Shown: positions 1 through 64,000 of the stretch, in pieces | Layout: every line of letters begins with the position of its first letter | Numbering within the stretch: the stretch's first letter is position 1 | The notes under the pieces: generated by a model | Database searches by the model: none | What the model saw: only the letters and a program-made list of their open reading frames with translations | Told to the model about the DNA's origin: nothing | Position numbers and translations under genes: made by a program | Assembly: GCF_020463795.1 (NCBI RefSeq) | Contig: NZ_CP080025.1 | Span: 2,539,501 to 2,603,500, forward strand | Direction of reading: 5' to 3' | Source: Echinicola marina | GTDB taxonomy: Bacteria > Bacteroidota > Bacteroidia > Cytophagales > Cyclobacteriaceae | Length of the DNA stretch: 64,000 nt

Positions 1-1313
1 GAGTTCATCGCCGTAGCACCCCATCCATCATAAGGAATTTCTTCAGCACTACCTTCCAGTACCTGGCGAATCTCCATTCCAAAGTGCTTTGCAAATCTGT
101 AATCTCTGTCGTCATGGGCAGGAACGGCCATCACAGCCCCAGTTCCATATCCGGCCAAAACATAATCTGCTACCCAAACAGGGATCTCTTCACCATTGAA
201 AGGATTAATGGCATAACTGCCCGTGAAAGCACCAGAGATGGTTTTGACATCACTCATTCGGTCTCTTTCAGAACGGTTTTTGGCTACTTCAATATATGCT
301 TCTGCTTCCGCTCTTTGGTCTTCAGTGATCAGTTCAGCTGCCAATTCACTTTCAGGAGCCAAAGCAAGGTAAGTTACACCGTAAATGGTGTCTATTCTTG
401 TGGTAAACACCTTGATTTTTTTGTCGGAGTCCTTAACTTGGAAAACCATTTCAGCGCCAGTGGAGCGTCCTATCCAGTTACGTTGCATTTCCTTGATAGG
501 CTCGTGCCAATCTACTTTTTCAAGGTCATTAAGAAGACGCTCGGCATAGGCTGTTATACGCATACTCCATTGCATCATCTTCTTTCTTTCCACAGGGTGT
601 CCTCCTCTTTCAGAGAAGCCATCTTTCACTTCATCATTTGAAAGTACGGTTCCCAAGGCTGCACACCAGTTTACAGTGGTTTCAGCCAAGTAGGTTAATC
701 TATATTGTAATAATATTTCCTGCTGTTGCTTTTCTGAATAACTGTTCCAGTCCTCAGCAGTAAAGATTTCGGTATCCTCATCACTCACCACATTGATCTT
801 GGCATTTCCTTCTGCTTCAAAAGTTTTGATCAGCTCAGCGATGTCCTTGGCCTTGTCAGCATCTTTATCATAATAACTGTTGAACAGTTGCATGAAAATC
901 CACTGTGTCCATTTATAGTAATTAGGGTCTGAAGTTCTGACTTCTTTGTCCCAGTCAAAAGCAAAACCGATGTTTTTAAGCTGCTCGGTGTATCTTTTTA
1001 TATTCTCCTCTGTGGTAATGGCTGGGTGTTGACCAGTTTGGATGGCATATTGCTCAGCAGGCAATCCAAAGGAATCATAGCCCATTGGGTGTAGAACATT
1101 ATAACCTTGTAGTCTTTTGAACCTGGTGACGATATCTGAGGCGATATAGCCCAGTGGGTGTCCTACATGCAATCCTGCTCCAGAAGGGTAAGGAAACATG
1201 TCCAAACTGTAAAATTTAGGTTTTTGAGGGTCAACTTTGGCATTGAAGATTTGGGAAGCTTCCCATTTGTCCTGCCACTTTTTTTCTATTTCTTGAAAAT
1301 TATATTCAGCCAT
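1..1313 (-). CDS. leuS: Leucyl-tRNA synthetase, N-terminal part (runs off left edge)
   Basis: Cytoplasmic class I aminoacyl-tRNA synthetase that charges tRNA-Leu. Reading leftward from the ATG at 1313, the protein begins [17 protein letters not shown] and soon shows the ATP-binding HIGH-type motif as HVGH, in the context [14 protein letters not shown]. This is followed by the [13 protein letters not shown] block and then the start of the editing (CP1) region with NWIGRS and TTRIDTIYG. About 437 residues are inside the window; the rest of the editing domain, the KMSKS loop and the anticodon-binding domain lie beyond position 1. An acidic insertion around residues 150-185, ahead of the TVNW motif, is longer than in E. 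coli LeuS as I recall it. The 170 bp between this start and the next minus-strand gene must hold its promoter. Identity is very secure; completeness cannot be judged. Confidence 0.96.
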
Positions 1314-1483
1314 TTTTAGCAAAATTGTTACTTAGAATAGGATTGCTTGCAAAATTAAAAAAAATAAATGGGATATGCCTTTGTATTTGTCCAGTAAGTC
1401 AGGTTAAGTTCCAAGTTTGAGGTGTGAAATACGAAGCGTGCGAAGAAGAAATGAGAAGGGAGTTTCAAGTCTCATTCTAACTG

Positions 1484-2446
1484 CTACCAGAATCTCCAGC
1501 CACGATGTCTGGTCCGCCCTCTTCTAAGCCAGTTTTCCCAGATGTCTCGTGAGAAATAGATTTCTACTCCAATATTGAGGGTAAAATACCCGTCATAGCG
1601 GTGGGTAAGACCACTGCCTCTCCTGATACGGTGCTGGAAATTCCCGTATTTATCAACGTATGTTCCATTCCTTATCTTTTCTACATCGGGCATGCCATTA
1701 TCATCCAACCAGTCAGGGTTTCTTACAGCCAATCTTAATCTTTCCGGCATAGGTCCCTCACCAAAGTCACCATAGCTTTCCAGTAGATCCAAATAAAAGT
1801 CCTTGATATTAAAAGCACTTATGTCATCCATATAGTCCGTTAAGGTAAAGCGATAGTTGCCTTCCAAAAAAAGGTCGGTATAGACATTGAGTTTGTATTT
1901 CATTCCCAATCCCATGGGGAAAACCATCACTACTCCAGGGTATTCCTTGCCTTCTAGGGCCAAAGGTCGCAAACTGACCCATTCGCCATCCAGTTGAGCT
2001 TTGGGGGTATTGGTGCTGGCCCCTACTCCTGCAAAGACGTACCAGTTGAGGAAGTGACGGGTGATATTGTTCAGTTTGACGGGTTTATAATGGTATTCAA
2101 ACAAAAAGGCTGCTTCAAAATTCCTAGCCCTGAAATGTAAATTTCTAGGGACCCTCAAACTTCGGGGATCTGCCGGTGGATCTTGACCGGACATTTGGAT
2201 AAAGGAACCTTCTAGTCTAAGTCGGGTTTTTGTGCCAATAGTTCTGCGGACATTGGCCGAAAAATTAAAGTCTGGCTGTACACCCTCTTCATACTTCCAA
2301 AGGGAATACAATTCTCCAAAATATTGGGTGACTCCTCCTCCCATTCCTACGGACCATGCTTCTTCAAACCTAAAACGGTAAAAACTTTGGGCATAGCTTT
2401 CCCATGAAAATAATAGGATAAAAAATATGACCAGTAAACGCTTCAT
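1484..2446 (-). CDS. DUF6089-type outer-membrane beta-barrel protein (PorG-like)
   Basis: A 320-residue protein with a signal peptide ending near SYAQ (residues 1-19). After it comes a pattern of alternating hydrophobic and polar strands with many aromatic residues, typical of an 8-12 strand outer-membrane barrel. The opening of the mature part (WSVGMGGGVTQYFGEL) resembles the DUF6089 family of Bacteroidota; PorG of the type IX secretion system belongs to or resembles that family. The C-terminus is Arg/Trp-rich (RRGRTRHRGWRFW), unusual for a barrel, which normally ends in an aromatic-terminated strand. It lies 84 bp downstream of mscS and upstream of leuS, all on the minus strand. The barrel call is strong; the PorG assignment is inference from family resemblance. 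Confidence 0.68.
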   Translation of the reverse strand: MKRLLVIFFILLFSWESYAQSFYRFRFEEAWSVGMGGGVTQYFGELYSLWKYEEGVQPDFNFSANVRRTIGTKTRLRLEGSFIQMSGQDPPADPRSLRVPRNLHFRARNFEAAFLFEYHYKPVKLNNITRHFLNWYVFAGVGASTNTPKAQLDGEWVSLRPLALEGKEYPGVVMVFPMGLGMKYKLNVYTDLFLEGNYRFTLTDYMDDISAFNIKDFYLDLLESYGDFGEGPMPERLRLAVRNPDWLDDNGMPDVEKIRNGTYVDKYGNFQHRIRRGSGLTHRYDGYFTLNIGVEIYFSRDIWENWLRRGRTRHRGWRFW

Positions 2447-2530
2447 CCAAAATAAATTGATCGGGTGGAAAAACTCGTGTTTTAAATACTATAAATTGCG
2501 TTATTCCTACTTGTAAATGTAAATAAACAA

Positions 2531-3463
2531 CTAATTTTCAAGCTTTTCAAATCCAGACTTTAAATGTAGATCTCTCTGTGGGAATGGAATCTCTATTCCT
2601 TCTTCATTGAACCTTCTAAATATTTCATAATAAAGTTGACTCTTTAATACATTAGGTCTGTTGATATAATCAGAGGTCCAAACCCTTAGGTTGAAATTGA
2701 TGCTGTTGTCCCCATAATCTGTAAACAAAACATCCGGATTGGGCTTGTTGAGGACCCCTTCATTATTGGTGGCGACCTCCATGAGAATAGACCTGACTTT
2801 TTGTGGGTCTTCTTTATAAGAAACCCCCACGGGAAAATTAAAGCGGATATTTCTGTCGTTATGTGACCAGTTGATTACTGGACTGTCTATAAATTGGCTG
2901 TTTGGAACGATGATGGATATATTGTCATTAGTGACCACCATGGTTGACCTGGCGGATATTTTGATGACATCACCATTGACATCTGCCACTTCTATTCTAT
3001 CCCCGACTTTGATGGGTTGTTCGAAAAGGATGATTAGGCCACTGATAAAATTATTGGTGATATTTTGCAGGCCAAAACCGATGCCGACACCTAGGGCACC
3101 GGCAAGTATTCCCAGTGCGCTTAGGTCGATTCCTGAATTCTGGACGATGATGACAAAGCCCGAAATTAGTAGGGCATAGCGAATAATGGTCCCTACCGAT
3201 TGTCGGGTTCCAATATTCATATTGTAACGGGTGAGCAATCTATTGACAGTGAATTTTCGGATCCATTCCGTCACGATAAGCAATAAAAAAATAGAAAAGG
3301 CAATCGCAATAATTTCACCTACGGTCAATTTGGATTCGCCGAGGGTGACGACTACGTATTCCAATAATTCATTAAACTTGTCCAAGAAGGCACTAAAACC
3401 GTCCTTCTTTACATCTTGTAAAAGTTCTTCCATGTTTTTTGGGCAATTGAGATTCAAAAACAT
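2531..3463 (-). CDS. MscS-family small-conductance mechanosensitive channel
   Basis: Inner-membrane channel that opens under membrane tension and releases solutes during hypo-osmotic shock. The 310-residue protein has hydrophobic segments near residues 45-65, 90-110 and 115-140. The third contains the Gly/Ala-rich pore helix (ALGILAGALGVGIGFGLQN) followed by NNFISGLIILFEQPIKVGD, the hallmark of MscS. The C-terminal half is the cytoplasmic vestibule, with VNGDVIKISARSTMV and VPNSQF. The annotated ATG at 3463 gives a start of MFLNLNCPKN; a second ATG at 3433 (MEELLQDV) is an equally plausible start because the first ten residues look non-conserved. The gene is transcribed divergently from the GNAT-nitrilase gene across about 130 bp. 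Confidence 0.9.
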   Translation of the reverse strand: MFLNLNCPKNMEELLQDVKKDGFSAFLDKFNELLEYVVVTLGESKLTVGEIIAIAFSIFLLLIVTEWIRKFTVNRLLTRYNMNIGTRQSVGTIIRYALLISGFVIIVQNSGIDLSALGILAGALGVGIGFGLQNITNNFISGLIILFEQPIKVGDRIEVADVNGDVIKISARSTMVVTNDNISIIVPNSQFIDSPVINWSHNDRNIRFNFPVGVSYKEDPQKVRSILMEVATNNEGVLNKPNPDVLFTDYGDNSINFNLRVWTSDYINRPNVLKSQLYYEIFRRFNEEGIEIPFPQRDLHLKSGFEKLEN

Positions 3464-3592
3464 TTGTATGGTACAAAATAATAATATTTATATTGGGAAA
3501 CCAGTTGTGGGTTAAAGGAATTATTTTTGTGTTGAAAATTAGAACACTGATTTTGTTTACCATATTTGTGTGATCATAGAGCTAATTGAAGC

Positions 3593-5137
3593 ATGAGCAA
3601 ACAAAAAGAAGAGCTGGAGCACCGGCTGAAACTCCGAAATGTAATCCTTTCCGATTTTGAAAATATCAGAGATATCATGATCTCTATTTATAAGGAAAAG
3701 GAAATGACCTATACCAAGCAAGAGTTTAAGAATCAAATCAAGGCATTCCCAGAAGGTCAGATTTGTATTGAGGACAATGGGAAGGTGGTCGCTGTTGCAT
3801 TGAGTTTGGTAGTAGAGTATTCCAAGTTTGGTGATAACCATACCTATGACGAAATCACCGGTTATGGGAAGTTTGATACCCATGATATGGAAAATGGGGA
3901 TACCCTGTATGGTACAGATGTGTTTGTGGATAGGGAATATCGTGGGTTAAGATTGGGCAGGAGGTTATATGATGCCAGAAAGGAGCTCTGCGAAAACCTC
4001 AATTTACGATCTATCATTGCTGGCGGGAGGATTCCTGGCTATAAGAACTACGCCGATAAAATCACGCCAAGGAAATACATTGAACTGGTCAAAAACAAGG
4101 AAATTTATGATCAGGTATTGTCCTTTCAGCTGGCCAATGAGTTTCACGTAAGGAAGGTGATTACAAAGTACCTCCCGGAAGACAAAGAATCCAGGGCTTA
4201 TGCCACCCTTCTGGAGTGGAATAATATATATTACGAGAAAGAAGAAAAGCTCATCGGCAACCAAAAATCCATTGTCCGTTTAGGTTTGGTGCAATGGAAA
4301 ATGCGCCGATTCAGTGATGTGGATGACCTGATGCAACAGGTTGAATTCTTTGTCGATACTGTATCGGGCTATAAATCGGATTTTTGTTTGCTGCCTGAAT
4401 TCTTCAATGCCCCATTACTGGCTGACTTCAATGATATGGATGCCTCTGAGGCAATTAGGAATTTGGCTGATTATACAGATGAGGTAGTTCAAAGAATGCA
4501 GGATTTGGCTTTGTCCTATAATGTGAACATCATAGCCGGTAGTATGCCTGAGTATGATGGAAAGAAGCTCAGGAATGTGAGTTACCTCTGTCGTAGGGAT
4601 GGTACCACGGATAAGCAATATAAGCTACATATCACTCCGGATGAACAGTCTTACTGGGGGCTTCAAGGTGGAAATGGTATACGAGTTTTCGATACAGATG
4701 CGGGGAGGATTGGGATCTTGATTTGTTATGATGTGGAATTTCCAGAATTGGGAAGGATTTTGGCTGAGCAAGAGATGGATATTTTATTTGTGCCTTTCTG
4801 GACTGATACCAAAAATGCCTACCTTCGTGTGAGTACTTGTGCCAAGGCCAGGGCTGTGGAAAATGAGTGTTATGTGGCCATTACCGGTTCCGTAGGGAAT
4901 TTGCCGAGGGTGGAAAATATGGATATTCAGCATTCCCAAGCAGCGATTTATTCTCCTTCAGACTTCTCTTTTCCGCATGATGCCGTAGTGGCAGAAGCTT
5001 CACTTAATACCGAAACGACTATTGTGGCTGATGTAGATTTGGACTTATTGACCAAGTTGAGGAAGGTGGGAAGTGTCAGGAACCTGGAGCAAAGAAGACT
5101 GGATTTGTATTCCATACAGTGGAAAAAAAATAATTGA
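3593..5137 (+). CDS. GNAT acetyltransferase-carbon-nitrogen hydrolase (nitrilase) fusion
   Basis: A 514-residue two-domain cytoplasmic protein. Residues about 10-195 form a GNAT N-acetyltransferase domain with the acetyl-CoA loop region VDREYRGLRLGRRLYDAR. Residues about 225-505 form a nitrilase-superfamily amidase domain. The Glu-Lys-Cys triad is visible as E269 (LLPEFF), K344 (QYKLHITPDE) and C378 (LICYDVEFPE). Fusions of this kind are known as a conserved bifunctional family in bacteria, but their substrate is not established to my knowledge; the amidase half is likely to act on a small amide. The stop codon is one base before the kdsC ATG, so it probably shares a transcript with kdsC and kdsA. 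Domain calls are firm; the physiological reaction is unknown. Confidence 0.92.
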   Translation: MSKQKEELEHRLKLRNVILSDFENIRDIMISIYKEKEMTYTKQEFKNQIKAFPEGQICIEDNGKVVAVALSLVVEYSKFGDNHTYDEITGYGKFDTHDMENGDTLYGTDVFVDREYRGLRLGRRLYDARKELCENLNLRSIIAGGRIPGYKNYADKITPRKYIELVKNKEIYDQVLSFQLANEFHVRKVITKYLPEDKESRAYATLLEWNNIYYEKEEKLIGNQKSIVRLGLVQWKMRRFSDVDDLMQQVEFFVDTVSGYKSDFCLLPEFFNAPLLADFNDMDASEAIRNLADYTDEVVQRMQDLALSYNVNIIAGSMPEYDGKKLRNVSYLCRRDGTTDKQYKLHITPDEQSYWGLQGGNGIRVFDTDAGRIGILICYDVEFPELGRILAEQEMDILFVPFWTDTKNAYLRVSTCAKARAVENECYVAITGSVGNLPRVENMDIQHSQAAIYSPSDFSFPHDAVVAEASLNTETTIVADVDLDLLTKLRKVGSVRNLEQRRLDLYSIQWKKNN

Positions 5138-5138
5138 T

Positions 5139-5690
5139 ATGAAAAATTACCTTAAGGATATTCCTGAAGAAATTTATGAAAAAGCCTCCAAAATCAAACT
5201 GCTCATTACCGACGTGGATGGGGTGCTGACAGATGGAGGAGTGATATATGATGATCATTATCTGGAATTGAAAAAATTCAATGTAAAAGATGGACTGATC
5301 GTTAAAGTTTTGCAAAACAATGGTGTAATGATAGGTGCCATCACTGGTCGTAATTCGCCGGTGGTGCGAAGTAGGTGTAAGGAGCTGGGCTTTGATTTTC
5401 ACTATCATGGCATTAGGGATAAGCGAGAAAAGCTGTATGAGGTATTGGAGGAGTTTAATCTTAAATTATCAGAGGTGGCTTATATCGGTGATGATTTGAT
5501 TGATTTACCTATCCTTGCTAAAGTAGGCCTGTCCGTAGCACCATTGGATGCTTTACCTTATGTAAGGGAGGAAGTGGACATGGTTTCTTCATTGGCCGGT
5601 GGAAGGGGTGTTTTCCGCGAGGTAGGTGATTTGATATTGAGCTCCAAGGGACTATTGAAAAAGATTATTAAAGAATTGATAGAAAAATAG
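5139..5690 (+). CDS. kdsC: KDO 8-phosphate phosphatase (HAD superfamily)
   Basis: Removes phosphate from KDO 8-phosphate to give free KDO for LPS inner-core synthesis. The 183-residue protein has the HAD motif I nucleophile region [12 protein letters not shown] (D25 and D27), motif II around GAITGRNS, and motif [14 protein letters not shown]. These and the length, without a cap domain, fit the KdsC tetramer-forming family. The open frame extends upstream to 5073, but those 22 codons lie inside the preceding gene. The ATG at 5139 follows the upstream stop by one base and is the sensible start. kdsA begins four bases after this gene ends, which strongly supports the assignment. Confidence 0.93.
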
Positions 5691-5694
5691 CATC

Positions 5695-6543
5695 ATGCAA
5701 GTATTTAAGCAGGTCATGAAAATCACCGATGAAGTGGTTTTGGGCAAAGATAAGCCAGTATTGTTTTCGGGGCCATGTGCCGTGGAGAGTTTTGATATCT
5801 GCATGGAAATAGGCAGTACCGTAAAAGCAGAGGCAGAAAAGAATGGTTTTTCTTATGTTTTTAAAGCATCATTTGATAAAGCCAATAGGACTTCCTCAGG
5901 TTCCTTTCGAGGAATAGGGATGGATCAGTCCCTGGAAGTGCTCCAAAGAGTAGGCAAGGAACTGGGCGTGCCTATCGTAACTGACATTCATGAGAGCTAT
6001 CAAGCCAATGAAGTAGCAGCGGTGGCCGATGTACTACAGATCCCAGCATTTCTATGTAGGCAGACAGATCTGCTTTTAGCAGCAGGAAAAACAGGCAAAG
6101 CCATTAAGATCAAAAGGGGGCAATTTATGGCGCCAGAGGATATGCAATATGCTGTCAGCAAGGTAAGGTCAACCGGAAATGACAATGTATGCCTTACCGA
6201 GCGAGGTTTTACCATGGGCTATCATAATTTGGTAGTGGACATGAGGTCTTTGCCAACCATGAGACAGTTTGCTCCAGTTGTTTTTGATATTACCCATTCT
6301 GTGCAGCAGCCTGGAGGGCAAGGCGGTTCCAGTGGTGGTCAGCGGGAGTTTGCACCGTTTTTGGCCAGGGCTGCAGCAGCTACTGGCGTGGATGGGTTCT
6401 TTATTGAAACACATCCAGAACCTGCCAAGGCCCTTAGTGACGGGCCTAATATGATTCCACTACATAGGATGGCGGATTTCTTGAGCATGCTGAAGGAAAG
6501 TTGGAGCCTTGGTCAGCGATATGTGGATTTTGAAGTTCAATAA
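5695..6543 (+). CDS. kdsA: 3-deoxy-8-phosphooctulonate synthase (KDO 8-phosphate synthase)
   Basis: Condenses phosphoenolpyruvate with arabinose 5-phosphate to give KDO 8-phosphate. The 282-residue TIM barrel shows FSGPCAVES near the N-terminus, the [11 protein letters not shown] phosphate/substrate loop, [11 protein letters not shown], and [21 protein letters not shown] cysteine (C28) stands where the metal-independent E. coli type has asparagine, so this should be the metal-dependent class; that is inferred from known KdsA classes. Immediately upstream kdsC supplies the next enzyme of the pathway, so gene order is reversed relative to the reactions. A rho-independent terminator follows within 10 bp of the stop, closing the GNAT-nitrilase/kdsC/kdsA unit. 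Confidence 0.96.
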
Positions 6544-6552
6544 ATAAGTTTG

Positions 6553-6576
6553 AAAAGCCGATTTGATCGGCTTTTT
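6553..6576 (+). terminator. Rho-independent terminator after kdsA
   Basis: A perfect 10-bp stem, AAAAGCCGAT with a TTG loop and ATCGGCTTTT, ends in a T-rich tract. It begins nine bases after the kdsA stop. Confidence 0.9.
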
Positions 6577-6609
6577 AATTTTTAAATTCAAGGGAATAAA
6601 TCTTTGTAT

Positions 6610-8244
6610 ATGAATAAGGTCATTTTTGCTTTCGCTATTTCTTTTTTATTCATTTTAAACTCCGTTTATGCCCAATCAAAGGAGACTGATGTATCTGGGG
6701 AGATCAGGAATTTGTTAGAGTCAAGTAGTTTGGGAGAACTGTCCCATGGTGCCATAGGGAATTTTAGTCAATATGATTTATTGATAAAATTTTATTCCAA
6801 TAGAGGATTTCAAGCAGCTTGGACCAGTGGAGGCCGACTAAGTAGTCAAGCAGTGGCTTTAAGAGATCAAGTGGAAGCATCGCTTTATGATGGATTATTG
6901 CCCAGTGACTATTATTTGGAGCAAATAGATGATATTATTCAACATTTCGAGATTGAACAAATGGGAGAAAATTCCCTTCAACTGGCATATATTGATTTGA
7001 TTTTTTCTGAGAGCTACCTGAAGATGGCTACAGACCTGTACAAGGGGAAGATTCCACAAGAAGCCATCAAAACAGGTTGGCAAATTCAGGCTAAAAAGGT
7101 GAAGGTGAAGTTTGAGGAGGTACTTGAAAGTGCCATTCAGGGTGATACCATTGGGCAAAGCATCAAGACATTTTGGCCAGACTATAAGGTTTATGCAAAT
7201 ATCAGAGAAAGTTTAAGGGACTATTATGAAATGGCATCATCCTCAGAGGAGAGAGTGGCTAAATTAACTTATAAAAAACTGATTAAGTTGGGAGATAGCA
7301 ATCGCCTGATACCTGAGATAAGATCAAGGTTGGTTGGAGGAGAAAGTGGAGGGGATGATTTATATGATTCGGCCCTGATGAAGGAAGTTTTGAAGGTTCA
7401 GAAGCGCTTTGGCTTAAATGCAGATGGGATAATAGGCCCAGAAACCGTGCGGGCTTTAAATGAAACTCCTGCAGATATGATTCGAAGGATAGCTGTTAAT
7501 TTGGAGCGGCTCAGGTGGCTGCCGGATACAGTGATAGAGGATAGGTTTATTATGGTGAACATTGCCAACTATCAGCTTGATTATGTTCAGAGCAATGGTT
7601 TGGATACGCTGTTCAGCTCCAAGGTGATCGTAGGGAAGCAGTATAGATCAACGCCGGTGTTTAATGGTGAGATGTCTTATATTGTGTTTAGCCCAACATG
7701 GACGGTGCCTGCTTCTATTGTCAGGGGAGAGATGATTCCAAAGATCAAAAAGGATGCAGGTTATTTAAGCAGCAACCATATGCAGATTTTGACATATTCG
7801 GGTAAAGAAGTGGATCCTGCCAGTTTAGATTGGTCGGAGGTCTCATCAAAGAATTTTCCTTATATGGTTAGGCAGTTACCAGGCCCACATAATTCACTGG
7901 GACTTGTGAAATTTATTTTTCCCAATAAATTCAATGTTTATATTCATGATACTCCCGTCAAATCACTTTTTGATAAAGATATTAGGGCATTCAGCCATGG
8001 CTGTATCAGGCTTCAAAAGCCTGAGGCATTTGCCGAGATCGTACTTCAGGATAATTCTCTATGGGACAAGGAAAAAATCTTTGAAGCCATGCATTCAGGA
8101 AAGGAAACGACCGTGATGCTTAAGAAGAAAATACCTGTGGTGATTTTATATCTTACTTTTTGGAGGGATGCCAGCGGAAAGGATTATATCAGAAAAGATA
8201 TCTATGACAGGGATGAAGCAATCGCCGAGGCACTTTTTCATTAA
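6610..8244 (+). CDS. L,D-transpeptidase with peptidoglycan-binding domain (YcbB/LdtD-like)
   Basis: A secreted periplasmic enzyme that forms 3-3 peptidoglycan crosslinks or attaches proteins to the wall. I start it at the ATG at 6610 (544 residues) rather than the in-frame TTG six bases earlier. A signal peptide ends near VYAQ. A helical scaffold region spans about residues 30-230, a PG_binding_1 repeat (VQKRFGLNADGIIGPETV) lies near 260-285, and the YkuD catalytic domain occupies about 310-480. The catalytic motif is YIHDT followed by SHGCIRL, with the nucleophile at C465. The domain order matches the LdtD/YcbB type. It converges with a second, different L,D-transpeptidase gene 47 bp downstream. 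Confidence 0.93.
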   Translation: MNKVIFAFAISFLFILNSVYAQSKETDVSGEIRNLLESSSLGELSHGAIGNFSQYDLLIKFYSNRGFQAAWTSGGRLSSQAVALRDQVEASLYDGLLPSDYYLEQIDDIIQHFEIEQMGENSLQLAYIDLIFSESYLKMATDLYKGKIPQEAIKTGWQIQAKKVKVKFEEVLESAIQGDTIGQSIKTFWPDYKVYANIRESLRDYYEMASSSEERVAKLTYKKLIKLGDSNRLIPEIRSRLVGGESGGDDLYDSALMKEVLKVQKRFGLNADGIIGPETVRALNETPADMIRRIAVNLERLRWLPDTVIEDRFIMVNIANYQLDYVQSNGLDTLFSSKVIVGKQYRSTPVFNGEMSYIVFSPTWTVPASIVRGEMIPKIKKDAGYLSSNHMQILTYSGKEVDPASLDWSEVSSKNFPYMVRQLPGPHNSLGLVKFIFPNKFNVYIHDTPVKSLFDKDIRAFSHGCIRLQKPEAFAEIVLQDNSLWDKEKIFEAMHSGKETTVMLKKKIPVVILYLTFWRDASGKDYIRKDIYDRDEAIAEALFH

Positions 8245-8291
8245 GCAGAATAGTAGCTGGTAAGATTTGGTGCAAAATGTTTGCTGATGTT

Positions 8292-9017
8292 TTATTGCCT
8301 TGCCAATAATTGACTGCTACTGACATAGTTTTCTTGGGGGGCGTAAATAAACAGACAGCTTTCATCTTTGATGGTATCGATGATTTTCTTGTATTCATTC
8401 ATAGGTAAGGCTGGACAGCCCAAGCTTCGTCCAAGTCTACCCGTTTTTTGGATAAATTCAGGGTTGGCATATTCGGCACCATGTATAACGATGGCCCTTT
8501 CACGGGCTTGGTCATTGAGTCCTTTTTCCAATCCATCGAGTCTTAGAGAATAGCCATGTTTTCCATAATAGGTTTCTGCAGTCAGGTAAAAACCGAGACT
8601 ACTCATAAAACTGGCATTGGTGTTGGAGAATTTGGTAGCCATTAGGTTGCCACTGTTTCTGCCGTGTGTAACATAAGTGTGGTGAAGGATCTGGCCATCT
8701 TTGGGGTCTATGGTCCAAAGTCTTTTAGAAGAGGATGGAAGACTGAAGTCTATGATCGTCAAAGGTTTGTTAGGGGCTATCAGGCCGGATTGGATTAAAT
8801 TTAGGTATCCATAAACTCCATGGTTTAAGGCTTCCTCTGATAATGAACTATCAAAATTCCCCTCCAATAGCTCCTTTTTTATTTTTTCTATTATCACAGT
8901 GCTCAATTTCCTTGTTTCGGCTGAATGAGGTATTGGCTTTATTTCCCGAGCCGGAGTGTAAGCAAATAAGATGAGACTGATCAAAAGTGTCAGGATAAAT
9001 CCAGATTTCTTTAGCAT
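8292..9017 (-). CDS. Murein L,D-transpeptidase catalytic-domain protein (YkuD_2 type)
   Basis: A 241-residue exported protein. A single hydrophobic N-terminal segment (residues 5-22) is a signal peptide or anchor. The rest matches the shorter murein L,D-transpeptidase family common in Bacteroidota. Its signature is AIVIHGAEYAN followed by GRSLGCPALP, with C201 as the likely nucleophile; the Cys sits in SLGCPA rather than the SHGCIRL of the neighbouring enzyme, so the two are distinct subfamilies rather than recent duplicates. Upstream of the catalytic centre NSNTNASF-like and GFYLTAETYYGKHGYSLRL blocks are typical for the family. Its promoter lies in the 407-bp gap it shares with the divergent pterin gene. 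Confidence 0.9.
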   Translation of the reverse strand: MLKKSGFILTLLISLILFAYTPAREIKPIPHSAETRKLSTVIIEKIKKELLEGNFDSSLSEEALNHGVYGYLNLIQSGLIAPNKPLTIIDFSLPSSSKRLWTIDPKDGQILHHTYVTHGRNSGNLMATKFSNTNASFMSSLGFYLTAETYYGKHGYSLRLDGLEKGLNDQARERAIVIHGAEYANPEFIQKTGRLGRSLGCPALPMNEYKKIIDTIKDESCLFIYAPQENYVSSSQLLARQ

Positions 9018-9424
9018 AGGTAATCGTTACTGAAATTATTTTCTTTTGTAGAAGTGGGTGATGTAATTTGTTGTAAAACAGGAGAATAGTTGCGTTGGTT
9101 CATAACGCAAAATTAAAGTAATCATTGTGAAAATGAACTGAAAATCTAATTATTGATGTTCTTAATCCTGAAATAAGCGTAAAAGCTGATCAATACTTGG
9201 TATTTGAAAAGCTTAATCGTAGAATGGGGTGCATTTGAAATATTATTTGGTTAGTTTTGCGGTCTTAAAATATATCAAGCAGTTGATTTCAAGAAACTTG
9301 GTTTGTACAAATTGATCAAGTTTTTCTGCGTGGTAAAACATTATAGAGCAAATATGTGTTTTGATAGGGAATGTGAGGATTCTTGGATCACCTATCAGAC
9401 AGATTTAAAAAGTTGAAGTAATAT
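9018..9424 (+). other. 407-bp divergent intergenic region with operator-like inverted repeats
   Basis: No coding frame of note. A perfect 7-bp inverted repeat (TTGCGTT at 9090-9096 and AACGCAA at 9104-9110) lies near the L,D-transpeptidase start. A nested palindrome sits nearer the pterin gene: AAACTTG at 9294-9300 pairs with CAAGTTT at 9317-9323 around the 10-bp palindrome TTTGTACAAA (9302-9311). A Bacteroidota -7-like box TAGTTTTG occurs at 9252-9259, but no -33 TTG at suitable spacing was found. Any regulatory role is inference. Confidence 0.4.
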
Positions 9425-9835
9425 ATGAAAGTATCGGTTTACCGAAAGGAGCATTTTAATGCGGCGCATAGATTGTATAATCCAGAATGGTCAGATGAAA
9501 AAAATCAATCAGTTTTTGGTAAGTGCAATAACCCGAGCTTTCATGGCCATAATTATGAGTTGGTCGTTAAATTGGTAGGAGAGATCGACCCACAAACAGG
9601 TTACGTGTATGATATGAAGGTGCTAAGCGATCTCATAAAGGAACGAATACTAAAGAAGTTTGATCATAAAAATTTAAATCTCGATACAGATGAATTCAAA
9701 CAACTTAACCCAACTGCAGAAAACATTGCTGTGGTTATTTGGAATATTTTAAGGAAAGAAATAGAAGAAAAATACGATCTAACGGTTCGATTATATGAAA
9801 CAGAAAGAAATTATGTTGAATACGACGGGGATTAA
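9425..9835 (+). CDS. 6-pyruvoyl-tetrahydropterin / 6-carboxytetrahydropterin synthase family protein
   Basis: A 136-residue T-fold enzyme converting 7,8-dihydroneopterin triphosphate to a tetrahydropterin product. In bacteria this is usually QueD (queuosine precursor) or a true PTPS. The zinc ligands are visible as H15 (HFNAAH) and H40/H42 (FHGHNY), with catalytic C34 in GKCNNP and a C-terminal ETERNYVEY pterin-anchoring glutamate. The spacing between the catalytic Cys and HGH follows the CxxxxxHGH pattern of QueD-type enzymes. The next gene, folE, makes exactly its substrate and overlaps its 3' end by up to 41 bp, so the pair is translationally coupled. Which pterin is the end product cannot be told from the sequence; no queC or queE is present here. 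Confidence 0.9.
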   Translation: MKVSVYRKEHFNAAHRLYNPEWSDEKNQSVFGKCNNPSFHGHNYELVVKLVGEIDPQTGYVYDMKVLSDLIKERILKKFDHKNLNLDTDEFKQLNPTAENIAVVIWNILRKEIEEKYDLTVRLYETERNYVEYDGD

Positions 9836-10493
9836 TATAGATAGGTCTATAGATGAAATGGGGGATGAACATATAGGGACTTCCCATGAGACACCATTGA
9901 GAGACGATGCATTTGAGATGGATGATGAGCTGAAAATGGAGCTTATCGAAAAACATTTTAAAGAGATCATGCATGTGTTAGGATTGGATCTGAAGGATGA
10001 TAGTCTCAGCGGAACCCCTCGTAGAGTTGCGAAAATGTTTATACAGGAAGTTTTCAGTGGTCTGGACCCAAAGAATAAGCCTGAAGTAAAACTATTCGAA
10101 AATAAGTATAAGTACAGCGAGATGTTGGTGGAGAAAGATATTACCTTCTTCTCTCACTGTGAGCATCATTTTGTGCCTATATATGGAAAAGCCCATGTCG
10201 CATATATTTCTAATGGTCATGTAATTGGTCTGTCCAAAATCAACAGGATCGTCCAGTATTTTGCTAAACGTCCACAGGTTCAGGAAAGGTTGACGATGCA
10301 AATAGGAAATGAGTTGAAGGAAATTTTAGGAACAGAAGATATAGCTGTAGTGATCGATGCTCATCATATGTGTGTGTCCTCTAGAGGAGTTAAGGATGTG
10401 AATAGTAAGACCGTTACTTCTTTTTATAGTGGTAAGTTTGATCAAGACGAAAAGACCAGAGCTGAGTTTATGCAGTACATTACGATGGGGTAA
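9795..10493 (+). CDS. folE: GTP cyclohydrolase I
   Basis: Converts GTP to 7,8-dihydroneopterin triphosphate, the entry step of folate, tetrahydropterin and queuosine synthesis. The zinc ligands are visible as C122 and H125 (FFSHCEHHFVP) and C193 (HMCVSSRG). GLSKINRIVQYFAKRPQVQE and the C-terminal VTSFYSGKF are family hallmarks. Residue numbers assume the ATG at 9795. ATGs at 9813 (MLNTTGIN) and 9858 (MGDEHIG) are alternatives, and the one at 9813 has the better purine-rich upstream stretch. The variable acidic N-terminus of about 40 residues precedes the conserved core in this clade. The gene overlaps the upstream pterin synthase and is closed by a terminator 24 bp after the stop. Confidence 0.96.
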   Translation: MKQKEIMLNTTGINIDRSIDEMGDEHIGTSHETPLRDDAFEMDDELKMELIEKHFKEIMHVLGLDLKDDSLSGTPRRVAKMFIQEVFSGLDPKNKPEVKLFENKYKYSEMLVEKDITFFSHCEHHFVPIYGKAHVAYISNGHVIGLSKINRIVQYFAKRPQVQERLTMQIGNELKEILGTEDIAVVIDAHHMCVSSRGVKDVNSKTVTSFYSGKFDQDEKTRAEFMQYITMG

Positions 10494-10516
10494 GTTTTCC
10501 CTTAAGTAAAAATAAT

Positions 10517-10550
10517 GAAAGGCCGTGGGATAATTCCTTCGGCCTTTCTT
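10517..10550 (+). terminator. Rho-independent terminator after folE
   Basis: A 9-bp stem GAAAGGCCG pairs with CGGCCTTTC around a 14-nt loop and is followed by TT. The T-tract is short but the stem is strong. Confidence 0.75.
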
Positions 10551-10941
10551 ATTCAAAAGGACTTAATTCAATAGCGTTCTAAATAAAAGATGAGAGGCCC
10601 CAGTGTTTATCTTATCATAGACTAAGGGTTGTCCGCATTATGTCCTAGAAAAGCAAGGGCACATACTTTTTAATGTTTTAGCTATACGCAGTTTAAGTGA
10701 TACCAATTGGCAAATACTAATTTAGTTGCCGTTGCGGACATACTATATTAGCTTTTACGGTAAAACTTTTCTTTTAAGTAAAATGGGTGTTTTTTGTTAA
10801 TTGTTTAAATCTGTTTAACTTCCGAATTGTTGTTGAAAATTTTATATATTAATTCAATGGATATTATTTGTTTTTATTTATGAGTTTTTATTGATATTTT
10901 CAACTTGTTTGTGATAGTAGATTAGCCCATTTGACCTTATT
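10551..10941 (+). other. 391-bp AT-rich gap before the first ECF sigma gene
   Basis: No coding frame. An 8-bp inverted pair TGTCCGCA (near 10629) and TGCGGACA (near 10733) is separated by about 100 bp. It could be a remnant of an excised element or chance. The promoter of the sigma gene must lie in the very AT-rich last 150 bp; no canonical TAnnTTTG box was found there. Confidence 0.3.
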
Positions 10942-11517
10942 ATGCCTTTAATTAAAGTTTCCTATTGCCAAAAAGAGGATCATCAGTTATGGATTGACAT
11001 GAAATCAGGTGATCGATTAGCTTTTGACCATATTTTTAACGTTCATGTAGGGCATTTACAGTCATACGGTCAAAGTTTTACAAGTGATGAACATATAATA
11101 GATGATTGTTTGCAGGAGGTTTTTTGTAGGATATGGCAGAAAAGAACCCAGTTAAAAGTCACTGATAATATAAGGTATTATTTAATGGCTGCTTTTAGAA
11201 AAGAATTACTTAAAACACTAAAGAGAAATACTAAGAGGTACTCTTTGATAGGAAGGTTGCTACCAGATTCTTCAATTGATTTTAATGCTAAACTGGAAAC
11301 ATCCTTTATGGAGGAAGATTCCCGTCAGGAGCAAATGAAGATCTTAAACCAGTGCTTTAAAAAGCTTAGTTCTAGGCAAAAAGAAATCGTTTATTTAAAG
11401 TATTATAATGGTTTGAGTTTTGATGAAGTCAGTCAAATCCTTGGGCTGACAAAGAAGTCGGTTTATAATGCACTTTCGAAGGCCATGATGATTTTGAGAA
11501 AAAATATGTCAGCTTGA
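10942..11517 (+). CDS. ECF RNA polymerase sigma factor, FecI-like (module 1)
   Basis: A 191-residue group IV sigma factor. Region 2 lies at about residues 20-90, with DDCLQEVFCRIWQKR as the core-binding/-10 helix. Region 4 lies at about 130-185, with LSSRQKEIVYLKYYNGLSFDEV and a helix-turn-helix KKSVYNALSKAM. The gene heads a sigma/FecR/SusC/SusD module, so it should be released by the cognate FecR when the SusC receptor binds its glycan, then activate the module. Unlike the other two sigmas in this window it lacks a hydrophobic C-terminal tail, and it is separated from its FecR gene by an unusually long 426 bp. The -10/-35 element found in the other two modules is not recognisable here, suggesting a different promoter specificity. 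Confidence 0.92.
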   Translation: MPLIKVSYCQKEDHQLWIDMKSGDRLAFDHIFNVHVGHLQSYGQSFTSDEHIIDDCLQEVFCRIWQKRTQLKVTDNIRYYLMAAFRKELLKTLKRNTKRYSLIGRLLPDSSIDFNAKLETSFMEEDSRQEQMKILNQCFKKLSSRQKEIVYLKYYNGLSFDEVSQILGLTKKSVYNALSKAMMILRKNMSA

Positions 11518-11943
11518 TTTTTATTTGCGGATAATATGTATATCCCCAATTGTACCAGTTAAGATTAAAAGAGGTTCTGAACGATTGTTTAAACTAAAAC
11601 AATACCTGCTTCGGCCTTCAATCTTCCATTTTACTTGGGAGTTAGACAGGATTCAGCCCCGCTTCATCAAAGGATTTCTAGCTTCAGGTATCATGGCGGA
11701 TAATCAGACAGGGTACATATTAAAAAGGTTGTGAAAATTGATTTTTTTGAGGTCTCTATTTTGCTCCATATTTATAAAGTCAGGGACAGCCAAGTGTTTA
11801 TGGAGCCGTCAAACTTACCCGATGGTTTGTCAAGAAAATATCATCATTTTTTAGAACAGAATTTTTTTTCAAATTTTCACATAAATCAGGGAGTAATTTC
11901 TTGGATCGGGGGATTTAGGGGTAAAGATCATAGCTGAATTACC
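11518..11943 (+). other. 426-bp sigma-anti-sigma spacer, no convincing gene
   Basis: Corresponding gaps in the two other modules are 92 and 137 bp. Two open frames of 68-69 codons here have no recognisable domain and no start context, so I do not call them. A run of eight or more T residues lies near 11865, and GGGGTAA occurs about 30 bp before the FecR start. Nothing matches the shared promoter element of modules 2 and 3. Confidence 0.35.
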
Positions 11944-13026
11944 TTGAAAGACAAGAATATTAAATATCAAAAGTACCAAGTAGAGGATTTTCTTTCGGAT
12001 GAGTCGTTTATTGACTGGGTAAAAGGAATGGATTCTAAGGTTGACTGGGAAGAGGTGCTTGCATGGTTCCCTCATTTACAGCATAATGCCAAAGAAGCGA
12101 GGAAAATCATCAATAAGCTGAATTTTGAGCAAGAGCAAAGTCCTGAAAGAATATCGGAACTGCAACGAAGAATCAATAAAAAAATCGATCAATCTGAAAA
12201 TTCTAAAAAGGAGGCCCAAATAGTGGCTCTCCATGATAGAAAAACGCATTACCAATATAAGTCCCAAAGAAGTAATAGTTGGGCTTGGGTGGCCTCGGTA
12301 GCTGTTTTGATAATTGGATTTATTGGAATGTGGATATGGGAAGATACAAGGGAAGATATTCCAGAATTCAAAGAGGTGCCTTATGTAACCAAATCTACGG
12401 AAAAGGGACAGAAATTGACAACTAGGTTGAGCGATGGGACTATTGTAACTTTAAACTCAGTTAGCCAGATCTATTTTGAGGAAATTTTTAATGATACGGT
12501 CAGAATGGTGACCTTGAAAGGAGAGGCGTTTTTTGATGTCGCCAAAGATAGCCGCCCGTTTAGGGTCAAATCAAATGGTACGGTGACCACTGCCTTGGGC
12601 ACTTCATTTAATATAAAGCAGGAAAAGGAAAGGGTAAGTATTTCATTGGTCACCGGTAAGGTTGGGGTCAATATGGTCAGCAATACAGGGATGAAGGAAT
12701 CTACGCTTTTGATACCTGGTGAGCAGGTAGCTGTAGATGTCAAGGATAAAATAAGTTTTGTAAAGGGGAAGTTTGATGAGTCAGATGTACTGGCATGGAA
12801 ACGGGGCATTCTTTCATTTAACAAATCAAATAGCGAAGAGGTCTGGAGGGAATTAGAAAAGTGGTACGGGGTGGAGATAGCCATTCAGGGAGAAAAAATA
12901 AAAAAACAGGATTGGAATTATACGGGAAGCTTTGATAATGAAAGTCTGGAAAATGTCCTTGAAAGTATGGCCTTTGTAAAAGGCTTTAAGTTTGAAATAA
13001 CCGGAGACCAAGTGAAAATATATTAA
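11944..13026 (+). CDS. FecR-family anti-sigma factor (module 1)
   Basis: An inner-membrane anti-sigma regulator of 360 residues. The cytoplasmic N-terminal part, about residues 1-110, binds the sigma factor. One transmembrane helix lies at about 112-131 (WAWVASVAVLIIGFIGMWIW). The periplasmic FecR domain covers about 140-290 and contains LSDGTIVTLNSVSQIYF, VTLKGEAFFDVAKDSRPF and ALGTSFNIKQ, followed by the DUF4974 C-terminal domain (SNSEEVWRELEKWYGVEI). The only in-frame start that keeps the whole N-terminal domain is TTG at 11944; the first in-frame ATG is about 27 codons later. The STN domain of the downstream SusC is the expected partner that signals to it. Confidence 0.92.
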   Translation: MKDKNIKYQKYQVEDFLSDESFIDWVKGMDSKVDWEEVLAWFPHLQHNAKEARKIINKLNFEQEQSPERISELQRRINKKIDQSENSKKEAQIVALHDRKTHYQYKSQRSNSWAWVASVAVLIIGFIGMWIWEDTREDIPEFKEVPYVTKSTEKGQKLTTRLSDGTIVTLNSVSQIYFEEIFNDTVRMVTLKGEAFFDVAKDSRPFRVKSNGTVTTALGTSFNIKQEKERVSISLVTGKVGVNMVSNTGMKESTLLIPGEQVAVDVKDKISFVKGKFDESDVLAWKRGILSFNKSNSEEVWRELEKWYGVEIAIQGEKIKKQDWNYTGSFDNESLENVLESMAFVKGFKFEITGDQVKIY

Positions 13027-13074
13027 CCAAAAATAAACCCAAAATGTCAAAAATAAATACTTCATAAAACAAAA

Positions 13075-13098
13075 CAGGGGTAATGTGCATTACCCCTG
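13075..13098 (+). promoter_or_regulatory. Perfect hairpin between fecR and susC, module 1
   Basis: CAGGGGTAATG and CATTACCCCTG form a perfect 11-bp stem around a 2-nt centre, 49 bp after the fecR stop and 82 bp before susC. There is no following U-tract, so it is not a standard terminator. An attenuator, an RNA-processing or stability element, or a dimeric operator are all possible. Confidence 0.6.
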
Positions 13099-13180
13099 CA
13101 ATTCAATTCTGGACATGGGGATGAACAGGAATTGAGCATTATGTTTTAACAGTTCTTAATTATTAAAACCAAACAAAAGT

Positions 13181-16100
13181 ATGAAAAAAACATTACTTGA
13201 ACTTAAATACCGACATTGTTTCCTGTTGGTATTGGGGTTATGTATAGGAGTGGTGGGGATTTTACGTGCAGATGGAAAAAATATGGGAATACATGGGCAG
13301 GAAGAGCCCATTGTGGTGGATGTGGTTTTCAAAAACCATAGTCTGGAAAAGGCTTTCAGCTTAATAGAGAAACAGACTCCGTTGAAGTTTTCCTATGACA
13401 GCAAGGATTTGGATAAGAGTGTACGTATCACGAAAGCTTTTAACAATGAAAAACTAACTGAAGTGCTAGGCTTTATTGGTAATCAGGCCTCGCTGGATTT
13501 TATGAGGCTCAACAATACTGTCAATGTCGTAAAGGCCAAATTCAAAACAAAAAAGGAGGAACCTCAGGTCAAGGAAGAGAGGACCATTTTTGGCGTCGTG
13601 AAAGATACAGAAGGGATTACTATTCCCGGTGCAAATATCGTGGAAATCGGGACCACAAATGGTGTAGCCGCCAATGTGGATGGTGAGTTTTCGCTGACAT
13701 TGATCACAGCAAATCCGAAGATCCTGGTTTCATTTGTGGGCTATAAGTCCTTGGAAGTGGAGATCGGTGCTTCTAGTAAGTATGAGATAGTTCTGGAGGA
13801 AGACACCGAGGCCCTGGAAGAAGTGGTAGTGGTTGGATTTGGAGAACAGAAAAAAGTGAGTTTGGTAGGGTCCCAATCAACTGTAAAAGCAGGAGAGCTT
13901 AAATTGCCCAACAGAAGTTTGACCAATTCCCTAGGAGGAAGGTTAGCAGGTGTTGTTTCAGTACAGAGAAGTGGGGAACCGGGATATGATGGTGCGGATA
14001 TATTTATTCGAGGTATTGCTACATTTGGTTCAAGTCCGCGTAGTCCCTTGTTAATAGTGGACGGTGTACCGGATAGGGGGATCAATGACATTAATCCCGA
14101 AGATATCGAGAGTTTTACAGTCCTGAAGGATGCATCTGCCACAGCAGTATATGGTGCTAGAGGGGCCAATGGGGTGATCATCATCAACACAAAATCGGGT
14201 CAGCCCGGAAAACCACAAATCAATGTGGAAGTTAATCATGCCGTCACCCAGTTCACCCAGTTGCCGGAGTTTGTGGATGCAGCGGATTTTATGCGCTTAT
14301 ACAATGAAGGTTTGGAAGTTAGGGGCAGAAGTCCACAATACACTGAAGAACAGATCCTCAAGCATATTTCCGGTGAAGACCCTGATTTGTACCCCAACGT
14401 GAATTGGTATGATGAGCTGTTCAATAAATATGGATATAATAGAAGTGCCAATGTGAATGTTAGAGGAGGTTCGGATTTTGCCAACTATTATGTTTCAGCA
14501 GGGTATTTCTCAGAAACAGGCATGTTGAAAAATGATGAGGTACAGTCTTATAATTCCCAGTTAAAAGTCGATCGATTCAATTTCCTAACAAATGTGGATG
14601 TAAAGGTGACCAAGACCACAAAACTGGAATTGGGAATTAACGGTTTTATCATTAATGGTAATTATCCTGGTATTGGAACAGGAGCCCTTTTTGACGAGGC
14701 TACACAGACACCTCCCCATGTCATCCCAACAAGGTACTCCAATGGTCAATGGCCACAAGTATCGGGAGGCGGGAATATTCCCAACCCTTATAAAGATTTG
14801 ACACAGTCCGGCTATGCTACAGAATTCAGAAACACTATCCGGTCAAATATTCGCCTCAGACAAGAACTTGATGCCATTACAGAAGGATTAAGTGCAACGA
14901 CCATGTTTTCCTTTGATGCTTATGGCTGGAATAACTTGAACAGAACTAGAAGCGTACAGACCTATATTGCCACTGGAAGAGATGAAAATGGAGAACTGAT
15001 TACCCAAGTGGTTTCGCCGGGATCCGATGTCCTTGGTTTTAATAATTCAAGAGGAGGAAACAGGAAATTTTATACGGAAACAGCCCTCAATTACAATCGC
15101 TCTTTTGGTAAGCACGATGTTTCAGGCCTATTACTGTATTATCAATCCGACTATGTGAATGGTGATGCAGGTGATTTAATTGCTTCCATTCCTTTTAGAC
15201 ATAGAGGACTTTCTGGAAGAGGAACCTATGGTTATGATGAAAGGTATTTTATCGAGGCCAATTTTGGGTATTCTGGGTCAGAAAACTTCTCTCCCAAGAA
15301 AAGATATGGCTTTTTCCCTTCTTTTGGTACAGGATGGTTGGTTTCCAATGAGGAGTTTTTTCAGCCCATTAAAAATGTCATCAGTCATTTGAAATTCCGG
15401 TATACCTACGGACTGACAGGTAACAGTGATACCGGCTCAAGGTTCCTTTTCCAAACAAGAATAAATGATTTGGGAGGTGGTTCAGGCTATACATTTGGTG
15501 TGCCAGGAAATACAAGAACCTGGGAAGGACTTGAAGAGGGACAAGTAGGCTCAGATGTGACTTGGGAAACCGGTAAGCGCCATAATTTAGGGATAGAAAT
15601 CAGTTCATTAGATGATGACCTTTCCTTGATCGTGGAACTTTTTAAAGAACGTCGTACAGGGATTTTGTTGATACAAAATGATATTCCTGGAGCCTCTGGA
15701 TTTACATCTAATATCCCGTATGGCAATATAGGGATCACAGAAAACAAGGGGATTGATGTTACGCTCAACTATAATAAATATTTTCCATCCAGTGCTCTTT
15801 TGGACTTTGTGTCGTTTAGGGGAACATTTAATTACAACCAAAACAAAAACGTATATGATGGGCTTCCTCCTTGGCAACATCCTTGGGAAAATAGGGTAGG
15901 ACATCGTATAGATCAGCGATTTGGTTATGTTGCTTTAGGATTATTTGAAGATGAAGAAGATATCCAGAATTCTCCTGAGCAGGCTGGAGATATCCGTCCT
16001 GGGGATATCAAATACCAAGATTTGAACGGAGACGGGATGATCAATAGTTATGACCAGAAAGCGATTGGTTACGGTTCTATTCCCCAGATTTTGTACGGTC

Positions 16101-16576
16101 TTAATTTAGGAGTAGGGATTAAACGCTTTGAATTTGTGGTGTTCTTCCAAGGAGCTGGAATGTCTGATTTTATGTACTCAGGAGGAACAGGTACCACTCC
16201 TTTTGCAGAAGGTCCAACAAGGGGGAACCTATACAAAAAAGCCTTGGACCGTTGGACTCCCGAAAATCCCAATCCTAATGCCTTTTATCCTAGATTATCC
16301 ACTAGACAGGATGTGACTACCAATTATTATGGGAGTACCTGGTGGCTGTACAGGTCTGATTATATCAGGTTGAAGAATGCTGAGGTAGCCTATAATTTCA
16401 GTATGAAATCCTTGGAAAAATATGGTATGAAAAACCTTAGGGTTTATGTGAATGGAACCAATCTCTTGACGTTCTCTCCTTGGAAAATATGGGATCCTGA
16501 ATTGGGTGATGGCAGAGGAACTGCATACCCAAATACTACTGCCATTAACCTTGGTGTAAGAGCTAGTTTTCAATAA
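13181..16576 (+). CDS. SusC/RagA-family TonB-dependent outer-membrane receptor (module 1)
   Basis: A 1131-residue outer-membrane importer for oligosaccharides, working with the SusD lipoprotein as lid. It has a signal peptide in the first 30 residues. A STN (secretin/TonB N-terminal) signalling domain lies near residues 45-115, marking it as a transducing receptor that talks to FecR. A carboxypeptidase-D-like barrel-lid domain spans about 135-215. The TonB-box region EEVVVVGFGEQKKVSLVG precedes the plug (RGIATFG, DASATAVYGARGANGVI). A long beta-barrel follows and ends in aromatic Phe (GVRASFQ, one residue past the usual terminal Phe). susD begins 14 bp after the stop. The substrate is not deducible from the sequence alone. 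Confidence 0.96.
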   Translation: MKKTLLELKYRHCFLLVLGLCIGVVGILRADGKNMGIHGQEEPIVVDVVFKNHSLEKAFSLIEKQTPLKFSYDSKDLDKSVRITKAFNNEKLTEVLGFIGNQASLDFMRLNNTVNVVKAKFKTKKEEPQVKEERTIFGVVKDTEGITIPGANIVEIGTTNGVAANVDGEFSLTLITANPKILVSFVGYKSLEVEIGASSKYEIVLEEDTEALEEVVVVGFGEQKKVSLVGSQSTVKAGELKLPNRSLTNSLGGRLAGVVSVQRSGEPGYDGADIFIRGIATFGSSPRSPLLIVDGVPDRGINDINPEDIESFTVLKDASATAVYGARGANGVIIINTKSGQPGKPQINVEVNHAVTQFTQLPEFVDAADFMRLYNEGLEVRGRSPQYTEEQILKHISGEDPDLYPNVNWYDELFNKYGYNRSANVNVRGGSDFANYYVSAGYFSETGMLKNDEVQSYNSQLKVDRFNFLTNVDVKVTKTTKLELGINGFIINGNYPGIGTGALFDEATQTPPHVIPTRYSNGQWPQVSGGGNIPNPYKDLTQSGYATEFRNTIRSNIRLRQELDAITEGLSATTMFSFDAYGWNNLNRTRSVQTYIATGRDENGELITQVVSPGSDVLGFNNSRGGNRKFYTETALNYNRSFGKHDVSGLLLYYQSDYVNGDAGDLIASIPFRHRGLSGRGTYGYDERYFIEANFGYSGSENFSPKKRYGFFPSFGTGWLVSNEEFFQPIKNVISHLKFRYTYGLTGNSDTGSRFLFQTRINDLGGGSGYTFGVPGNTRTWEGLEEGQVGSDVTWETGKRHNLGIEISSLDDDLSLIVELFKERRTGILLIQNDIPGASGFTSNIPYGNIGITENKGIDVTLNYNKYFPSSALLDFVSFRGTFNYNQNKNVYDGLPPWQHPWENRVGHRIDQRFGYVALGLFEDEEDIQNSPEQAGDIRPGDIKYQDLNGDGMINSYDQKAIGYGSIPQILYGLNLGVGIKRFEFVVFFQGAGMSDFMYSGGTGTTPFAEGPTRGNLYKKALDRWTPENPNPNAFYPRLSTRQDVTTNYYGSTWWLYRSDYIRLKNAEVAYNFSMKSLEKYGMKNLRVYVNGTNLLTFSPWKIWDPELGDGRGTAYPNTTAINLGVRASFQ

Positions 16577-16589
16577 AACCTAGAGAAAA

Positions 16590-18422
16590 ATGATGAACTT
16601 TAATGATAAAAAATATAGATTAATTGCTTTGGCCTTAATGGGACAGTTGCTTTTCTCTTCAAGTTGTAATGAGGACTTTTTGAATACTGTTCCTGATAAT
16701 ATCACTACGCTGGAGGACGTGTTTACCAACAAAAACATGACCGAAGAATGGCTGGCCAGGATATATAACCCCATTCCCCAGATGTGGGATCAGCCTTATG
16801 GTACGCCATGGAGCGGACAGTCTGATGAAGTAAACTATGCATGGTCTCAACCGGCGATCAACTCAGGGGCACTTACACCGGTAAATACCAACCCCAATCA
16901 TTGGGACAGGTATTATCAAACCATTAGGTCTGCAGGGATTTTTCTCGAAAATATTGATATGAACCAGGAAATATTTGAGCAACCAGGCGGACCACAGTTG
17001 ATTACCCAATACAAGGGAGAAGCCAGGTTCTTGAGGGCATATTTCTATTGGTTGATGATGAAGCAGTACGGGCCAATAGTGATTATGGGGGAAAGCACAC
17101 TACCTCCAGAAGGTGATTTTCAAATTCCAAGAAGTACTTGGGACGAATGTGTAGCATATGTGCTCTCTGAAATGGATAAAGCCCATGAGCTGGTGCCAGA
17201 AAAGCATCTAAATCCCAATAATCCGAGCCAAGAGGATTTACAGCAAACAGGAAGGATTACCAAACCAATCATCAAAGCAGTACAATCCCAAATTTTGCTG
17301 TATCATGCCAGCCCTTTGTTCAATGGAAATACAAGTTTGGGTAATTTTAAAAACCAGGATGGGACTGTTTTGTTTAACCAGACTTATGAGGAGGCAAGAT
17401 GGAAGGATGCGGCTGATGCAGCAAAGGAATTGATCGATATGGGCTTATGGGACCTTTATGAAGTAGACCATGAAGATCCTTTTGTAAAAGGATATCTCTC
17501 TAGTAAAGAATTGATGTACGATGGTTGGGATACAGAGGGGATTTGGTTGAGGCCGGACAATAATGTTTTCGGCTCTTGGGAAAGACATTGTTCTCCTAGG
17601 AATGCCAATGGCCAAGCTTGGAATGGTATCGCTGTAACCCAAGAGATGGTGGATGATTTTAGAATGGCCAACGGTAAAAGCATTGATAACCCAACCAGTG
17701 GGTATACTGAATCCGGATTTACTTCAGAGGCAAGTGAATATTATGCTGCGGGTACTTATAATATGTATGTCGGAAGGGAGCCAAGGTTCTATGTCAATGT
17801 AACGTTTAATGGGGCTACTGTGCCGGTAGTGTCCGTGCCTGGGTCTGATTATGTGGAGTTTTATTTTACTGGAAACAGTGGTAAGCAAGGGGCTCCGCGG
17901 GATTGGCCGATTACAGGATACACGGCAAGGAAGAACATTCATCCAAATTCCGACTTCAGAAGTGGAACAAGCTTTGGAAGACCAGCCATGATGATCCGTT
18001 TGGGAGAGATATACCTGAACTATATAGAGGCACTCAATGAATATTCTCCGGGCCATCCTGATATATTGATTTATCTCAATGAAATCAGGAACCGGGGAGG
18101 TTTGGCAGATTATGAAGGAAGTACAGATCAAGCCACTATGCGAAAGGAAATCCGATTGGAGAGACAGATTGAATTGATGTACGAGGGACATCGCTACTGG
18201 GATGTAAGAAGATGGAAAATTCCTGATACTGAAGAAGATCACCAAGGAGGAGAGTTTCATGGGATGAATATTGAAGCAGGTGGATATATGTCTGATCCAG
18301 CATTCCATCAAAGAGTGGTTGCCTTTACCCGGGCAGACTGGAGGGATAAATTCTATTTTTATCCAATACCTCAAAGGGAAATCGACAGGAATAAAGCTTT
18401 GGTTCAGTTTCCTGGTTACTAG
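16590..18422 (+). CDS. SusD/RagB-family glycan-binding lipoprotein (module 1)
   Basis: A surface-exposed lipoprotein of 610 residues that caps the SusC barrel and captures the glycan. The lipobox is FSSSC with lipidated C26, directly followed by acidic residues (NEDF), in keeping with a Bacteroidota lipoprotein-export signal. The SusD-like N-terminal domain includes EARFLRAYFYWLMMKQYG; the C-terminal part contains RLGEIYLNYIEALNEY, RKEIRLERQIELMYEGHRYWDVRR (two overlapping family blocks) and FYFYPIPQREIDRN. Two adjacent ATGs occur at 16590 and 16593; either may be used. It sits between its SusC and a DUF1735 lipoprotein, with short gaps consistent with one operon. Confidence 0.95.
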   Translation: MMNFNDKKYRLIALALMGQLLFSSSCNEDFLNTVPDNITTLEDVFTNKNMTEEWLARIYNPIPQMWDQPYGTPWSGQSDEVNYAWSQPAINSGALTPVNTNPNHWDRYYQTIRSAGIFLENIDMNQEIFEQPGGPQLITQYKGEARFLRAYFYWLMMKQYGPIVIMGESTLPPEGDFQIPRSTWDECVAYVLSEMDKAHELVPEKHLNPNNPSQEDLQQTGRITKPIIKAVQSQILLYHASPLFNGNTSLGNFKNQDGTVLFNQTYEEARWKDAADAAKELIDMGLWDLYEVDHEDPFVKGYLSSKELMYDGWDTEGIWLRPDNNVFGSWERHCSPRNANGQAWNGIAVTQEMVDDFRMANGKSIDNPTSGYTESGFTSEASEYYAAGTYNMYVGREPRFYVNVTFNGATVPVVSVPGSDYVEFYFTGNSGKQGAPRDWPITGYTARKNIHPNSDFRSGTSFGRPAMMIRLGEIYLNYIEALNEYSPGHPDILIYLNEIRNRGGLADYEGSTDQATMRKEIRLERQIELMYEGHRYWDVRRWKIPDTEEDHQGGEFHGMNIEAGGYMSDPAFHQRVVAFTRADWRDKFYFYPIPQREIDRNKALVQFPGY

Positions 18423-18461
18423 TCGGTAGTAAGATTCCAAATTAAAAACGTAGTAAAGAAT

Positions 18462-19424
18462 ATGAAAAAATATAATTTATTTCATTTGGGAATGGCCGGT
18501 TTGCTTATAATGGCAACTTTGCCGTCCTGCGAAAATGAGGAACTTGAAATCAGCCCCTTTGCGCAGATTTATATGCCTCAAGCCATAAATAAGCCTTCCC
18601 AACATACTTTGGTAATGACAGATAGCGTGCAGCCCCTTGTTTTTGGGGCTGCCTACGGGTCACCGGATATTTTGGGGATGGACATGGAAATTCAGTTTGA
18701 ATTGGCTCCAGAAATGGTGGCGGAGTTTAACCAAGAAAATGGAACAGATTACGAAATGATACCAGAAGGAGCTTACGAACTTTCGGGGGATAGGGCTTCC
18801 ATTACATCGGGAGAAATGCAGTCCCAATCGTTGAAGGTGTGGGTGAATCCTGGCAAGGGCTTCGATTTTGAAACGCAATACCTGCTTCCCGTGACCATCA
18901 AATCAGTACAGAGTAAACTGCCGATCAATGAGTCATTGCGAACCACATATTTTTTGGTGGACGCCAATCCACCCGTTTATGAGGCTTTTGACCGGTCGCA
19001 ATGGAATATCTTTGATGTTTCTTCAGAAGAAGTTTCAGGAGAAGGTGAAAACAATGGACATGCCAAGCATGCTTTGGATGGGGATATCGAAACTTTCTGG
19101 CATACACAATGGCAGGGAGCGTCCCCTGGCTTGCCTCATATTATGACCATTGATATGGGGGAAAGTAAATTGCTGAGCGGACTTTCGTTTATACAAAGGC
19201 AGAATAGGGATCAAGGTAATGTAAATGAAATATTTGTAGAGGTAAGTGTGGACGGTGTGAACTGGCAGGAAGAGGAGATATTTCCTGGAAGACTTATGGA
19301 TAATAACAATATCAATCATGTTTATTTAAAGAATCCTAAAGATGTCAGGTACTTCCGCGTAACCATTACCAGTACCTATGGTAATACCAATTTCACTCAT
19401 CTAGCAGAGATATACGGATTTTAA
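18462..19424 (+). CDS. DUF1735 + F5/8 type C (discoidin) surface lipoprotein
   Basis: A 320-residue lipoprotein with lipobox LPSC followed by acidic residues (ENEE), which suggests export to the cell surface. Residues about 30-165 resemble the DUF1735 beta-sandwich often found in SusE-like position (ITSGEMQSQSLKVWVNPGKG, YLLPVTIKSV). Residues about 180-320 form an F5/8 type C carbohydrate-binding domain (HALDGDIETFWHTQW, DMGESKLLSGLSFIQRQ, FRVTITSTYG). No catalytic domain is present, so it is most likely a surface glycan-binding protein of the SusE/F type. DUF1735 modules are known from host-glycan loci in Bacteroides, which fits the PNGase-like gene nearby. A terminator follows the gene and closes module 1. 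Confidence 0.86.
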   Translation: MKKYNLFHLGMAGLLIMATLPSCENEELEISPFAQIYMPQAINKPSQHTLVMTDSVQPLVFGAAYGSPDILGMDMEIQFELAPEMVAEFNQENGTDYEMIPEGAYELSGDRASITSGEMQSQSLKVWVNPGKGFDFETQYLLPVTIKSVQSKLPINESLRTTYFLVDANPPVYEAFDRSQWNIFDVSSEEVSGEGENNGHAKHALDGDIETFWHTQWQGASPGLPHIMTIDMGESKLLSGLSFIQRQNRDQGNVNEIFVEVSVDGVNWQEEEIFPGRLMDNNNINHVYLKNPKDVRYFRVTITSTYGNTNFTHLAEIYGF

Positions 19425-19445
19425 GCTTGTTGGGTAATTTAAAAT

Positions 19446-19484
19446 AATAGCTATCTCAAATCGTTTTGAGGTAGCTATTTTACA
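19446..19484 (+). terminator. Rho-independent terminator closing module 1
   Basis: AATAGCTATCTCAAA pairs with TTTGAGGTAGCTATT (one G-U pair) around a 4-nt loop, then TTTTA. It begins 22 bp after the lipoprotein stop. Confidence 0.9.
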
Positions 19485-19906
19485 TTTTATAACTTGACGA
19501 AATAGAAAAAAATGTAAATTAATGGTGGTTTCATTGACTGTACTTGCCCTTCGAAGTATTAACTAAAAGAATAAAGTTGATAGCGTTAAGGACCACCTTA
19601 TATATTTTGGAAATGCAATTTGAGTGTTCCATATCAAATGGTTATAAGGAGCATTAAACAATTGATAAATTTCATAAAAACACATGCTCAAGAAACTGTC
19701 GCATTTAATGTAGTAAGGATACCAGCGGAGAGGGAATGTGTTTTTATACGTAAAAATGAAATAAATATCAAAGAAGAAATAAACAGAACTTAAGGGCGAT
19801 TGAAAGCGAAGTTTCGGTTTAAATTAATTATTATTAATTTAAACCTTGTTCTCTTGAAACTTGGCTTGGCTAGGTGAATGAAGATGACGCTGCTTCAAGA
19901 AGATAG
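19485..19906 (+). other. 422-bp intergenic region upstream of the DUF5009 gene
   Basis: No coding frame of note. The only strong structure is the long inverted repeat at 19809-19862, listed separately. The rest is AT-rich and unremarkable. Confidence 0.4.
19809..19862. repeat. Long AT-rich inverted repeat upstream of the DUF5009 gene
   Basis: GGTTTAAATTAAT (19816-19828) and ATTAATTTAAACC (19833-19845) are perfect 13-bp arms around TATT. An outer 7-bp pair, AAGTTTC (19809-19815) and GAAACTT (19856-19862), extends the stem across a 10-nt bulge on the 3' side. It ends 44 bp before the DUF5009 start, an operator or 5'-UTR position. Confidence 0.65.
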
Positions 19907-21037
19907 ATGAAAATAAAACCTGCTAAATTCATCATGCCCGAAATACCTAAAACCTCAAATGATCGACTAAAGTCTCTCGATTTTTATCGAGGACTGACCA
20001 TGTTTCTTTTAATCGCTGAATTTTCTCACTTGTTTTCCTATTTGGTGTCCCCTGACTTGGAAGGGACTTTTATTTACACATTGGGCGAACAGTTTCATCA
20101 TGTCGAATGGGAAGGCTTACATTTTTGGGATTTGATCCAACCCTTTTTTATGTTTATTGTAGGTGTGGCCATGCCCCTATCTTTTACCAAAAGAATGGAG
20201 AAAGGGGATTCATATGCTCAACTTAGCAAGCATGCTTATTTTAGAGCCTTTTGGTTATTGGTTTTAGGATGGGTTTTGTATTGTATCGGCCCTGGAAGGA
20301 TAGTTTTTCGCTTTCAGAATGTATTGGCTCAATTGGGAGTTACTTATATTTTAGCTTTTTGGGTTCTTCGTAAATCTCCTGCGATTCAGATTGGCTTTTC
20401 TGTTTTATTGATATTGATCAGTGAGTTGCTGTATAGGTTTTTTCCTGTGGAGGGCTTTGATCAAGCATTTGTTGCAGGAGAGAACTTTGGCGCTTGGTTT
20501 AATATATTGATCTCAGGTAAAGAAGATGGAGGTCATTGGGCCATGTTCAACGCCATTCCTACCGCGGCTCATACCATTTGGGGTGTTTGCGCCGGACAAT
20601 TGCTACTCGGAAAAAGCTCAGATAAGCAAAAACTCCAAATTTTATTGTTGGTAGGGCTATTGGCTTTGATAATTGGTTATGGAATTAGCCCATTTACTCC
20701 GATTATCAAGCGGATCTCAACGAGTAGCTTTGTGTTTGCTTCTGGAGGTTGGTCGTTGATTGCTTTGGCTATATGTTATTGGTGGATAGATGTTCGTAAA
20801 AATCAGAGAGGCGTGTGGTTCTTTGCCATCGTTGGACTGAATCCATTATTTATCTATCTCTTTGCCCATGTGGGTGGAGCGGACCTGATCCGGGAAATTT
20901 TACTTCCTTTTTCTAACAGCCTATTTGCTTGGATGGGAGAGTTGGGAGCTGCTGTTGTACTCAGTCTTTTGGTGCTTTTTGCGATGTGGTACATCTGCTT
21001 TTGGTTATATAAAAAGAAGATATTCTTCCGAATATAG
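19907..21037 (+). CDS. DUF5009 / NagX-like membrane acyltransferase-family protein
   Basis: A polytopic inner-membrane protein of 376 residues with roughly ten hydrophobic segments. The opening RLKSLDFYRGLTMFLLI, followed by the HFWDLIQPFFMFIVGVAMPLSF region, is typical of the DUF5009 family and of heparan-alpha-glucosaminide N-acetyltransferase (HGSNAT)/NagX-like proteins. Members occur in amino-sugar catabolic loci, where they are proposed to acylate or move glucosamine-type sugars; the exact reaction here is unproven. ATGs at 19907 and 19934 (MPEIPKTS) are both possible starts. It stands alone on the plus strand between module 1 and the convergent PNGase-like gene, with a strong shared terminator 25 bp downstream. 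Confidence 0.82.
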   Translation: MKIKPAKFIMPEIPKTSNDRLKSLDFYRGLTMFLLIAEFSHLFSYLVSPDLEGTFIYTLGEQFHHVEWEGLHFWDLIQPFFMFIVGVAMPLSFTKRMEKGDSYAQLSKHAYFRAFWLLVLGWVLYCIGPGRIVFRFQNVLAQLGVTYILAFWVLRKSPAIQIGFSVLLILISELLYRFFPVEGFDQAFVAGENFGAWFNILISGKEDGGHWAMFNAIPTAAHTIWGVCAGQLLLGKSSDKQKLQILLLVGLLALIIGYGISPFTPIIKRISTSSFVFASGGWSLIALAICYWWIDVRKNQRGVWFFAIVGLNPLFIYLFAHVGGADLIREILLPFSNSLFAWMGELGAAVVLSLLVLFAMWYICFWLYKKKIFFRI

Positions 21038-21061
21038 ACAAGGGAGATTATATGGATAAAA

Positions 21062-21098
21062 CAAAAAACTCCGGGTTGAATTCAACCTGGAGTCTTTA
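21062..21098. terminator. Bidirectional terminator between convergent genes
   Basis: ACTCCGGGTTGAA and TTCAACCTGGAGT form a 13-bp stem with one G-T pair and no loop spacer. It is flanked by A6 on the left and a T-rich tract on the right, serving the DUF5009 gene (+) and the PNGase-like gene (-). Confidence 0.85.
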
Positions 21099-21105
21099 GT
21101 TTTAT

Positions 21106-23025
21106 TTATTCTTTGACGCGTACCCGTTTATTGTACACTACTTTTCCTTTGACATAGACGCGGAAGTAGTACCGGCTTTTGGGATACCTGCTCAGGTCAA
21201 AGGTTAGTTTTCCTTCCTTGAAGTTTAGGTAATGATGTTCTTCGACCACTTCTCCACCAGGATCCTTTATCAATTTGATAAAAATTTCTTCAGGGTTGTT
21301 GGAAAGGTAATCAAAATAGGTGAAGTCATTGGTTCTGGTAGGAAATACTCCTAAGGAGATTTCATCTTCTTTGATTGGGTCAGCGTTTTCTCCGATAGTA
21401 AAATTATAGGAAATGCTACTACCAAAGTCAGAATCGAAACTTTTGAGGATTTTGCCTTCTTGGTTGAGTAAAATGGCCTTCCCTCGTCCAGCCCTTGTTT
21501 TGTACCAAAATTCCAGACCATCACCTCCTTTATCGGTCAGTAGCAATCGATATGCTCCAGATGGTAAGTGAAGTGAATCTTTATAGGTAGTGTCTGCTGT
21601 CAAAGTGCCTAGCGCTCTATCAAAAATGATATTCCCTTTAGCATCAATGATTTTATAGGCATTTTCCTCGGCTGCATGATTGGTTTCCAAATAGAAAATC
21701 ACGTTTGGTTCATGAACGGGAGTAGGGGAATAGCTAGAAGTCATTTGGTTGTCTTGGGTGTATCCATCCCTTTTTCCATTTGGTTTGTTCAGTTCAAAAT
21801 GGTATTGCAATTTTCCCTCTTGTGGGATAAGTCCATCCATTTTGATAGTATCTGTTTCTCCAGGTTTTAGATTACCTTTCCATTGAAATTTGATCGGTTT
21901 TTGGTTTTCACCTCCATGAGCAATCTGTAGGCTATTTAAGGTGTTGGCTCCATTGTTTTTGATGATAATGGTAGGGTCAAAACCTGCTGGATTCAGTCTG
22001 CTGTGGATGGCTTTATTGGAAGGGATAATCACATCTTCAATAGCGACATCATTTTTTTCTTTAGAAGGCTTATATTGGATGACATAGGCTGAAATCAATT
22101 CCTGTGCGCTTGGTTTGGGAGACTGATAATCCTCCATGGCCAACTGAACAGTATGTTCATCATTTTCCAGCTTGAATTCATAAATATCAGGTTGGATCAG
22201 ATCTCCTGGACACCAGTTAGCCCGGTCAAAAATCCAGGTGCCGGCTTGTGGGTATAGTGGGTTGTTGCCACAGGCTTTCCAAATTTGTCTACTTGCGACA
22301 AGTTTTCCGTCCAGAAGAAAATCCCTGAATTTATTACAGAACTCTCCACAGCCATCGGGTCGGGCCATGCCATGGCCTGTTTGGATAATACGCATCCTAG
22401 CCATTTCAGCATCACTGGCTTTTTTTATACTTACAGGTTTCAAAGCTTCTTCAATCGGATTTTCTTTATCACCATATTTATAAGCTCCTTGGTAAACTTT
22501 GGTAATGGAGATAGGTTCTCTTACCGGTTGTCCTTTGATGATGTCAAAGGCAAGGGATACTTTCCAGCCCCTGTCATTATTCGGCTCGTATCCAGTATGC
22601 TTGTATTCAATCTCTACACTGTCTCTGAGCAAAAGACTAAAATCAGTGACATCCACCTGCCAGTCAAATTCCCAATCTTTGCCAAAAGCTCCACCGTATG
22701 GCGTTAACATCCTGCCTATCTCAAAATCCTTCATTTCTCCATTTTTTCCCCCGATTCTTTTGATGGTAATATGGTCCAGATAGTCCCAGTCCGCACAGCG
22801 CATGTTATCAGGACAGGCAAATTTGACCTTCATGATGATTTTTCGAATGGCTTCATCCTTATCAGGGAAAACGGCCCAATGGGTGTAGTTTTTTTCTCCT
22901 TTAGAGGGGTCTGTCACCACAGTGATTTGATCATGGCTGATGATCTCCAAGGTATCTGAATTTGCTCCAAAAGTTCTGAAAGAAGTCATCAGGAGTAAAA
23001 GGAGGAGCAGATTGAAATGTTTCAT
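21106..23025 (-). CDS. PNGase F-like peptide-N-glycosidase with T9SS C-terminal sorting domain
   Basis: Predicted secreted amidase that cleaves N-linked glycans from asparagine. The 639-residue protein has a signal peptide (residues 1-20). Residues about 55-335 align by eye with both lobes of Elizabethkingia PNGase F: CADWDYLDH corresponds to CDEWDRYAN, EIGRMLTPY to EIGRFITPY, GCGEFC to GCAEWC, and FDRANWCPG to PDRAGWCPG. Catalytic D60 and E206 equivalents are D81 and E228; an equivalent of PNGase F E118 is not evident, which may alter specificity. A proprotein/immunoglobulin-like middle part follows. The last 85 or so residues, ending GKVVYNKRVRVKE, look like a type A T9SS sorting domain, implying transport across the outer membrane. 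It lies downstream of the sulfatase gene on the same strand, separated by a terminator. Confidence 0.85.
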   Translation of the reverse strand: MKHFNLLLLLLLMTSFRTFGANSDTLEIISHDQITVVTDPSKGEKNYTHWAVFPDKDEAIRKIIMKVKFACPDNMRCADWDYLDHITIKRIGGKNGEMKDFEIGRMLTPYGGAFGKDWEFDWQVDVTDFSLLLRDSVEIEYKHTGYEPNNDRGWKVSLAFDIIKGQPVREPISITKVYQGAYKYGDKENPIEEALKPVSIKKASDAEMARMRIIQTGHGMARPDGCGEFCNKFRDFLLDGKLVASRQIWKACGNNPLYPQAGTWIFDRANWCPGDLIQPDIYEFKLENDEHTVQLAMEDYQSPKPSAQELISAYVIQYKPSKEKNDVAIEDVIIPSNKAIHSRLNPAGFDPTIIIKNNGANTLNSLQIAHGGENQKPIKFQWKGNLKPGETDTIKMDGLIPQEGKLQYHFELNKPNGKRDGYTQDNQMTSSYSPTPVHEPNVIFYLETNHAAEENAYKIIDAKGNIIFDRALGTLTADTTYKDSLHLPSGAYRLLLTDKGGDGLEFWYKTRAGRGKAILLNQEGKILKSFDSDFGSSISYNFTIGENADPIKEDEISLGVFPTRTNDFTYFDYLSNNPEEIFIKLIKDPGGEVVEEHHYLNFKEGKLTFDLSRYPKSRYYFRVYVKGKVVYNKRVRVKE

Positions 23026-23051
23026 ATTTAAATGAGATTTTCGGTGATTAT

Positions 23052-23086
23052 AAAATTAAAACCCTCTATACCGAGATACAGAGGGT
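23052..23086 (-). terminator. Terminator between sulfatase and PNGase-like genes
   Basis: On the minus strand ACCCTCT pairs with AGAGGGT, plus an inner TA pair after one mismatch, followed by TTTTAATTTT. It lies between the sulfatase stop and the PNGase-like start, so the two genes are probably separately regulated. Confidence 0.7.
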
Positions 23087-23109
23087 CTAAACGCTATGTT
23101 GGGAAAGAT

Positions 23110-24546
23110 TTATTTATTCTTCAATTCAATCATTTCCTGATTCCAGTCATTATGTATTTTCAGTAGCTCTTGCACTATTTCAGGATGCTGCTTGGCTAGA
23201 TTAGTGGATTCAGTGGAATCTGTGGCCATGTCCACCAAGTATAATTTGTCTTCGTCTCCGAAGGTCAGTTCTTTTTCAGGATCCCAAGGATTTCCATGCA
23301 ATTTCCAGTCTCCTTTTCTTACAGCCCAAGAATTGGTTTTGCTCTCAGGATTGCCTGTAGCCCAGTGGAGGACTTCATGTTGGGAAGGAGCATTTTTATC
23401 TTGAATGATCGGCATTAAGCTCTTGCCGTCTATCTCATCCTTATTCGGGATTTCAGTATTGGTCAGTTCAGCCAAGGTAGGCAACCAATCAATGCTGTTG
23501 GCCATTTGGTTTCGGAGTTCGTTGGCAGGGACGGCTTTTGGATAACGGATCATGGCAGGCACCCTGATACCACCCTCTAGCATACAGAATTTAGCGCCAT
23601 GGAAAGGGCCATTATTACCTCCGCCAAAGAAAGCTCTTTCTTCTGTACTGTGACCGTGATCAGATTGGTAAACGATTATGGTATTGTCCAGCTGTCCAGT
23701 AGCTTCCAAATGATCCAAAACTTCACCGATCATTTCATCGAAAGTACTGATGAAAGCGGCATATTCTTTCCTGGGACTTGGCGTGTCTTTATAATGGTCA
23801 AGCCATTTTTTTCTCCCTTGATAAGGGTAATGAGGCATATTGATCGCCCAATAGATAAAAAACGGATCTTCTTTTTCCGGCGCAGTGAATTTTTTTACTT
23901 CATCTACCATCAGATCACCAAAGAAATCACCCTGGTGATAGACTTCTTCATCATTTCTATATAAATCATGCATGTTTGGTCCGTCCCAATAGAAGAAATG
24001 GGAGAAATTATCAATGCAGCCTCTTTGGTGACCAAAGAAATAATCGAAGCCTTGACCGTTTGGAAGTTTTTCTGGGCTGTGCCCCAAATGCCACTTTCCG
24101 ATCAAGGCAGTAGAATAATCATTGGCTTTGAAAACCTCTGCCATGGTGATTTCTTCGGTAGGCAGCCCGGATTTAAATTCCGGATCAGCATGTGGAGGGG
24201 CCACATTGCCAAAAAGCCTAGCGTGGAAGTTGAACTTCCCAGTCAGAAGGCTGGCTCTTGAAGGAGAGCAAACCGGAGCTGCTGCGTAAAACTGGGTAAA
24301 ACGTACACCTTCGTTTGCAATTCTGTCCAAGTTCGGGGTCTCAAGATCCTTTGAACCAAAAGCATTGATGTCAAAGGTCCCTTGATCATCTGCAAAGATG
24401 ACCAAGATGTTTGGTTTGGATTTTTCCGGGGCTACTTTTTTTTCTTCAGTAGTAGTGGGTTGACATGCACCTAGAAGAAGGTTGAATAATCCTCCGCAGA
24501 TGATCAAAAGGCTGTTAAAGAAACTTGATTTTAATATGGATATCAT
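23110..24546 (-). CDS. Sulfatase lipoprotein (type I, formylglycine-dependent)
   Basis: A 478-residue sulfate ester hydrolase. A lipobox at LLGAC (C28) shows it is a lipoprotein; the residues after it are not acidic, so it may stay periplasmic. Metal-binding FADDQG follows at about residue 51, and the formylglycine motif CSPSRASLLTGK places the modified cysteine at C93. Further family blocks are GKWHLGH, PFFIYWAINMPHYPY, IVYQSDHGHS and GGIRVPAMIRYP. The Cys-type motif needs an anaerobic-type or FGE maturase, neither of which is in the window. Position between a PNGase-like gene and SusCD modules points to desulfation of a complex glycan. The substrate cannot be read from sequence by eye. Confidence 0.94.
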   Translation of the reverse strand: MISILKSSFFNSLLIICGGLFNLLLGACQPTTTEEKKVAPEKSKPNILVIFADDQGTFDINAFGSKDLETPNLDRIANEGVRFTQFYAAAPVCSPSRASLLTGKFNFHARLFGNVAPPHADPEFKSGLPTEEITMAEVFKANDYSTALIGKWHLGHSPEKLPNGQGFDYFFGHQRGCIDNFSHFFYWDGPNMHDLYRNDEEVYHQGDFFGDLMVDEVKKFTAPEKEDPFFIYWAINMPHYPYQGRKKWLDHYKDTPSPRKEYAAFISTFDEMIGEVLDHLEATGQLDNTIIVYQSDHGHSTEERAFFGGGNNGPFHGAKFCMLEGGIRVPAMIRYPKAVPANELRNQMANSIDWLPTLAELTNTEIPNKDEIDGKSLMPIIQDKNAPSQHEVLHWATGNPESKTNSWAVRKGDWKLHGNPWDPEKELTFGDEDKLYLVDMATDSTESTNLAKQHPEIVQELLKIHNDWNQEMIELKNK

Positions 24547-24828
24547 AGTCTATAAATATGGGTATTATAGTGAGTTTCTGTTTTATCTAATATTACTTAA
24601 GTTTATTTAGATATTTTTTAAATAGGTTAAGCGATAAATATATTGAAATATCGATCAATAAATCTAGTGATTTTAGCTGAAGGAGATAAGGGCGTGCGGA
24701 CTAATTGATAATTTTTTTGTGTTAAAAGGTAAAATATTGTGTAGGTTTTAGATAGGGGTTTAGTTCTTTTATTGATTGAATTGTTTTGATGAGTTTGAGT
24801 AGAAGAGAGTTTTAAAAATCGATTTGGT
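24547..24828. promoter_or_regulatory. Divergent promoter region, sulfatase / PQQ-propeller gene
   Basis: A 282-bp AT-rich region between divergent genes. It must hold both promoters, but no canonical -33/-7 pair or clear operator was recognised. Confidence 0.4.
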
Positions 24829-26415
24829 ATGAAATGTCTTAGTTTTTTGATCATGGTGTTAGTCTTGGTCAGTGCTTGTAATAGATCTGATAATTTCTCG
24901 CAGAATAACTGGCCACAGCCCGCTGGCCCAAATGGGAATTGGCAATTGATTACTGCTGCACCAGTGCCGACTAGCTTCAGTGTGCGTACAGGTGAAAATA
25001 TCAAATGGACCTCAGTGCTTCCAGAGGGAGGACAAAGTGGGATTACAGTTTGGGAGGATAGGATTTTTTTGACGGTTATGAAGCCAGTAGAAAAAGTGGA
25101 GAACAAACAGGATCTGATGGGAAGTGACGTGTTGGCATTATGTGTAGATGCTGAAAACGGTGAGATACTTTGGAGCAGGGAAATGAAAGGTAGCAGCCTT
25201 TCTGAGTATATGTATGGCTTTAGCGATAGCTCCACGCCAAGCCCAGTGACTGATGGAGAATATGTTTGGTTTTATAATGCGAGTGGTAATCTCTCTTGTT
25301 TTGATTATGATGGCAATCTAGAATGGGAAAGAAGATGGGAACCAGTGGAAGAATTAGACGGGGTGCATTTTCCATTCAATAAGCAATTTGAACCATTTGT
25401 TTATGGAGAGCTCATCTTTAATATGGAGCCTTATTGGGAAAAGGATGGGAAGCGCGAATATGCCTGGAATTATATTCATGGAATCGATAAACTATCTGGG
25501 GAGGTCGTTTGGATTTCTGAAAACGCCTTGACGCATTACAATACACCAATTATGGGCAAGACAAGGCAAGGTGTCCCTGCTTTGATGATTGGGAGAGGAG
25601 GACATCATGGTGTTCCTGAACAACCAATAGGATATTCATTGGTTAATCTTGAAAATGGAAAAAGCATTTGGCAGTATAAGGCAGAAAAGGGAATGGCACT
25701 TTATAATGCTACTTGGAACCAAGATTATGCGCTTTGGTATACAGAGAAAGAAAATGAAGTACATGTGTTGGACGCAGAGACAGGGATATTGAAAAAGAAG
25801 GTGTCCCTGACCAAAAATGCGGATGTAAGAATTTGGGATGAGGATAAGAGTCATTATCAAGTGCTGGAGAATATTGATATAAGTGAGGAACTTAATCCTA
25901 TCGTTTTTCCTGCTTGGTACAGTAATATCTTGGTGGATGATAAGCTGTTTTTCATGTGTTTTAAAAAAGGACCATATAGAAATAATATTGGACCAGAATA
26001 TGCATTGGCCAAAGTAGATCTCAATACAGGAAAAGCGGAGTATCTTCAGGTGCCGGTGCAGGTAAGATACCAGGATGATGTCAAACAATATATCTGGAAT
26101 CAAGAAGTAAAGGCTGCCACATTAAATAATAAAGGGATAGATGTGGCCCATGACAAAAGATCCCAAAGAGATGGATGGCACTGGAATTTTAATGGGAACC
26201 CTATTTGTGTCAATGGCAAGATATTTTTTACTACCATGGCGGGCATATGTTATATTATAGATGCCAAAACCGAGAAATTTGATGAATCTGCCTTGGTTTC
26301 AGTAAATGACCTTGGTCCGGAAGGAGGAACTTGGTCAGTGAATACGCCTTCTTTTGCCGATGGAAGACTTTACCATAGGACATTAAAGGAACTAATATGT
26401 ATAGGGGAGAAGTAA
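24829..26415 (+). CDS. PQQ-like beta-propeller lipoprotein
   Basis: A 528-residue lipoprotein with lipobox VSAC (C17 of MKCLSFLIMVLVLVSAC). The rest is made of repeated propeller blades of the PQQ/BamB type, seen in VLALCVDAENGEILWSREM, YVWFYNASGNLSCFDYDG, IHGIDKLSGEVVWIS and EVHVLDAETGILKKK. Cofactor-binding residues of quinoprotein dehydrogenases were not identified, so a binding or scaffold role is more likely than an enzyme. Such proteins accompany sulfatases in several Bacteroidota/Planctomycetota loci, which agrees with the divergent sulfatase gene here. No terminator was found after it; the second sigma gene starts 171 bp downstream. Confidence 0.83.
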   Translation: MKCLSFLIMVLVLVSACNRSDNFSQNNWPQPAGPNGNWQLITAAPVPTSFSVRTGENIKWTSVLPEGGQSGITVWEDRIFLTVMKPVEKVENKQDLMGSDVLALCVDAENGEILWSREMKGSSLSEYMYGFSDSSTPSPVTDGEYVWFYNASGNLSCFDYDGNLEWERRWEPVEELDGVHFPFNKQFEPFVYGELIFNMEPYWEKDGKREYAWNYIHGIDKLSGEVVWISENALTHYNTPIMGKTRQGVPALMIGRGGHHGVPEQPIGYSLVNLENGKSIWQYKAEKGMALYNATWNQDYALWYTEKENEVHVLDAETGILKKKVSLTKNADVRIWDEDKSHYQVLENIDISEELNPIVFPAWYSNILVDDKLFFMCFKKGPYRNNIGPEYALAKVDLNTGKAEYLQVPVQVRYQDDVKQYIWNQEVKAATLNNKGIDVAHDKRSQRDGWHWNFNGNPICVNGKIFFTTMAGICYIIDAKTEKFDESALVSVNDLGPEGGTWSVNTPSFADGRLYHRTLKELICIGEK

Positions 26416-26586
26416 TGATAGATGGAAGGAAATTGGGAGATATATTGAATGGTGTTGGCTTGTTTTGTTAATGATATATAATGAAATAATAAAATTTTTG
26501 TTTTGTTTCGGTTTTGTTGTTTTTAATATTGTTTTAACTTTAAGGAAATATTAAATTATCAACCACAGATTACGCCACAAGCTTGA

Positions 26587-27183
26587 ATGTTTAAAACTGA
26601 GAGAAATATTGACAAGGAAAAAGTCATTGCACTTATCTCAGGTTCTGAAGAGGCATTTGATCACTTGTTCAGGAAGTATTCAAAAAAAATCTACCATGTC
26701 TCCAGAAAAATGCGTTTAGGGCATGAGGATGCAGAAGGAGTGGTCCAAGAAGTATTTATCAAGGTATGGAATAACCGGGAGCGTCTGGATGCGAAACTTT
26801 CCTTCAATGCCTATTTGATCGCAATTGTGAGGTCTATCGTTATCAGACAGATCCAACGAAAGGCTAAACTGACTTCTTATCAGGCATATCAATTACCTTT
26901 TTTGGATGAAAAGGATACAGCTACGGAAGATTATGTGATTTTTTCAGATATGATGGATATCTCCTCAAAGGCTGTGGAAAGTCTTCCTCCGAGGCAAAAA
27001 CAGGTGTTCATGATGAAGAGTTTTGATCATTTGAGTGTAGATGAAATAGCGGAGAAGCTTCAAGTCTCCAGAAAAACAGTAAAGAACCAAATTTTTAGGG
27101 CAAGCAAATCACTAAAAGAGAAATTAATGGAAAGTGAGATTATTTCTTTGATAGGATTTATGTGCTTGGTTTCCAGTATTTAA
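26587..27183 (+). CDS. ECF RNA polymerase sigma factor, FecI-like (module 2)
   Basis: A 198-residue group IV sigma factor. Region 2 includes HEDAEGVVQEVFIKVWNNRE and region 4 includes ESLPPRQKQVFMMKSFDHLS and the helix-turn-helix KLQVSRKTVKNQIFRASKSL. It ends in a hydrophobic tail (IISLIGFMCLVSS) after region 4, a feature shared with the module 3 sigma and absent from module 1; it may contact the membrane or the anti-sigma. Between it and the FecR gene is a promoter-like element almost identical to that in module 3. The gene is expected to control the following fecR-susC-susD and perhaps the glycosidase genes. Confidence 0.93.
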   Translation: MFKTERNIDKEKVIALISGSEEAFDHLFRKYSKKIYHVSRKMRLGHEDAEGVVQEVFIKVWNNRERLDAKLSFNAYLIAIVRSIVIRQIQRKAKLTSYQAYQLPFLDEKDTATEDYVIFSDMMDISSKAVESLPPRQKQVFMMKSFDHLSVDEIAEKLQVSRKTVKNQIFRASKSLKEKLMESEIISLIGFMCLVSSI

Positions 27184-27226
27184 TAAATATTTCAAAAAAA
27201 ATATTAATATTTTTTTTGTGGTGACT

Positions 27227-27250
27227 GGGTCTTTTCATGTCCTTATGTCT
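27227..27250 (+). promoter_or_regulatory. Predicted ECF-sigma promoter of fecR, module 2
   Basis: GGGTCTTTTCATG (27227-27239) and TGTCT (27246-27250) have the layout of an ECF -35 and -10: 15 bp lie between the end of GGT and TGTCT. The same words, with identical spacing, lie in the same place in module 3. The fecR ATG is 25 bp after the -10, giving a short leader. Confidence 0.65.
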
Positions 27251-27275
27251 ATATAATTATAGTAACACAAGGTAA

Positions 27276-28310
27276 ATGGACAAGAGAAAACAGTTCGAGG
27301 ATTTTATTGCGGGGAAACTTTCCAATGAGGAAGCAAGGGCTTTTTTGACATGGTTGATGTCTCAGGAAGGAGAGGATGAACTTTCTGCTACCATCGATGA
27401 AGAATGGTCTGAAAGGGCAAAGGAAAGAGAGTATCCGGAATATGATATGGAGAAGCTCTTGAGCAGAACCAAGATAGCAAAAGGAGAAGGGAGTACTTTG
27501 CGCCTTTCTAGGGAAGAAAAGCGGAGTGATCATGCTTCAAAGAGCGGCGCTCATAAATTCCCTTGGTTGAGGTTAGTCGCGGGGTTGGTAATTCTTTTTT
27601 CATTGTCTTTTCTTTTAACTAAATGGGGAGAGGAGCCTGTTACTGAGCCAGACATATCCAGCATAGAGATGGTTACCAGAAAGAATCCTTCTGGAGTTAA
27701 AACACGGATACACTTACCTGATGGTTCTGTGGTTTATTTGAATGCTGAAAGTACATTAAGTTATCCCAAAGATTTTATTAGCCATAGAGAAATTCGCCTA
27801 AGTGGGGAAGCTTTTTTTGAGGTGAAAAAGGATAGTTTACATCCTTTTTCGGTGACCAGTGATCGCTTGACCACGGTGGCCTTGGGGACTACATTTAATA
27901 TTAGGGCCTTTGAATCAGATGGCGCAGTGGAGGTAACCTTGGCAAGTGGAAAGGTGAGGGTAAGTGATTCGCAAACACGCCAATCTTTGACGCTGCTTCC
28001 TGGGGAGGCGGCCAGTATAAAAGCAGGAACTGAGGAATTAGAAAAATATACTGCAGATGTCTCCATGGTCACTCAGTGGGTCAAGGGGATTTTGGTGTTT
28101 AAGAATACCTCATTCAAGGAAATCATCAAAAGGTTAGAGCGCTGGTACGGAGTAGAAATCCATTTACAAGGAGAAATTGCTAATGAAAAATGTTCAGGTG
28201 AATTTATGGAAGGAGAGTCATTGGCAAATGTGCTGAAGGTGTTGAGTTACTCCGTTGAGTTTGAATACAAAATTGAAGGAAATCAAGTGATTATTATCCA
28301 AAACCAATAA
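27276..28310 (+). CDS. FecR-family anti-sigma factor (module 2)
   Basis: A 344-residue single-pass inner-membrane anti-sigma factor. The cytoplasmic part covers residues 1-95, the transmembrane helix about 96-113 (WLRLVAGLVILFSLSFLL), and the periplasmic FecR domain about 125-260 with LPDGSVVYLNAESTLSYP, LSGEAFFEVKKDSLHPF and ALGTTFNIRAF. A DUF4974 domain follows (FKEIIKRLERWYGVEIHLQG). It is expected to hold the upstream sigma until the STN domain of the next gene signals glycan binding. The gap to susC is 158 bp and carries a hairpin. Confidence 0.94.
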   Translation: MDKRKQFEDFIAGKLSNEEARAFLTWLMSQEGEDELSATIDEEWSERAKEREYPEYDMEKLLSRTKIAKGEGSTLRLSREEKRSDHASKSGAHKFPWLRLVAGLVILFSLSFLLTKWGEEPVTEPDISSIEMVTRKNPSGVKTRIHLPDGSVVYLNAESTLSYPKDFISHREIRLSGEAFFEVKKDSLHPFSVTSDRLTTVALGTTFNIRAFESDGAVEVTLASGKVRVSDSQTRQSLTLLPGEAASIKAGTEELEKYTADVSMVTQWVKGILVFKNTSFKEIIKRLERWYGVEIHLQGEIANEKCSGEFMEGESLANVLKVLSYSVEFEYKIEGNQVIIIQNQ

Positions 28311-28345
28311 CGATAACTTATGAAATAGAGCATGTCATGAAAAGA

Positions 28346-28376
28346 ACCTGGAAGGTACTGCTAATACCCTCCAGGT
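28346..28376 (+). promoter_or_regulatory. Hairpin between fecR and susC, module 2
   Basis: ACCTGGA (28346-28352) plus GGTA pairs with TACC plus TCCAGGT (28370-28376), interrupted by a single A/C mismatch, around a 7-nt loop. No U-tract follows. It lies 36 bp after fecR and 92 bp before susC, the same placement as the module 1 hairpin though unrelated in sequence. Confidence 0.6.
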
Positions 28377-28468
28377 AAACATCGAATCAATCAATAGCAA
28401 TGAGAGGGTTTGGCGATGCTCTGTTGCTATGATCAGTTTAATCCAATGTTTCAACTAATTGTAAAATT

Positions 28469-31400
28469 ATGAATAAATACTTACGATTAATAATCATGTC
28501 AACCAAGTACGCTTTGTACGGGTGCTTGATCATGGTTCTTGCTATGTCTTCTGTTGCTGCTGAGTCAGTTAAAGCGCAGGTGAAAAGTATAGATGAGGTG
28601 GTGGTAGAGCTTCACAAATCCGATGTTTCCTTAAAGGAAATTTTGGAAGAAATAGAGCATAAAACCCCATTCCATTTCTTTATGGTGGATAAAGGGATGG
28701 ATACCAACATGAAGATCACCCTTAAAGAAAGAAAATCCACTGTGGCAGATCACTTAAAAGAGATCGCCAAGCAGTCCAAATTGAAATTTAAGCAGGTCAA
28801 TGAGACCATTAGCGTAAATAAATCCGGAAGAAACAAGGCTGTTTTTGTTCAGATAAAACAAATCACCATATCTGGCCGGATTACTTCTGAGAGTGAACCT
28901 GAAGGGATTCCTGGAGTCACTGTTAGGCTGAAAGGAGGAAATACAGGTACTGTTACAGATATCGATGGAAGGTTTACCTTCAATGTCCCTGATGAAAATT
29001 CGATAATCATCATCAGTTCTATAGGTTATAAACCTGTGGAGATTACTGTGGGGAACCAACAGACATTCAATGTACAATTGGAAGAAGATACCAAGGCATT
29101 GGACGAAGTAGTCGTTGTGGGTTATGGAACACAGAAAAAGGTCAACTTGACTGGAGCTGTAAGTCAAGTTACTTCAGAAATGCTAGAAAACCGGCCTGTA
29201 GCCAATATTGGACAAGCGCTTCAGGGTACGATAGCCAATCTAAACGTGGGTATTTCCAATGGTAGTCCTAATACCGTTCCATCGTTTAATGTACGTGGAG
29301 GTACTTCATTTTCAGGGAATTCATTTACCAATGGAAGTCCTTTGATCCTTGTAGATGGTGTAGAGATGGATATTAACCAGCTTAATCCTGAGGATATTGA
29401 AAGTGTTTCTGTCCTTAAAGACGCTGCTTCTGCAGCGATTTATGGGGCAAGGGCTGCCTATGGTGTGATGCTGGTAACCACCAAGAAGGGAGCTAGTGCA
29501 GAGGGAACTAAGGTTACATATAGTAATTCATTTCAGTGGAACAGGCCATCTGCAGTTCCGGACTTGTTAGATGCCTATACTATTCAAGATGCTGCTATCA
29601 AAGCCATTGAACTACAGAATCAAACACCTTCTTCAGATATGCTGGAAAAACGGGATAGGATCAAAGCATATATGGATGATCCTAATAATATGGACCCGTA
29701 TTACATGGATGAAGGAGGTAATATCATTTGGATAGGAAATACAAGACCATATGAAGAGGCGTTGAGGAGTTCATCTCCCATGCAAAAGCATAACCTGAAT
29801 CTTTCGGGAGGCACTAAGAAAACATCCTATTATGCTTCTTTGGGATATCAGGGGCAAGAAGGTCTGTATAAAATCAATACGGATAAATTTCAGCGATACA
29901 ATATGATGCTAAACGTAAGTTCAGAGGTGTCGGATTGGTTTTCGGTAGATTTTAGAACTTCTTATAGCAAGTCTAATTATTCAGAGCCTGTTAGCCCCGC
30001 GGGTAAAGGAGGTTGGTGGACGGCCATGTCCCAAGAGGCCGGAAGAAATATCAATATGCCTGTCATGACCCCAGAAGATTCACCTGTCGGGGCCATGTAT
30101 ACGGATAATATACTTTCTTTTATGGACTATGGGTCCAGGAATAATGAGAACAAAGAGCATATATTAATGGCAGTGGCGCCAACCATCCACTTGCTAAAAG
30201 GATGGGATATTAAGGCGAATATCTCCTATAAATCATATGATTTTAGAAGAAAGCAGTTTATTCCTGAGTTGGAGCGAATTGATAACAGGTGGGATGCTCC
30301 TACCACGGTACACACTAATCCAAGTTCTGTACAAAGATGGAGTCAACACTCGGATCAATACACAATAAATGTGTTCTCGGATTATTCATTGAACTTGGAT
30401 AAACATGAATTTTACCTGCTTGGTGGTTTTAACCAAGAATGGTATGAGTATGATTATTTGGGTGGAAGGGGTGAGCAAATCTTGACACCTTTCATCCCGG
30501 TGATCAGCCAAACTTTAGGCAATGAATATGCTTATGACAGTGAATCACATTGGGCAATTAGAGGAGCTTTTTATCGATTCACTTATAATTATGACAATCG
30601 ATACCTACTTGAATCAAATGGGCGATATGACGGTACGTCCCGTTTTCCTACAGATAGGCGGTTCAAGTTTTTCCCTTCTTTGTCAGGTGCTTGGAGGATT
30701 TCAGAGGAAGACTGGGCTTCAGGTTTGAAACCCCTGGTAAATGAATTGAAGTTAAGAGCTTCATATGGTAGTTTAGGAAACCAAAACGTGGCCAATTATA
30801 TCTATGTACCTTCTTATGGCACGATTGCACAAGTCAGCTATATCTTTAACAATAATCGTCCGGTAGGGATTACCCCTCCTGGTTTGGTGGATGCCAATTT
30901 GACTTGGGAAACCGCAACGACAATAGATTTCGGTGTTGACGTGGCCTTGTTTGACAAGTTGGATGTTTCCTTTGACTGGTACGAAAGGTCTACTTCCGAT
31001 ATTTTGGTAGCTGGAGATAAGTTTCCTGCAGTATTAGGTACAGGAGCTCCTACTAAAAACTCTGGAGAGATGAAAACCACTGGTTGGGAATTGACCACCA
31101 AATGGAGAGATAAACTGGATAATGGTTTAAGGTATGATATTGCTTTGAACTTAAGTGACTATCAAAGTGAGATAGTGAGCTTCGACGGTAATCCTAATAA
31201 TCTATTAAGTGGTCTCTATGTGGGACAAAAAATGGGGGAAATCTGGGGCTATGAAACTGAGGGGATATTTCAGACCCAAGAACAAATAGATAATGCACCT
31301 AGCCAAGAATTGATCAATTCAGGCTTATGGTATCCTGGCGATGTACAGTATAAGGATGTCAACGGTGATGGAGAGATAGGACCAGGAGCAAGTACAGTGG

Positions 31401-31900
31401 ATGATGCTGGAGATAGAAGAATAATTGGTAACAATACTCCTAGGTATCGGTTTGGTGTTAACATGAATGCCTTTTGGAAAGGGTTTGACCTCAATGTGTT
31501 TTTCCAAGGTGTTGCTAAAAGAGATGTTTGGATAGGAAACAACCTGTTCTGGGGAGCGATCGCTGGAGGTTCGGGTACATATGAAGTGTATAATAATTCA
31601 TGGACGCCAGAAAGAACAGATGCTTATTTCCCTGCTTACAGAGGTAGTGGAGCCAATAGACAAGTACAAACTAGGTACTTGCAAGATGCATCTTATATCA
31701 GATTGAAAAATTTGACCTTAGGCTATACGCTTCCGGCATACCTGACAGAACGAATAAATTTGGACAAAGTAAGGGTGTATACCTCAGCCTACAATATTTG
31801 GGAAGGAACCAAGGTGCCGGATACATTTGACCCAGAGGTTCTAAGTGGTAATTATCCTATGCTTAGATCCATGGCGATAGGTCTTCAAGTTACATTTTAA
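28469..31900 (+). CDS. SusC/RagA-family TonB-dependent outer-membrane receptor (module 2)
   Basis: A 1143-residue oligosaccharide importer. A signal peptide precedes ESVKAQ; ATGs at 28469 and 28496 (MSTKYALYG) are both possible starts. The STN domain lies near residues 45-115 (LKEILEEIEHKTPFHFFMVD), the carboxypeptidase-D-like domain at about 130-210 (ITISGRITSESEPEGIPG), and then the TonB box and plug (DEVVVVGYGTQKKVNLTGAV, VRGGTSF, DAASAAIYGARAAYGVM). The barrel ends in aromatic AIGLQVTF, as expected for BAM-dependent insertion. The STN domain marks it as a signalling receptor. susD begins 18 bp downstream, so the pair is co-transcribed. Confidence 0.96.
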   Translation: MNKYLRLIIMSTKYALYGCLIMVLAMSSVAAESVKAQVKSIDEVVVELHKSDVSLKEILEEIEHKTPFHFFMVDKGMDTNMKITLKERKSTVADHLKEIAKQSKLKFKQVNETISVNKSGRNKAVFVQIKQITISGRITSESEPEGIPGVTVRLKGGNTGTVTDIDGRFTFNVPDENSIIIISSIGYKPVEITVGNQQTFNVQLEEDTKALDEVVVVGYGTQKKVNLTGAVSQVTSEMLENRPVANIGQALQGTIANLNVGISNGSPNTVPSFNVRGGTSFSGNSFTNGSPLILVDGVEMDINQLNPEDIESVSVLKDAASAAIYGARAAYGVMLVTTKKGASAEGTKVTYSNSFQWNRPSAVPDLLDAYTIQDAAIKAIELQNQTPSSDMLEKRDRIKAYMDDPNNMDPYYMDEGGNIIWIGNTRPYEEALRSSSPMQKHNLNLSGGTKKTSYYASLGYQGQEGLYKINTDKFQRYNMMLNVSSEVSDWFSVDFRTSYSKSNYSEPVSPAGKGGWWTAMSQEAGRNINMPVMTPEDSPVGAMYTDNILSFMDYGSRNNENKEHILMAVAPTIHLLKGWDIKANISYKSYDFRRKQFIPELERIDNRWDAPTTVHTNPSSVQRWSQHSDQYTINVFSDYSLNLDKHEFYLLGGFNQEWYEYDYLGGRGEQILTPFIPVISQTLGNEYAYDSESHWAIRGAFYRFTYNYDNRYLLESNGRYDGTSRFPTDRRFKFFPSLSGAWRISEEDWASGLKPLVNELKLRASYGSLGNQNVANYIYVPSYGTIAQVSYIFNNNRPVGITPPGLVDANLTWETATTIDFGVDVALFDKLDVSFDWYERSTSDILVAGDKFPAVLGTGAPTKNSGEMKTTGWELTTKWRDKLDNGLRYDIALNLSDYQSEIVSFDGNPNNLLSGLYVGQKMGEIWGYETEGIFQTQEQIDNAPSQELINSGLWYPGDVQYKDVNGDGEIGPGASTVDDAGDRRIIGNNTPRYRFGVNMNAFWKGFDLNVFFQGVAKRDVWIGNNLFWGAIAGGSGTYEVYNNSWTPERTDAYFPAYRGSGANRQVQTRYLQDASYIRLKNLTLGYTLPAYLTERINLDKVRVYTSAYNIWEGTKVPDTFDPEVLSGNYPMLRSMAIGLQVTF

Positions 31901-31918
31901 TCCAAAAAAGTCTCAATC

Positions 31919-33700
31919 ATGAAAAAAATATATATCGTAATAACATGCTTTGCAGGTCTCCTTTGGGGGTGTAATGATGAATTCATGGAACGTTACCCCT
32001 TGGACCAGATCAGTGATGAAAATTTCTGGAGGACAGAGCAGGATCTAGAGTTGTATTGTAACAATTTCTACCCTACTTACATTAAAGGTTTCGGCTCTGG
32101 TTGGGGAACAAATTCTGTAGCTCCCTATGGTTATAATGAAGCTATTGCATATGGTGATGTGATTACTGATAATGGAGCACCTCAATCCTATTCAAAAGTT
32201 ACTGCTGATCAATATAATGGTCATATCAGTGGAGGAAGTGGAAGTGGTGGATGGAGCTGGAGTGATATGCGAGAATTTAATTATTTCTTGGATAACTATC
32301 AGAGAGGTGATATAGATCCTGCGGTTAGAAATGTATATGCAGGGGAAATCTTGTTTTTCAAGGCCTGGGATTATTTCAAAAAGGTAAAGACCTTTGGGGA
32401 TGTGCCATGGTTGACACATGTGGTGCAAACCAATTCACCTGAGTTATTGGCACCGAGGACGCCAAGAGCAGAAGTGATGGATTCTGTATTGCACATTTTG
32501 GATAAGGCAATAGGGTACCTGCCCGAAAAAGGTACGGAAAAGCCAGATCGTTTGAACAAAGATGTGGCTTTGCATTTAAAGTCTAGGATCTGTCTTTATG
32601 AAGGGACCTATAGAAAATACCACACAGAATTGGGATTGGATGAGACTAAGTTCTTGGAGGAAGCAGTTGACGCAGCAGAAAAATTGATGGGAGGCACTTA
32701 TAGCCTTTATTCAACAGGTGATGCTGTCAATGATTACAACGATCTTTTTGCCACATATAGTTATGATGGGAACCCAGAAGCTATACTATGGAAAGAATAT
32801 TCAGAAGATCTAACCATGGGAGTAGCTTTTAGTCGTTATTATGCCCAGAATTTACGTCATAGACATGGAGCGACGAGGTCATTGGTAGATGAGTATCTCT
32901 GTGAAGATGGGTTGCCTATTGCTGTTAGTCCATTGTTCATGGGGAAAGATTCCATCCAGCGAGAAATGATGAATCGTGACCCAAGATTACCTCAGACAGT
33001 TGCAAATTTCGGGACCTATAACCTTCAAGCAGGTGTCCAAGGGGCGAATAATGCTCCTAAACCAAATATTCCAGGACTTAATGGGAATAAATGTCCTACT
33101 GGTTACAGAGTGGCTAAATGGTTTTTGAATGATCCTGCAGATTGGGATCGTGTAACTAATGGGATGCAAGCGGCATTGGTGTTTAGGTATGCTGAAGTAC
33201 TATTGAACTATGCAGAAGCCAAATATGAGTTAGGTCAGCTTGATCAGGCCGTGTTGGACGAGACGGTTAATGCGATTCGTGAAAGAGTGGATATGCCTCC
33301 TTTGGTAATGGGGAATATTCCTGAAGATCCAATTATGGATGGAAATTACGCCACGTATTGCAGTTATGTTCCAGAGCCTGTTTTGCGAGAAATTAGAAGA
33401 GAAAGAAGGGTAGAATTGGCTTTTGAAAGTTTCAGATGGGATGACTTAATGAGATGGAAGGCTGGCCGTTTCTTAGAAATACCAGTTGAGGGAATCAAGT
33501 TTGTACAGGAGCAATTCCCAACTGTAGTAGTGGATAAAGATGTCTTTTTGAGTGAAGATGGCTATATCTTGCCTTACTACCAAACACTTCCTGACGGACG
33601 AAAATTTGATGAGGAGAAACAGTATCTTTTCCCAATTCCAATAGAGGATCTGGTATTGAACCAAAATCTCGAACAAAACCCTGGATGGGAGTCCAACTAA
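31919..33700 (+). CDS. SusD/RagB-family glycan-binding lipoprotein (module 2)
   Basis: A 593-residue surface lipoprotein. The lipobox LLWGC gives lipidated C18, followed by NDEF, the acidic signature of surface export. Family blocks include AGEILFFKAWDYFKKVKTFG, FRYAEVLLNYAEAKYELG, REIRRERRVELAFESFRWDD and the closing LFPIPIEDLVLNQNLEQNPG. The protein should pair with the SusC just upstream. A very strong terminator 28 bp after the stop separates it from the glycosidase genes, so those are probably transcribed from their own promoter or by read-through. Confidence 0.95.
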   Translation: MKKIYIVITCFAGLLWGCNDEFMERYPLDQISDENFWRTEQDLELYCNNFYPTYIKGFGSGWGTNSVAPYGYNEAIAYGDVITDNGAPQSYSKVTADQYNGHISGGSGSGGWSWSDMREFNYFLDNYQRGDIDPAVRNVYAGEILFFKAWDYFKKVKTFGDVPWLTHVVQTNSPELLAPRTPRAEVMDSVLHILDKAIGYLPEKGTEKPDRLNKDVALHLKSRICLYEGTYRKYHTELGLDETKFLEEAVDAAEKLMGGTYSLYSTGDAVNDYNDLFATYSYDGNPEAILWKEYSEDLTMGVAFSRYYAQNLRHRHGATRSLVDEYLCEDGLPIAVSPLFMGKDSIQREMMNRDPRLPQTVANFGTYNLQAGVQGANNAPKPNIPGLNGNKCPTGYRVAKWFLNDPADWDRVTNGMQAALVFRYAEVLLNYAEAKYELGQLDQAVLDETVNAIRERVDMPPLVMGNIPEDPIMDGNYATYCSYVPEPVLREIRRERRVELAFESFRWDDLMRWKAGRFLEIPVEGIKFVQEQFPTVVVDKDVFLSEDGYILPYYQTLPDGRKFDEEKQYLFPIPIEDLVLNQNLEQNPGWESN

Positions 33701-33728
33701 TAAACTTTAGCAAGTTAGGGCTGATAGA

Positions 33729-33762
33729 GTAAGAAGAGGCAATTTTGCCTCTTCTTACTCCT
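33729..33762 (+). terminator. Rho-independent terminator after susD, module 2
   Basis: A perfect 14-bp stem, GTAAGAAGAGGCAA and TTGCCTCTTCTTAC with a TT loop, is followed by TCCTTTT. Confidence 0.9.
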
Positions 33763-33980
33763 TTTATTGATTTATCAAATAAATATCATTTTTCACGGGG
33801 AACCATGAGGGGTTGGGATGATGAAAAAGCTGTTTTATACTTATGACAATCAGTCTTAGTTATTGTCTAGTAAATGATAATAAAGTGTCTTTGATACTTG
33901 CTGAGGAAAATGAGCAAAATGTATTTTGGGTTGTAGGCATAGAGAACTTGTTTTACAGCCTTTTTCAATTAAGCGAATAA

Positions 33981-36083
33981 ATGAATTATTTAAAGAGCCA
34001 AAAGGGTAACTTAATACCTAAACCAACTTTATTCTCAAGTATTCTAATCATTTTCATACTATTAGGAAGCGCTTCGAGTTTATTAGCCCAAGGGCGAAAG
34101 GAAATTGATTTTAATCAGGAGTGGCTTTTTAAGAAAGGAGCCAATGATTATGATAAGGGTGTTTCTTTTGCCCTGGAAGAATGGAAGGAAGTGACTGTTC
34201 CTCATACCTATAATAGTGAGGATATGCAGCTGGGCAAGGATTTTTATACAGGGGACGGTTTTTATCAGAAAATATTCACAGTAGCAGATTCTCTGAAGGA
34301 AAAGCGTTTGTTTCTCCGTTTTGAAGGAGTAGGTTCAGTAGCTGAGGTTTATGTCAATGGCCGTTTTTTGGGAGAACATAAGGGGAGCTATTCGGCATTT
34401 GCCTTTGAGATTAGCCATTCTGTAAACTATGGTGAAAAAAACACCATCCTGGTAAAGACCAATAATGAGGCAAGAAAAGATGTTTTGCCGGTTAATCATT
34501 TTTTGTTTCCTATCTATGGGGGGATTTATAGACCTGTATCACTTATTATCACCGATAAGGTGAACATCAAGGTGACCGATCATGCTTCTCCAGGAATATT
34601 TATTCGTCAAAAAAATGTCTCAGCCAAGCAAGCAACTCTGAGAGTAAAAGCAAAACTTGAGAATAAGGAAAATACTTTTAGGCATGTATTACTCCGTACG
34701 GAGGTGAAAAATGCAGATGGCAAAAGTGTTAAGGTCATTGAGGAACCCCTGTCAATCAGTCCACAAGGTGTGACTTTGGGAGAGCAGGAATTGATAATTA
34801 AGCAACCGCACCTTTGGCAAGGTGTTGAAGATCCGTACTTATATACGCTCACCACATCATTGATAGATGGGGATCGTGTGCTTGATGCGGTGACCCAGCC
34901 TTTAGGAATAAGATCGGTTGAAATTAAGGCAGGCAAGGGAGTCTTTTTAAACGGAAAGGCTTATCCAATGCATGGTGTTACCAGACACCAGGATCGATGG
35001 GGGTATGGTAATGCACTCAGTAGGTCACAGCATTTGGAAGATATGATGTTGATTAAAGAAATCGGTGCGACCACGATACGTTTGGCCCATTATCAACAGG
35101 CAGAAGATATGTACGCTATAGCAGATAGTTTAGGCTTTTTGATTTGGGCAGAAATTCCTTTTGTTAATACTTACACCTTAGAGGAAGCTGCAAATGCCAA
35201 GCAACAAATGACGGAACTGGTCCGTCAGAATTTTAACCATCCTTCCATCTATATTTGGGGCATTCACAATGAAGTGTATTCCAAAACGGAAGATGAGTAT
35301 GTGGCGGTGCTGTCAAGGCAACTTAATGATCTCGCCAAAACCAATGATCCGGACCGGCCTACCGTAGCTGTAAGCGGCTATGGAGAAATGTGGCGCCCAG
35401 CCAATCTGGCCACTGATGTGCAAGGGATGAATCGTTACTATGGCTGGTATGAGGGAAAGATTGGAGATATGAAACAATGGGTACAAGGCTTGGAAGAAGC
35501 GTATCCTGAGCACATTGTAATGCTTGCAGAATATGGAGCAGATGGTAATATGGATCAAGGAGCTGAAAAATTACCTGAAAGCAGGAATCCTGTCAGTGGA
35601 AAGTTTTTTCCTGAAAACTATCAAACCGAAACTCATATTCAACAGTGGGCCATTATAGAGGACCATCCCTATATAACTGCCTCCTATTTGTGGAATATGT
35701 TTGAGTTTGCTGTGCCCATGTGGAACCGCGGTGGGGTGAATGCAAGAAACCTCAAAGGCCTGATTACTTTTGATCGGAAAAGAAAGAAAGACAGTTTTTA
35801 CTGGTACAAAGCCAACTGGAATCCTGAACCGATGATCCACTTGGCCAATAGCCGTGATAATAAACGTACTGAAGCAAATACTACAGTGCAGCTTTTTACC
35901 AATTTATCTTCTGTGGAGCTGACAGTCAACGGGCAGAAAGTTGCCAAGGAACTGGAGGGTGTCAATTCACATCACAAAAAGTTTGAGGTAAGCCTTCAAA
36001 AAGGAAATAATATAATTGTTGCGGAAGGACAGGATGATGCAGGCAATGTGATTTCAGATAAAATGGAATGGATACTGGATTGA
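33981..36083 (+). CDS. Glycoside hydrolase family 2 (beta-galactosidase/glucuronidase-like)
   Basis: A 700-residue secreted or periplasmic exo-glycosidase, with a signal peptide ending near LLAQ (residue 36). The GH2 jelly-roll sugar-binding domain covers about 40-200 (WKEVTVPHTYN, RLFLRFEGVGSVAEVYVNG), an Ig-like sandwich about 200-310, and the TIM barrel about 315-610. The acid/base is E431 (GIHNE) and the nucleophile E517 (LAEYGADG). A short DUF4982-like C-terminal domain follows. A beta-galactosidase or beta-glucuronidase activity is likely; it is much shorter than the LacZ-type enzyme downstream and not its duplicate. The gene heads a run of two fucosidases beginning 31 bp after it. Confidence 0.9.
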   Translation: MNYLKSQKGNLIPKPTLFSSILIIFILLGSASSLLAQGRKEIDFNQEWLFKKGANDYDKGVSFALEEWKEVTVPHTYNSEDMQLGKDFYTGDGFYQKIFTVADSLKEKRLFLRFEGVGSVAEVYVNGRFLGEHKGSYSAFAFEISHSVNYGEKNTILVKTNNEARKDVLPVNHFLFPIYGGIYRPVSLIITDKVNIKVTDHASPGIFIRQKNVSAKQATLRVKAKLENKENTFRHVLLRTEVKNADGKSVKVIEEPLSISPQGVTLGEQELIIKQPHLWQGVEDPYLYTLTTSLIDGDRVLDAVTQPLGIRSVEIKAGKGVFLNGKAYPMHGVTRHQDRWGYGNALSRSQHLEDMMLIKEIGATTIRLAHYQQAEDMYAIADSLGFLIWAEIPFVNTYTLEEAANAKQQMTELVRQNFNHPSIYIWGIHNEVYSKTEDEYVAVLSRQLNDLAKTNDPDRPTVAVSGYGEMWRPANLATDVQGMNRYYGWYEGKIGDMKQWVQGLEEAYPEHIVMLAEYGADGNMDQGAEKLPESRNPVSGKFFPENYQTETHIQQWAIIEDHPYITASYLWNMFEFAVPMWNRGGVNARNLKGLITFDRKRKKDSFYWYKANWNPEPMIHLANSRDNKRTEANTTVQLFTNLSSVELTVNGQKVAKELEGVNSHHKKFEVSLQKGNNIIVAEGQDDAGNVISDKMEWILD

Positions 36084-36114
36084 TGATTTGAGTCCAATTT
36101 TAATTGATATAGAG

Positions 36115-37569
36115 ATGAGTTTAAGGAGATTCGTATTAGGTACATTATTGTTGCTGTCGGTGATAAGTGCAGAAAAGGTACAGGCTCAAATTCCGCATAG
36201 TCAACCAAGGTCTTCAGTGGCCCTGGATCATGGTTCACATCGGTTGGGGAGAAGGACAGACCAGATGATGGAAAGATGGAGGAACTATGGTTTAGGACAA
36301 TTTATCCATTGGGGAGTCTATTCGATTACGGCTGGTAGATGGGATGGAAAAGATTATCCGGGTGCTTCTTCCTGGATTCGTTCGTGGTCAGAAATGCCCA
36401 AAGAGGCTTATGATCAGTTGTACCAGCAGTTTAACCCAGATCGTTTTGATCCAAAATCATGGGCAAAGCAAGCTAAAACCATGGGGGCAAAATATATGAT
36501 CATTACGACCAAGCACCATGATGGTTTTTGTTTATGGCCAAGTAAATACACCAAATACGACATAGCGAGCACGCCTTATAAGCAAGATCTTATTGGTCCC
36601 ATGGTGGAGGCTTATGAGGCAGAAGGGATTGATGTATACTTATATTTTTCGGTGATGGATTGGAATCATCCAGGATTTAGAACGGAACTGAAAACTTCTA
36701 AAGACCGGGAAGCATATGAGGAATTCAAGACCTTTACCCGAAATCAAATTCTGGAATTATTGGAAAGATATCCAAACACTAAAGGAATTTGGTTTGATGG
36801 AACTTGGGATGCCGCTTGGAAAGAACAAGCTGTCTTTGCGGATAAATTGGAAACGGAAATGAGGGAAATGATACCAGGGATCATCATAGGAAGCAGATTT
36901 CGACCGGATGATTATGGCAATAGACATTTTGATAGCAATGGTGATTTGATGGGAGATTATGAGCAAGGTTGGGAAAGAAAGTTGCCTAAGACGATAGAAG
37001 AGGTCAAAGGAAATGATTGGGATTGTGTGATGACAGTTCCTGAAAATCAATGGGGATATCATTATGACTGGAAAGGCCATGTAAAGAGCAGTTTTGAATT
37101 GATAGAAATGTTGGTGAGGTCGGTTTCTTTGGACGGGAATTTTGTCTTGAATTTCGGTCCTGACAGGTATGGTGAATTTAGACAGGAAGAAAGGAAACTA
37201 TTCGCAGAGATTGGAGATTGGATGGAGGCGAACCAAGAAGCTGTTTACGATTGTGGTTACTTAAACTGGGAAAAGCAGGACTGGGGCTATTATACACAGG
37301 ATAGGAACACTGGAAAGATCTATATGGTCGTGTTCAATATGCCTATCAATGGCGCTTTGAGGGTCAAGACTCCTGAAAAAGTTCAACTGGACAAGGTTTA
37401 TGGATTAAAAGATCCTAGTAAGGTCTATGTTCCAGAGGAGATACATAAAGATGAATATTTTGTTCATTATCCAGTGGAGAAATCTTCGGGATCTCCGTTT
37501 GTGCTCGTTATTGAGTCATCTTTAGTGGATAAAGAAGGTGGAAAGGCCTATCAAAAACCAAAGACCTGA
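36115..37569 (+). CDS. GH29 alpha-L-fucosidase, copy 1
   Basis: Exo-enzyme removing alpha-L-fucose by a retaining mechanism. I start at ATG 36115 (484 residues), which gives a clean signal peptide MSLRRFVLGTLLLLSV..VQAQ; the open frame reaches a TTG at 36088. GH29 blocks are FGLGQFIHWGVYS-like GLGQFIHWGVYS, MGAKYMIITTKHHDGFCLWP, and the nucleophile region IWFDGTWD with D228. The C-terminal beta-sandwich includes NFVLNFGPDRYG and YMVVFNMPINGALRVKTP. It is separated by 187 bp from a closely related second copy. The signal peptide lacks a lipobox, so it is likely periplasmic. Confidence 0.93.
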   Translation: MSLRRFVLGTLLLLSVISAEKVQAQIPHSQPRSSVALDHGSHRLGRRTDQMMERWRNYGLGQFIHWGVYSITAGRWDGKDYPGASSWIRSWSEMPKEAYDQLYQQFNPDRFDPKSWAKQAKTMGAKYMIITTKHHDGFCLWPSKYTKYDIASTPYKQDLIGPMVEAYEAEGIDVYLYFSVMDWNHPGFRTELKTSKDREAYEEFKTFTRNQILELLERYPNTKGIWFDGTWDAAWKEQAVFADKLETEMREMIPGIIIGSRFRPDDYGNRHFDSNGDLMGDYEQGWERKLPKTIEEVKGNDWDCVMTVPENQWGYHYDWKGHVKSSFELIEMLVRSVSLDGNFVLNFGPDRYGEFRQEERKLFAEIGDWMEANQEAVYDCGYLNWEKQDWGYYTQDRNTGKIYMVVFNMPINGALRVKTPEKVQLDKVYGLKDPSKVYVPEEIHKDEYFVHYPVEKSSGSPFVLVIESSLVDKEGGKAYQKPKT

Positions 37570-37756
37570 TGGGGGCATTGTCATAGAAACCAAAGGGGGG
37601 GTACCCCTGATTATTCATTAGTGATCGTAGTGAGGACTGATTTTATAGCATTTTCAGCCCGTAATACTTGTGCGCCGTGGCGTAGATAAGCTAATGCATA
37701 TTCTGGGTCAAACAAGAATTTAAATTATTTTAACCAATATAACTTTGTTAATTAAG

Positions 37757-39208
37757 ATGAAAAAGTTGTTATGCGGAGCGGCATTATCTGCACTATTGGC
37801 AGGAAGCAATGCTGAATTGGCTGTGGCGCAAACGCCAAAGAATACGCCAAGAACCTCCATAGCTTTGAAGCATGGGGCACATGATCTGGGGAAAAGAACC
37901 GATCCAATGATGGAAAGGTGGAGGAATTATGGTTTGGGCCAATTTCTCCATTGGGGTGTGTATGCGATAGCTGGAGGGCACTGGGAAGGTAAATATTATG
38001 GCGGAGCAGCAGAATGGATTCGTTCTTGGAGAGAAATGCCCAAGGATGCTTATGATAATCTCTATAAGCAATTTGATCCGAAGGACTTTGATGCTAAAGC
38101 TTGGGCCAAGCAAGCCAAGGATATGGGGGCCAAATACATGATCATTACGACAAAGCACCATGATGGGTTCTGCCTATGGCCAAGTGAGTTTACAGACTAT
38201 GATGTGAGTAATTCTCCTTATAAAAAGGATATTATCGGGCCATTGGTGGAAGCTTATGACGCAGAGGGGATAGATGTGTACCTTTATTTTTCTGTGATTG
38301 ACTGGAACCATCCGGGCTATAGGTCGGTGTTGAAGACCGAAGAAGACCGGGAGGAATATGAGGAGTTCAAAGAGTTTACCAAAAACCAATTGGTGGAGTT
38401 GCTAGAAAGGTATCCGAGTACCAAGGGGCTTTGGTTTGATGGTACCTGGGACGCTGCTTGGAAAGAGCAAGCGGCCTTTGCAGATGAGTTGGAGGCTGAG
38501 CTCAGAGAAATGGTTCCAGGCTTGATTATAGGAAGTAGATTCCGACCGGATGATTATGGCAATAGGCATTTTGATAGCAATGGAGACCTGATGGGAGACT
38601 ATGAACAAGGCTGGGAAAGAAAATTGCCAAAGACCATAGAGGATGTTAAAGGGAACGATTGGGATTGTGTGATGACAGTGCCCGAAAACCAATGGGGCTA
38701 CCATTCGGATTGGAGAGGGCATGTGAAGACCAGTTTTGAGCTCATTGAGATGCTGGTTCGTTCAGTAGCCTTGAATGGAAATTTTGTCTTGAATTTTGGT
38801 CCAAACGGTGAAGGAGGAATCAGAAAAGAAGAGACTCAATTGGCTGCAGAGATCGGAGATTGGATGGATGTCAATCATGAAGCAATCTATGATTGTGGTT
38901 ACCTGGACTGGGAAAAACAGGACTGGGGATATTATACACAGGACCGCAAGACAGGGAAGATTTATATGGTTGTGTTCAATATGCCACTGAATGGTGCACT
39001 AAGGGTAAAGACCCCGGATAAGGTGAAATTGGACAAGGTGTACTCTCTTCAAGATGGTAAGAAGTTTACACCGGAAGAAATCCATAAAAATGAATATTTT
39101 ATTCATTACAATTCTGAAGAGAAAATTAAATCTCCAATGGTGATTGTCATTGAGTCTACTTCTGGAGAGGAAGGAAGTGACCAGGTTTATCAAAAGGCAA
39201 AGACTTAA
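37757..39208 (+). CDS. GH29 alpha-L-fucosidase, copy 2 (tandem duplicate)
   Basis: A 483-residue paralogue of the preceding gene, roughly three-quarters identical over the mature protein by eye. The best start is ATG 37757 (signal peptide ending AVAQ); the frame extends to a TTG at 37745. The nucleophile is again D228 in LWFDGTWD, and the block from GSRFRPDDYGNRHFDSNG through VPENQWGYH is almost unchanged. Differences concentrate near the active-site entrance (AGRWDGKDYPGA versus GGHWEGKYYGGA), the signal peptide and the C-terminal 40 residues, which would fit divergence in linkage or aglycone preference. A rho-independent terminator follows 27 bp after the stop. Confidence 0.93.
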   Translation: MKKLLCGAALSALLAGSNAELAVAQTPKNTPRTSIALKHGAHDLGKRTDPMMERWRNYGLGQFLHWGVYAIAGGHWEGKYYGGAAEWIRSWREMPKDAYDNLYKQFDPKDFDAKAWAKQAKDMGAKYMIITTKHHDGFCLWPSEFTDYDVSNSPYKKDIIGPLVEAYDAEGIDVYLYFSVIDWNHPGYRSVLKTEEDREEYEEFKEFTKNQLVELLERYPSTKGLWFDGTWDAAWKEQAAFADELEAELREMVPGLIIGSRFRPDDYGNRHFDSNGDLMGDYEQGWERKLPKTIEDVKGNDWDCVMTVPENQWGYHSDWRGHVKTSFELIEMLVRSVALNGNFVLNFGPNGEGGIRKEETQLAAEIGDWMDVNHEAIYDCGYLDWEKQDWGYYTQDRKTGKIYMVVFNMPLNGALRVKTPDKVKLDKVYSLQDGKKFTPEEIHKNEYFIHYNSEEKIKSPMVIVIESTSGEEGSDQVYQKAKT

Positions 39209-39234
39209 TTAATTAGATAGAATGGTATAGAGGG

Positions 39235-39264
39235 AAAAGCAGGGGGAAACTCCTGCTTTTTTTC
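39235..39264 (+). terminator. Rho-independent terminator after the fucosidases
   Basis: AAAAGCAGG pairs with CCTGCTTTT around an 8-nt loop and runs into a T7 tract. Confidence 0.92.
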
Positions 39265-42640
<3,376 letters not shown>

Positions 42641-42651
42641 ACTGAAGAGCT

Positions 42652-43959
42652 ATGAGATTTAAAAGTTTTTTAACTGTATCATTTATTGCAGGCCTGATGG
42701 CCTGCAATAATGTTTCCTTGGAAGAAATTGAGAAGGAATATTTGTCAGAAGTATCTATTCCAGTGGGAGGGAATACTTATGTGACATCAGGCTATGAAGG
42801 TGCAAAAATCAGTAGAAGAAGTGGTGCTGTTGAGGACTGGACCAACGAAGAGGCCGTGCTAAGTACTTATTTTAAATTACCCCAAGCTGAAAAGGCTTTA
42901 TTGCAATTGGTATTGGATAGTAGGGAGTCTTCTAGTGAATTGCAGGTGACTGTAGGGGAAACTGTCCAAACTATTGCTTTGGAGGCAGGAGCTGAAGATA
43001 CCGTGAGTGTGGGCTTGTTTGAACTTCCTGCAGGTTATGCCCAAGTGGATGTTCAAGGGCTGTCTAAAGCAGGAGCGACTTTCCCTTCACTAAAGTCCCT
43101 TATTGTAAGAACAAAAAATGATTTGGAGATTACCTATGTAAAGGATAATGAAAGTAATCGCTTTTACTGGGGTAGAAGAGGTCCTTCTGTTCACTTGTCC
43201 TATACATTGCCTAAGGACAAAGATTTCAAATGGTTTTATAATGAGGTGACCGTTCCTGAAGGTGAAGACCCTAATGGATCCTATTATATGGCCAATGGAT
43301 TTGGGGAAGGTTATTTTGGCATGCAGGCCAATTCCGATGATGAAAGAAGGGTGCTGTTTTCGGTTTGGAGTCCCTTTCATACCAATAATCCAGATGAAAT
43401 TCCTGAAGACCAACAAATCAAATTGTTGAAAAAGGGAGAGGGGGTTAATACAGGTGAGTTTGGAAATGAAGGGTCCGGTGGACAGAGCTTTTTCAGGTAC
43501 AAATGGATCACAGGAAATACCTATAAGTTCCTTAACTCTGTTGAGCCAGATGGCAATGGAAATACTATTTATACGGCTTATTTCTTTGCTCCAGAGGTAG
43601 GAGAGTGGAAGTTGATCGCCAGTTTCTTGAGGCCTAAAACAGATACATGGTATAAGCGACCACATTCATTTCTGGAAAATTTCAGAGACAGTAATGGCTA
43701 TATAGGCAGAAAAGGACTTTATGCGAACCAATGGGCAATGGATACCGAAGGGAATTGGATAGAGCTTACAGAAGCTAAATTTACTGGTGATGATATTGCC
43801 AGGAGAGGCTACAGGCAGGATTTTGCTGGTGGAGAGGAAAACGGAGTCTTCTTTATGAGAAATGGAGGATTCTTTAATGAAATGGTTGATTTAAATAGTA
43901 TGCATACAAGAGAAGCTACGGGTAATCAGCCGGAAATTGATTTTTCAAGCTTGGATTAA
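42652..43959 (+). CDS. DUF3472 lipoprotein with DUF5077-like N-terminal domain
   Basis: A 435-residue lipoprotein (lipobox GLMAC, C18). Residues about 35-160 form a DUF5077-like beta-sandwich; residues about 185-375 match the DUF3472 family, with the aromatic-rich blocks NGFGEGYFGMQANSDDERR, VLFSVWSPF, GQSFFRYKWITGNTYKFL and GEWKLIASFLRPKT. DUF3472 proteins are common in Bacteroidota polysaccharide loci but have no established activity that I know of; conserved Trp, Asp and Glu residues would suit a carbohydrate-binding or cleaving role. It is co-transcribed with the LacZ-type gene, so it probably handles the same galactosylated glycan. Confidence 0.85.
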   Translation: MRFKSFLTVSFIAGLMACNNVSLEEIEKEYLSEVSIPVGGNTYVTSGYEGAKISRRSGAVEDWTNEEAVLSTYFKLPQAEKALLQLVLDSRESSSELQVTVGETVQTIALEAGAEDTVSVGLFELPAGYAQVDVQGLSKAGATFPSLKSLIVRTKNDLEITYVKDNESNRFYWGRRGPSVHLSYTLPKDKDFKWFYNEVTVPEGEDPNGSYYMANGFGEGYFGMQANSDDERRVLFSVWSPFHTNNPDEIPEDQQIKLLKKGEGVNTGEFGNEGSGGQSFFRYKWITGNTYKFLNSVEPDGNGNTIYTAYFFAPEVGEWKLIASFLRPKTDTWYKRPHSFLENFRDSNGYIGRKGLYANQWAMDTEGNWIELTEAKFTGDDIARRGYRQDFAGGEENGVFFMRNGGFFNEMVDLNSMHTREATGNQPEIDFSSLD

Positions 43960-43985
43960 AAGCCGTTTCGATAGCAAAAACTTGG

Positions 43986-44016
43986 AGCCCCCTGCCTTTC
44001 GGTTGGGGGCTTTTGT
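43986..44016 (+). terminator. Rho-independent terminator after the DUF3472 gene
   Basis: AGCCCCC pairs with GGGGGCT around a 12-nt loop and is followed by TTTGTTT. It begins 27 bp after the stop. Confidence 0.88.
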
Positions 44017-44171
44017 TTGCCAAATAATATGCTGAAATAATAAAATGCAAAGTTTTGTCTATTGAATGTAAAGGTTGTGAGTGTTTTTGTGATAAAAGAA
44101 ATTGATACGAAAATTTATTTTTTTACTTTTACGGCCATTATTGAAAAGTGAAGTAGGCAATTACAAGTTTA

Positions 44172-44831
44172 ATGACGGTATTGAATAGGCTTTATGAGGA
44201 GAAGACTTCCGAAATAAAAAAGGAAATTCCGGTGATTCAGGAGTATGCTGAAACTGAATTATGGATAGCTTTTTTAAAAGGGAGCAATGCAGCACTATCA
44301 AAAATATATCGTGCCTATTCCAATAAGTTGTTTACCTACGGTAGACAGTTTACATCCAATGAAGTATTGATTAAGGATGCCATACAGGATGTTTTTTTTA
44401 AGCTGGTTGATCAGAAAGATCAACTTGGAGTAGCCCAATCCGTTAAGTTTTACCTTTTTTCAAGTTTTAGGAGGGTGCTTCTCAGGTCTCTTAAAAGGGA
44501 AAGGAAGTATGTTGATGAGGAAGAAGATGGGGAATCTTTTTATTTTTTAGTAGATGAGGATCATTTTGCCATGGATGCACTTCTGAATGCAAAGCAAAAA
44601 GAGATGGTTCAAAATGCCTGTAATGAATTGACTGCCCGTCAAAGGGAGATTTTAAACCTTAGATTTTTCGAAAACCTAAGCTATATAGAAATAGCGGAAA
44701 TGCTGGATCTTGCAAATGCCAAAACGGTGAGAACGATGCTCTATCGGATTCTTAATAAACTTTCAGATAAACTACGTCCATTCAAGAGAAGTTTATTGTC
44801 CCTTATTTTCCTAATATCTTTTCTTTTCTAG
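44172..44831 (+). CDS. ECF RNA polymerase sigma factor, FecI-like (module 3)
   Basis: A 219-residue group IV sigma factor with a 30-residue N-terminal extension before region 2 (LIKDAIQDVFFKLVDQKD). Region 4 is ELTARQREILNLRFFENLSY with a helix-turn-helix at AKTVRTMLYRILNKL. The last 14 residues (SLLSLIFLISFLF) are strongly hydrophobic, as in the module 2 sigma. A cytoplasmic sigma would not normally need such a tail, so peripheral membrane contact near its FecR is plausible. The gene starts module 3 and is followed by the same ECF-type promoter element as in module 2. Confidence 0.92.
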   Translation: MTVLNRLYEEKTSEIKKEIPVIQEYAETELWIAFLKGSNAALSKIYRAYSNKLFTYGRQFTSNEVLIKDAIQDVFFKLVDQKDQLGVAQSVKFYLFSSFRRVLLRSLKRERKYVDEEEDGESFYFLVDEDHFAMDALLNAKQKEMVQNACNELTARQREILNLRFFENLSYIEIAEMLDLANAKTVRTMLYRILNKLSDKLRPFKRSLLSLIFLISFLF

Positions 44832-44907
44832 TGTGTTAAAAGTTTGTTAACGTAAGTTTTAGTATTATTAATTGAAATAAATTGTAAAAAATAATATTTC
44901 AATTAGT

Positions 44908-44930
44908 GGTCTTTTGATGCAGGTGTGTCT
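44908..44930 (+). promoter_or_regulatory. Predicted ECF-sigma promoter of fecR, module 3
   Basis: GGTCTTTTGATG (44908-44919) and TGTCT (44926-44930), 15 bp between GGT and TGTCT exactly as in module 2. The fecR ATG lies 38 bp after the -10. Confidence 0.65.
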
Positions 44931-44968
44931 CTTTATTAATACAAACGTAATAAAGAATACATTTTCAT

Positions 44969-46015
44969 ATGCAATTTGATCCTCAAACGGAAAAAGACTT
45001 TTTACTTAATGAACATTTTGTTCAATGGATAATGGCGCCTGATCATGAGTCGGATCGTTATTGGTCTAATTGGCTCCAGAAAAATCCGGGCAAGGCCAAT
45101 CTGATGAAACGGGCAAAAGAGAGTGTTCAGGGTTTGACGTTGAGGACTTTTGAAATTGATGAAGATGACAGCGAACTGATTCTTGATAGGATCATCAGGC
45201 ACCACAATAAGACAAAAGATGGATTGACGGAAAGATCAAGCGCTTATGTTTTATTAGATTTTTTGATGGCCAATAGGGTAGCAGCTGTTTTGGTCTTGGT
45301 TACTTTGTTTTTAGGGTTGCTGACATTGGATTTTCAACCAGAAACTCCTTCAGAAATAAAAAATGAAAAAATAGAATGGCTAACCAAAAGCAGTAAGGCA
45401 GGCACTAAAATGACTTTCCATCTTCCAGATGGTTCACTGGTGAAACTCAATTCCAACAGTTCAATTTCCTTTCCGGAAAGTTTTTCAGATAGTTTAAGAG
45501 AGGTGAAGCTTATCGGTCAGGCTTTTTTTGATGTGGAACATAATGAGGAGCTTCCCTTTGTAGTTGCTGCCGGTGATTTACAAATCAAAGTGATGGGGAC
45601 TTCCTTTGATGTAAATAATAAACCCGAAAATAAAGCACAGAAAGTTGCTCTTCTAAGTGGGAAGGTAAAAGTGATTACAGCTGATGGTATGATAGAGCAA
45701 CTTAGTCCTCTAGAAATGGTGAGCTATAGGAAATCAGATAACGAATTGGTTAAGGTGAAATTTGATCCCGAGGAAGTGATGGGCTGGAAAGACGGTATTA
45801 TAAAATTTGAGAATACAGACCATAAAGAAGTCTTTAAGATTTTAGAAGAATGGTATGATGTCAAAATACAAGTAGAAGATAATGTAAAGTTCAAGGGAGG
45901 AATAAACGGGAGGTATGAAAATGAAATCTTGGACAATGTGTTAAAAGGACTCTCCTATTCTGAGAATTTTAAATATAAGATCGAAAATAAAAAAGTGACC
46001 ATTTTCAAAATATAA
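44969..46015 (+). CDS. FecR-family anti-sigma factor (module 3)
   Basis: A 348-residue anti-sigma regulator. The cytoplasmic domain covers residues 1-100, one transmembrane helix about 104-122 (VAAVLVLVTLFLGLLTL), and the periplasmic FecR domain about 135-260 with LPDGSLVKLNSNSSISFP, LIGQAFFDVEHNEELPF and VMGTSFDVNN. DUF4974 follows with HKEVFKILEEWYDVKIQVED. It is intact even though the SusC it should listen to is frameshifted, so in the sequenced state the sigma of this module may be locked off or deregulated. The gap to susC is 93 bp with a hairpin. Confidence 0.94.
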   Translation: MQFDPQTEKDFLLNEHFVQWIMAPDHESDRYWSNWLQKNPGKANLMKRAKESVQGLTLRTFEIDEDDSELILDRIIRHHNKTKDGLTERSSAYVLLDFLMANRVAAVLVLVTLFLGLLTLDFQPETPSEIKNEKIEWLTKSSKAGTKMTFHLPDGSLVKLNSNSSISFPESFSDSLREVKLIGQAFFDVEHNEELPFVVAAGDLQIKVMGTSFDVNNKPENKAQKVALLSGKVKVITADGMIEQLSPLEMVSYRKSDNELVKVKFDPEEVMGWKDGIIKFENTDHKEVFKILEEWYDVKIQVEDNVKFKGGINGRYENEILDNVLKGLSYSENFKYKIENKKVTIFKI

Positions 46016-46047
46016 ACCCTGAGAGATTAAAACCTAAAATGATCCAA

Positions 46048-46070
46048 TGGTCTTTTCTGATGAGAGACCA
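46048..46070 (+). promoter_or_regulatory. Hairpin between fecR and susC, module 3
   Basis: TGGTCT (46048-46053) pairs with AGACCA (46065-46070), extendable by a CC/GG pair across a 2-nt bulge. No U-tract follows. It is the weakest of the three fecR-susC hairpins, 33 bp after fecR. Confidence 0.45.
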
Positions 46071-46108
46071 GGAAGCTTACAGTTAAGCAATTAATAATTT
46101 TAAAAACT

Positions 46109-49100
46109 ATGATGCATAATTTATTTAAAAAACTGGGAGTTGCTGCCATTTGGACGATGTCCTTATTGGTAGTGTTATCTCCTTTGCAAGCAGAAGAGTA
46201 TGCCCATAAAGGTACTTCGCTGAGGCAAAACGATCTGGATAAAATGATCTTGTCTGTGGAATTTGTAGATGAACCATTTAAGAATGTCGTAGAGGAAATC
46301 GAAAGAAAAACCGGGTTTCATTTTACATATAATGACCAGATAGAATCCAAAAGAGTTTCAATTGCAGCCAAGAAGGAGAGCCTGGAAAAGGTCCTTCAAA
46401 AATTGGGCAGTGATTATGGATTCAGGTTTAAGCAGATCAATAAAACCGTTCATGTTTTGGCTCCACAAGAAGCTGAAGTTGCTCCTGCTGTTTTGAAGGA
46501 TGTAAAAGGAACTGTATTAGACGCTACTGGGGAACCATTGCTAGGAGTAAGTATTTTGGTTAAAGGAACCACTAAAGGTACTATTACTGATTTTGATGGT
46601 ACTTTCTCTCTTGTGGGCATACCTGATGATGCCGTGCTTCAAGTGTCTTTTATAGGCTTTAAGTCCAAGGAAGTAGCCGTAGGAAATGCCTCTAATTTAG
46701 AAATTATACTGGAAGAAGATACCCAAGGTTTGGATGAGGTAGTCGTAACAGGATATACTACCCAAAAGAGAGAAAACCTTACCGGTTCTATTGCGGTGTT
46801 GGATGGTGATCAGCTCAAAGATGTGTCTTCTCCTAATATTGGCAATATGCTACAAGGAAAATTGGCCGGTGTGGATATCGCCACCAATAGTGGTGCTCCG
46901 GGTTCTCAGCCAACAATCCGAATTAGAGGGAAAAATTCTATACGATCTTCAGTGGACCCAATTTGGGTGGTAGATGGTGTAATCTGGCATGGAACGCCTA
47001 ACCTTAACCCTGCAGACGTGGAGAGTATTTCTGTGCTTAAAGATGCCGCTTCTGCTGCATTATACGGCTCTAGAGGTGCTAATGGTGTTGTAGTGGTCAC
47101 TACCAAAGCTGCCAAAGGTGCAGATGTGAGTTCCATAAACATCAGCGCAAAAACAGGGGTTTCAACCTTCAATTCTGGAGGATTTAAAATTTCTGATTCC
47201 CAAGAACTGTATGATCTATGGGGGCAATTCCCTAATCAAAATGCCATTCCTGAATATTATAATGAAGACCTTTTGGGAACTGACACAGATTGGCTGGATA
47301 TAGGAACCCAGACCGGAATGGTTCAGGATTACAACCTTTCTTATACTGGAACTTCTGAAAGGGCTAGAGTTTATGCCACAGGTAATTATTTCAAAGAAGA
47401 AGGCTCGGTCAAAGGTTTTACATACGAGCGACTATCTGGTAGGTTAAATGTAGATTATGACCTTTCTGATAGGTTGACTTTTAAGCCTAAATTAGCTGCT
47501 ACCTATACTTCTACAGATAATAGACAGCATAGTATCTATGATATGTACAGAAATCTTCCTTGGGACAATCCTTATGATGAAGAAGGAAATCCTGTAAATC
47601 CACAGATGGGCGATGTTACTTGGTATGGCAGGGATAACAGCAATTACCTTTATGACTTGCAGTGGAATTATTCGGATAATGCGACCTTTAATATCCTAGC
47701 CAATATGGATTTTCAGTATGATATTACGGATGAACTTTCTTTCATTTCAACCAATAATATTACCTATTATAACTCAGAGTCACTGAGCTATGTGGATCCA
47801 AGATCCAATGCCGGCTTTGCAGATAATGGAAGAGTAAATAACTCGATGGCGAAGAGGATCACCAGGTTCTCTAACCAGATGCTTTCTTATACCAAGAGTT
47901 TTGATGATCATTTCATTAATGCTTTGGCAGCATATGAGTATAGTGACTATGTCTACAATGGATTAGGCGCAATAGGTAAAGGTATAGTGCCTGGTGCTAC
48001 GATCATTGATAATACTTCAGAGCCAGCCACCATTAGCGGTACCAAAAATGACTATGCATTCCAGTCAATTTTGATGAATGTAAACTACGGTTATAAAAAC
48101 AAGTACAATGCACAGTTGTCATTTAGAAGGGATGGTGCATCGAGATTTGGCGATAACCACAAGTACGGTAACTTTTTTGCGATCAGTACCTCATGGAATA
48201 TTCATAAAGAAGCCTTCTTTAAAAGTGATGCTTTTGATTATTTGAGATTAAAAGCTGCTTATGGTGGTGTGGGGAATACTCCTTCATCCTTATATCCACA
48301 GTATGAATTATATTCTTTGAAAGCGCAATATGGAGGGGATCCTGCTGCAGTTCCGTCTACATTAGGAAACGATGACCTTACATGGGAAAAGACTTATGAT
48401 AGCAATATCGGTCTGGAGTTTGGTTTGATAGAGAAGTTTGATGGTGTTTTGGAAGTTTATAACAAAAGCACCAGTGGTTTGCTTCACTTTGTGCCATTGC
48501 CTAATATTTCAGGTTATGATGGTTATTATGACAATATCGGTGGCGTGAGGAATAGAGGTATTGAATTTACTTTGGGCGCAGATGTATTGGCTGATCCTAC
48601 TGGGTTCAATTGGAGGCTGGACTTTAATATAGGAAGGAATGTGAATAAGATTACCGAACTGTATGGAGGAAAGAGCCAGATATCAGGCCAAAAGATCATT
48701 CAGGTAGGTGAAGATATTGATACTTGGTACATGAGAGAATGGGCCGGTGTAAACCCTGTAGACGGGACTCCACTTTGGAAACGGTTGATCCTGCTACAGG
48801 AGAAATCGGAACTACTGGAAAATATGCTTCTGCTTCACTGCAGAAAGTCGGCACGGCGACCCCTGATTTCTTTGGCGGTTTGAATTCGTCTATGAGCTAC
48901 AAAGGCGTATACTTGACAGCTGCCTTTGCTTACTCTAAAGGGGCCATGGTGTATCACGTCGCCAGAGAGATGTTTGACAGTGATGGCGCTTATCCTACAT
49001 ATAATTTCATGCAATTACAGGATGGATGGTCCAGATGGTCCCCGGAAAATCCAAATGCCACCCATCCTCAACCAATGTATGGCGGTAATAATAATGCCCA

Positions 49101-49353
49101 TAAAGCTTCATCCAGGTATTTGGAAGATGCAAGTTATTTGAGGTTAAGAAATGTGACTTTGGGATACAATATCCCTACGGCAATTACAGATGCTTGGAAG
49201 TTGAGCTCCTTGAGTGCCTACATTGCCGTGGATAACTTATTTACCATTACGGATTATTCAGGACTCGATCCGGAAGCAGCATTGAACGGAAATAATTCAT
49301 CGCCATATCCATTGCCAAGAAGAATCTCTTTGGGCGTAAACCTTTCTTTCTAA
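46109..49353 (+). pseudogene. SusC/RagA-family receptor, frameshifted near 48780 (module 3)
   Basis: In the reading frame from 46109 the protein has a signal peptide, a STN domain (FKNVVEEIERKTGFHFTYND), a carboxypeptidase-D-like domain, TonB box and plug (DEVVVTGYTTQKRENLTGSI, DAASAALYGSRGANGVV) and most of a barrel. It then turns into unrelated sequence and stops at 48883. The missing barrel end (DPATGEIGTTGKYASAS to the terminal RISLGVNLSF) continues in another frame to 49353. One extra A in the AAA run at 48779-48781 would restore GTPLWKTVDPATGE and a protein of about 1081 residues ending in Phe. A deletion, a sequencing error or a phase-variable site are all possible. Truncated product would lack the last strands and could not form a barrel. 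Confidence 0.9.
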
Positions 49354-49371
49354 CCGAAACGAATTTAGAAG

Positions 49372-51006
49372 ATGAAAAACTTAAAAAATACATATTGGAT
49401 TGGGATCATGGTCATGGCCCTGTCTGCCTGTAATATTGATAGGAATCCTTATGATTCCATTACTTCAGATGAACTGACCAATTCAGAGACAAGTGCAGAG
49501 TCAGTTACTTTAGGAACCTACAGTAGAATGAAGGCTTGGAGTACAGATTGGCACAGGTTGTTCGAATACCCCTCTGACAATGTAGCCCTGAGTGGTATGA
49601 CAACCAATCCATTTTTCTTTTCCTATAACTACCAGCGCGTGCCTAACGGATCCACTGTAGCGGGTTTCTGGAAAAACTCCTACTATATTATTGTAGGGGC
49701 AAATAAGGTGATCGAAGCCTTGTCAGAAGGAGCATCTGACAAGGATGATCAGCTTTTGGTAGAAAATTACTATATCAGGTCATTGATGCATTTTCAGTTG
49801 GTTAACCTGTTTGGAAGTCCATATGTTCAAGGTAGGGAGAATGAAGGTGTGCCATTAAAACTGGACGGAGACCATTTGGAGCACCCTGTGCGCTCTACGG
49901 TAGGTGAAGTCTATGACCAAATATTGGCTGATTTATTAAAATCCGAAAAGCTGTTTACTGAGGAGAAAACCAATATTTACGCCAGTAAAGAAGCTGTTTG
50001 GGCATTGCTTTCAAGAGTTTATCTTTATCAGGAAAATAATGAAAAAGCTGTTGAGTATGCCAATAAGGTGATTGATTCTGGTAAATTCAGCTTGCTCCCT
50101 ACGGAGAAATTAGTAGATTATCCTAAAATGGCTCCGGAGAATAATTCTGAGACCATCTTCGCTATCAAATTTGTCAAAGATGCAGATTATGCAAACAATG
50201 GTTTTTATACCATTGGCTCTCTATACGCCAATATAGATGGTAGTGGTTGGGGGGAAATGTATGCCTCAAGACCATATCTTGAGTTGGTACGTGAATATCC
50301 AATGGATCAGCGTTATCAATTTATCCGTCCAGTGGTATTGGATGAAGAGGTTACCTGGGCACTGTATGTAGATAACGCCAATAAATATAACTGGAAAGTT
50401 GTCAGTAAAAATGGTGATGATTATACATATGAAGAAGAGGGACAGCAAATCACCTTGGACAAAACAGCAAATGGCAATGGGGGCTTCAATTACTTTATCC
50501 AAACAGAGGAAGGAGCTAAAAAAGTACTTATAGACCATAAATTAGATGTACGAAATGGATATCCTAAATATTATGTATTGAAATGCTCGGGACAGGAAGA
50601 GCAAACGCATTTGTGGTCACCTGTGATTTCTAGATTGGCAGAGGTTTACTTGAACAGAGCCGAGGCCAATGCAAAGCTGGGCAATACAGGTTTAGCTCTT
50701 CAAGATGTGAATTTGATTAGAGCGCGTGCAGGTATTCCTGAGTCGGGATTGTATTCTATGGACAATTTAGGAGACGAGACTGTTTTAGATGTAGTCCTAG
50801 AGGAAAGACAGTTGGAATTAGCTTATGAAGGACATAGAAAAATTGATGTGTTCCGAAATAACCGAACTATGGATAGGGCATATCCAGGAACACATTTGGC
50901 AGGAAATTCACCAGTTTCTAGTGTTTCACCAAATGATAATGCGATAATTGAATACCTTCCAGAGGCACAATTATTGGTTCATGATGGTTTGACTCAAAAC
51001 CCTTAA
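49372..51006 (+). CDS. SusD/RagB-family glycan-binding lipoprotein (module 3)
   Basis: A 544-residue surface lipoprotein with lipobox LSAC (C20), then NIDRNPYDSI, typical for the second major SusD subgroup. Family blocks are VENYYIRSLMHFQLVNLFG, AVWALLSRVYLYQENNEKA, SRLAEVYLNRAEANAKLG, VVLEERQLELAYEGHRKIDV and a C-terminal EYLPEAQLLVHDGLTQNP. It is intact and starts 18 bp after the reconstructed end of its SusC. This suggests the frameshift in susC is recent or an artefact, because its partner has not decayed. A strong terminator follows. Confidence 0.95.
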   Translation: MKNLKNTYWIGIMVMALSACNIDRNPYDSITSDELTNSETSAESVTLGTYSRMKAWSTDWHRLFEYPSDNVALSGMTTNPFFFSYNYQRVPNGSTVAGFWKNSYYIIVGANKVIEALSEGASDKDDQLLVENYYIRSLMHFQLVNLFGSPYVQGRENEGVPLKLDGDHLEHPVRSTVGEVYDQILADLLKSEKLFTEEKTNIYASKEAVWALLSRVYLYQENNEKAVEYANKVIDSGKFSLLPTEKLVDYPKMAPENNSETIFAIKFVKDADYANNGFYTIGSLYANIDGSGWGEMYASRPYLELVREYPMDQRYQFIRPVVLDEEVTWALYVDNANKYNWKVVSKNGDDYTYEEEGQQITLDKTANGNGGFNYFIQTEEGAKKVLIDHKLDVRNGYPKYYVLKCSGQEEQTHLWSPVISRLAEVYLNRAEANAKLGNTGLALQDVNLIRARAGIPESGLYSMDNLGDETVLDVVLEERQLELAYEGHRKIDVFRNNRTMDRAYPGTHLAGNSPVSSVSPNDNAIIEYLPEAQLLVHDGLTQNP

Positions 51007-51023
51007 ACTATTAAGTATGACCT

Positions 51024-51058
51024 AAAAGGCCACTTTTGAATCAAAAGTGGCCTTTTTT
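51024..51058 (+). terminator. Rho-independent terminator closing module 3
   Basis: A perfect 16-bp stem AAAAGGCCACTTTTGA with TCAAAAGTGGCCTTTT around a single A, followed by TT. It begins 17 bp after the susD stop. Confidence 0.93.
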
Positions 51059-51658
51059 GTTTTTTTCGGCGCTAGGTCCGAATAGAAGGGATTTCTGGCT
51101 AGCTGGTCTTATAGCAAAAGTTTCCTTCTGGTGATGATAATATTGATACTTATTTGATAAGGGGTTCAAGAAATTACTTGTTCCTAATTTTTCAAATATT
51201 CAATCTTCATTCGGTGCAGTGATTTTAAAGTGAGTCCTTTGTTTTTGTTGAATCTTTTTGATGTGTGTTATAATTACACAAAAGTGTGCGATAATGACTG
51301 AAATATGTTTCTTTGTTGCATATAAATATTTTTAACAATAATTGACTTTTTTGTAGTTAATTTTGATCTATTGAAGTAGGGTTTAGAGTGAAAAACTGAA
51401 CCCCTATATTGATGGATTGTGTCTTATCTGTGGTTTTGTGAGTGTTAACGGTAGGTTAACCGATATGAAATTGTTTGTGGTTGTTTGCCGGATAAGACTG
51501 TTTTTCAAGCTAGTATAATTATAACATAGAAGTTAATAATACAATTTTAAAATATTGACCCTAGTGTATTAAATGGTGCATATAACTTTTCGATGAATGG
51601 TTTTATCACTGACACAACTTTAAGGATTTCTATACCAATTATTTAAAGTACTTGATTT
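51059..51658 (+). promoter_or_regulatory. 600-bp leader region of the giant surface-protein gene
   Basis: No coding frame. TAATTTTG at 51358-51365 fits the Bacteroidota -7 box, without a well-placed -33. Two GTTAAC words lie 11 bp apart (51444 and 51455), one helical turn. They are enclosed by an 8-bp inverted pair, GTCTTATC (51421-51428) and GATAAGAC (51491-51498). If transcription starts near 51372, the 5' leader is almost 290 nt long and contains all of these. Confidence 0.4.
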
Positions 51659-54600
51659 ATGGAATTAATTTTTACGAAATCAAGGCGGTTTAAACCATTC
51701 TGGTTTTTAACTGCCTTACTTCTATTTCAGGCATTAATGAGCTTTGGTCAAGGGACCAGGACGGTGGCTGATGAGTTGACCTATTCTAGCCCTAATGTAC
51801 CGGCCAGTTTAGTGGAATCCCTTGGGCCATCATCTGGCTATACCAAGGAAACCGTGGAAAATCCAGACAATGCTACGGTGGACGATGATAATTTTGCCCG
51901 CTTATTGGCAAGTCCTGGATTACTTTTAGGATTGGGATCATATGGAGGTGAAATAGAATTGAAGTATCCTTCTATGCGATCAGCAAACACCACAAGTTAT
52001 ATAAGACTGGATGCTGATGGAAATTTACTGGATGCATTATTGGGAGGAAATCTTGGAGAACTACTAGGAAGTTTATTAGGTATAGTGGCCCTAGGAGAAC
52101 AAGAGATCATTGTTACTGCCAAAAATGGTTCCATGGATGTTTACTCCAGGAGCTCACAGGATGGCTTTAATATTGACAGGGCGAGGTTGATTACTGATGC
52201 AGCAGGGGATTTTTATCTTGCAATCACTCCTGATGTGGATTACGATAGAATTAATATTTCTAACCAGTCTTTATCGCTGTTAGGATTGGGTGATGAAGTG
52301 GGTACCGATGTATACAGTGTATTTGACTTTGATTCAGGCAGTATTTGTGGAAGTCCATTGGGAACTTCCTATGATGTTAGTGGCGTGAATCTGGATTTGC
52401 TAAACCTAACAGGTTCAGCAGCGGAAGATTTGAATTTAGCCATTGATGGGGATGAAAGCACTTATACTTCTCTGAGTCCAGGGGTTTTAAGTTTGGCCGG
52501 AGTGCTTGAACAACATTTTTATTTTGACGGAGAGGGAGAAGCTAGCGATGAGGTGATGCTTACCTTGAGCAGTGCTCCAGGTATTTTGGATGTAGATCTT
52601 TTAGAAAATATTGAAATAGTCGCCTATAATGGCACCACTGAAGTGGCCAGACAGGATTTGGAAACTTTAGGAACTAATTTGTTAGGAATAGCCCAAGTTG
52701 ATCTCTTGGGCCTTTTGGCTGATGGAAACCCTGTGACATTTGCTTATACTCCAGGGCTGGCTTTTGACAAAGTTGTTATCGAAGTAGGGACACTTTTGAA
52801 CCTTGGTACTTCAGAAAGTTTGAGAGTACATGAAGTAGTAAGGACCCCAGGAAGACCAGATATCCAAGGGGTTGATGATGAGCAGAATTTATTAGTATGT
52901 GCAGGGACAGACGTCACTTTATTGGCGGATGTGACTACAGGTGATCAGGTGAAATGGTATGATGCCCCTACAGCGGGTAATTTGGTGCATACAGGGGCAA
53001 GTTACCCTCTTGGAGTGGTAGGATCTAAAGTGACGTATTATGCAGCTGCAGAGAGGCCTGGCTGCCCAATAGCTTCCATTAGGGTTCCTGTAACAGTGGA
53101 TATCAATCCAGATCCATTAATCTCATTAAACGGTGCCGCAGTTTATAATGTGGCTATAGGGGAATCACTTGTCCTTCCTCCGGCGACAGCGGTGAATGAA
53201 GACGATAATCCTGTGACAGTAAGTTGGACAGGTTTGGATGGAGCACCTTTGACCATGCCAAACACTGCCGGTGTATTTAGTGCTGGGGGAAGATATGTAT
53301 ATAGAGCTTCTGCTACGGGCAATACTTGCACCAATTACGTGGATGTAGTGGTGAATGTTTTTGATCCGGACGAATGTCCATTGGTATACAATAGAATGTA
53401 TGCCACAAGTGCGGATGATTTTACGACCAGTAGTCTATTGGGAATTCAATTAGGATCGGTAACTAATCCTACGCTTGCAGCAGGAAATAATCTTGCTGAT
53501 TATTCTCTATTGTCAGAAACCGTAGGAACCAGTCTTTTGGGATTGACAGGGGAGACTTCCCAAACCATAAGATGGAACGGGATGGTACCGGCTGGAACAC
53601 CGGTTACGATTAAGCTTGGCCGTGAATATGGCGCAGCTGGAGTTTCTGGAGGTATATATGTCCAAGCTTTAGACGGAGATCCGGTTAATGGAGATGATTT
53701 ATTAGGTATTAGACAATTGGCAGATGGAGGATTGGTGTCCGCTGTTAATGGAATAAACGAGTTTGAATATACCTTTATTCCTACCGATGAAAATGGTGTG
53801 CCGGTAGCATATAATGGCGTGAAAGTTTCATTGGCTTCTTTACTTAATGCGGTGCAAAATGTCCGCGTTTATGCTGCCTACTATCATGAAACCAGTGCGA
53901 CACTTGCTACTTGTACTTTTGGAAGCATAGATATAATGACTGGGTTTGAGTCGATTATTGACGGCTTGGATGTGGCGAGTGGTTTGACTTCAGTGCAAGA
54001 CCCCGGTTTATCCGTAGATGGAGACCTTGATACATATGCTACGATTTTCAATGCTGTGGGAGCCAATATCAGCAGTAAACTGGATGTAAGTTTTGCCGCG
54101 CCTGTGATTGCTGGCGACTCTGTAGCGATTAAGGTAGGTTCCAGTACAGGCTTGTTGGATCTGAATTTACTGGAAGGATACGAAATCCAGAGGTATCTAG
54201 GTAATCAGACTGTTGGCAATCCAATTGATGCCAGTTCTAATTTGTTGAACTTAACGCTACTGGGGGGGGGATCAACCCAATCCTTGAACTTTATTACTGA
54301 TGTGCCTTTTGATAGGATAAAAATTCTTTCAGGTGGTGTGGTCAGTGCATTAGAAGAATTAAGGGTTTATGAAATAGAATTGTTCCCAATCAGTGAAATA
54401 CCTGGGGAAGAATATGATGATATCAATGATCTGTATTTTATAGAAATATGCCCTGGAGATGTAATTGACTTGCCTTCATTAGCTTGTGATGAGATCAAAT
54501 TGTATGATGCGCTAGTGGGAGGAAATGAAATTACGCCTGCAGATATTGCTACGTGGGCTCCACAAACTACCCAAACAGTTTATGTTCAGATTGTAAGGTT

Positions 54601-57600
54601 TGGCTGTGAGGATGGCATTGAAAGAAGGGCCTTGGAAATAAGGGTGAAAGGTAGTTCTGATCAATTGCTTGAAGAGGTTTTAATTAATGGGACTACTGAT
54701 AATGTCTTCTGTCAAGAAATCGACCCCATAACTTTACAAGCAAACCTTATTGCTGGAGCTCCTGCTGGAGTGACCTATCAATGGTTCAGTGATAATAATG
54801 GAACGCCTGAGATTATGGCTGCTGAAACAAATGCCAGCCTTAGCTTAACAGGTTTAGCTGCAGGCGATCATATTTATTATGTCCAGCTAACGGCAGATGA
54901 ATATTGTACAGCAGAACCTACAGCTGTCAACTTTACCATCAATAGAAATGCAACTGATGCAGATATCAATTTGGATGGACCAATAGTTCAATGTGTCGGA
55001 GTGCCGGTTGTTTTGATACCGTCTACGAGCATAACCAATCCAGTATTTAATTGGTATTTAGATGAAAACAAAACCACTCTTATCAATGATGGCGATATTG
55101 ATGGGGCGGTTACATATAATATTTCAGCATCTGGCGAATTGACCATTTCTGGACTTGCAGATGGTGATGATGTAAATTATTATGTGACCGTAAGTGGAGA
55201 TGAAGTATGTGAGAATGTTTTAGGTAAAGAGATCAATGTCCAAGTTTCAAATAATTTGCCCGCTCCAACATTATTGGAGGCAGACCTAGAACTATGTGGT
55301 CCTGGTAATGATGCTGTTTTTGAAATTACCAATTATGCTGGTGGTTTGAGCTATAAAATATTTGATGCGGCAACTGGAGGAACTGAAATAACCACGGATG
55401 TAAGTGTTGTGGATAATATGATTACCATTGGTAATGTGAATGCAGATGCCAACTATTTTATAGAAGTAACAGGAGCAGGAGGATGTATAGGTGTTGATAG
55501 ATCTGAAATTTCCATTACCATTAATGGTTTTGCTACGGATGCAGATATAGATGCAGCTGGAGGCACAATCTGCGAAGGCGATACCTTCAGCTTGACAGCA
55601 AGCAGCAGCACGGTTACCAATCCAGTGTTCACCTGGTACACAGATGCAGGCTTAACAAATGAATTTACGGACCTTGAGGTGTCACCAACGACAACAACTA
55701 CCTATTATGTGACTGTAAGTGGAGATGGTATTTGTGAAAATCAACCTGGCGATGCGAAAGAGGTAACAGTAACGGTAAACAGGAATGCAACAGCGGTGGA
55801 TATCGATGCTGATGGAGGCACGATCTGCGAAGGCGATACCTTCAGCCTGACAGCGAGCAGCAGTACGGTTACGAATGCGGTATTCACTTGGTACACAGAT
55901 GCGAGCTTGACCACAGTATTACCAGATACAGATGTAACACCAACTGCGACAACAACTTACTATGTAACAGTGAGCGGTGATGGTGTCTGTGAAAATAAAG
56001 CGGGAGATGCGAAAGAGGTAACAGTAACGGTAAACAGGAATGCAACTTCTGTAGATATCGATGCTGATGGAGGTACGATCTGTGAAGGGGGGACTTTCAG
56101 CCTGACAGCAAGCAGCAGCACGGTTACGAATGCGGTATTTACGTGGTACACAGATGCGAGCTTGACCACAGTATTACCAGATACAGATGTAACACCAACT
56201 GCGACAACAACTTACTATGTAACAGTGAGCGGTGACGGTGTCTGTGCCAATAAAGCCGGAGATGCAAAAGAAGTAACAGTAACGGTAAACAGGAATGCAA
56301 CCGCGGTAGATATCGATGCAGCAAATAGCACGATCTGTGAAGGTGATACCTTTAGCTTGACAGCAAGCAGCAGCACGGTTACCAATCCAATATTCTCTTG
56401 GTACGCAGACCCTGCATTGACAATTTTGATAACCAATACGGAAGTCAATCCTTCAGTTACGACTAGCTACTATGTAACGGTAAGCGGTGATGGAGTCTGT
56501 GAAAATAAAGCCGGTGATGCTAAGGAAGTAACGGTAACAGTAAACAGGAATGCAACAGCGGTGGATATCGATGCTGATGGAGGTACGATCTGTGAAGGGG
56601 GGACTTTCAGCCTGACAGCAAGCAGCAGCACGGTTACGAATGCGGTATTTACGTGGTACACAGATGCTGCCTTGACCACAGTATTACCAGATACAGATGT
56701 AACACCAACCGCGACAACAACTTACTATGTAACAGTGAGCGGTGACGGTGTCTGTGAAAATCAACCTGGCGATGCGAAAGAGGTAACAGTAACGGTAAAC
56801 AGGAATGCAACCGCGGTAGATATAGATGCAGCAAATAGCACGATCTGTGAAGGTGATACTTACAGCCTGACAGCGAGCAGCAGTACGGTTACGAATGCGG
56901 TATTCACCTGGTATACAGATGCGAACTTGACCACAGTATTACCAGATACAGATGTAACACCAACTGCGACAACAACTTACTATGTAACAGTGAGCGGAGA
57001 CGGTGTCTGTGCCAATAAAGCCGGTGATGCTAAGGAAGTAACGGTAACAGTAAACAGGGATGCAACTTCTGTAGATATCGATGCTGATGGAGGTACGATC
57101 TGCGAAGGCGATACCTTCAGCCTGACAGCGAGCAGCAGTACGGTTACGAATGCGGTATTCACTTGGTACACAGACGCAGCCTTGACCACGGTATTACCGG
57201 ATACAGATGTAACACCAACTGCGACAACAACTTACTATGTAACAGTGAGCGGTGATGGCGTCTGTGAAAATAAAGCCGGTGATGCTAAGGAAGTAACGGT
57301 AACGGTAAACAGGAATGCAACCGCGGTAGATATAGATGCAGCAAATAGCACGATCTGTGAAGGGGGGACTTTCAGCCTGACAGCGAGCAGCGGTACGGTT
57401 ACGAATGCGGTATTCACCTGGTATACAGATGCGAACTTGACCACAGTATTACCAGATACAGATGTAACACCAACTGCGACAACAACTTACTATGTAACAG
57501 TGAGCGGTGACGGTGTCTGTGAAAATCAACCTGGCGATGCGAAAGAGGTAACAGTAACGGTAAACAGGAATGCAACAGCGGTGGATATCGATGCTGATGG

Positions 57601-60600
57601 AGGCACGATCTGCGAAGGCGATACCTTCAGCCTGACAGCGAGCAGCAGTACGGTTACGAATGCGGTATTCACTTGGTACACAGATGCAGCCTTGACCACA
57701 GTATTACCAGATACAGATGTAACACCAACGACGACAACAACTTACTATGTAACAGTGAGCGGTGACGGTGTCTGTGAAAATCAACCTGGCGATGCGAAAG
57801 AAGTAACAGTAACGGTAAACAGGAATGCAACAGCGGTGGATATCGATGCTGATGGAGGCACGATCTGCGAAGGCGATACCTTCAGCCTGACAGCGAGCAG
57901 CAGTACGGTTACGAATGCGGTATTCACTTGGTACACAGATGCGAGCTTGACCACAGTATTACCTGATACAGATGTAACACCAACGACGACAACAACTTAC
58001 TATGTAGCAGTGAGCGGAGACGGTGTCTGTGCCAATAAAGCCGGTGATGCTAAGGAAGTAACGGTAACAGTAAACAGGAATGCAACTTCTGTAGATATCG
58101 ATGCTGATGGAGGTACGATCTGCGAAGGCGATACCTTCAGCCTGACAGCGAGCAGCGGTACGGTTACGAATGCGGTATTCACTTGGTACACAGACGCAGC
58201 CTTGACCACGGTATTACCTGATACAGATGTAACACCAACGACGACAACAACTTACTATGTAGCAGTGAGCGGAGACGGTGTCTGTGCCAATAAAGCCGGT
58301 GATGCTAAGGAAGTAACGGTAACAGTAAACAGGAATGCAACTTCTGTAGATATCGATGCTGATGGAGGTACGATCTGCGAAGGCGATACCTTCAGCCTGA
58401 CAGCGAGCAGCGGTACGGTTACGAATGCGGTATTCACTTGGTACACAGATGCGAACTTGACCACAGTATTACCAGATACAGATGTAACACCAACTGCGAC
58501 AACAACTTACTATGTAACAGTGAGCGGTGATGGCGTCTGTGCCAATAAAGCCGGTGATGCTAAGGAAGTAACGGTAACAGTAAACAGGAATGCAACAGCG
58601 GTGGATATCGATGCTGATGGAGGCACGATCTGCGAAGGCGATACCTTCAGCCTGACAGCGAGCAGCAGTACGGTTACGAATGCGGTATTCACTTGGTACA
58701 CAGACGCAGCCTTGACCACGGTATTACCGGATACAGATGTAACACCAACTGCGACAACAACTTACTATGTAACAGTGAGCGGTGATGGCGTCTGTGAAAA
58801 TAAAGCCGGTGATGCTAAGGAAGTAACGGTAACGGTAAACAGGAATGCAACCGCGGTAGATATAGATGCAGCAAATAGCACGATCTGTGAAGGGGGGACT
58901 TTCAGTCTGACAGCAAGCAGCAGCACGGTTACGAATGCGGTATTCACCTGGTATACAGATGCGAACTTGACCACAGTATTACCAGATACAGATGTAACAC
59001 CAACTGCGACAACAACTTACTATGTAACAGTGAGCGGTGACGGTGTCTGTGAAAATCAACCTGGCGATGCGAAAGAGGTAACAGTAACGGTAAACAGGAA
59101 TGCAACAGCGGTGGATATCGATGCTGATGGAGGCACGATCTGCGAAGGCGATACCTTCAGCCTGACAGCGAGCAGCAGTACGGTTACGAATGCGGTATTC
59201 ACTTGGTACACAGATGCAGCCTTGACCACAGTATTACCAGATACAGATGTAACACCAACGACGACAACAACTTACTATGTAGCAGTGAGCGGAGACGGTG
59301 TCTGTGCCAATAAAGCCGGTGATGCTAAGGAAGTAACGGTAACAGTAAACAGGAATGCAACTTCTGTAGATATCGATGCTGATGGAGGTACGATCTGCGA
59401 AGGCGATACCTTCAGCCTGACAGCGAGCAGCGGTACGGTTACGAATGCGGTATTCACTTGGTACACAGACGCAGCCTTGACCACGGTATTACCGGATACA
59501 GATGTAACACCAACTGCGACAACAACTTACTATGTAACAGTGAGCGGTGATGGCGTCTGTGAAAATAAAGCCGGTGATGCTAAGGAAGTAACGGTAACGG
59601 TAAACAGGAATGCAACCGCGGTGGATATCGATGCTGATGGAGGTACGATCTGTGAAGGGGGGACTTTCAGCCTGACAGCAAGCAGCAGTACTGTTACGAA
59701 TGCAGTATTTACGTGGTACACAGATGCGAGCTTGATCACAGTATTACCAGATACAGATGTAACACCAACTATGACAACAACTTACTATGTAACAGTGAGC
59801 GGTGACGGTGTCTGTGCCAATAAAGCCGGCGATGCTAAGGAAGTAACGGTAATTGTGAACAGTGTTGCTGCTCCTACTACAGATATGCCAATTCAGTCAT
59901 TCTGTACTACTCCGAATGCAACGATTTCAGCATTGCAGGTGAATGAAGAGAGAGTTGTTTGGTATGATGCTGTTTCTGGTGGAAATCTTCTAAATCCATC
60001 TGACGTGGTGATTCCAGGTATGACCTACTATGCTGCTCAAATTGATTTGAACAATGGATGTGAAAGTATAGAACGCCTTCCTGTAATGGTTTCGGAATGT
60101 GCAGCACTTGATGTGGAAAAGGTGGCAGATGTTAGTGCTGTGATTGTAGGAGAAATGTTTGCTTATACTATTACTGTAAGCAATAATGGTGCAGTGACCG
60201 CTAATAATGTTGTGGTGACTGACGAAGTACCAGCTTCTCTACAAATTTTGACAGTCGATGGAGGAGGTGAAATTGCTGAAAATGTGGTGACTTGGAATAT
60301 AGTGGAAATTCTTCCTGGAGAGTCTGTGACCTTAACCATCAGTGTAATGGCTGTGGAAGTCAACGAGGGGGTAGTTAATACTGCTAAGGTAGAAGGAGAT
60401 AATTCCATGCCAGATGAGGATGATACTGATCCACTACCAATTTTGCCTGATGATGTTGACCTAACGATGGCCAAGACAGTTTCTAATGCTATCATTGAGG
60501 TAGATAAGGAGTTTACTTATCAGCTGAAAGTGACTAATAATACAAATGTACCGGCTAGAAATGTTATAGTAACAGATTATATGCCTTCTCAAGTTGATTA

Positions 60601-61093
60601 TTTAGGATCTGACGCACCAAGTGAAATTCAAGAGACCTATGATGCTTCAAGTGGAACTTTGACTTTTGTTATTCCTGAATTGGCGGGTAATGAAGAGATC
60701 ACCATTCATTTGAGAGTTATAGCTAGAGAAAAAGGATTGGTGACCAATTCAGCGACCGTTGAAACTCCAGATCAATTAGAACTGAATGATTTGGATAATA
60801 CAGCGACCATTTCACATAATCAATTGGCCATAAATATTCCAAATGTCTTCACACCAAATGGTGACGGAATAAATGATGTTTGGGAAATCGAAGGTCTTTC
60901 AGATCTGTATCCTGATAATGAGGTGATTGTTGTGAATAGATGGGGTGGAGAGGTCTTCAAATCCAGTAGCTATAACAATGACTGGGATGGCGGATCTCTT
61001 AATGGTGGAACCTACTATTATAAATTAAAAATTAGAGATAGTGAATCTGGAAGTGAGATGCAATTCACAGGATATGTAACTATTATAAGATAA
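51659..61093 (+). CDS. Giant repetitive T9SS surface protein (adhesin-like, Ig-like repeats, type B sorting domain)
   Basis: A 3144-residue cell-surface or secreted protein. A signal peptide lies in residues 1-31 (ending MSFGQ). The N-terminal 900 residues contain two or three related modules of about 150 residues rich in Leu/Gly (for example LLGLGSYGGEIELKYPS and SAPGILDVDLLENIEI). Several diverged Ig-like domains follow, then sixteen near-identical 85-residue Ig-like repeats at residues 1374-2733. Next come two DUF11-type domains (about 2815-3050: VEKVADVSAVIVGEMFAYTI, MAKTVSNAIIEVDKEFTYQL). The end is a gliding-motility CHU_C / type B T9SS sorting domain (IPNVFTPNGDGINDVWEI). A nine-G run lies in the coding sequence at 54262. 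The next gene, a PorP/SprF protein, is the expected export partner. Function is inferred as adhesion or matrix; no enzyme domain is seen. Confidence 0.9.
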   Translation: MELIFTKSRRFKPFWFLTALLLFQALMSFGQGTRTVADELTYSSPNVPASLVESLGPSSGYTKETVENPDNATVDDDNFARLLASPGLLLGLGSYGGEIELKYPSMRSANTTSYIRLDADGNLLDALLGGNLGELLGSLLGIVALGEQEIIVTAKNGSMDVYSRSSQDGFNIDRARLITDAAGDFYLAITPDVDYDRINISNQSLSLLGLGDEVGTDVYSVFDFDSGSICGSPLGTSYDVSGVNLDLLNLTGSAAEDLNLAIDGDESTYTSLSPGVLSLAGVLEQHFYFDGEGEASDEVMLTLSSAPGILDVDLLENIEIVAYNGTTEVARQDLETLGTNLLGIAQVDLLGLLADGNPVTFAYTPGLAFDKVVIEVGTLLNLGTSESLRVHEVVRTPGRPDIQGVDDEQNLLVCAGTDVTLLADVTTGDQVKWYDAPTAGNLVHTGASYPLGVVGSKVTYYAAAERPGCPIASIRVPVTVDINPDPLISLNGAAVYNVAIGESLVLPPATAVNEDDNPVTVSWTGLDGAPLTMPNTAGVFSAGGRYVYRASATGNTCTNYVDVVVNVFDPDECPLVYNRMYATSADDFTTSSLLGIQLGSVTNPTLAAGNNLADYSLLSETVGTSLLGLTGETSQTIRWNGMVPAGTPVTIKLGREYGAAGVSGGIYVQALDGDPVNGDDLLGIRQLADGGLVSAVNGINEFEYTFIPTDENGVPVAYNGVKVSLASLLNAVQNVRVYAAYYHETSATLATCTFGSIDIMTGFESIIDGLDVASGLTSVQDPGLSVDGDLDTYATIFNAVGANISSKLDVSFAAPVIAGDSVAIKVGSSTGLLDLNLLEGYEIQRYLGNQTVGNPIDASSNLLNLTLLGGGSTQSLNFITDVPFDRIKILSGGVVSALEELRVYEIELFPISEIPGEEYDDINDLYFIEICPGDVIDLPSLACDEIKLYDALVGGNEITPADIATWAPQTTQTVYVQIVRFGCEDGIERRALEIRVKGSSDQLLEEVLINGTTDNVFCQEIDPITLQANLIAGAPAGVTYQWFSDNNGTPEIMAAETNASLSLTGLAAGDHIYYVQLTADEYCTAEPTAVNFTINRNATDADINLDGPIVQCVGVPVVLIPSTSITNPVFNWYLDENKTTLINDGDIDGAVTYNISASGELTISGLADGDDVNYYVTVSGDEVCENVLGKEINVQVSNNLPAPTLLEADLELCGPGNDAVFEITNYAGGLSYKIFDAATGGTEITTDVSVVDNMITIGNVNADANYFIEVTGAGGCIGVDRSEISITINGFATDADIDAAGGTICEGDTFSLTASSSTVTNPVFTWYTDAGLTNEFTDLEVSPTTTTTYYVTVSGDGICENQPGDAKEVTVTVNRNATAVDIDADGGTICEGDTFSLTASSSTVTNAVFTWYTDASLTTVLPDTDVTPTATTTYYVTVSGDGVCENKAGDAKEVTVTVNRNATSVDIDADGGTICEGGTFSLTASSSTVTNAVFTWYTDASLTTVLPDTDVTPTATTTYYVTVSGDGVCANKAGDAKEVTVTVNRNATAVDIDAANSTICEGDTFSLTASSSTVTNPIFSWYADPALTILITNTEVNPSVTTSYYVTVSGDGVCENKAGDAKEVTVTVNRNATAVDIDADGGTICEGGTFSLTASSSTVTNAVFTWYTDAALTTVLPDTDVTPTATTTYYVTVSGDGVCENQPGDAKEVTVTVNRNATAVDIDAANSTICEGDTYSLTASSSTVTNAVFTWYTDANLTTVLPDTDVTPTATTTYYVTVSGDGVCANKAGDAKEVTVTVNRDATSVDIDADGGTICEGDTFSLTASSSTVTNAVFTWYTDAALTTVLPDTDVTPTATTTYYVTVSGDGVCENKAGDAKEVTVTVNRNATAVDIDAANSTICEGGTFSLTASSGTVTNAVFTWYTDANLTTVLPDTDVTPTATTTYYVTVSGDGVCENQPGDAKEVTVTVNRNATAVDIDADGGTICEGDTFSLTASSSTVTNAVFTWYTDAALTTVLPDTDVTPTTTTTYYVTVSGDGVCENQPGDAKEVTVTVNRNATAVDIDADGGTICEGDTFSLTASSSTVTNAVFTWYTDASLTTVLPDTDVTPTTTTTYYVAVSGDGVCANKAGDAKEVTVTVNRNATSVDIDADGGTICEGDTFSLTASSGTVTNAVFTWYTDAALTTVLPDTDVTPTTTTTYYVAVSGDGVCANKAGDAKEVTVTVNRNATSVDIDADGGTICEGDTFSLTASSGTVTNAVFTWYTDANLTTVLPDTDVTPTATTTYYVTVSGDGVCANKAGDAKEVTVTVNRNATAVDIDADGGTICEGDTFSLTASSSTVTNAVFTWYTDAALTTVLPDTDVTPTATTTYYVTVSGDGVCENKAGDAKEVTVTVNRNATAVDIDAANSTICEGGTFSLTASSSTVTNAVFTWYTDANLTTVLPDTDVTPTATTTYYVTVSGDGVCENQPGDAKEVTVTVNRNATAVDIDADGGTICEGDTFSLTASSSTVTNAVFTWYTDAALTTVLPDTDVTPTTTTTYYVAVSGDGVCANKAGDAKEVTVTVNRNATSVDIDADGGTICEGDTFSLTASSGTVTNAVFTWYTDAALTTVLPDTDVTPTATTTYYVTVSGDGVCENKAGDAKEVTVTVNRNATAVDIDADGGTICEGGTFSLTASSSTVTNAVFTWYTDASLITVLPDTDVTPTMTTTYYVTVSGDGVCANKAGDAKEVTVIVNSVAAPTTDMPIQSFCTTPNATISALQVNEERVVWYDAVSGGNLLNPSDVVIPGMTYYAAQIDLNNGCESIERLPVMVSECAALDVEKVADVSAVIVGEMFAYTITVSNNGAVTANNVVVTDEVPASLQILTVDGGGEIAENVVTWNIVEILPGESVTLTISVMAVEVNEGVVNTAKVEGDNSMPDEDDTDPLPILPDDVDLTMAKTVSNAIIEVDKEFTYQLKVTNNTNVPARNVIVTDYMPSQVDYLGSDAPSEIQETYDASSGTLTFVIPELAGNEEITIHLRVIAREKGLVTNSATVETPDQLELNDLDNTATISHNQLAINIPNVFTPNGDGINDVWEIEGLSDLYPDNEVIVVNRWGGEVFKSSSYNNDWDGGSLNGGTYYYKLKIRDSESGSEMQFTGYVTIIR
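54262..54270 (+). repeat. Nine-G homopolymer inside the giant surface-protein gene
   Basis: Nine consecutive G residues encode part of LLGGGSTQS near residue 868. Slippage by one base would end translation early and remove the sorting domain, so this is a possible phase-variation site. Confidence 0.8.
55778..59857 (+). repeat. Sixteen tandem 255-bp repeats encoding 85-residue Ig-like domains
   Basis: Exactly 4080 bp, that is 16 x 255 with no indel. Each unit runs from NRNAT to KEVTVTV and contains one CEG and one VCEN/VCAN cysteine, which could form a disulfide in each domain. A diverged unit (NGFATDADIDAAGGTICEG) precedes the array. Several units are near-identical at DNA level and some are mosaics of others, signs of recent recombination. 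Unit 3 (56288-56542) is the most diverged. Confidence 0.95.
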
Positions 61094-61100
61094 AGAGACG

Positions 61101-62072
61101 ATGAAAAGCTTTAAATACATTTTGATCGGAATGGGGCTGATTTTTGGCTGCTTTGACCTACAGGCGCAGCAAGCTCCAGTTTTTAGCCAGTATATGTTTA
61201 ACCCGCTGTTTGTAAACCCTGCATATGCAGGGTACAAACAGCAGGTTTATTTGCAGAGTTATTATAGAAAACAATGGACAGATGTTCCTGGAAGTCCTGA
61301 AACTTTTGCCATATCAGGTGATGGCTTGATCAGTGACACAAATATGGGGATTGGAGGTCATATTCTTGTGGACAGGTTAGGAGCACAAAAAACCACAGGA
61401 GGTTATGCCAATTTTGCTTATCACCTCAGGATGTCTAATGAGGGATACATGAGTTTTGGCATGGGAGCAGGCTTGGTCAATTCGAAATTGGACGGATCTA
61501 TGCTAAACCCAACAAATCCCAATGATCCAGCTGTATCAGCAGGTGATGAGCAGGTGCTGTATCCTGATTTAAGAGCAGGGGTATTTTATTATAACCCCCA
61601 CTTTTTTCTAGGAGCATCGGCTGATAACCTGTTTTCATCACAATTTAATTTTGATAATGGAGCAATGATGGTACAGCCCAAGACCAATCTTTATTTGACG
61701 GCTGGAACCCTAATAGATATTTCTTATAATGTGGCTTTGAAACCCTCAATCCTTTATGTGGATGATTTTGCTGGTCCATCAAGATTGGACTTTAATACTT
61801 TTGTTTTATTAGGTGAGAGGTTATGGTTGGGAGCTTCATATCGAACGTCTGTCAACTTCCAAGGTGATGAATTCAGAGAAATGGACCAAAAAAGACCTGC
61901 TTCGGTAGTGGGGTTGGTTGAATTCTACGTTAATGACAGGCTCAGGATTGGTTATGCCTATGATCACAATATTTCCGGATTTAGTGCCAAAACATTTTCA
62001 ACTCATGACTTTTCTGTAGGATATATGTTCCCTCCTAAAAAGGTAAAGTTAGTTTCTCCTAGATACTTTTAA
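61101..62072 (+). CDS. PorP/SprF-family type IX secretion outer-membrane protein
   Basis: A 323-residue outer-membrane beta-barrel. The signal peptide ends near DLQAQQ. The conserved PorP/SprF opening is clear: PVFSQYMFNPLFVNPAYAGY, followed by YYRKQWTDVPGSPETF and a repeated strand pattern, closing with DFSVGYMFPP. Known members of this family attach type B-sorted T9SS cargo at the surface, and their genes typically follow the cargo gene, as here, with a gap of 7 bp after the giant protein. The downstream OmpA lipoprotein gene completes the usual three-gene cassette, so this protein is likely to be dedicated to the giant protein. Confidence 0.93.
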   Translation: MKSFKYILIGMGLIFGCFDLQAQQAPVFSQYMFNPLFVNPAYAGYKQQVYLQSYYRKQWTDVPGSPETFAISGDGLISDTNMGIGGHILVDRLGAQKTTGGYANFAYHLRMSNEGYMSFGMGAGLVNSKLDGSMLNPTNPNDPAVSAGDEQVLYPDLRAGVFYYNPHFFLGASADNLFSSQFNFDNGAMMVQPKTNLYLTAGTLIDISYNVALKPSILYVDDFAGPSRLDFNTFVLLGERLWLGASYRTSVNFQGDEFREMDQKRPASVVGLVEFYVNDRLRIGYAYDHNISGFSAKTFSTHDFSVGYMFPPKKVKLVSPRYF

Positions 62073-62084
62073 TTGATACAGACG

Positions 62085-64000
62085 ATGAAAAAAAATATTA
62101 TACACTTGTTCTTTTTGTTGCTGTTGGTAAACTCCTGTATTGGTATAAAAAACAAGGAGTTTGTGAAAGGAAATCAGCAATTTGATATGATGAACTATGC
62201 TGTAGCGGTAGAACATTATTCAATGGCATGGGATCAGGAGGAATTGCCGGAGACAGCCAGAGGATTGGCAAATTCTTATTACCAGATGAGGGAGTTTGAT
62301 TTGGCAGAATCCTGGTATGGTAAATTGGATAGACTGGATGAACTTACCTATGGAGATCGGTTGAATTTTGCGAAAACGCTTATTGCCAATTCAAAATTTG
62401 ATGAGGCAAGAAGACAACTCAATGAATATAAAAGGTCTGGCCAAGAGGGCTTAAATATTGAAGAGGCCAGCAAGTTGTTGAGTTTGATCAATGAAGCAAA
62501 GGATTTATTAAACGACCCCAAAGATGTCCAAATTAAAAACCTGAAAGAGATTAATTCGAGATATTCTGATTTTTCCGGGTTAATAGAAGGGGATAAGTTG
62601 GTTTTTGCCAGTGATAGGCTGGATAGTATGCCTACAAATGCAAAAGTGGATGAATATAATGCATTAAGGAGTGATATCTATGGCTGGACTGGCAATGGCT
62701 TCTTAAGGGTATATGAGGCTAAGGGGAACTGGGATGATTTTGAAACGGATAGTATCAAAAGTCTAGAAAAGTACAAAAGTCCCCATCATAGTGGTCCTAT
62801 TTATGAGGCAGAAGATTTTATATTTTGGGTGAAAGCAGGAAAGCCTGGAAAAGATATTGATAGGCCGAGTGGAAGTAAAAAAGACTTTACCTTATTCCCA
62901 CAGATTTTTTATATGGAAAAAGTGGAGGAAGAATGGACTGAACTGAAGAGTTTGCCATTCAATAGCCCCTATGAATATGGCGTAAGCGATCCTTTTTGGG
63001 ATGAGAAAAGTAAAAAACTATATTTTTCCTCAGGACAGCCTGATGGTACAGGAAATTCAGATATTTATTTTACCAAATATCTTGGAGAGAATAATTGGTC
63101 TACTCCGGTGAATTTGGGAGAAAATGTTAATTCCTCTGGAAATGAAAGGACTCCATATGTCAATGAAAAAGGGGAATTGTTTTTTTCTTCGGATGGAAGA
63201 GGGGGATTAGGTGGTCTGGATGTATATAAATCGGAAAAGGCTGGAAGTTCTTGGGCTAAGGCAGAGAATATGGGGGCGCCGATTAACTCCAGTAGAGATG
63301 ATTTTGCCTTTTATTTCAATAGCGATATTCCTGATAGGGGAGTGCTCAGTTCTGATAGACCTGGCGGCAATGGAATGGATGATATTTATGCATTTATCTT
63401 GGAAGTCAATTCTAAGATATTTCTGAAGGGCGTTGTGATGGATAAAGAAACCATGAAGCCTTTAGAAAATGCCGTGGTGGAACTGATGGATAAAACCACA
63501 GGAACCAACTTTAATTTTGTAACCAATGAGGATGGTGAATATGACTTCGTTCTAGGAGAAGAGACGGTCTATGATATAGAAGGGAAAAAGACGGATTATA
63601 TTTCAGCGGAACTAAAGGGCTTGAGTACTAAAGGGCTGAGACTGTTTGCTGATACTACCATTAGAAAGGACTTGTACCTGGACAAGATTGAGATAGGAAA
63701 GACGATCGAGTTGGAAAATATTTATTACGATTTTGATAAATGGGATATTAGGGATGATGCAGCACTTGAACTGGATAAGCTGGTAAAGATCTTGGATGAT
63801 AACCCAACTATGAAAATTGAGCTTAACTCACATACAGATAGTCGGGGCTCTGATTCCTATAACCAGATTTTATCTGAAAAGCGGGCGCAATCTGCCGTGG
63901 ACTATATCATTTCAAGGGGTGTTTCCAGGGTGAGGATTGAAGCAAAGGGATATGGTGAGTCGAGATTGTTAAATCAGTGTGATGACGGAGTGGAATGTAC
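62085..64000 (+). CDS. PorE-like OmpA-family lipoprotein, partial (runs off right edge)
   Basis: A lipoprotein (lipobox LVNSC, C18) with about 638 residues inside the window, starting at ATG 62085, 12 bp after the PorP/SprF stop. The visible order is a TPR-like helical region (about 30-150), a PD40/WD40-like propeller with SGNERTPYVNEKGELFFSSD and GGLGGLDVYKSEK (about 170-445), a carboxypeptidase regulatory-like domain (about 450-530), and an OmpA peptidoglycan-binding domain from about 544 (YYDFDKWDI, ELNSHTDSRGS). This architecture is that of PorE/P60 of the T9SS, which links the secretion machinery to the cell wall. The C-terminal end of the OmpA domain is beyond the window. Confidence 0.93.
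   Translation, partial: MKKNIIHLFFLLLLVNSCIGIKNKEFVKGNQQFDMMNYAVAVEHYSMAWDQEELPETARGLANSYYQMREFDLAESWYGKLDRLDELTYGDRLNFAKTLIANSKFDEARRQLNEYKRSGQEGLNIEEASKLLSLINEAKDLLNDPKDVQIKNLKEINSRYSDFSGLIEGDKLVFASDRLDSMPTNAKVDEYNALRSDIYGWTGNGFLRVYEAKGNWDDFETDSIKSLEKYKSPHHSGPIYEAEDFIFWVKAGKPGKDIDRPSGSKKDFTLFPQIFYMEKVEEEWTELKSLPFNSPYEYGVSDPFWDEKSKKLYFSSGQPDGTGNSDIYFTKYLGENNWSTPVNLGENVNSSGNERTPYVNEKGELFFSSDGRGGLGGLDVYKSEKAGSSWAKAENMGAPINSSRDDFAFYFNSDIPDRGVLSSDRPGGNGMDDIYAFILEVNSKIFLKGVVMDKETMKPLENAVVELMDKTTGTNFNFVTNEDGEYDFVLGEETVYDIEGKKTDYISAELKGLSTKGLRLFADTTIRKDLYLDKIEIGKTIELENIYYDFDKWDIRDDAALELDKLVKILDDNPTMKIELNSHTDSRGSDSYNQILSEKRAQSAVDYIISRGVSRVRIEAKGYGESRLLNQCDDGVEC

Follow-up and report, generated by a model that had tools for sequence, protein, structure and literature searches.

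The two nearly identical pairs of sequence words found in the window (the whole stretch of 64,000 nucleotides of Echinicola marina DNA that was analysed) very probably represent ECF-type promoters, each lying between a gene for a FecI-type sigma factor and its fecR gene and each read by the adjacent sigma factor, as judged from sequence comparisons. The resemblance of the two sites looks convergent, and most likely it reflects the changed DNA-reading residue of one sigma factor and not a wiring of two systems. The positions given for the words in the initial annotation are correct, i.e. GGTCTTTTCATG-N6-TGTCT at 27228-27250 and GGTCTTTTGATG-N6-TGTCT at 44908-44930, both on the forward strand, and the distance of 15 bp between GGT (ending at 27230 and 44910) and TGTCT (starting at 27246 and 44926) is exact. 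Both words indeed lie between sigma and FecR genes, as identified by Pfam. The features of the three modules, all on the forward strand, are the following:

10942..11517, forward strand, ECF sigma factor of module 1 (sigma 1; Pfam), with Y at the residue-166 position
11889..11919, forward strand, equivalent site of module 1, GGGAGTAATTTC...GGATTTAGG, conserved in two congeners (L195 and L179)
11944..13026, forward strand, FecR of module 1 (Pfam), with a TTG start
26587..27183, forward strand, ECF (FecI-type) sigma factor of module 2 (sigma 2; Pfam Sigma70_r2/r4_2), with recognition-helix residue K166
27226..27236, forward strand, predicted -35 block of module 2, TGGGTCTTTTC, in which GGGTC corresponds to -35..-31
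27247..27256, forward strand, predicted -10 block of module 2, GTCTATATAA
27276..28310, forward strand, FecR (sigma regulator) of module 2 (PF04773, PF16344), first gene of the predicted transcript
28469..31900 and 31919..33700, forward strand, SusC-like and SusD-like proteins of module 2 (Pfam), predicted to be co-transcribed with fecR
44172..44831, forward strand, ECF (FecI-type) sigma factor of module 3 (sigma 3; Pfam), with R at the residue-166 position
44906..44916, forward strand, predicted -35 block of module 3, GTGGTCTTTTG, in which GTC corresponds to -33..-31
44927..44936, forward strand, predicted -10 block of module 3, GTCTCTTTAT
44969..46015, forward strand, FecR of module 3 (Pfam)
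46109..48883 and 49372..51006, forward strand, SusC-like and SusD-like proteins of module 3 (Pfam)

According to Pfam, all three modules have an ECF sigma factor comprising regions 2 and 4 and, after it, a FecR protein with the FecR_C domain, and the TonB-dependent transporter downstream was recognised by its Plug and carboxypeptidase-regulatory-like domains. The start of the -10 block precedes the fecR start by 33, 29 and 42 nt in modules 1, 2 and 3, respectively.

The exact word pattern matched only the two window sites in the whole genome (5,693,670 bp, both strands), with no match at one mismatch and eight at two; up to three mismatches, no surplus over the reversed-pattern control was seen genome-wide (53+49 versus 52+51), and the wrong-spacing control with N5 in place of N6 gave no exact match. 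One three-mismatch match, at 3721228, is also located directly before a FecR gene (locus L004). The best ungapped 23-mer identity between the two gaps, 17/23, is not significant, being reached in 535 of 3000 dinucleotide shuffles of these gaps, and 96 of 406 own-genome gap pairs reached 17 (38-61 in 12 shuffled sets). Raw pairwise identity was therefore dropped as evidence, and the meaning of the word match comes from conservation in relatives and from the wider promoter class. Patterns made for the single modules gave, genome-wide, one exact match each, plus two (module 2) and one (module 3) with 2 mismatches; since their totals up to 3 mismatches (24 and 4) resemble those of the reversed controls (20 and 6), no wider regulon is seen in the genome. 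Among the three-mismatch matches of the module 2 pattern are the site of module 3 and the gap at L004.

The promoter class was derived from 174 sigma-FecR gaps, obtained from 190 loci after removal of 10 without a sigma match and 6 duplicates; 100 of the 101 FecR places from the FecR search were taken in. An extended set, in which kin of the genes of modules 2 and 3 are over-represented, comprised 290 loci with 264 pairs (239 unique), of which 212, 196 and 114 were long enough for scanning the gap, the region upstream of sigma and the region after FecR, respectively, and 144 for the sigma-A scan. De novo two-block EM yielded TGAGTA-N15-GGcTATATa and GngGTCaTT...TGTCTcT with sharply peaked spacing, i.e. 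the constrained -35/-10 distance of ECF promoters, and the register is common to the three modules. The best log-likelihoods were 165 (600 starts) and 148.5 and 124.5 (60 starts), versus at most 64.7 for 16 shuffled sets with 60 starts each, a contrast widened by kinship among the real rows. The run ending at 124.5 had settled on conserved FecR start codons. Two variants of the procedure were discarded, as EM with a zero-order background returned A/T tracts only and a three-class mixture collapsed onto the same start codons.

In a leave-relatives-out test, with the motif trained without sigmas more than 45% identical and with starting seeds taken from motifs already seen, both window sites reached p=0.0033, the floor of the test. 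At p<=0.01 sites were found in 36/174 gaps (1.7 expected) and in 2/174 on the reverse complement. Only 5/29 own-genome gaps reached p<=0.05; of two further loci, the module 2 orthologue L092 gave only p=0.15 and L093 gave p=0.03, and 93/174 gaps did not exceed a posterior of 0.9. Module 1, reported initially as having no clear equivalent in keeping with a more different sigma factor, does possess one at 11889-11919, with the same 18-nt register from the G at -33 to the -10 block and a class A posterior of 0.94; nor is its sigma factor the outlier, the identity of sigma 2 being 26% with sigma 3 and 25% with sigma 1. In the leave-relatives-out test another place was chosen in the own-genome module 1 gap (L008, p=0.25), and the module 1 place had p=0.35 in L195 and 0.09 in L179, so that the support at this site comes mainly from its conservation.

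Sites of the class are concentrated between the sigma and FecR genes, where they occupy 126/212 gaps at p<=0.025 (5.2 expected; the figure includes training data). Upstream of sigma, 7/196 regions had a site at this threshold (4.8 expected), with a slight excess at p<=0.05 (17/196, about 9.6 expected), and after FecR genes, before SusC, no excess was observed (2/114 at p<=0.025, 2.8 expected). The enrichment before FecR and SusC genes anticipated in the initial annotation was thus found before FecR for the promoter class and not for the exact word, which occurs only twice, while none was seen before SusC. In a phylum-wide sample of 29 loci, 24 of them with a sigma-FecR pair, no signal was obtained (1/24 gaps at p<=0.05), and an extension of the class to the phylum was rejected. 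Sigma-A-like motifs in the 144 loci scanned numbered 12 upstream of sigma (3.6 in shuffles, maximum 8) and 1 within the sigma-FecR gap (2.9 in shuffles); no such motif was detected upstream of sigma 1.

Comparison within the genus Echinicola, with the window genome included, showed that both blocks are kept in modules 2 and 3 and that the spacer drifts. For module 2 (6 genomes) the invariant columns amount to 8/11 in the -35 block, 8/10 in the -10 block and 0/10 in the spacer, and for module 3 (5 genomes) to 9/11, 9/10 and 3/10, respectively. The likeness of the two sites falls from 17/23 here to 15, 14, 13 and 13 in four congeners that have both modules. The gaps also contain inverted repeats: a 13+13 bp A/T palindrome at 27193-27218, upstream of the module 2 -35 block and absent in the other five of the six genomes; a 76% palindrome across the module 2 -10 block (27241-27272); and 11-bp arms at 44869-44879 and 44895-44905, ending at the module 3 -35 block, which are kept in 3/5 genomes (in one with paired changes) and absent in two. 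None of the perfect repeats is in a -35 block; all are situated upstream.

The base at -31 covaries with residue 166 of the recognition helix, which in sigma 2 is a lysine aligned by phmmer with the K of SigW TVKTRIHR. In a tally of the 140 of 239 sites with posterior >0.9, base -31 being hidden from the choice of site, sigma factors with E166 had A in 61 cases, T in 4, G in 4 and C in none; those with R166 had C in 42 and T in 8; those with K166 had C in 9, A in 2 and G in 1; and those with Y166 had A in 4 and G in 5. The code is not clean, with T or G in 8/69 E166 sites, and for L019, L207 and L219, the K166 rows that have A or G, the site may have been placed wrongly. For base -31, raw mutual information was higher for other columns, residue 166 leading by z-score only. 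In a tree of the 155/239 rows with posterior >0.8, sigma 2 belongs to a clade of nine members with K166 and C-31, which is nested among 52 sigma factors with E166 and A-31; in this 61-tip clade A-31 accompanies E166 in 52/52 tips and C-31 accompanies K166 in 9/9. Independent switches from E to K or R amount to 2-3 pairs, too few for a sign test to reach 0.05. SigmaE R171 and SigW K170 contact the template G opposite C-31 (PMC6713349). These two residues of -35 recognition (sigmaE complex PDB 2H27) align with K166 here; SigmaE and SigW, however, read GGAAC and GAAAC, whereas most members of the sigma 2 clade combine E166 with A-31. The reading as ECF -35/-10 promoters of the fecR genes, proposed initially from the layout, is supported by the EM motif, the leave-relatives-out test, the footprints and this covariation, and the adjacent sigma factor is the most likely reader.

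The lineage of sigma 2 has K in place of E at position 166 together with C in place of A at -31; in its site, moreover, the A usually found at -34 is G and the GG of the -10 block is GT. These differences set the site apart from TGAGTA...GGCTATATA, the form present in its kin, and bring it close to that of sigma 3, which is of the GTGGTC...GTCTC type. Since the kin have that other promoter, change accounts for the match better than copying does, and a recent duplication of the promoter or module, which would agree with the common gene order sigma-fecR-susC-susD, is hardly credible; sigma 2 and sigma 3 fall into separate supported clades, and no match was seen by eye in the flanks. It is unlikely, too, that both fecR promoters are served by sigma 2 as well as by sigma 3 and the modules thereby coupled, a cross-talk raised in the initial annotation and suggested by the identity of -34 to -27 and GTCT at both sites in the window genome and by the basic residue at the -31-reading position of both proteins. 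The sigma factors are only 26% identical, the sites differ at -36/-35 and in the 3' part of the -10 block, and their likeness is not kept up in relatives. Furthermore, clade matrices (8 and 11 sequences, the own sequence being left out of the training and its orthologues kept in) part the sites by 14-16 bits: the sigma 2 matrix gives 27.8 bits on its own site versus 13.4 on the module 3 site (third among own gaps), and the sigma 3 matrix 26.5 versus 10.1 on the module 2 site (fourth among own gaps). Another match to the sigma 2 matrix in the window, at 35649, scores 13.5, like the module 3 site.

The frequency with which shuffles attain 17/23 would suit a functionless chance match in AT-rich gaps, but the conservation of the blocks beside a drifting spacer, the p-value at the floor of the leave-relatives-out test for both sites and the covariation with a structurally known contact make this extremely improbable. 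The inverted repeats might indicate that another regulator has its operator sites in, or overlapping, the conserved blocks and that these are not promoter elements. This is very unlikely, since the perfect repeats are situated upstream of the -35 blocks and are missing from 5/6 genomes (module 2) and 2/5 genomes (module 3), and the ECF-like spacing and the link of -31 with residue 166 fit a promoter; an extra upstream operator would not exclude one.

If each fecR promoter is read by the adjacent sigma factor, a substrate signalled by the TonB-dependent SusC-like transporter and FecR would free or activate the sigma factor, which with RNA polymerase would initiate, at a putative start site downstream of the -10 block, a transcript fecR-susC-susD and thereby raise its own regulator and the importer. 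For the sigma gene itself, which would stay outside the sigma-dependent unit, a housekeeping sigma-A promoter is the probable source of transcription. A negative-feedback design is then predicted, in which the inducer raises brake and importer and leaves the sigma factor unchanged. On balance, we favour the wider view that many FecI-type sigma factors of the sampled family are half-autoregulated in this way, by a promoter inside the sigma/FecR pair; that this placement hid FecI-type promoters from searches upstream of sigma; and that the many sigma-promoter pairs hold a partly readable code (E166 with A-31, R or K166 with C-31) for the re-targeting of paralogues, exemplified by sigma 2. The four Echinicola-group genomes searched contain 26-40 FecR genes each; with a promoter between sigma and fecR, the specificities of many FecI-type sigma factors in the sampled family would become readable from sequence, insulation among dozens of paralogues testable and sugar-uptake loci assignable to their sigma factors.

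Among the literature matches listed, which mostly lie outside subscription journals, and in the accessible parts of the papers cited here, none describes a Bacteroidetes promoter located between fecI and fecR. Motifs with an ECF-type -10 element have been derived from mapped starts in the same phylum, namely the SM6 motif with a CGT box in Flavobacterium psychrophilum (PMC9723704) and the TGTT motif in Bacteroides thetaiotaomicron (PMC12596196); they concern other sigma groups or sequences and, in the accessible parts of these papers, carry no stated placement in a sigma-FecR gap. The pair BT1877/BT1876 of B. thetaiotaomicron (PUL24) is likewise a sigma/anti-sigma pair of a polysaccharide locus, for which RACE mapped a 5' end present only in the anti-sigma mutant; this end, however, falls within the anti-sigma gene, in its 3' part and 291 nt ahead of BT1875, and the portion available states no ECF motif (PMC11501099). 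Rhodius et al. (2013) similarly used two-block models by subgroup, with specificity arising from -35 and -10 together, and reported little cross-talk between most ECF subgroups; the FecI-like ECF05-10 were left out of their upstream motif analysis as not autoregulated, and one joint model (ECF5) for groups 5-10 was inactive in their tests (PMC3817407). A search upstream of sigma genes would presumably miss a promoter placed after the sigma gene. That sigma2/sigma4 contact residues are linked in general to promoter bases has been published, as indicated in a citing paper (ref 50 in PMC8103513), but on the basis of autoregulated ECFs, whereas the sigma factors here are FecI-type. A further parallel is FecI/FecR/FecA of Escherichia coli, with a FecI-type sigma factor, a FecR regulator, a TonB-dependent transducer and a dedicated target promoter; there, the FecI promoter precedes fecA, and transcription of fecIR is not autoregulated (PMC9249621), whereas the site described here is placed between the sigma gene and fecR. 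The E. coli arrangement, with FecR outside the sigma-dependent unit, does not apply to the 126/212 gaps that carry sites by sequence, and the inclusion of FecR in that unit is a variant feature, not one defining the whole FecI-type group.

The two words lie at the positions reported in the initial annotation. In both, GGT and TGTCT are exactly 15 bp apart, and each word falls after an ECF sigma gene and before a FecR gene that has SusC/SusD-like genes downstream. The window features concerned, assigned to modules 1 to 3 (each a FecI-type sigma gene with fecR and SusC/SusD-like genes), are:

11889-11919: module 1 site, GGGAGTAATTTC ... GGATTTAGG, with the -10 starting 33 nt before the FecR TTG start
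27193-27218: module 2 palindrome, 26 bp, perfect and A/T-rich, between sigma 2 and the -35 block
27228-27250, forward strand: module 2 word
44869-44905: module 3 inverted repeat, perfect 11-bp arms TAATTGAAATA / TATTTCAATTA, ending at the -35
44908-44930, forward strand: module 3 word

The exact pattern matches only these two words in the 5.69-Mb genome, with no one-mismatch matches. Judged by letters only, the pair is unsurprising, since its 17/23 identity was equalled in 535 of 3000 dinucleotide shuffles of both gaps; the resemblance does not last in relatives, the likeness being 15, 14, 13 and 13 in the four that have both modules. Conservation within each module is organized in blocks. In six genomes of the genus, including that of the window, the invariant blocks of module 2 are TGGG.CTTT and GT.TATATA, with none of 10 spacer columns invariant, and in five genomes of the genus, again including the window's, those of module 3 are GTGGT..TTTG and GTCTCTTTA, with 3/10 spacer columns invariant. 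The block-to-block distance is constant throughout both sets. The module 3 sigma has matches at 97% in E. salinicaeni and 89% in E. shivajiensis (two loci).

Sigma-FecR gaps were collected from 30 own-genome FecR loci, 100 of the 101 FecR places of three congeners and further relatives, giving 174 once loci without a sigma and duplicates were dropped; one own-genome locus (L006) had no sigma match within 1.5 kb upstream. De novo EM from random starts yielded two forms with peaked spacing, afterwards refitted with a single fixed register: TGAGTA-N15-GGcTATATa (class A) and GngGTCaTTTt ... gtCTcT (class B). The log-likelihood reached 165 (600 starts) and 148.5 and 124.5 (60 starts each), the last run having converged on FecR start codons, against at most 64.7 in shuffled sets, a contrast partly inflated by kinship among the gaps. 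The fit was therefore rerun without sigmas more than 45% identical in training; with starting seeds typed in from motifs seen beforehand, p<=0.01 was obtained in 36/174 gaps (1.7 expected; reverse strand, 2). Both window words reached the test floor (p=0.0033), as did the module 3 orthologues L122 and L123; the module 2 orthologues L092 and L093 gave p=0.15 and 0.03. Since these two are weak and only 5/29 own-genome gaps reached p<=0.05, classes A and B do not cover all modules. In a phylum sample beyond the family (29 loci, among them one same-family locus, L387), a site was found in 1 of the 24 sigma-FecR pairs, which is chance level. A possible third form, TTTTTTGTCACCC ... ATGTCA, is seen in the own-genome gaps L017 and L019, which share a 23-mer at 22/23, the top of 406 own-genome gap pairs; the word TTTCACCC, in the gaps of L002 and L011, may belong with it.

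The sites are concentrated in the gap. At p<=0.025 they were present in 126/212 sigma-FecR gaps (5.2 expected), a count that includes training data and a sample enriched for module 2 and 3 kin, compared with 7/196 regions upstream of sigma (4.8 expected) and 2/114 downstream of FecR (2.8 expected); at p<=0.05 there was a slight excess upstream of sigma (17/196, about 9.6 expected). A sigma-A-like motif (TTG ... TAnnTTTG) showed the opposite placement, with 12/144 upstream of sigma versus 3.6 in shuffles and 1/144 in the gap versus 2.9. One-mismatch versions precede sigma 2 and sigma 3 in the window; none was found before sigma 1.

The words are thus very probably ECF-type promoters read by the adjacent FecI-type sigma and driving fecR-susC-susD, not sigma; confidence is slightly lowered by the weak module 2 orthologue and by inverted repeats directly upstream of both -35 blocks. 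The module 3 repeat is kept in three of five genomes (the window's, L122 and L282), L122 having paired changes in its two arms, and is missing from L123 and L284; it is possibly the operator of a further regulator. The module 2 palindrome, found in the window genome and in none of the other five examined, may serve the sigma gene as a weak terminator. Under the promoter reading, sigma would be supplied by housekeeping transcription, as the motif enrichment suggests; FecR would hold or activate it depending on the SusC-like transducer, a control described for Fec systems (PMC9249621); and active sigma would transcribe fecR-susC-susD from the gap, raising importer and brake and leaving sigma unchanged.

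Module 1 had been described as lacking an equivalent and its sigma as more different. A site in identical register is present at 11889-11919, however, and sigma 2 is 25% identical to sigma 1 and 26% to sigma 3. On its conservation in two congeners and its class A fit (posterior 0.94) this site is taken as the module 1 equivalent, although the leave-relatives-out fit picked another place in the window copy and gave its congener equivalents p=0.35 and 0.09.

Why the two words look alike may be traced to the recognition helix. Among region 4 columns, residue 166 (sigma 2 numbering) ranked top against promoter base -31 by z-score, not by raw mutual information. In 140 sites counted from 239 sigma-promoter pairs, with base -31 hidden during site choice, E166 went with A61 T4 G4 C0, R166 with C42 T8, K166 with C9 A2 G1, and Y166 with A4 G5. 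In a sigma tree of 155 rows with posterior >0.8, built without column 166, the sigma 2 clade has A-31 in 52/52 E166 tips and a nested K166 clade (nine tips, support 98) with C-31 in all, plus G-34 and GT in the -10. This nesting suggests that the sigma 2 lineage shifted from TGAGTA to TGGGTC (GGGAC or GGGCC in some members), which would have brought the likeness to the GTGGTC promoters of the sigma 3 clade. Because independent switches number only 2-3, the phylogenetic count proves nothing by itself; more weight falls on the contact known from structures, as K166 aligns with K170 of SigW (TVKTRIHR), and SigW K170 and sigmaE R171 are described as contacting the G opposite C-31 (PMC6713349). It is unlikely that sigma 2 and sigma 3 each read the other module's promoter: such cross-talk is favoured by the common letters of the two words and by the basic residue of both sigmas, and by nothing else. 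Clade matrices trained on 8 and 11 rows, with the window's own sequence left out, give 27.8 and 26.5 bits to the cognate sites but to the non-cognate sites 13.4 (sigma 2 matrix, third among own-genome gaps) and 10.1 (sigma 3 matrix, fourth), no higher than other window matches.

Among neighbouring genes, a sulfatase gene (23110-24546) lies opposite in strand to module 2, beyond which 33981-43959 encodes a GH2 protein, two alpha-L-fucosidases, a beta-galactosidase and a DUF3472/DUF5077 protein. The module 3 SusC-like protein (46109-48883) carries an N-terminal FecR_C match (residues 51-116), perhaps a signalling domain, and beyond module 3 a 3144-aa ORF is followed by a PorP/SprF gene, linked to type IX secretion (51659-62072).

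In the literature searched, weighted towards open access and partly among the matches listed, no description of a Bacteroidetes fecI-fecR gap promoter was found. In a main ECF promoter survey, FecI-like groups were left out of the upstream analysis because they lack autoregulation, and its single joint model for them was inactive (PMC3817407). A general method that predicts ECF promoter bases from sigma residues is already published (cited in PMC8103513), so the code idea is not in itself new. In PUL24 of B. thetaiotaomicron, a 5' end seen in an anti-sigma mutant is reported to map within the 3' part of the anti-sigma gene itself (PMC11501099), whereas the promoters predicted in Echinicola lie in the sigma-FecR gap. 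They likewise differ from the E. coli Fec system, where the FecI promoter is described as lying before fecA and fecIR as not autoregulated (PMC9249621), in that the predicted promoter stands between sigma and fecR.
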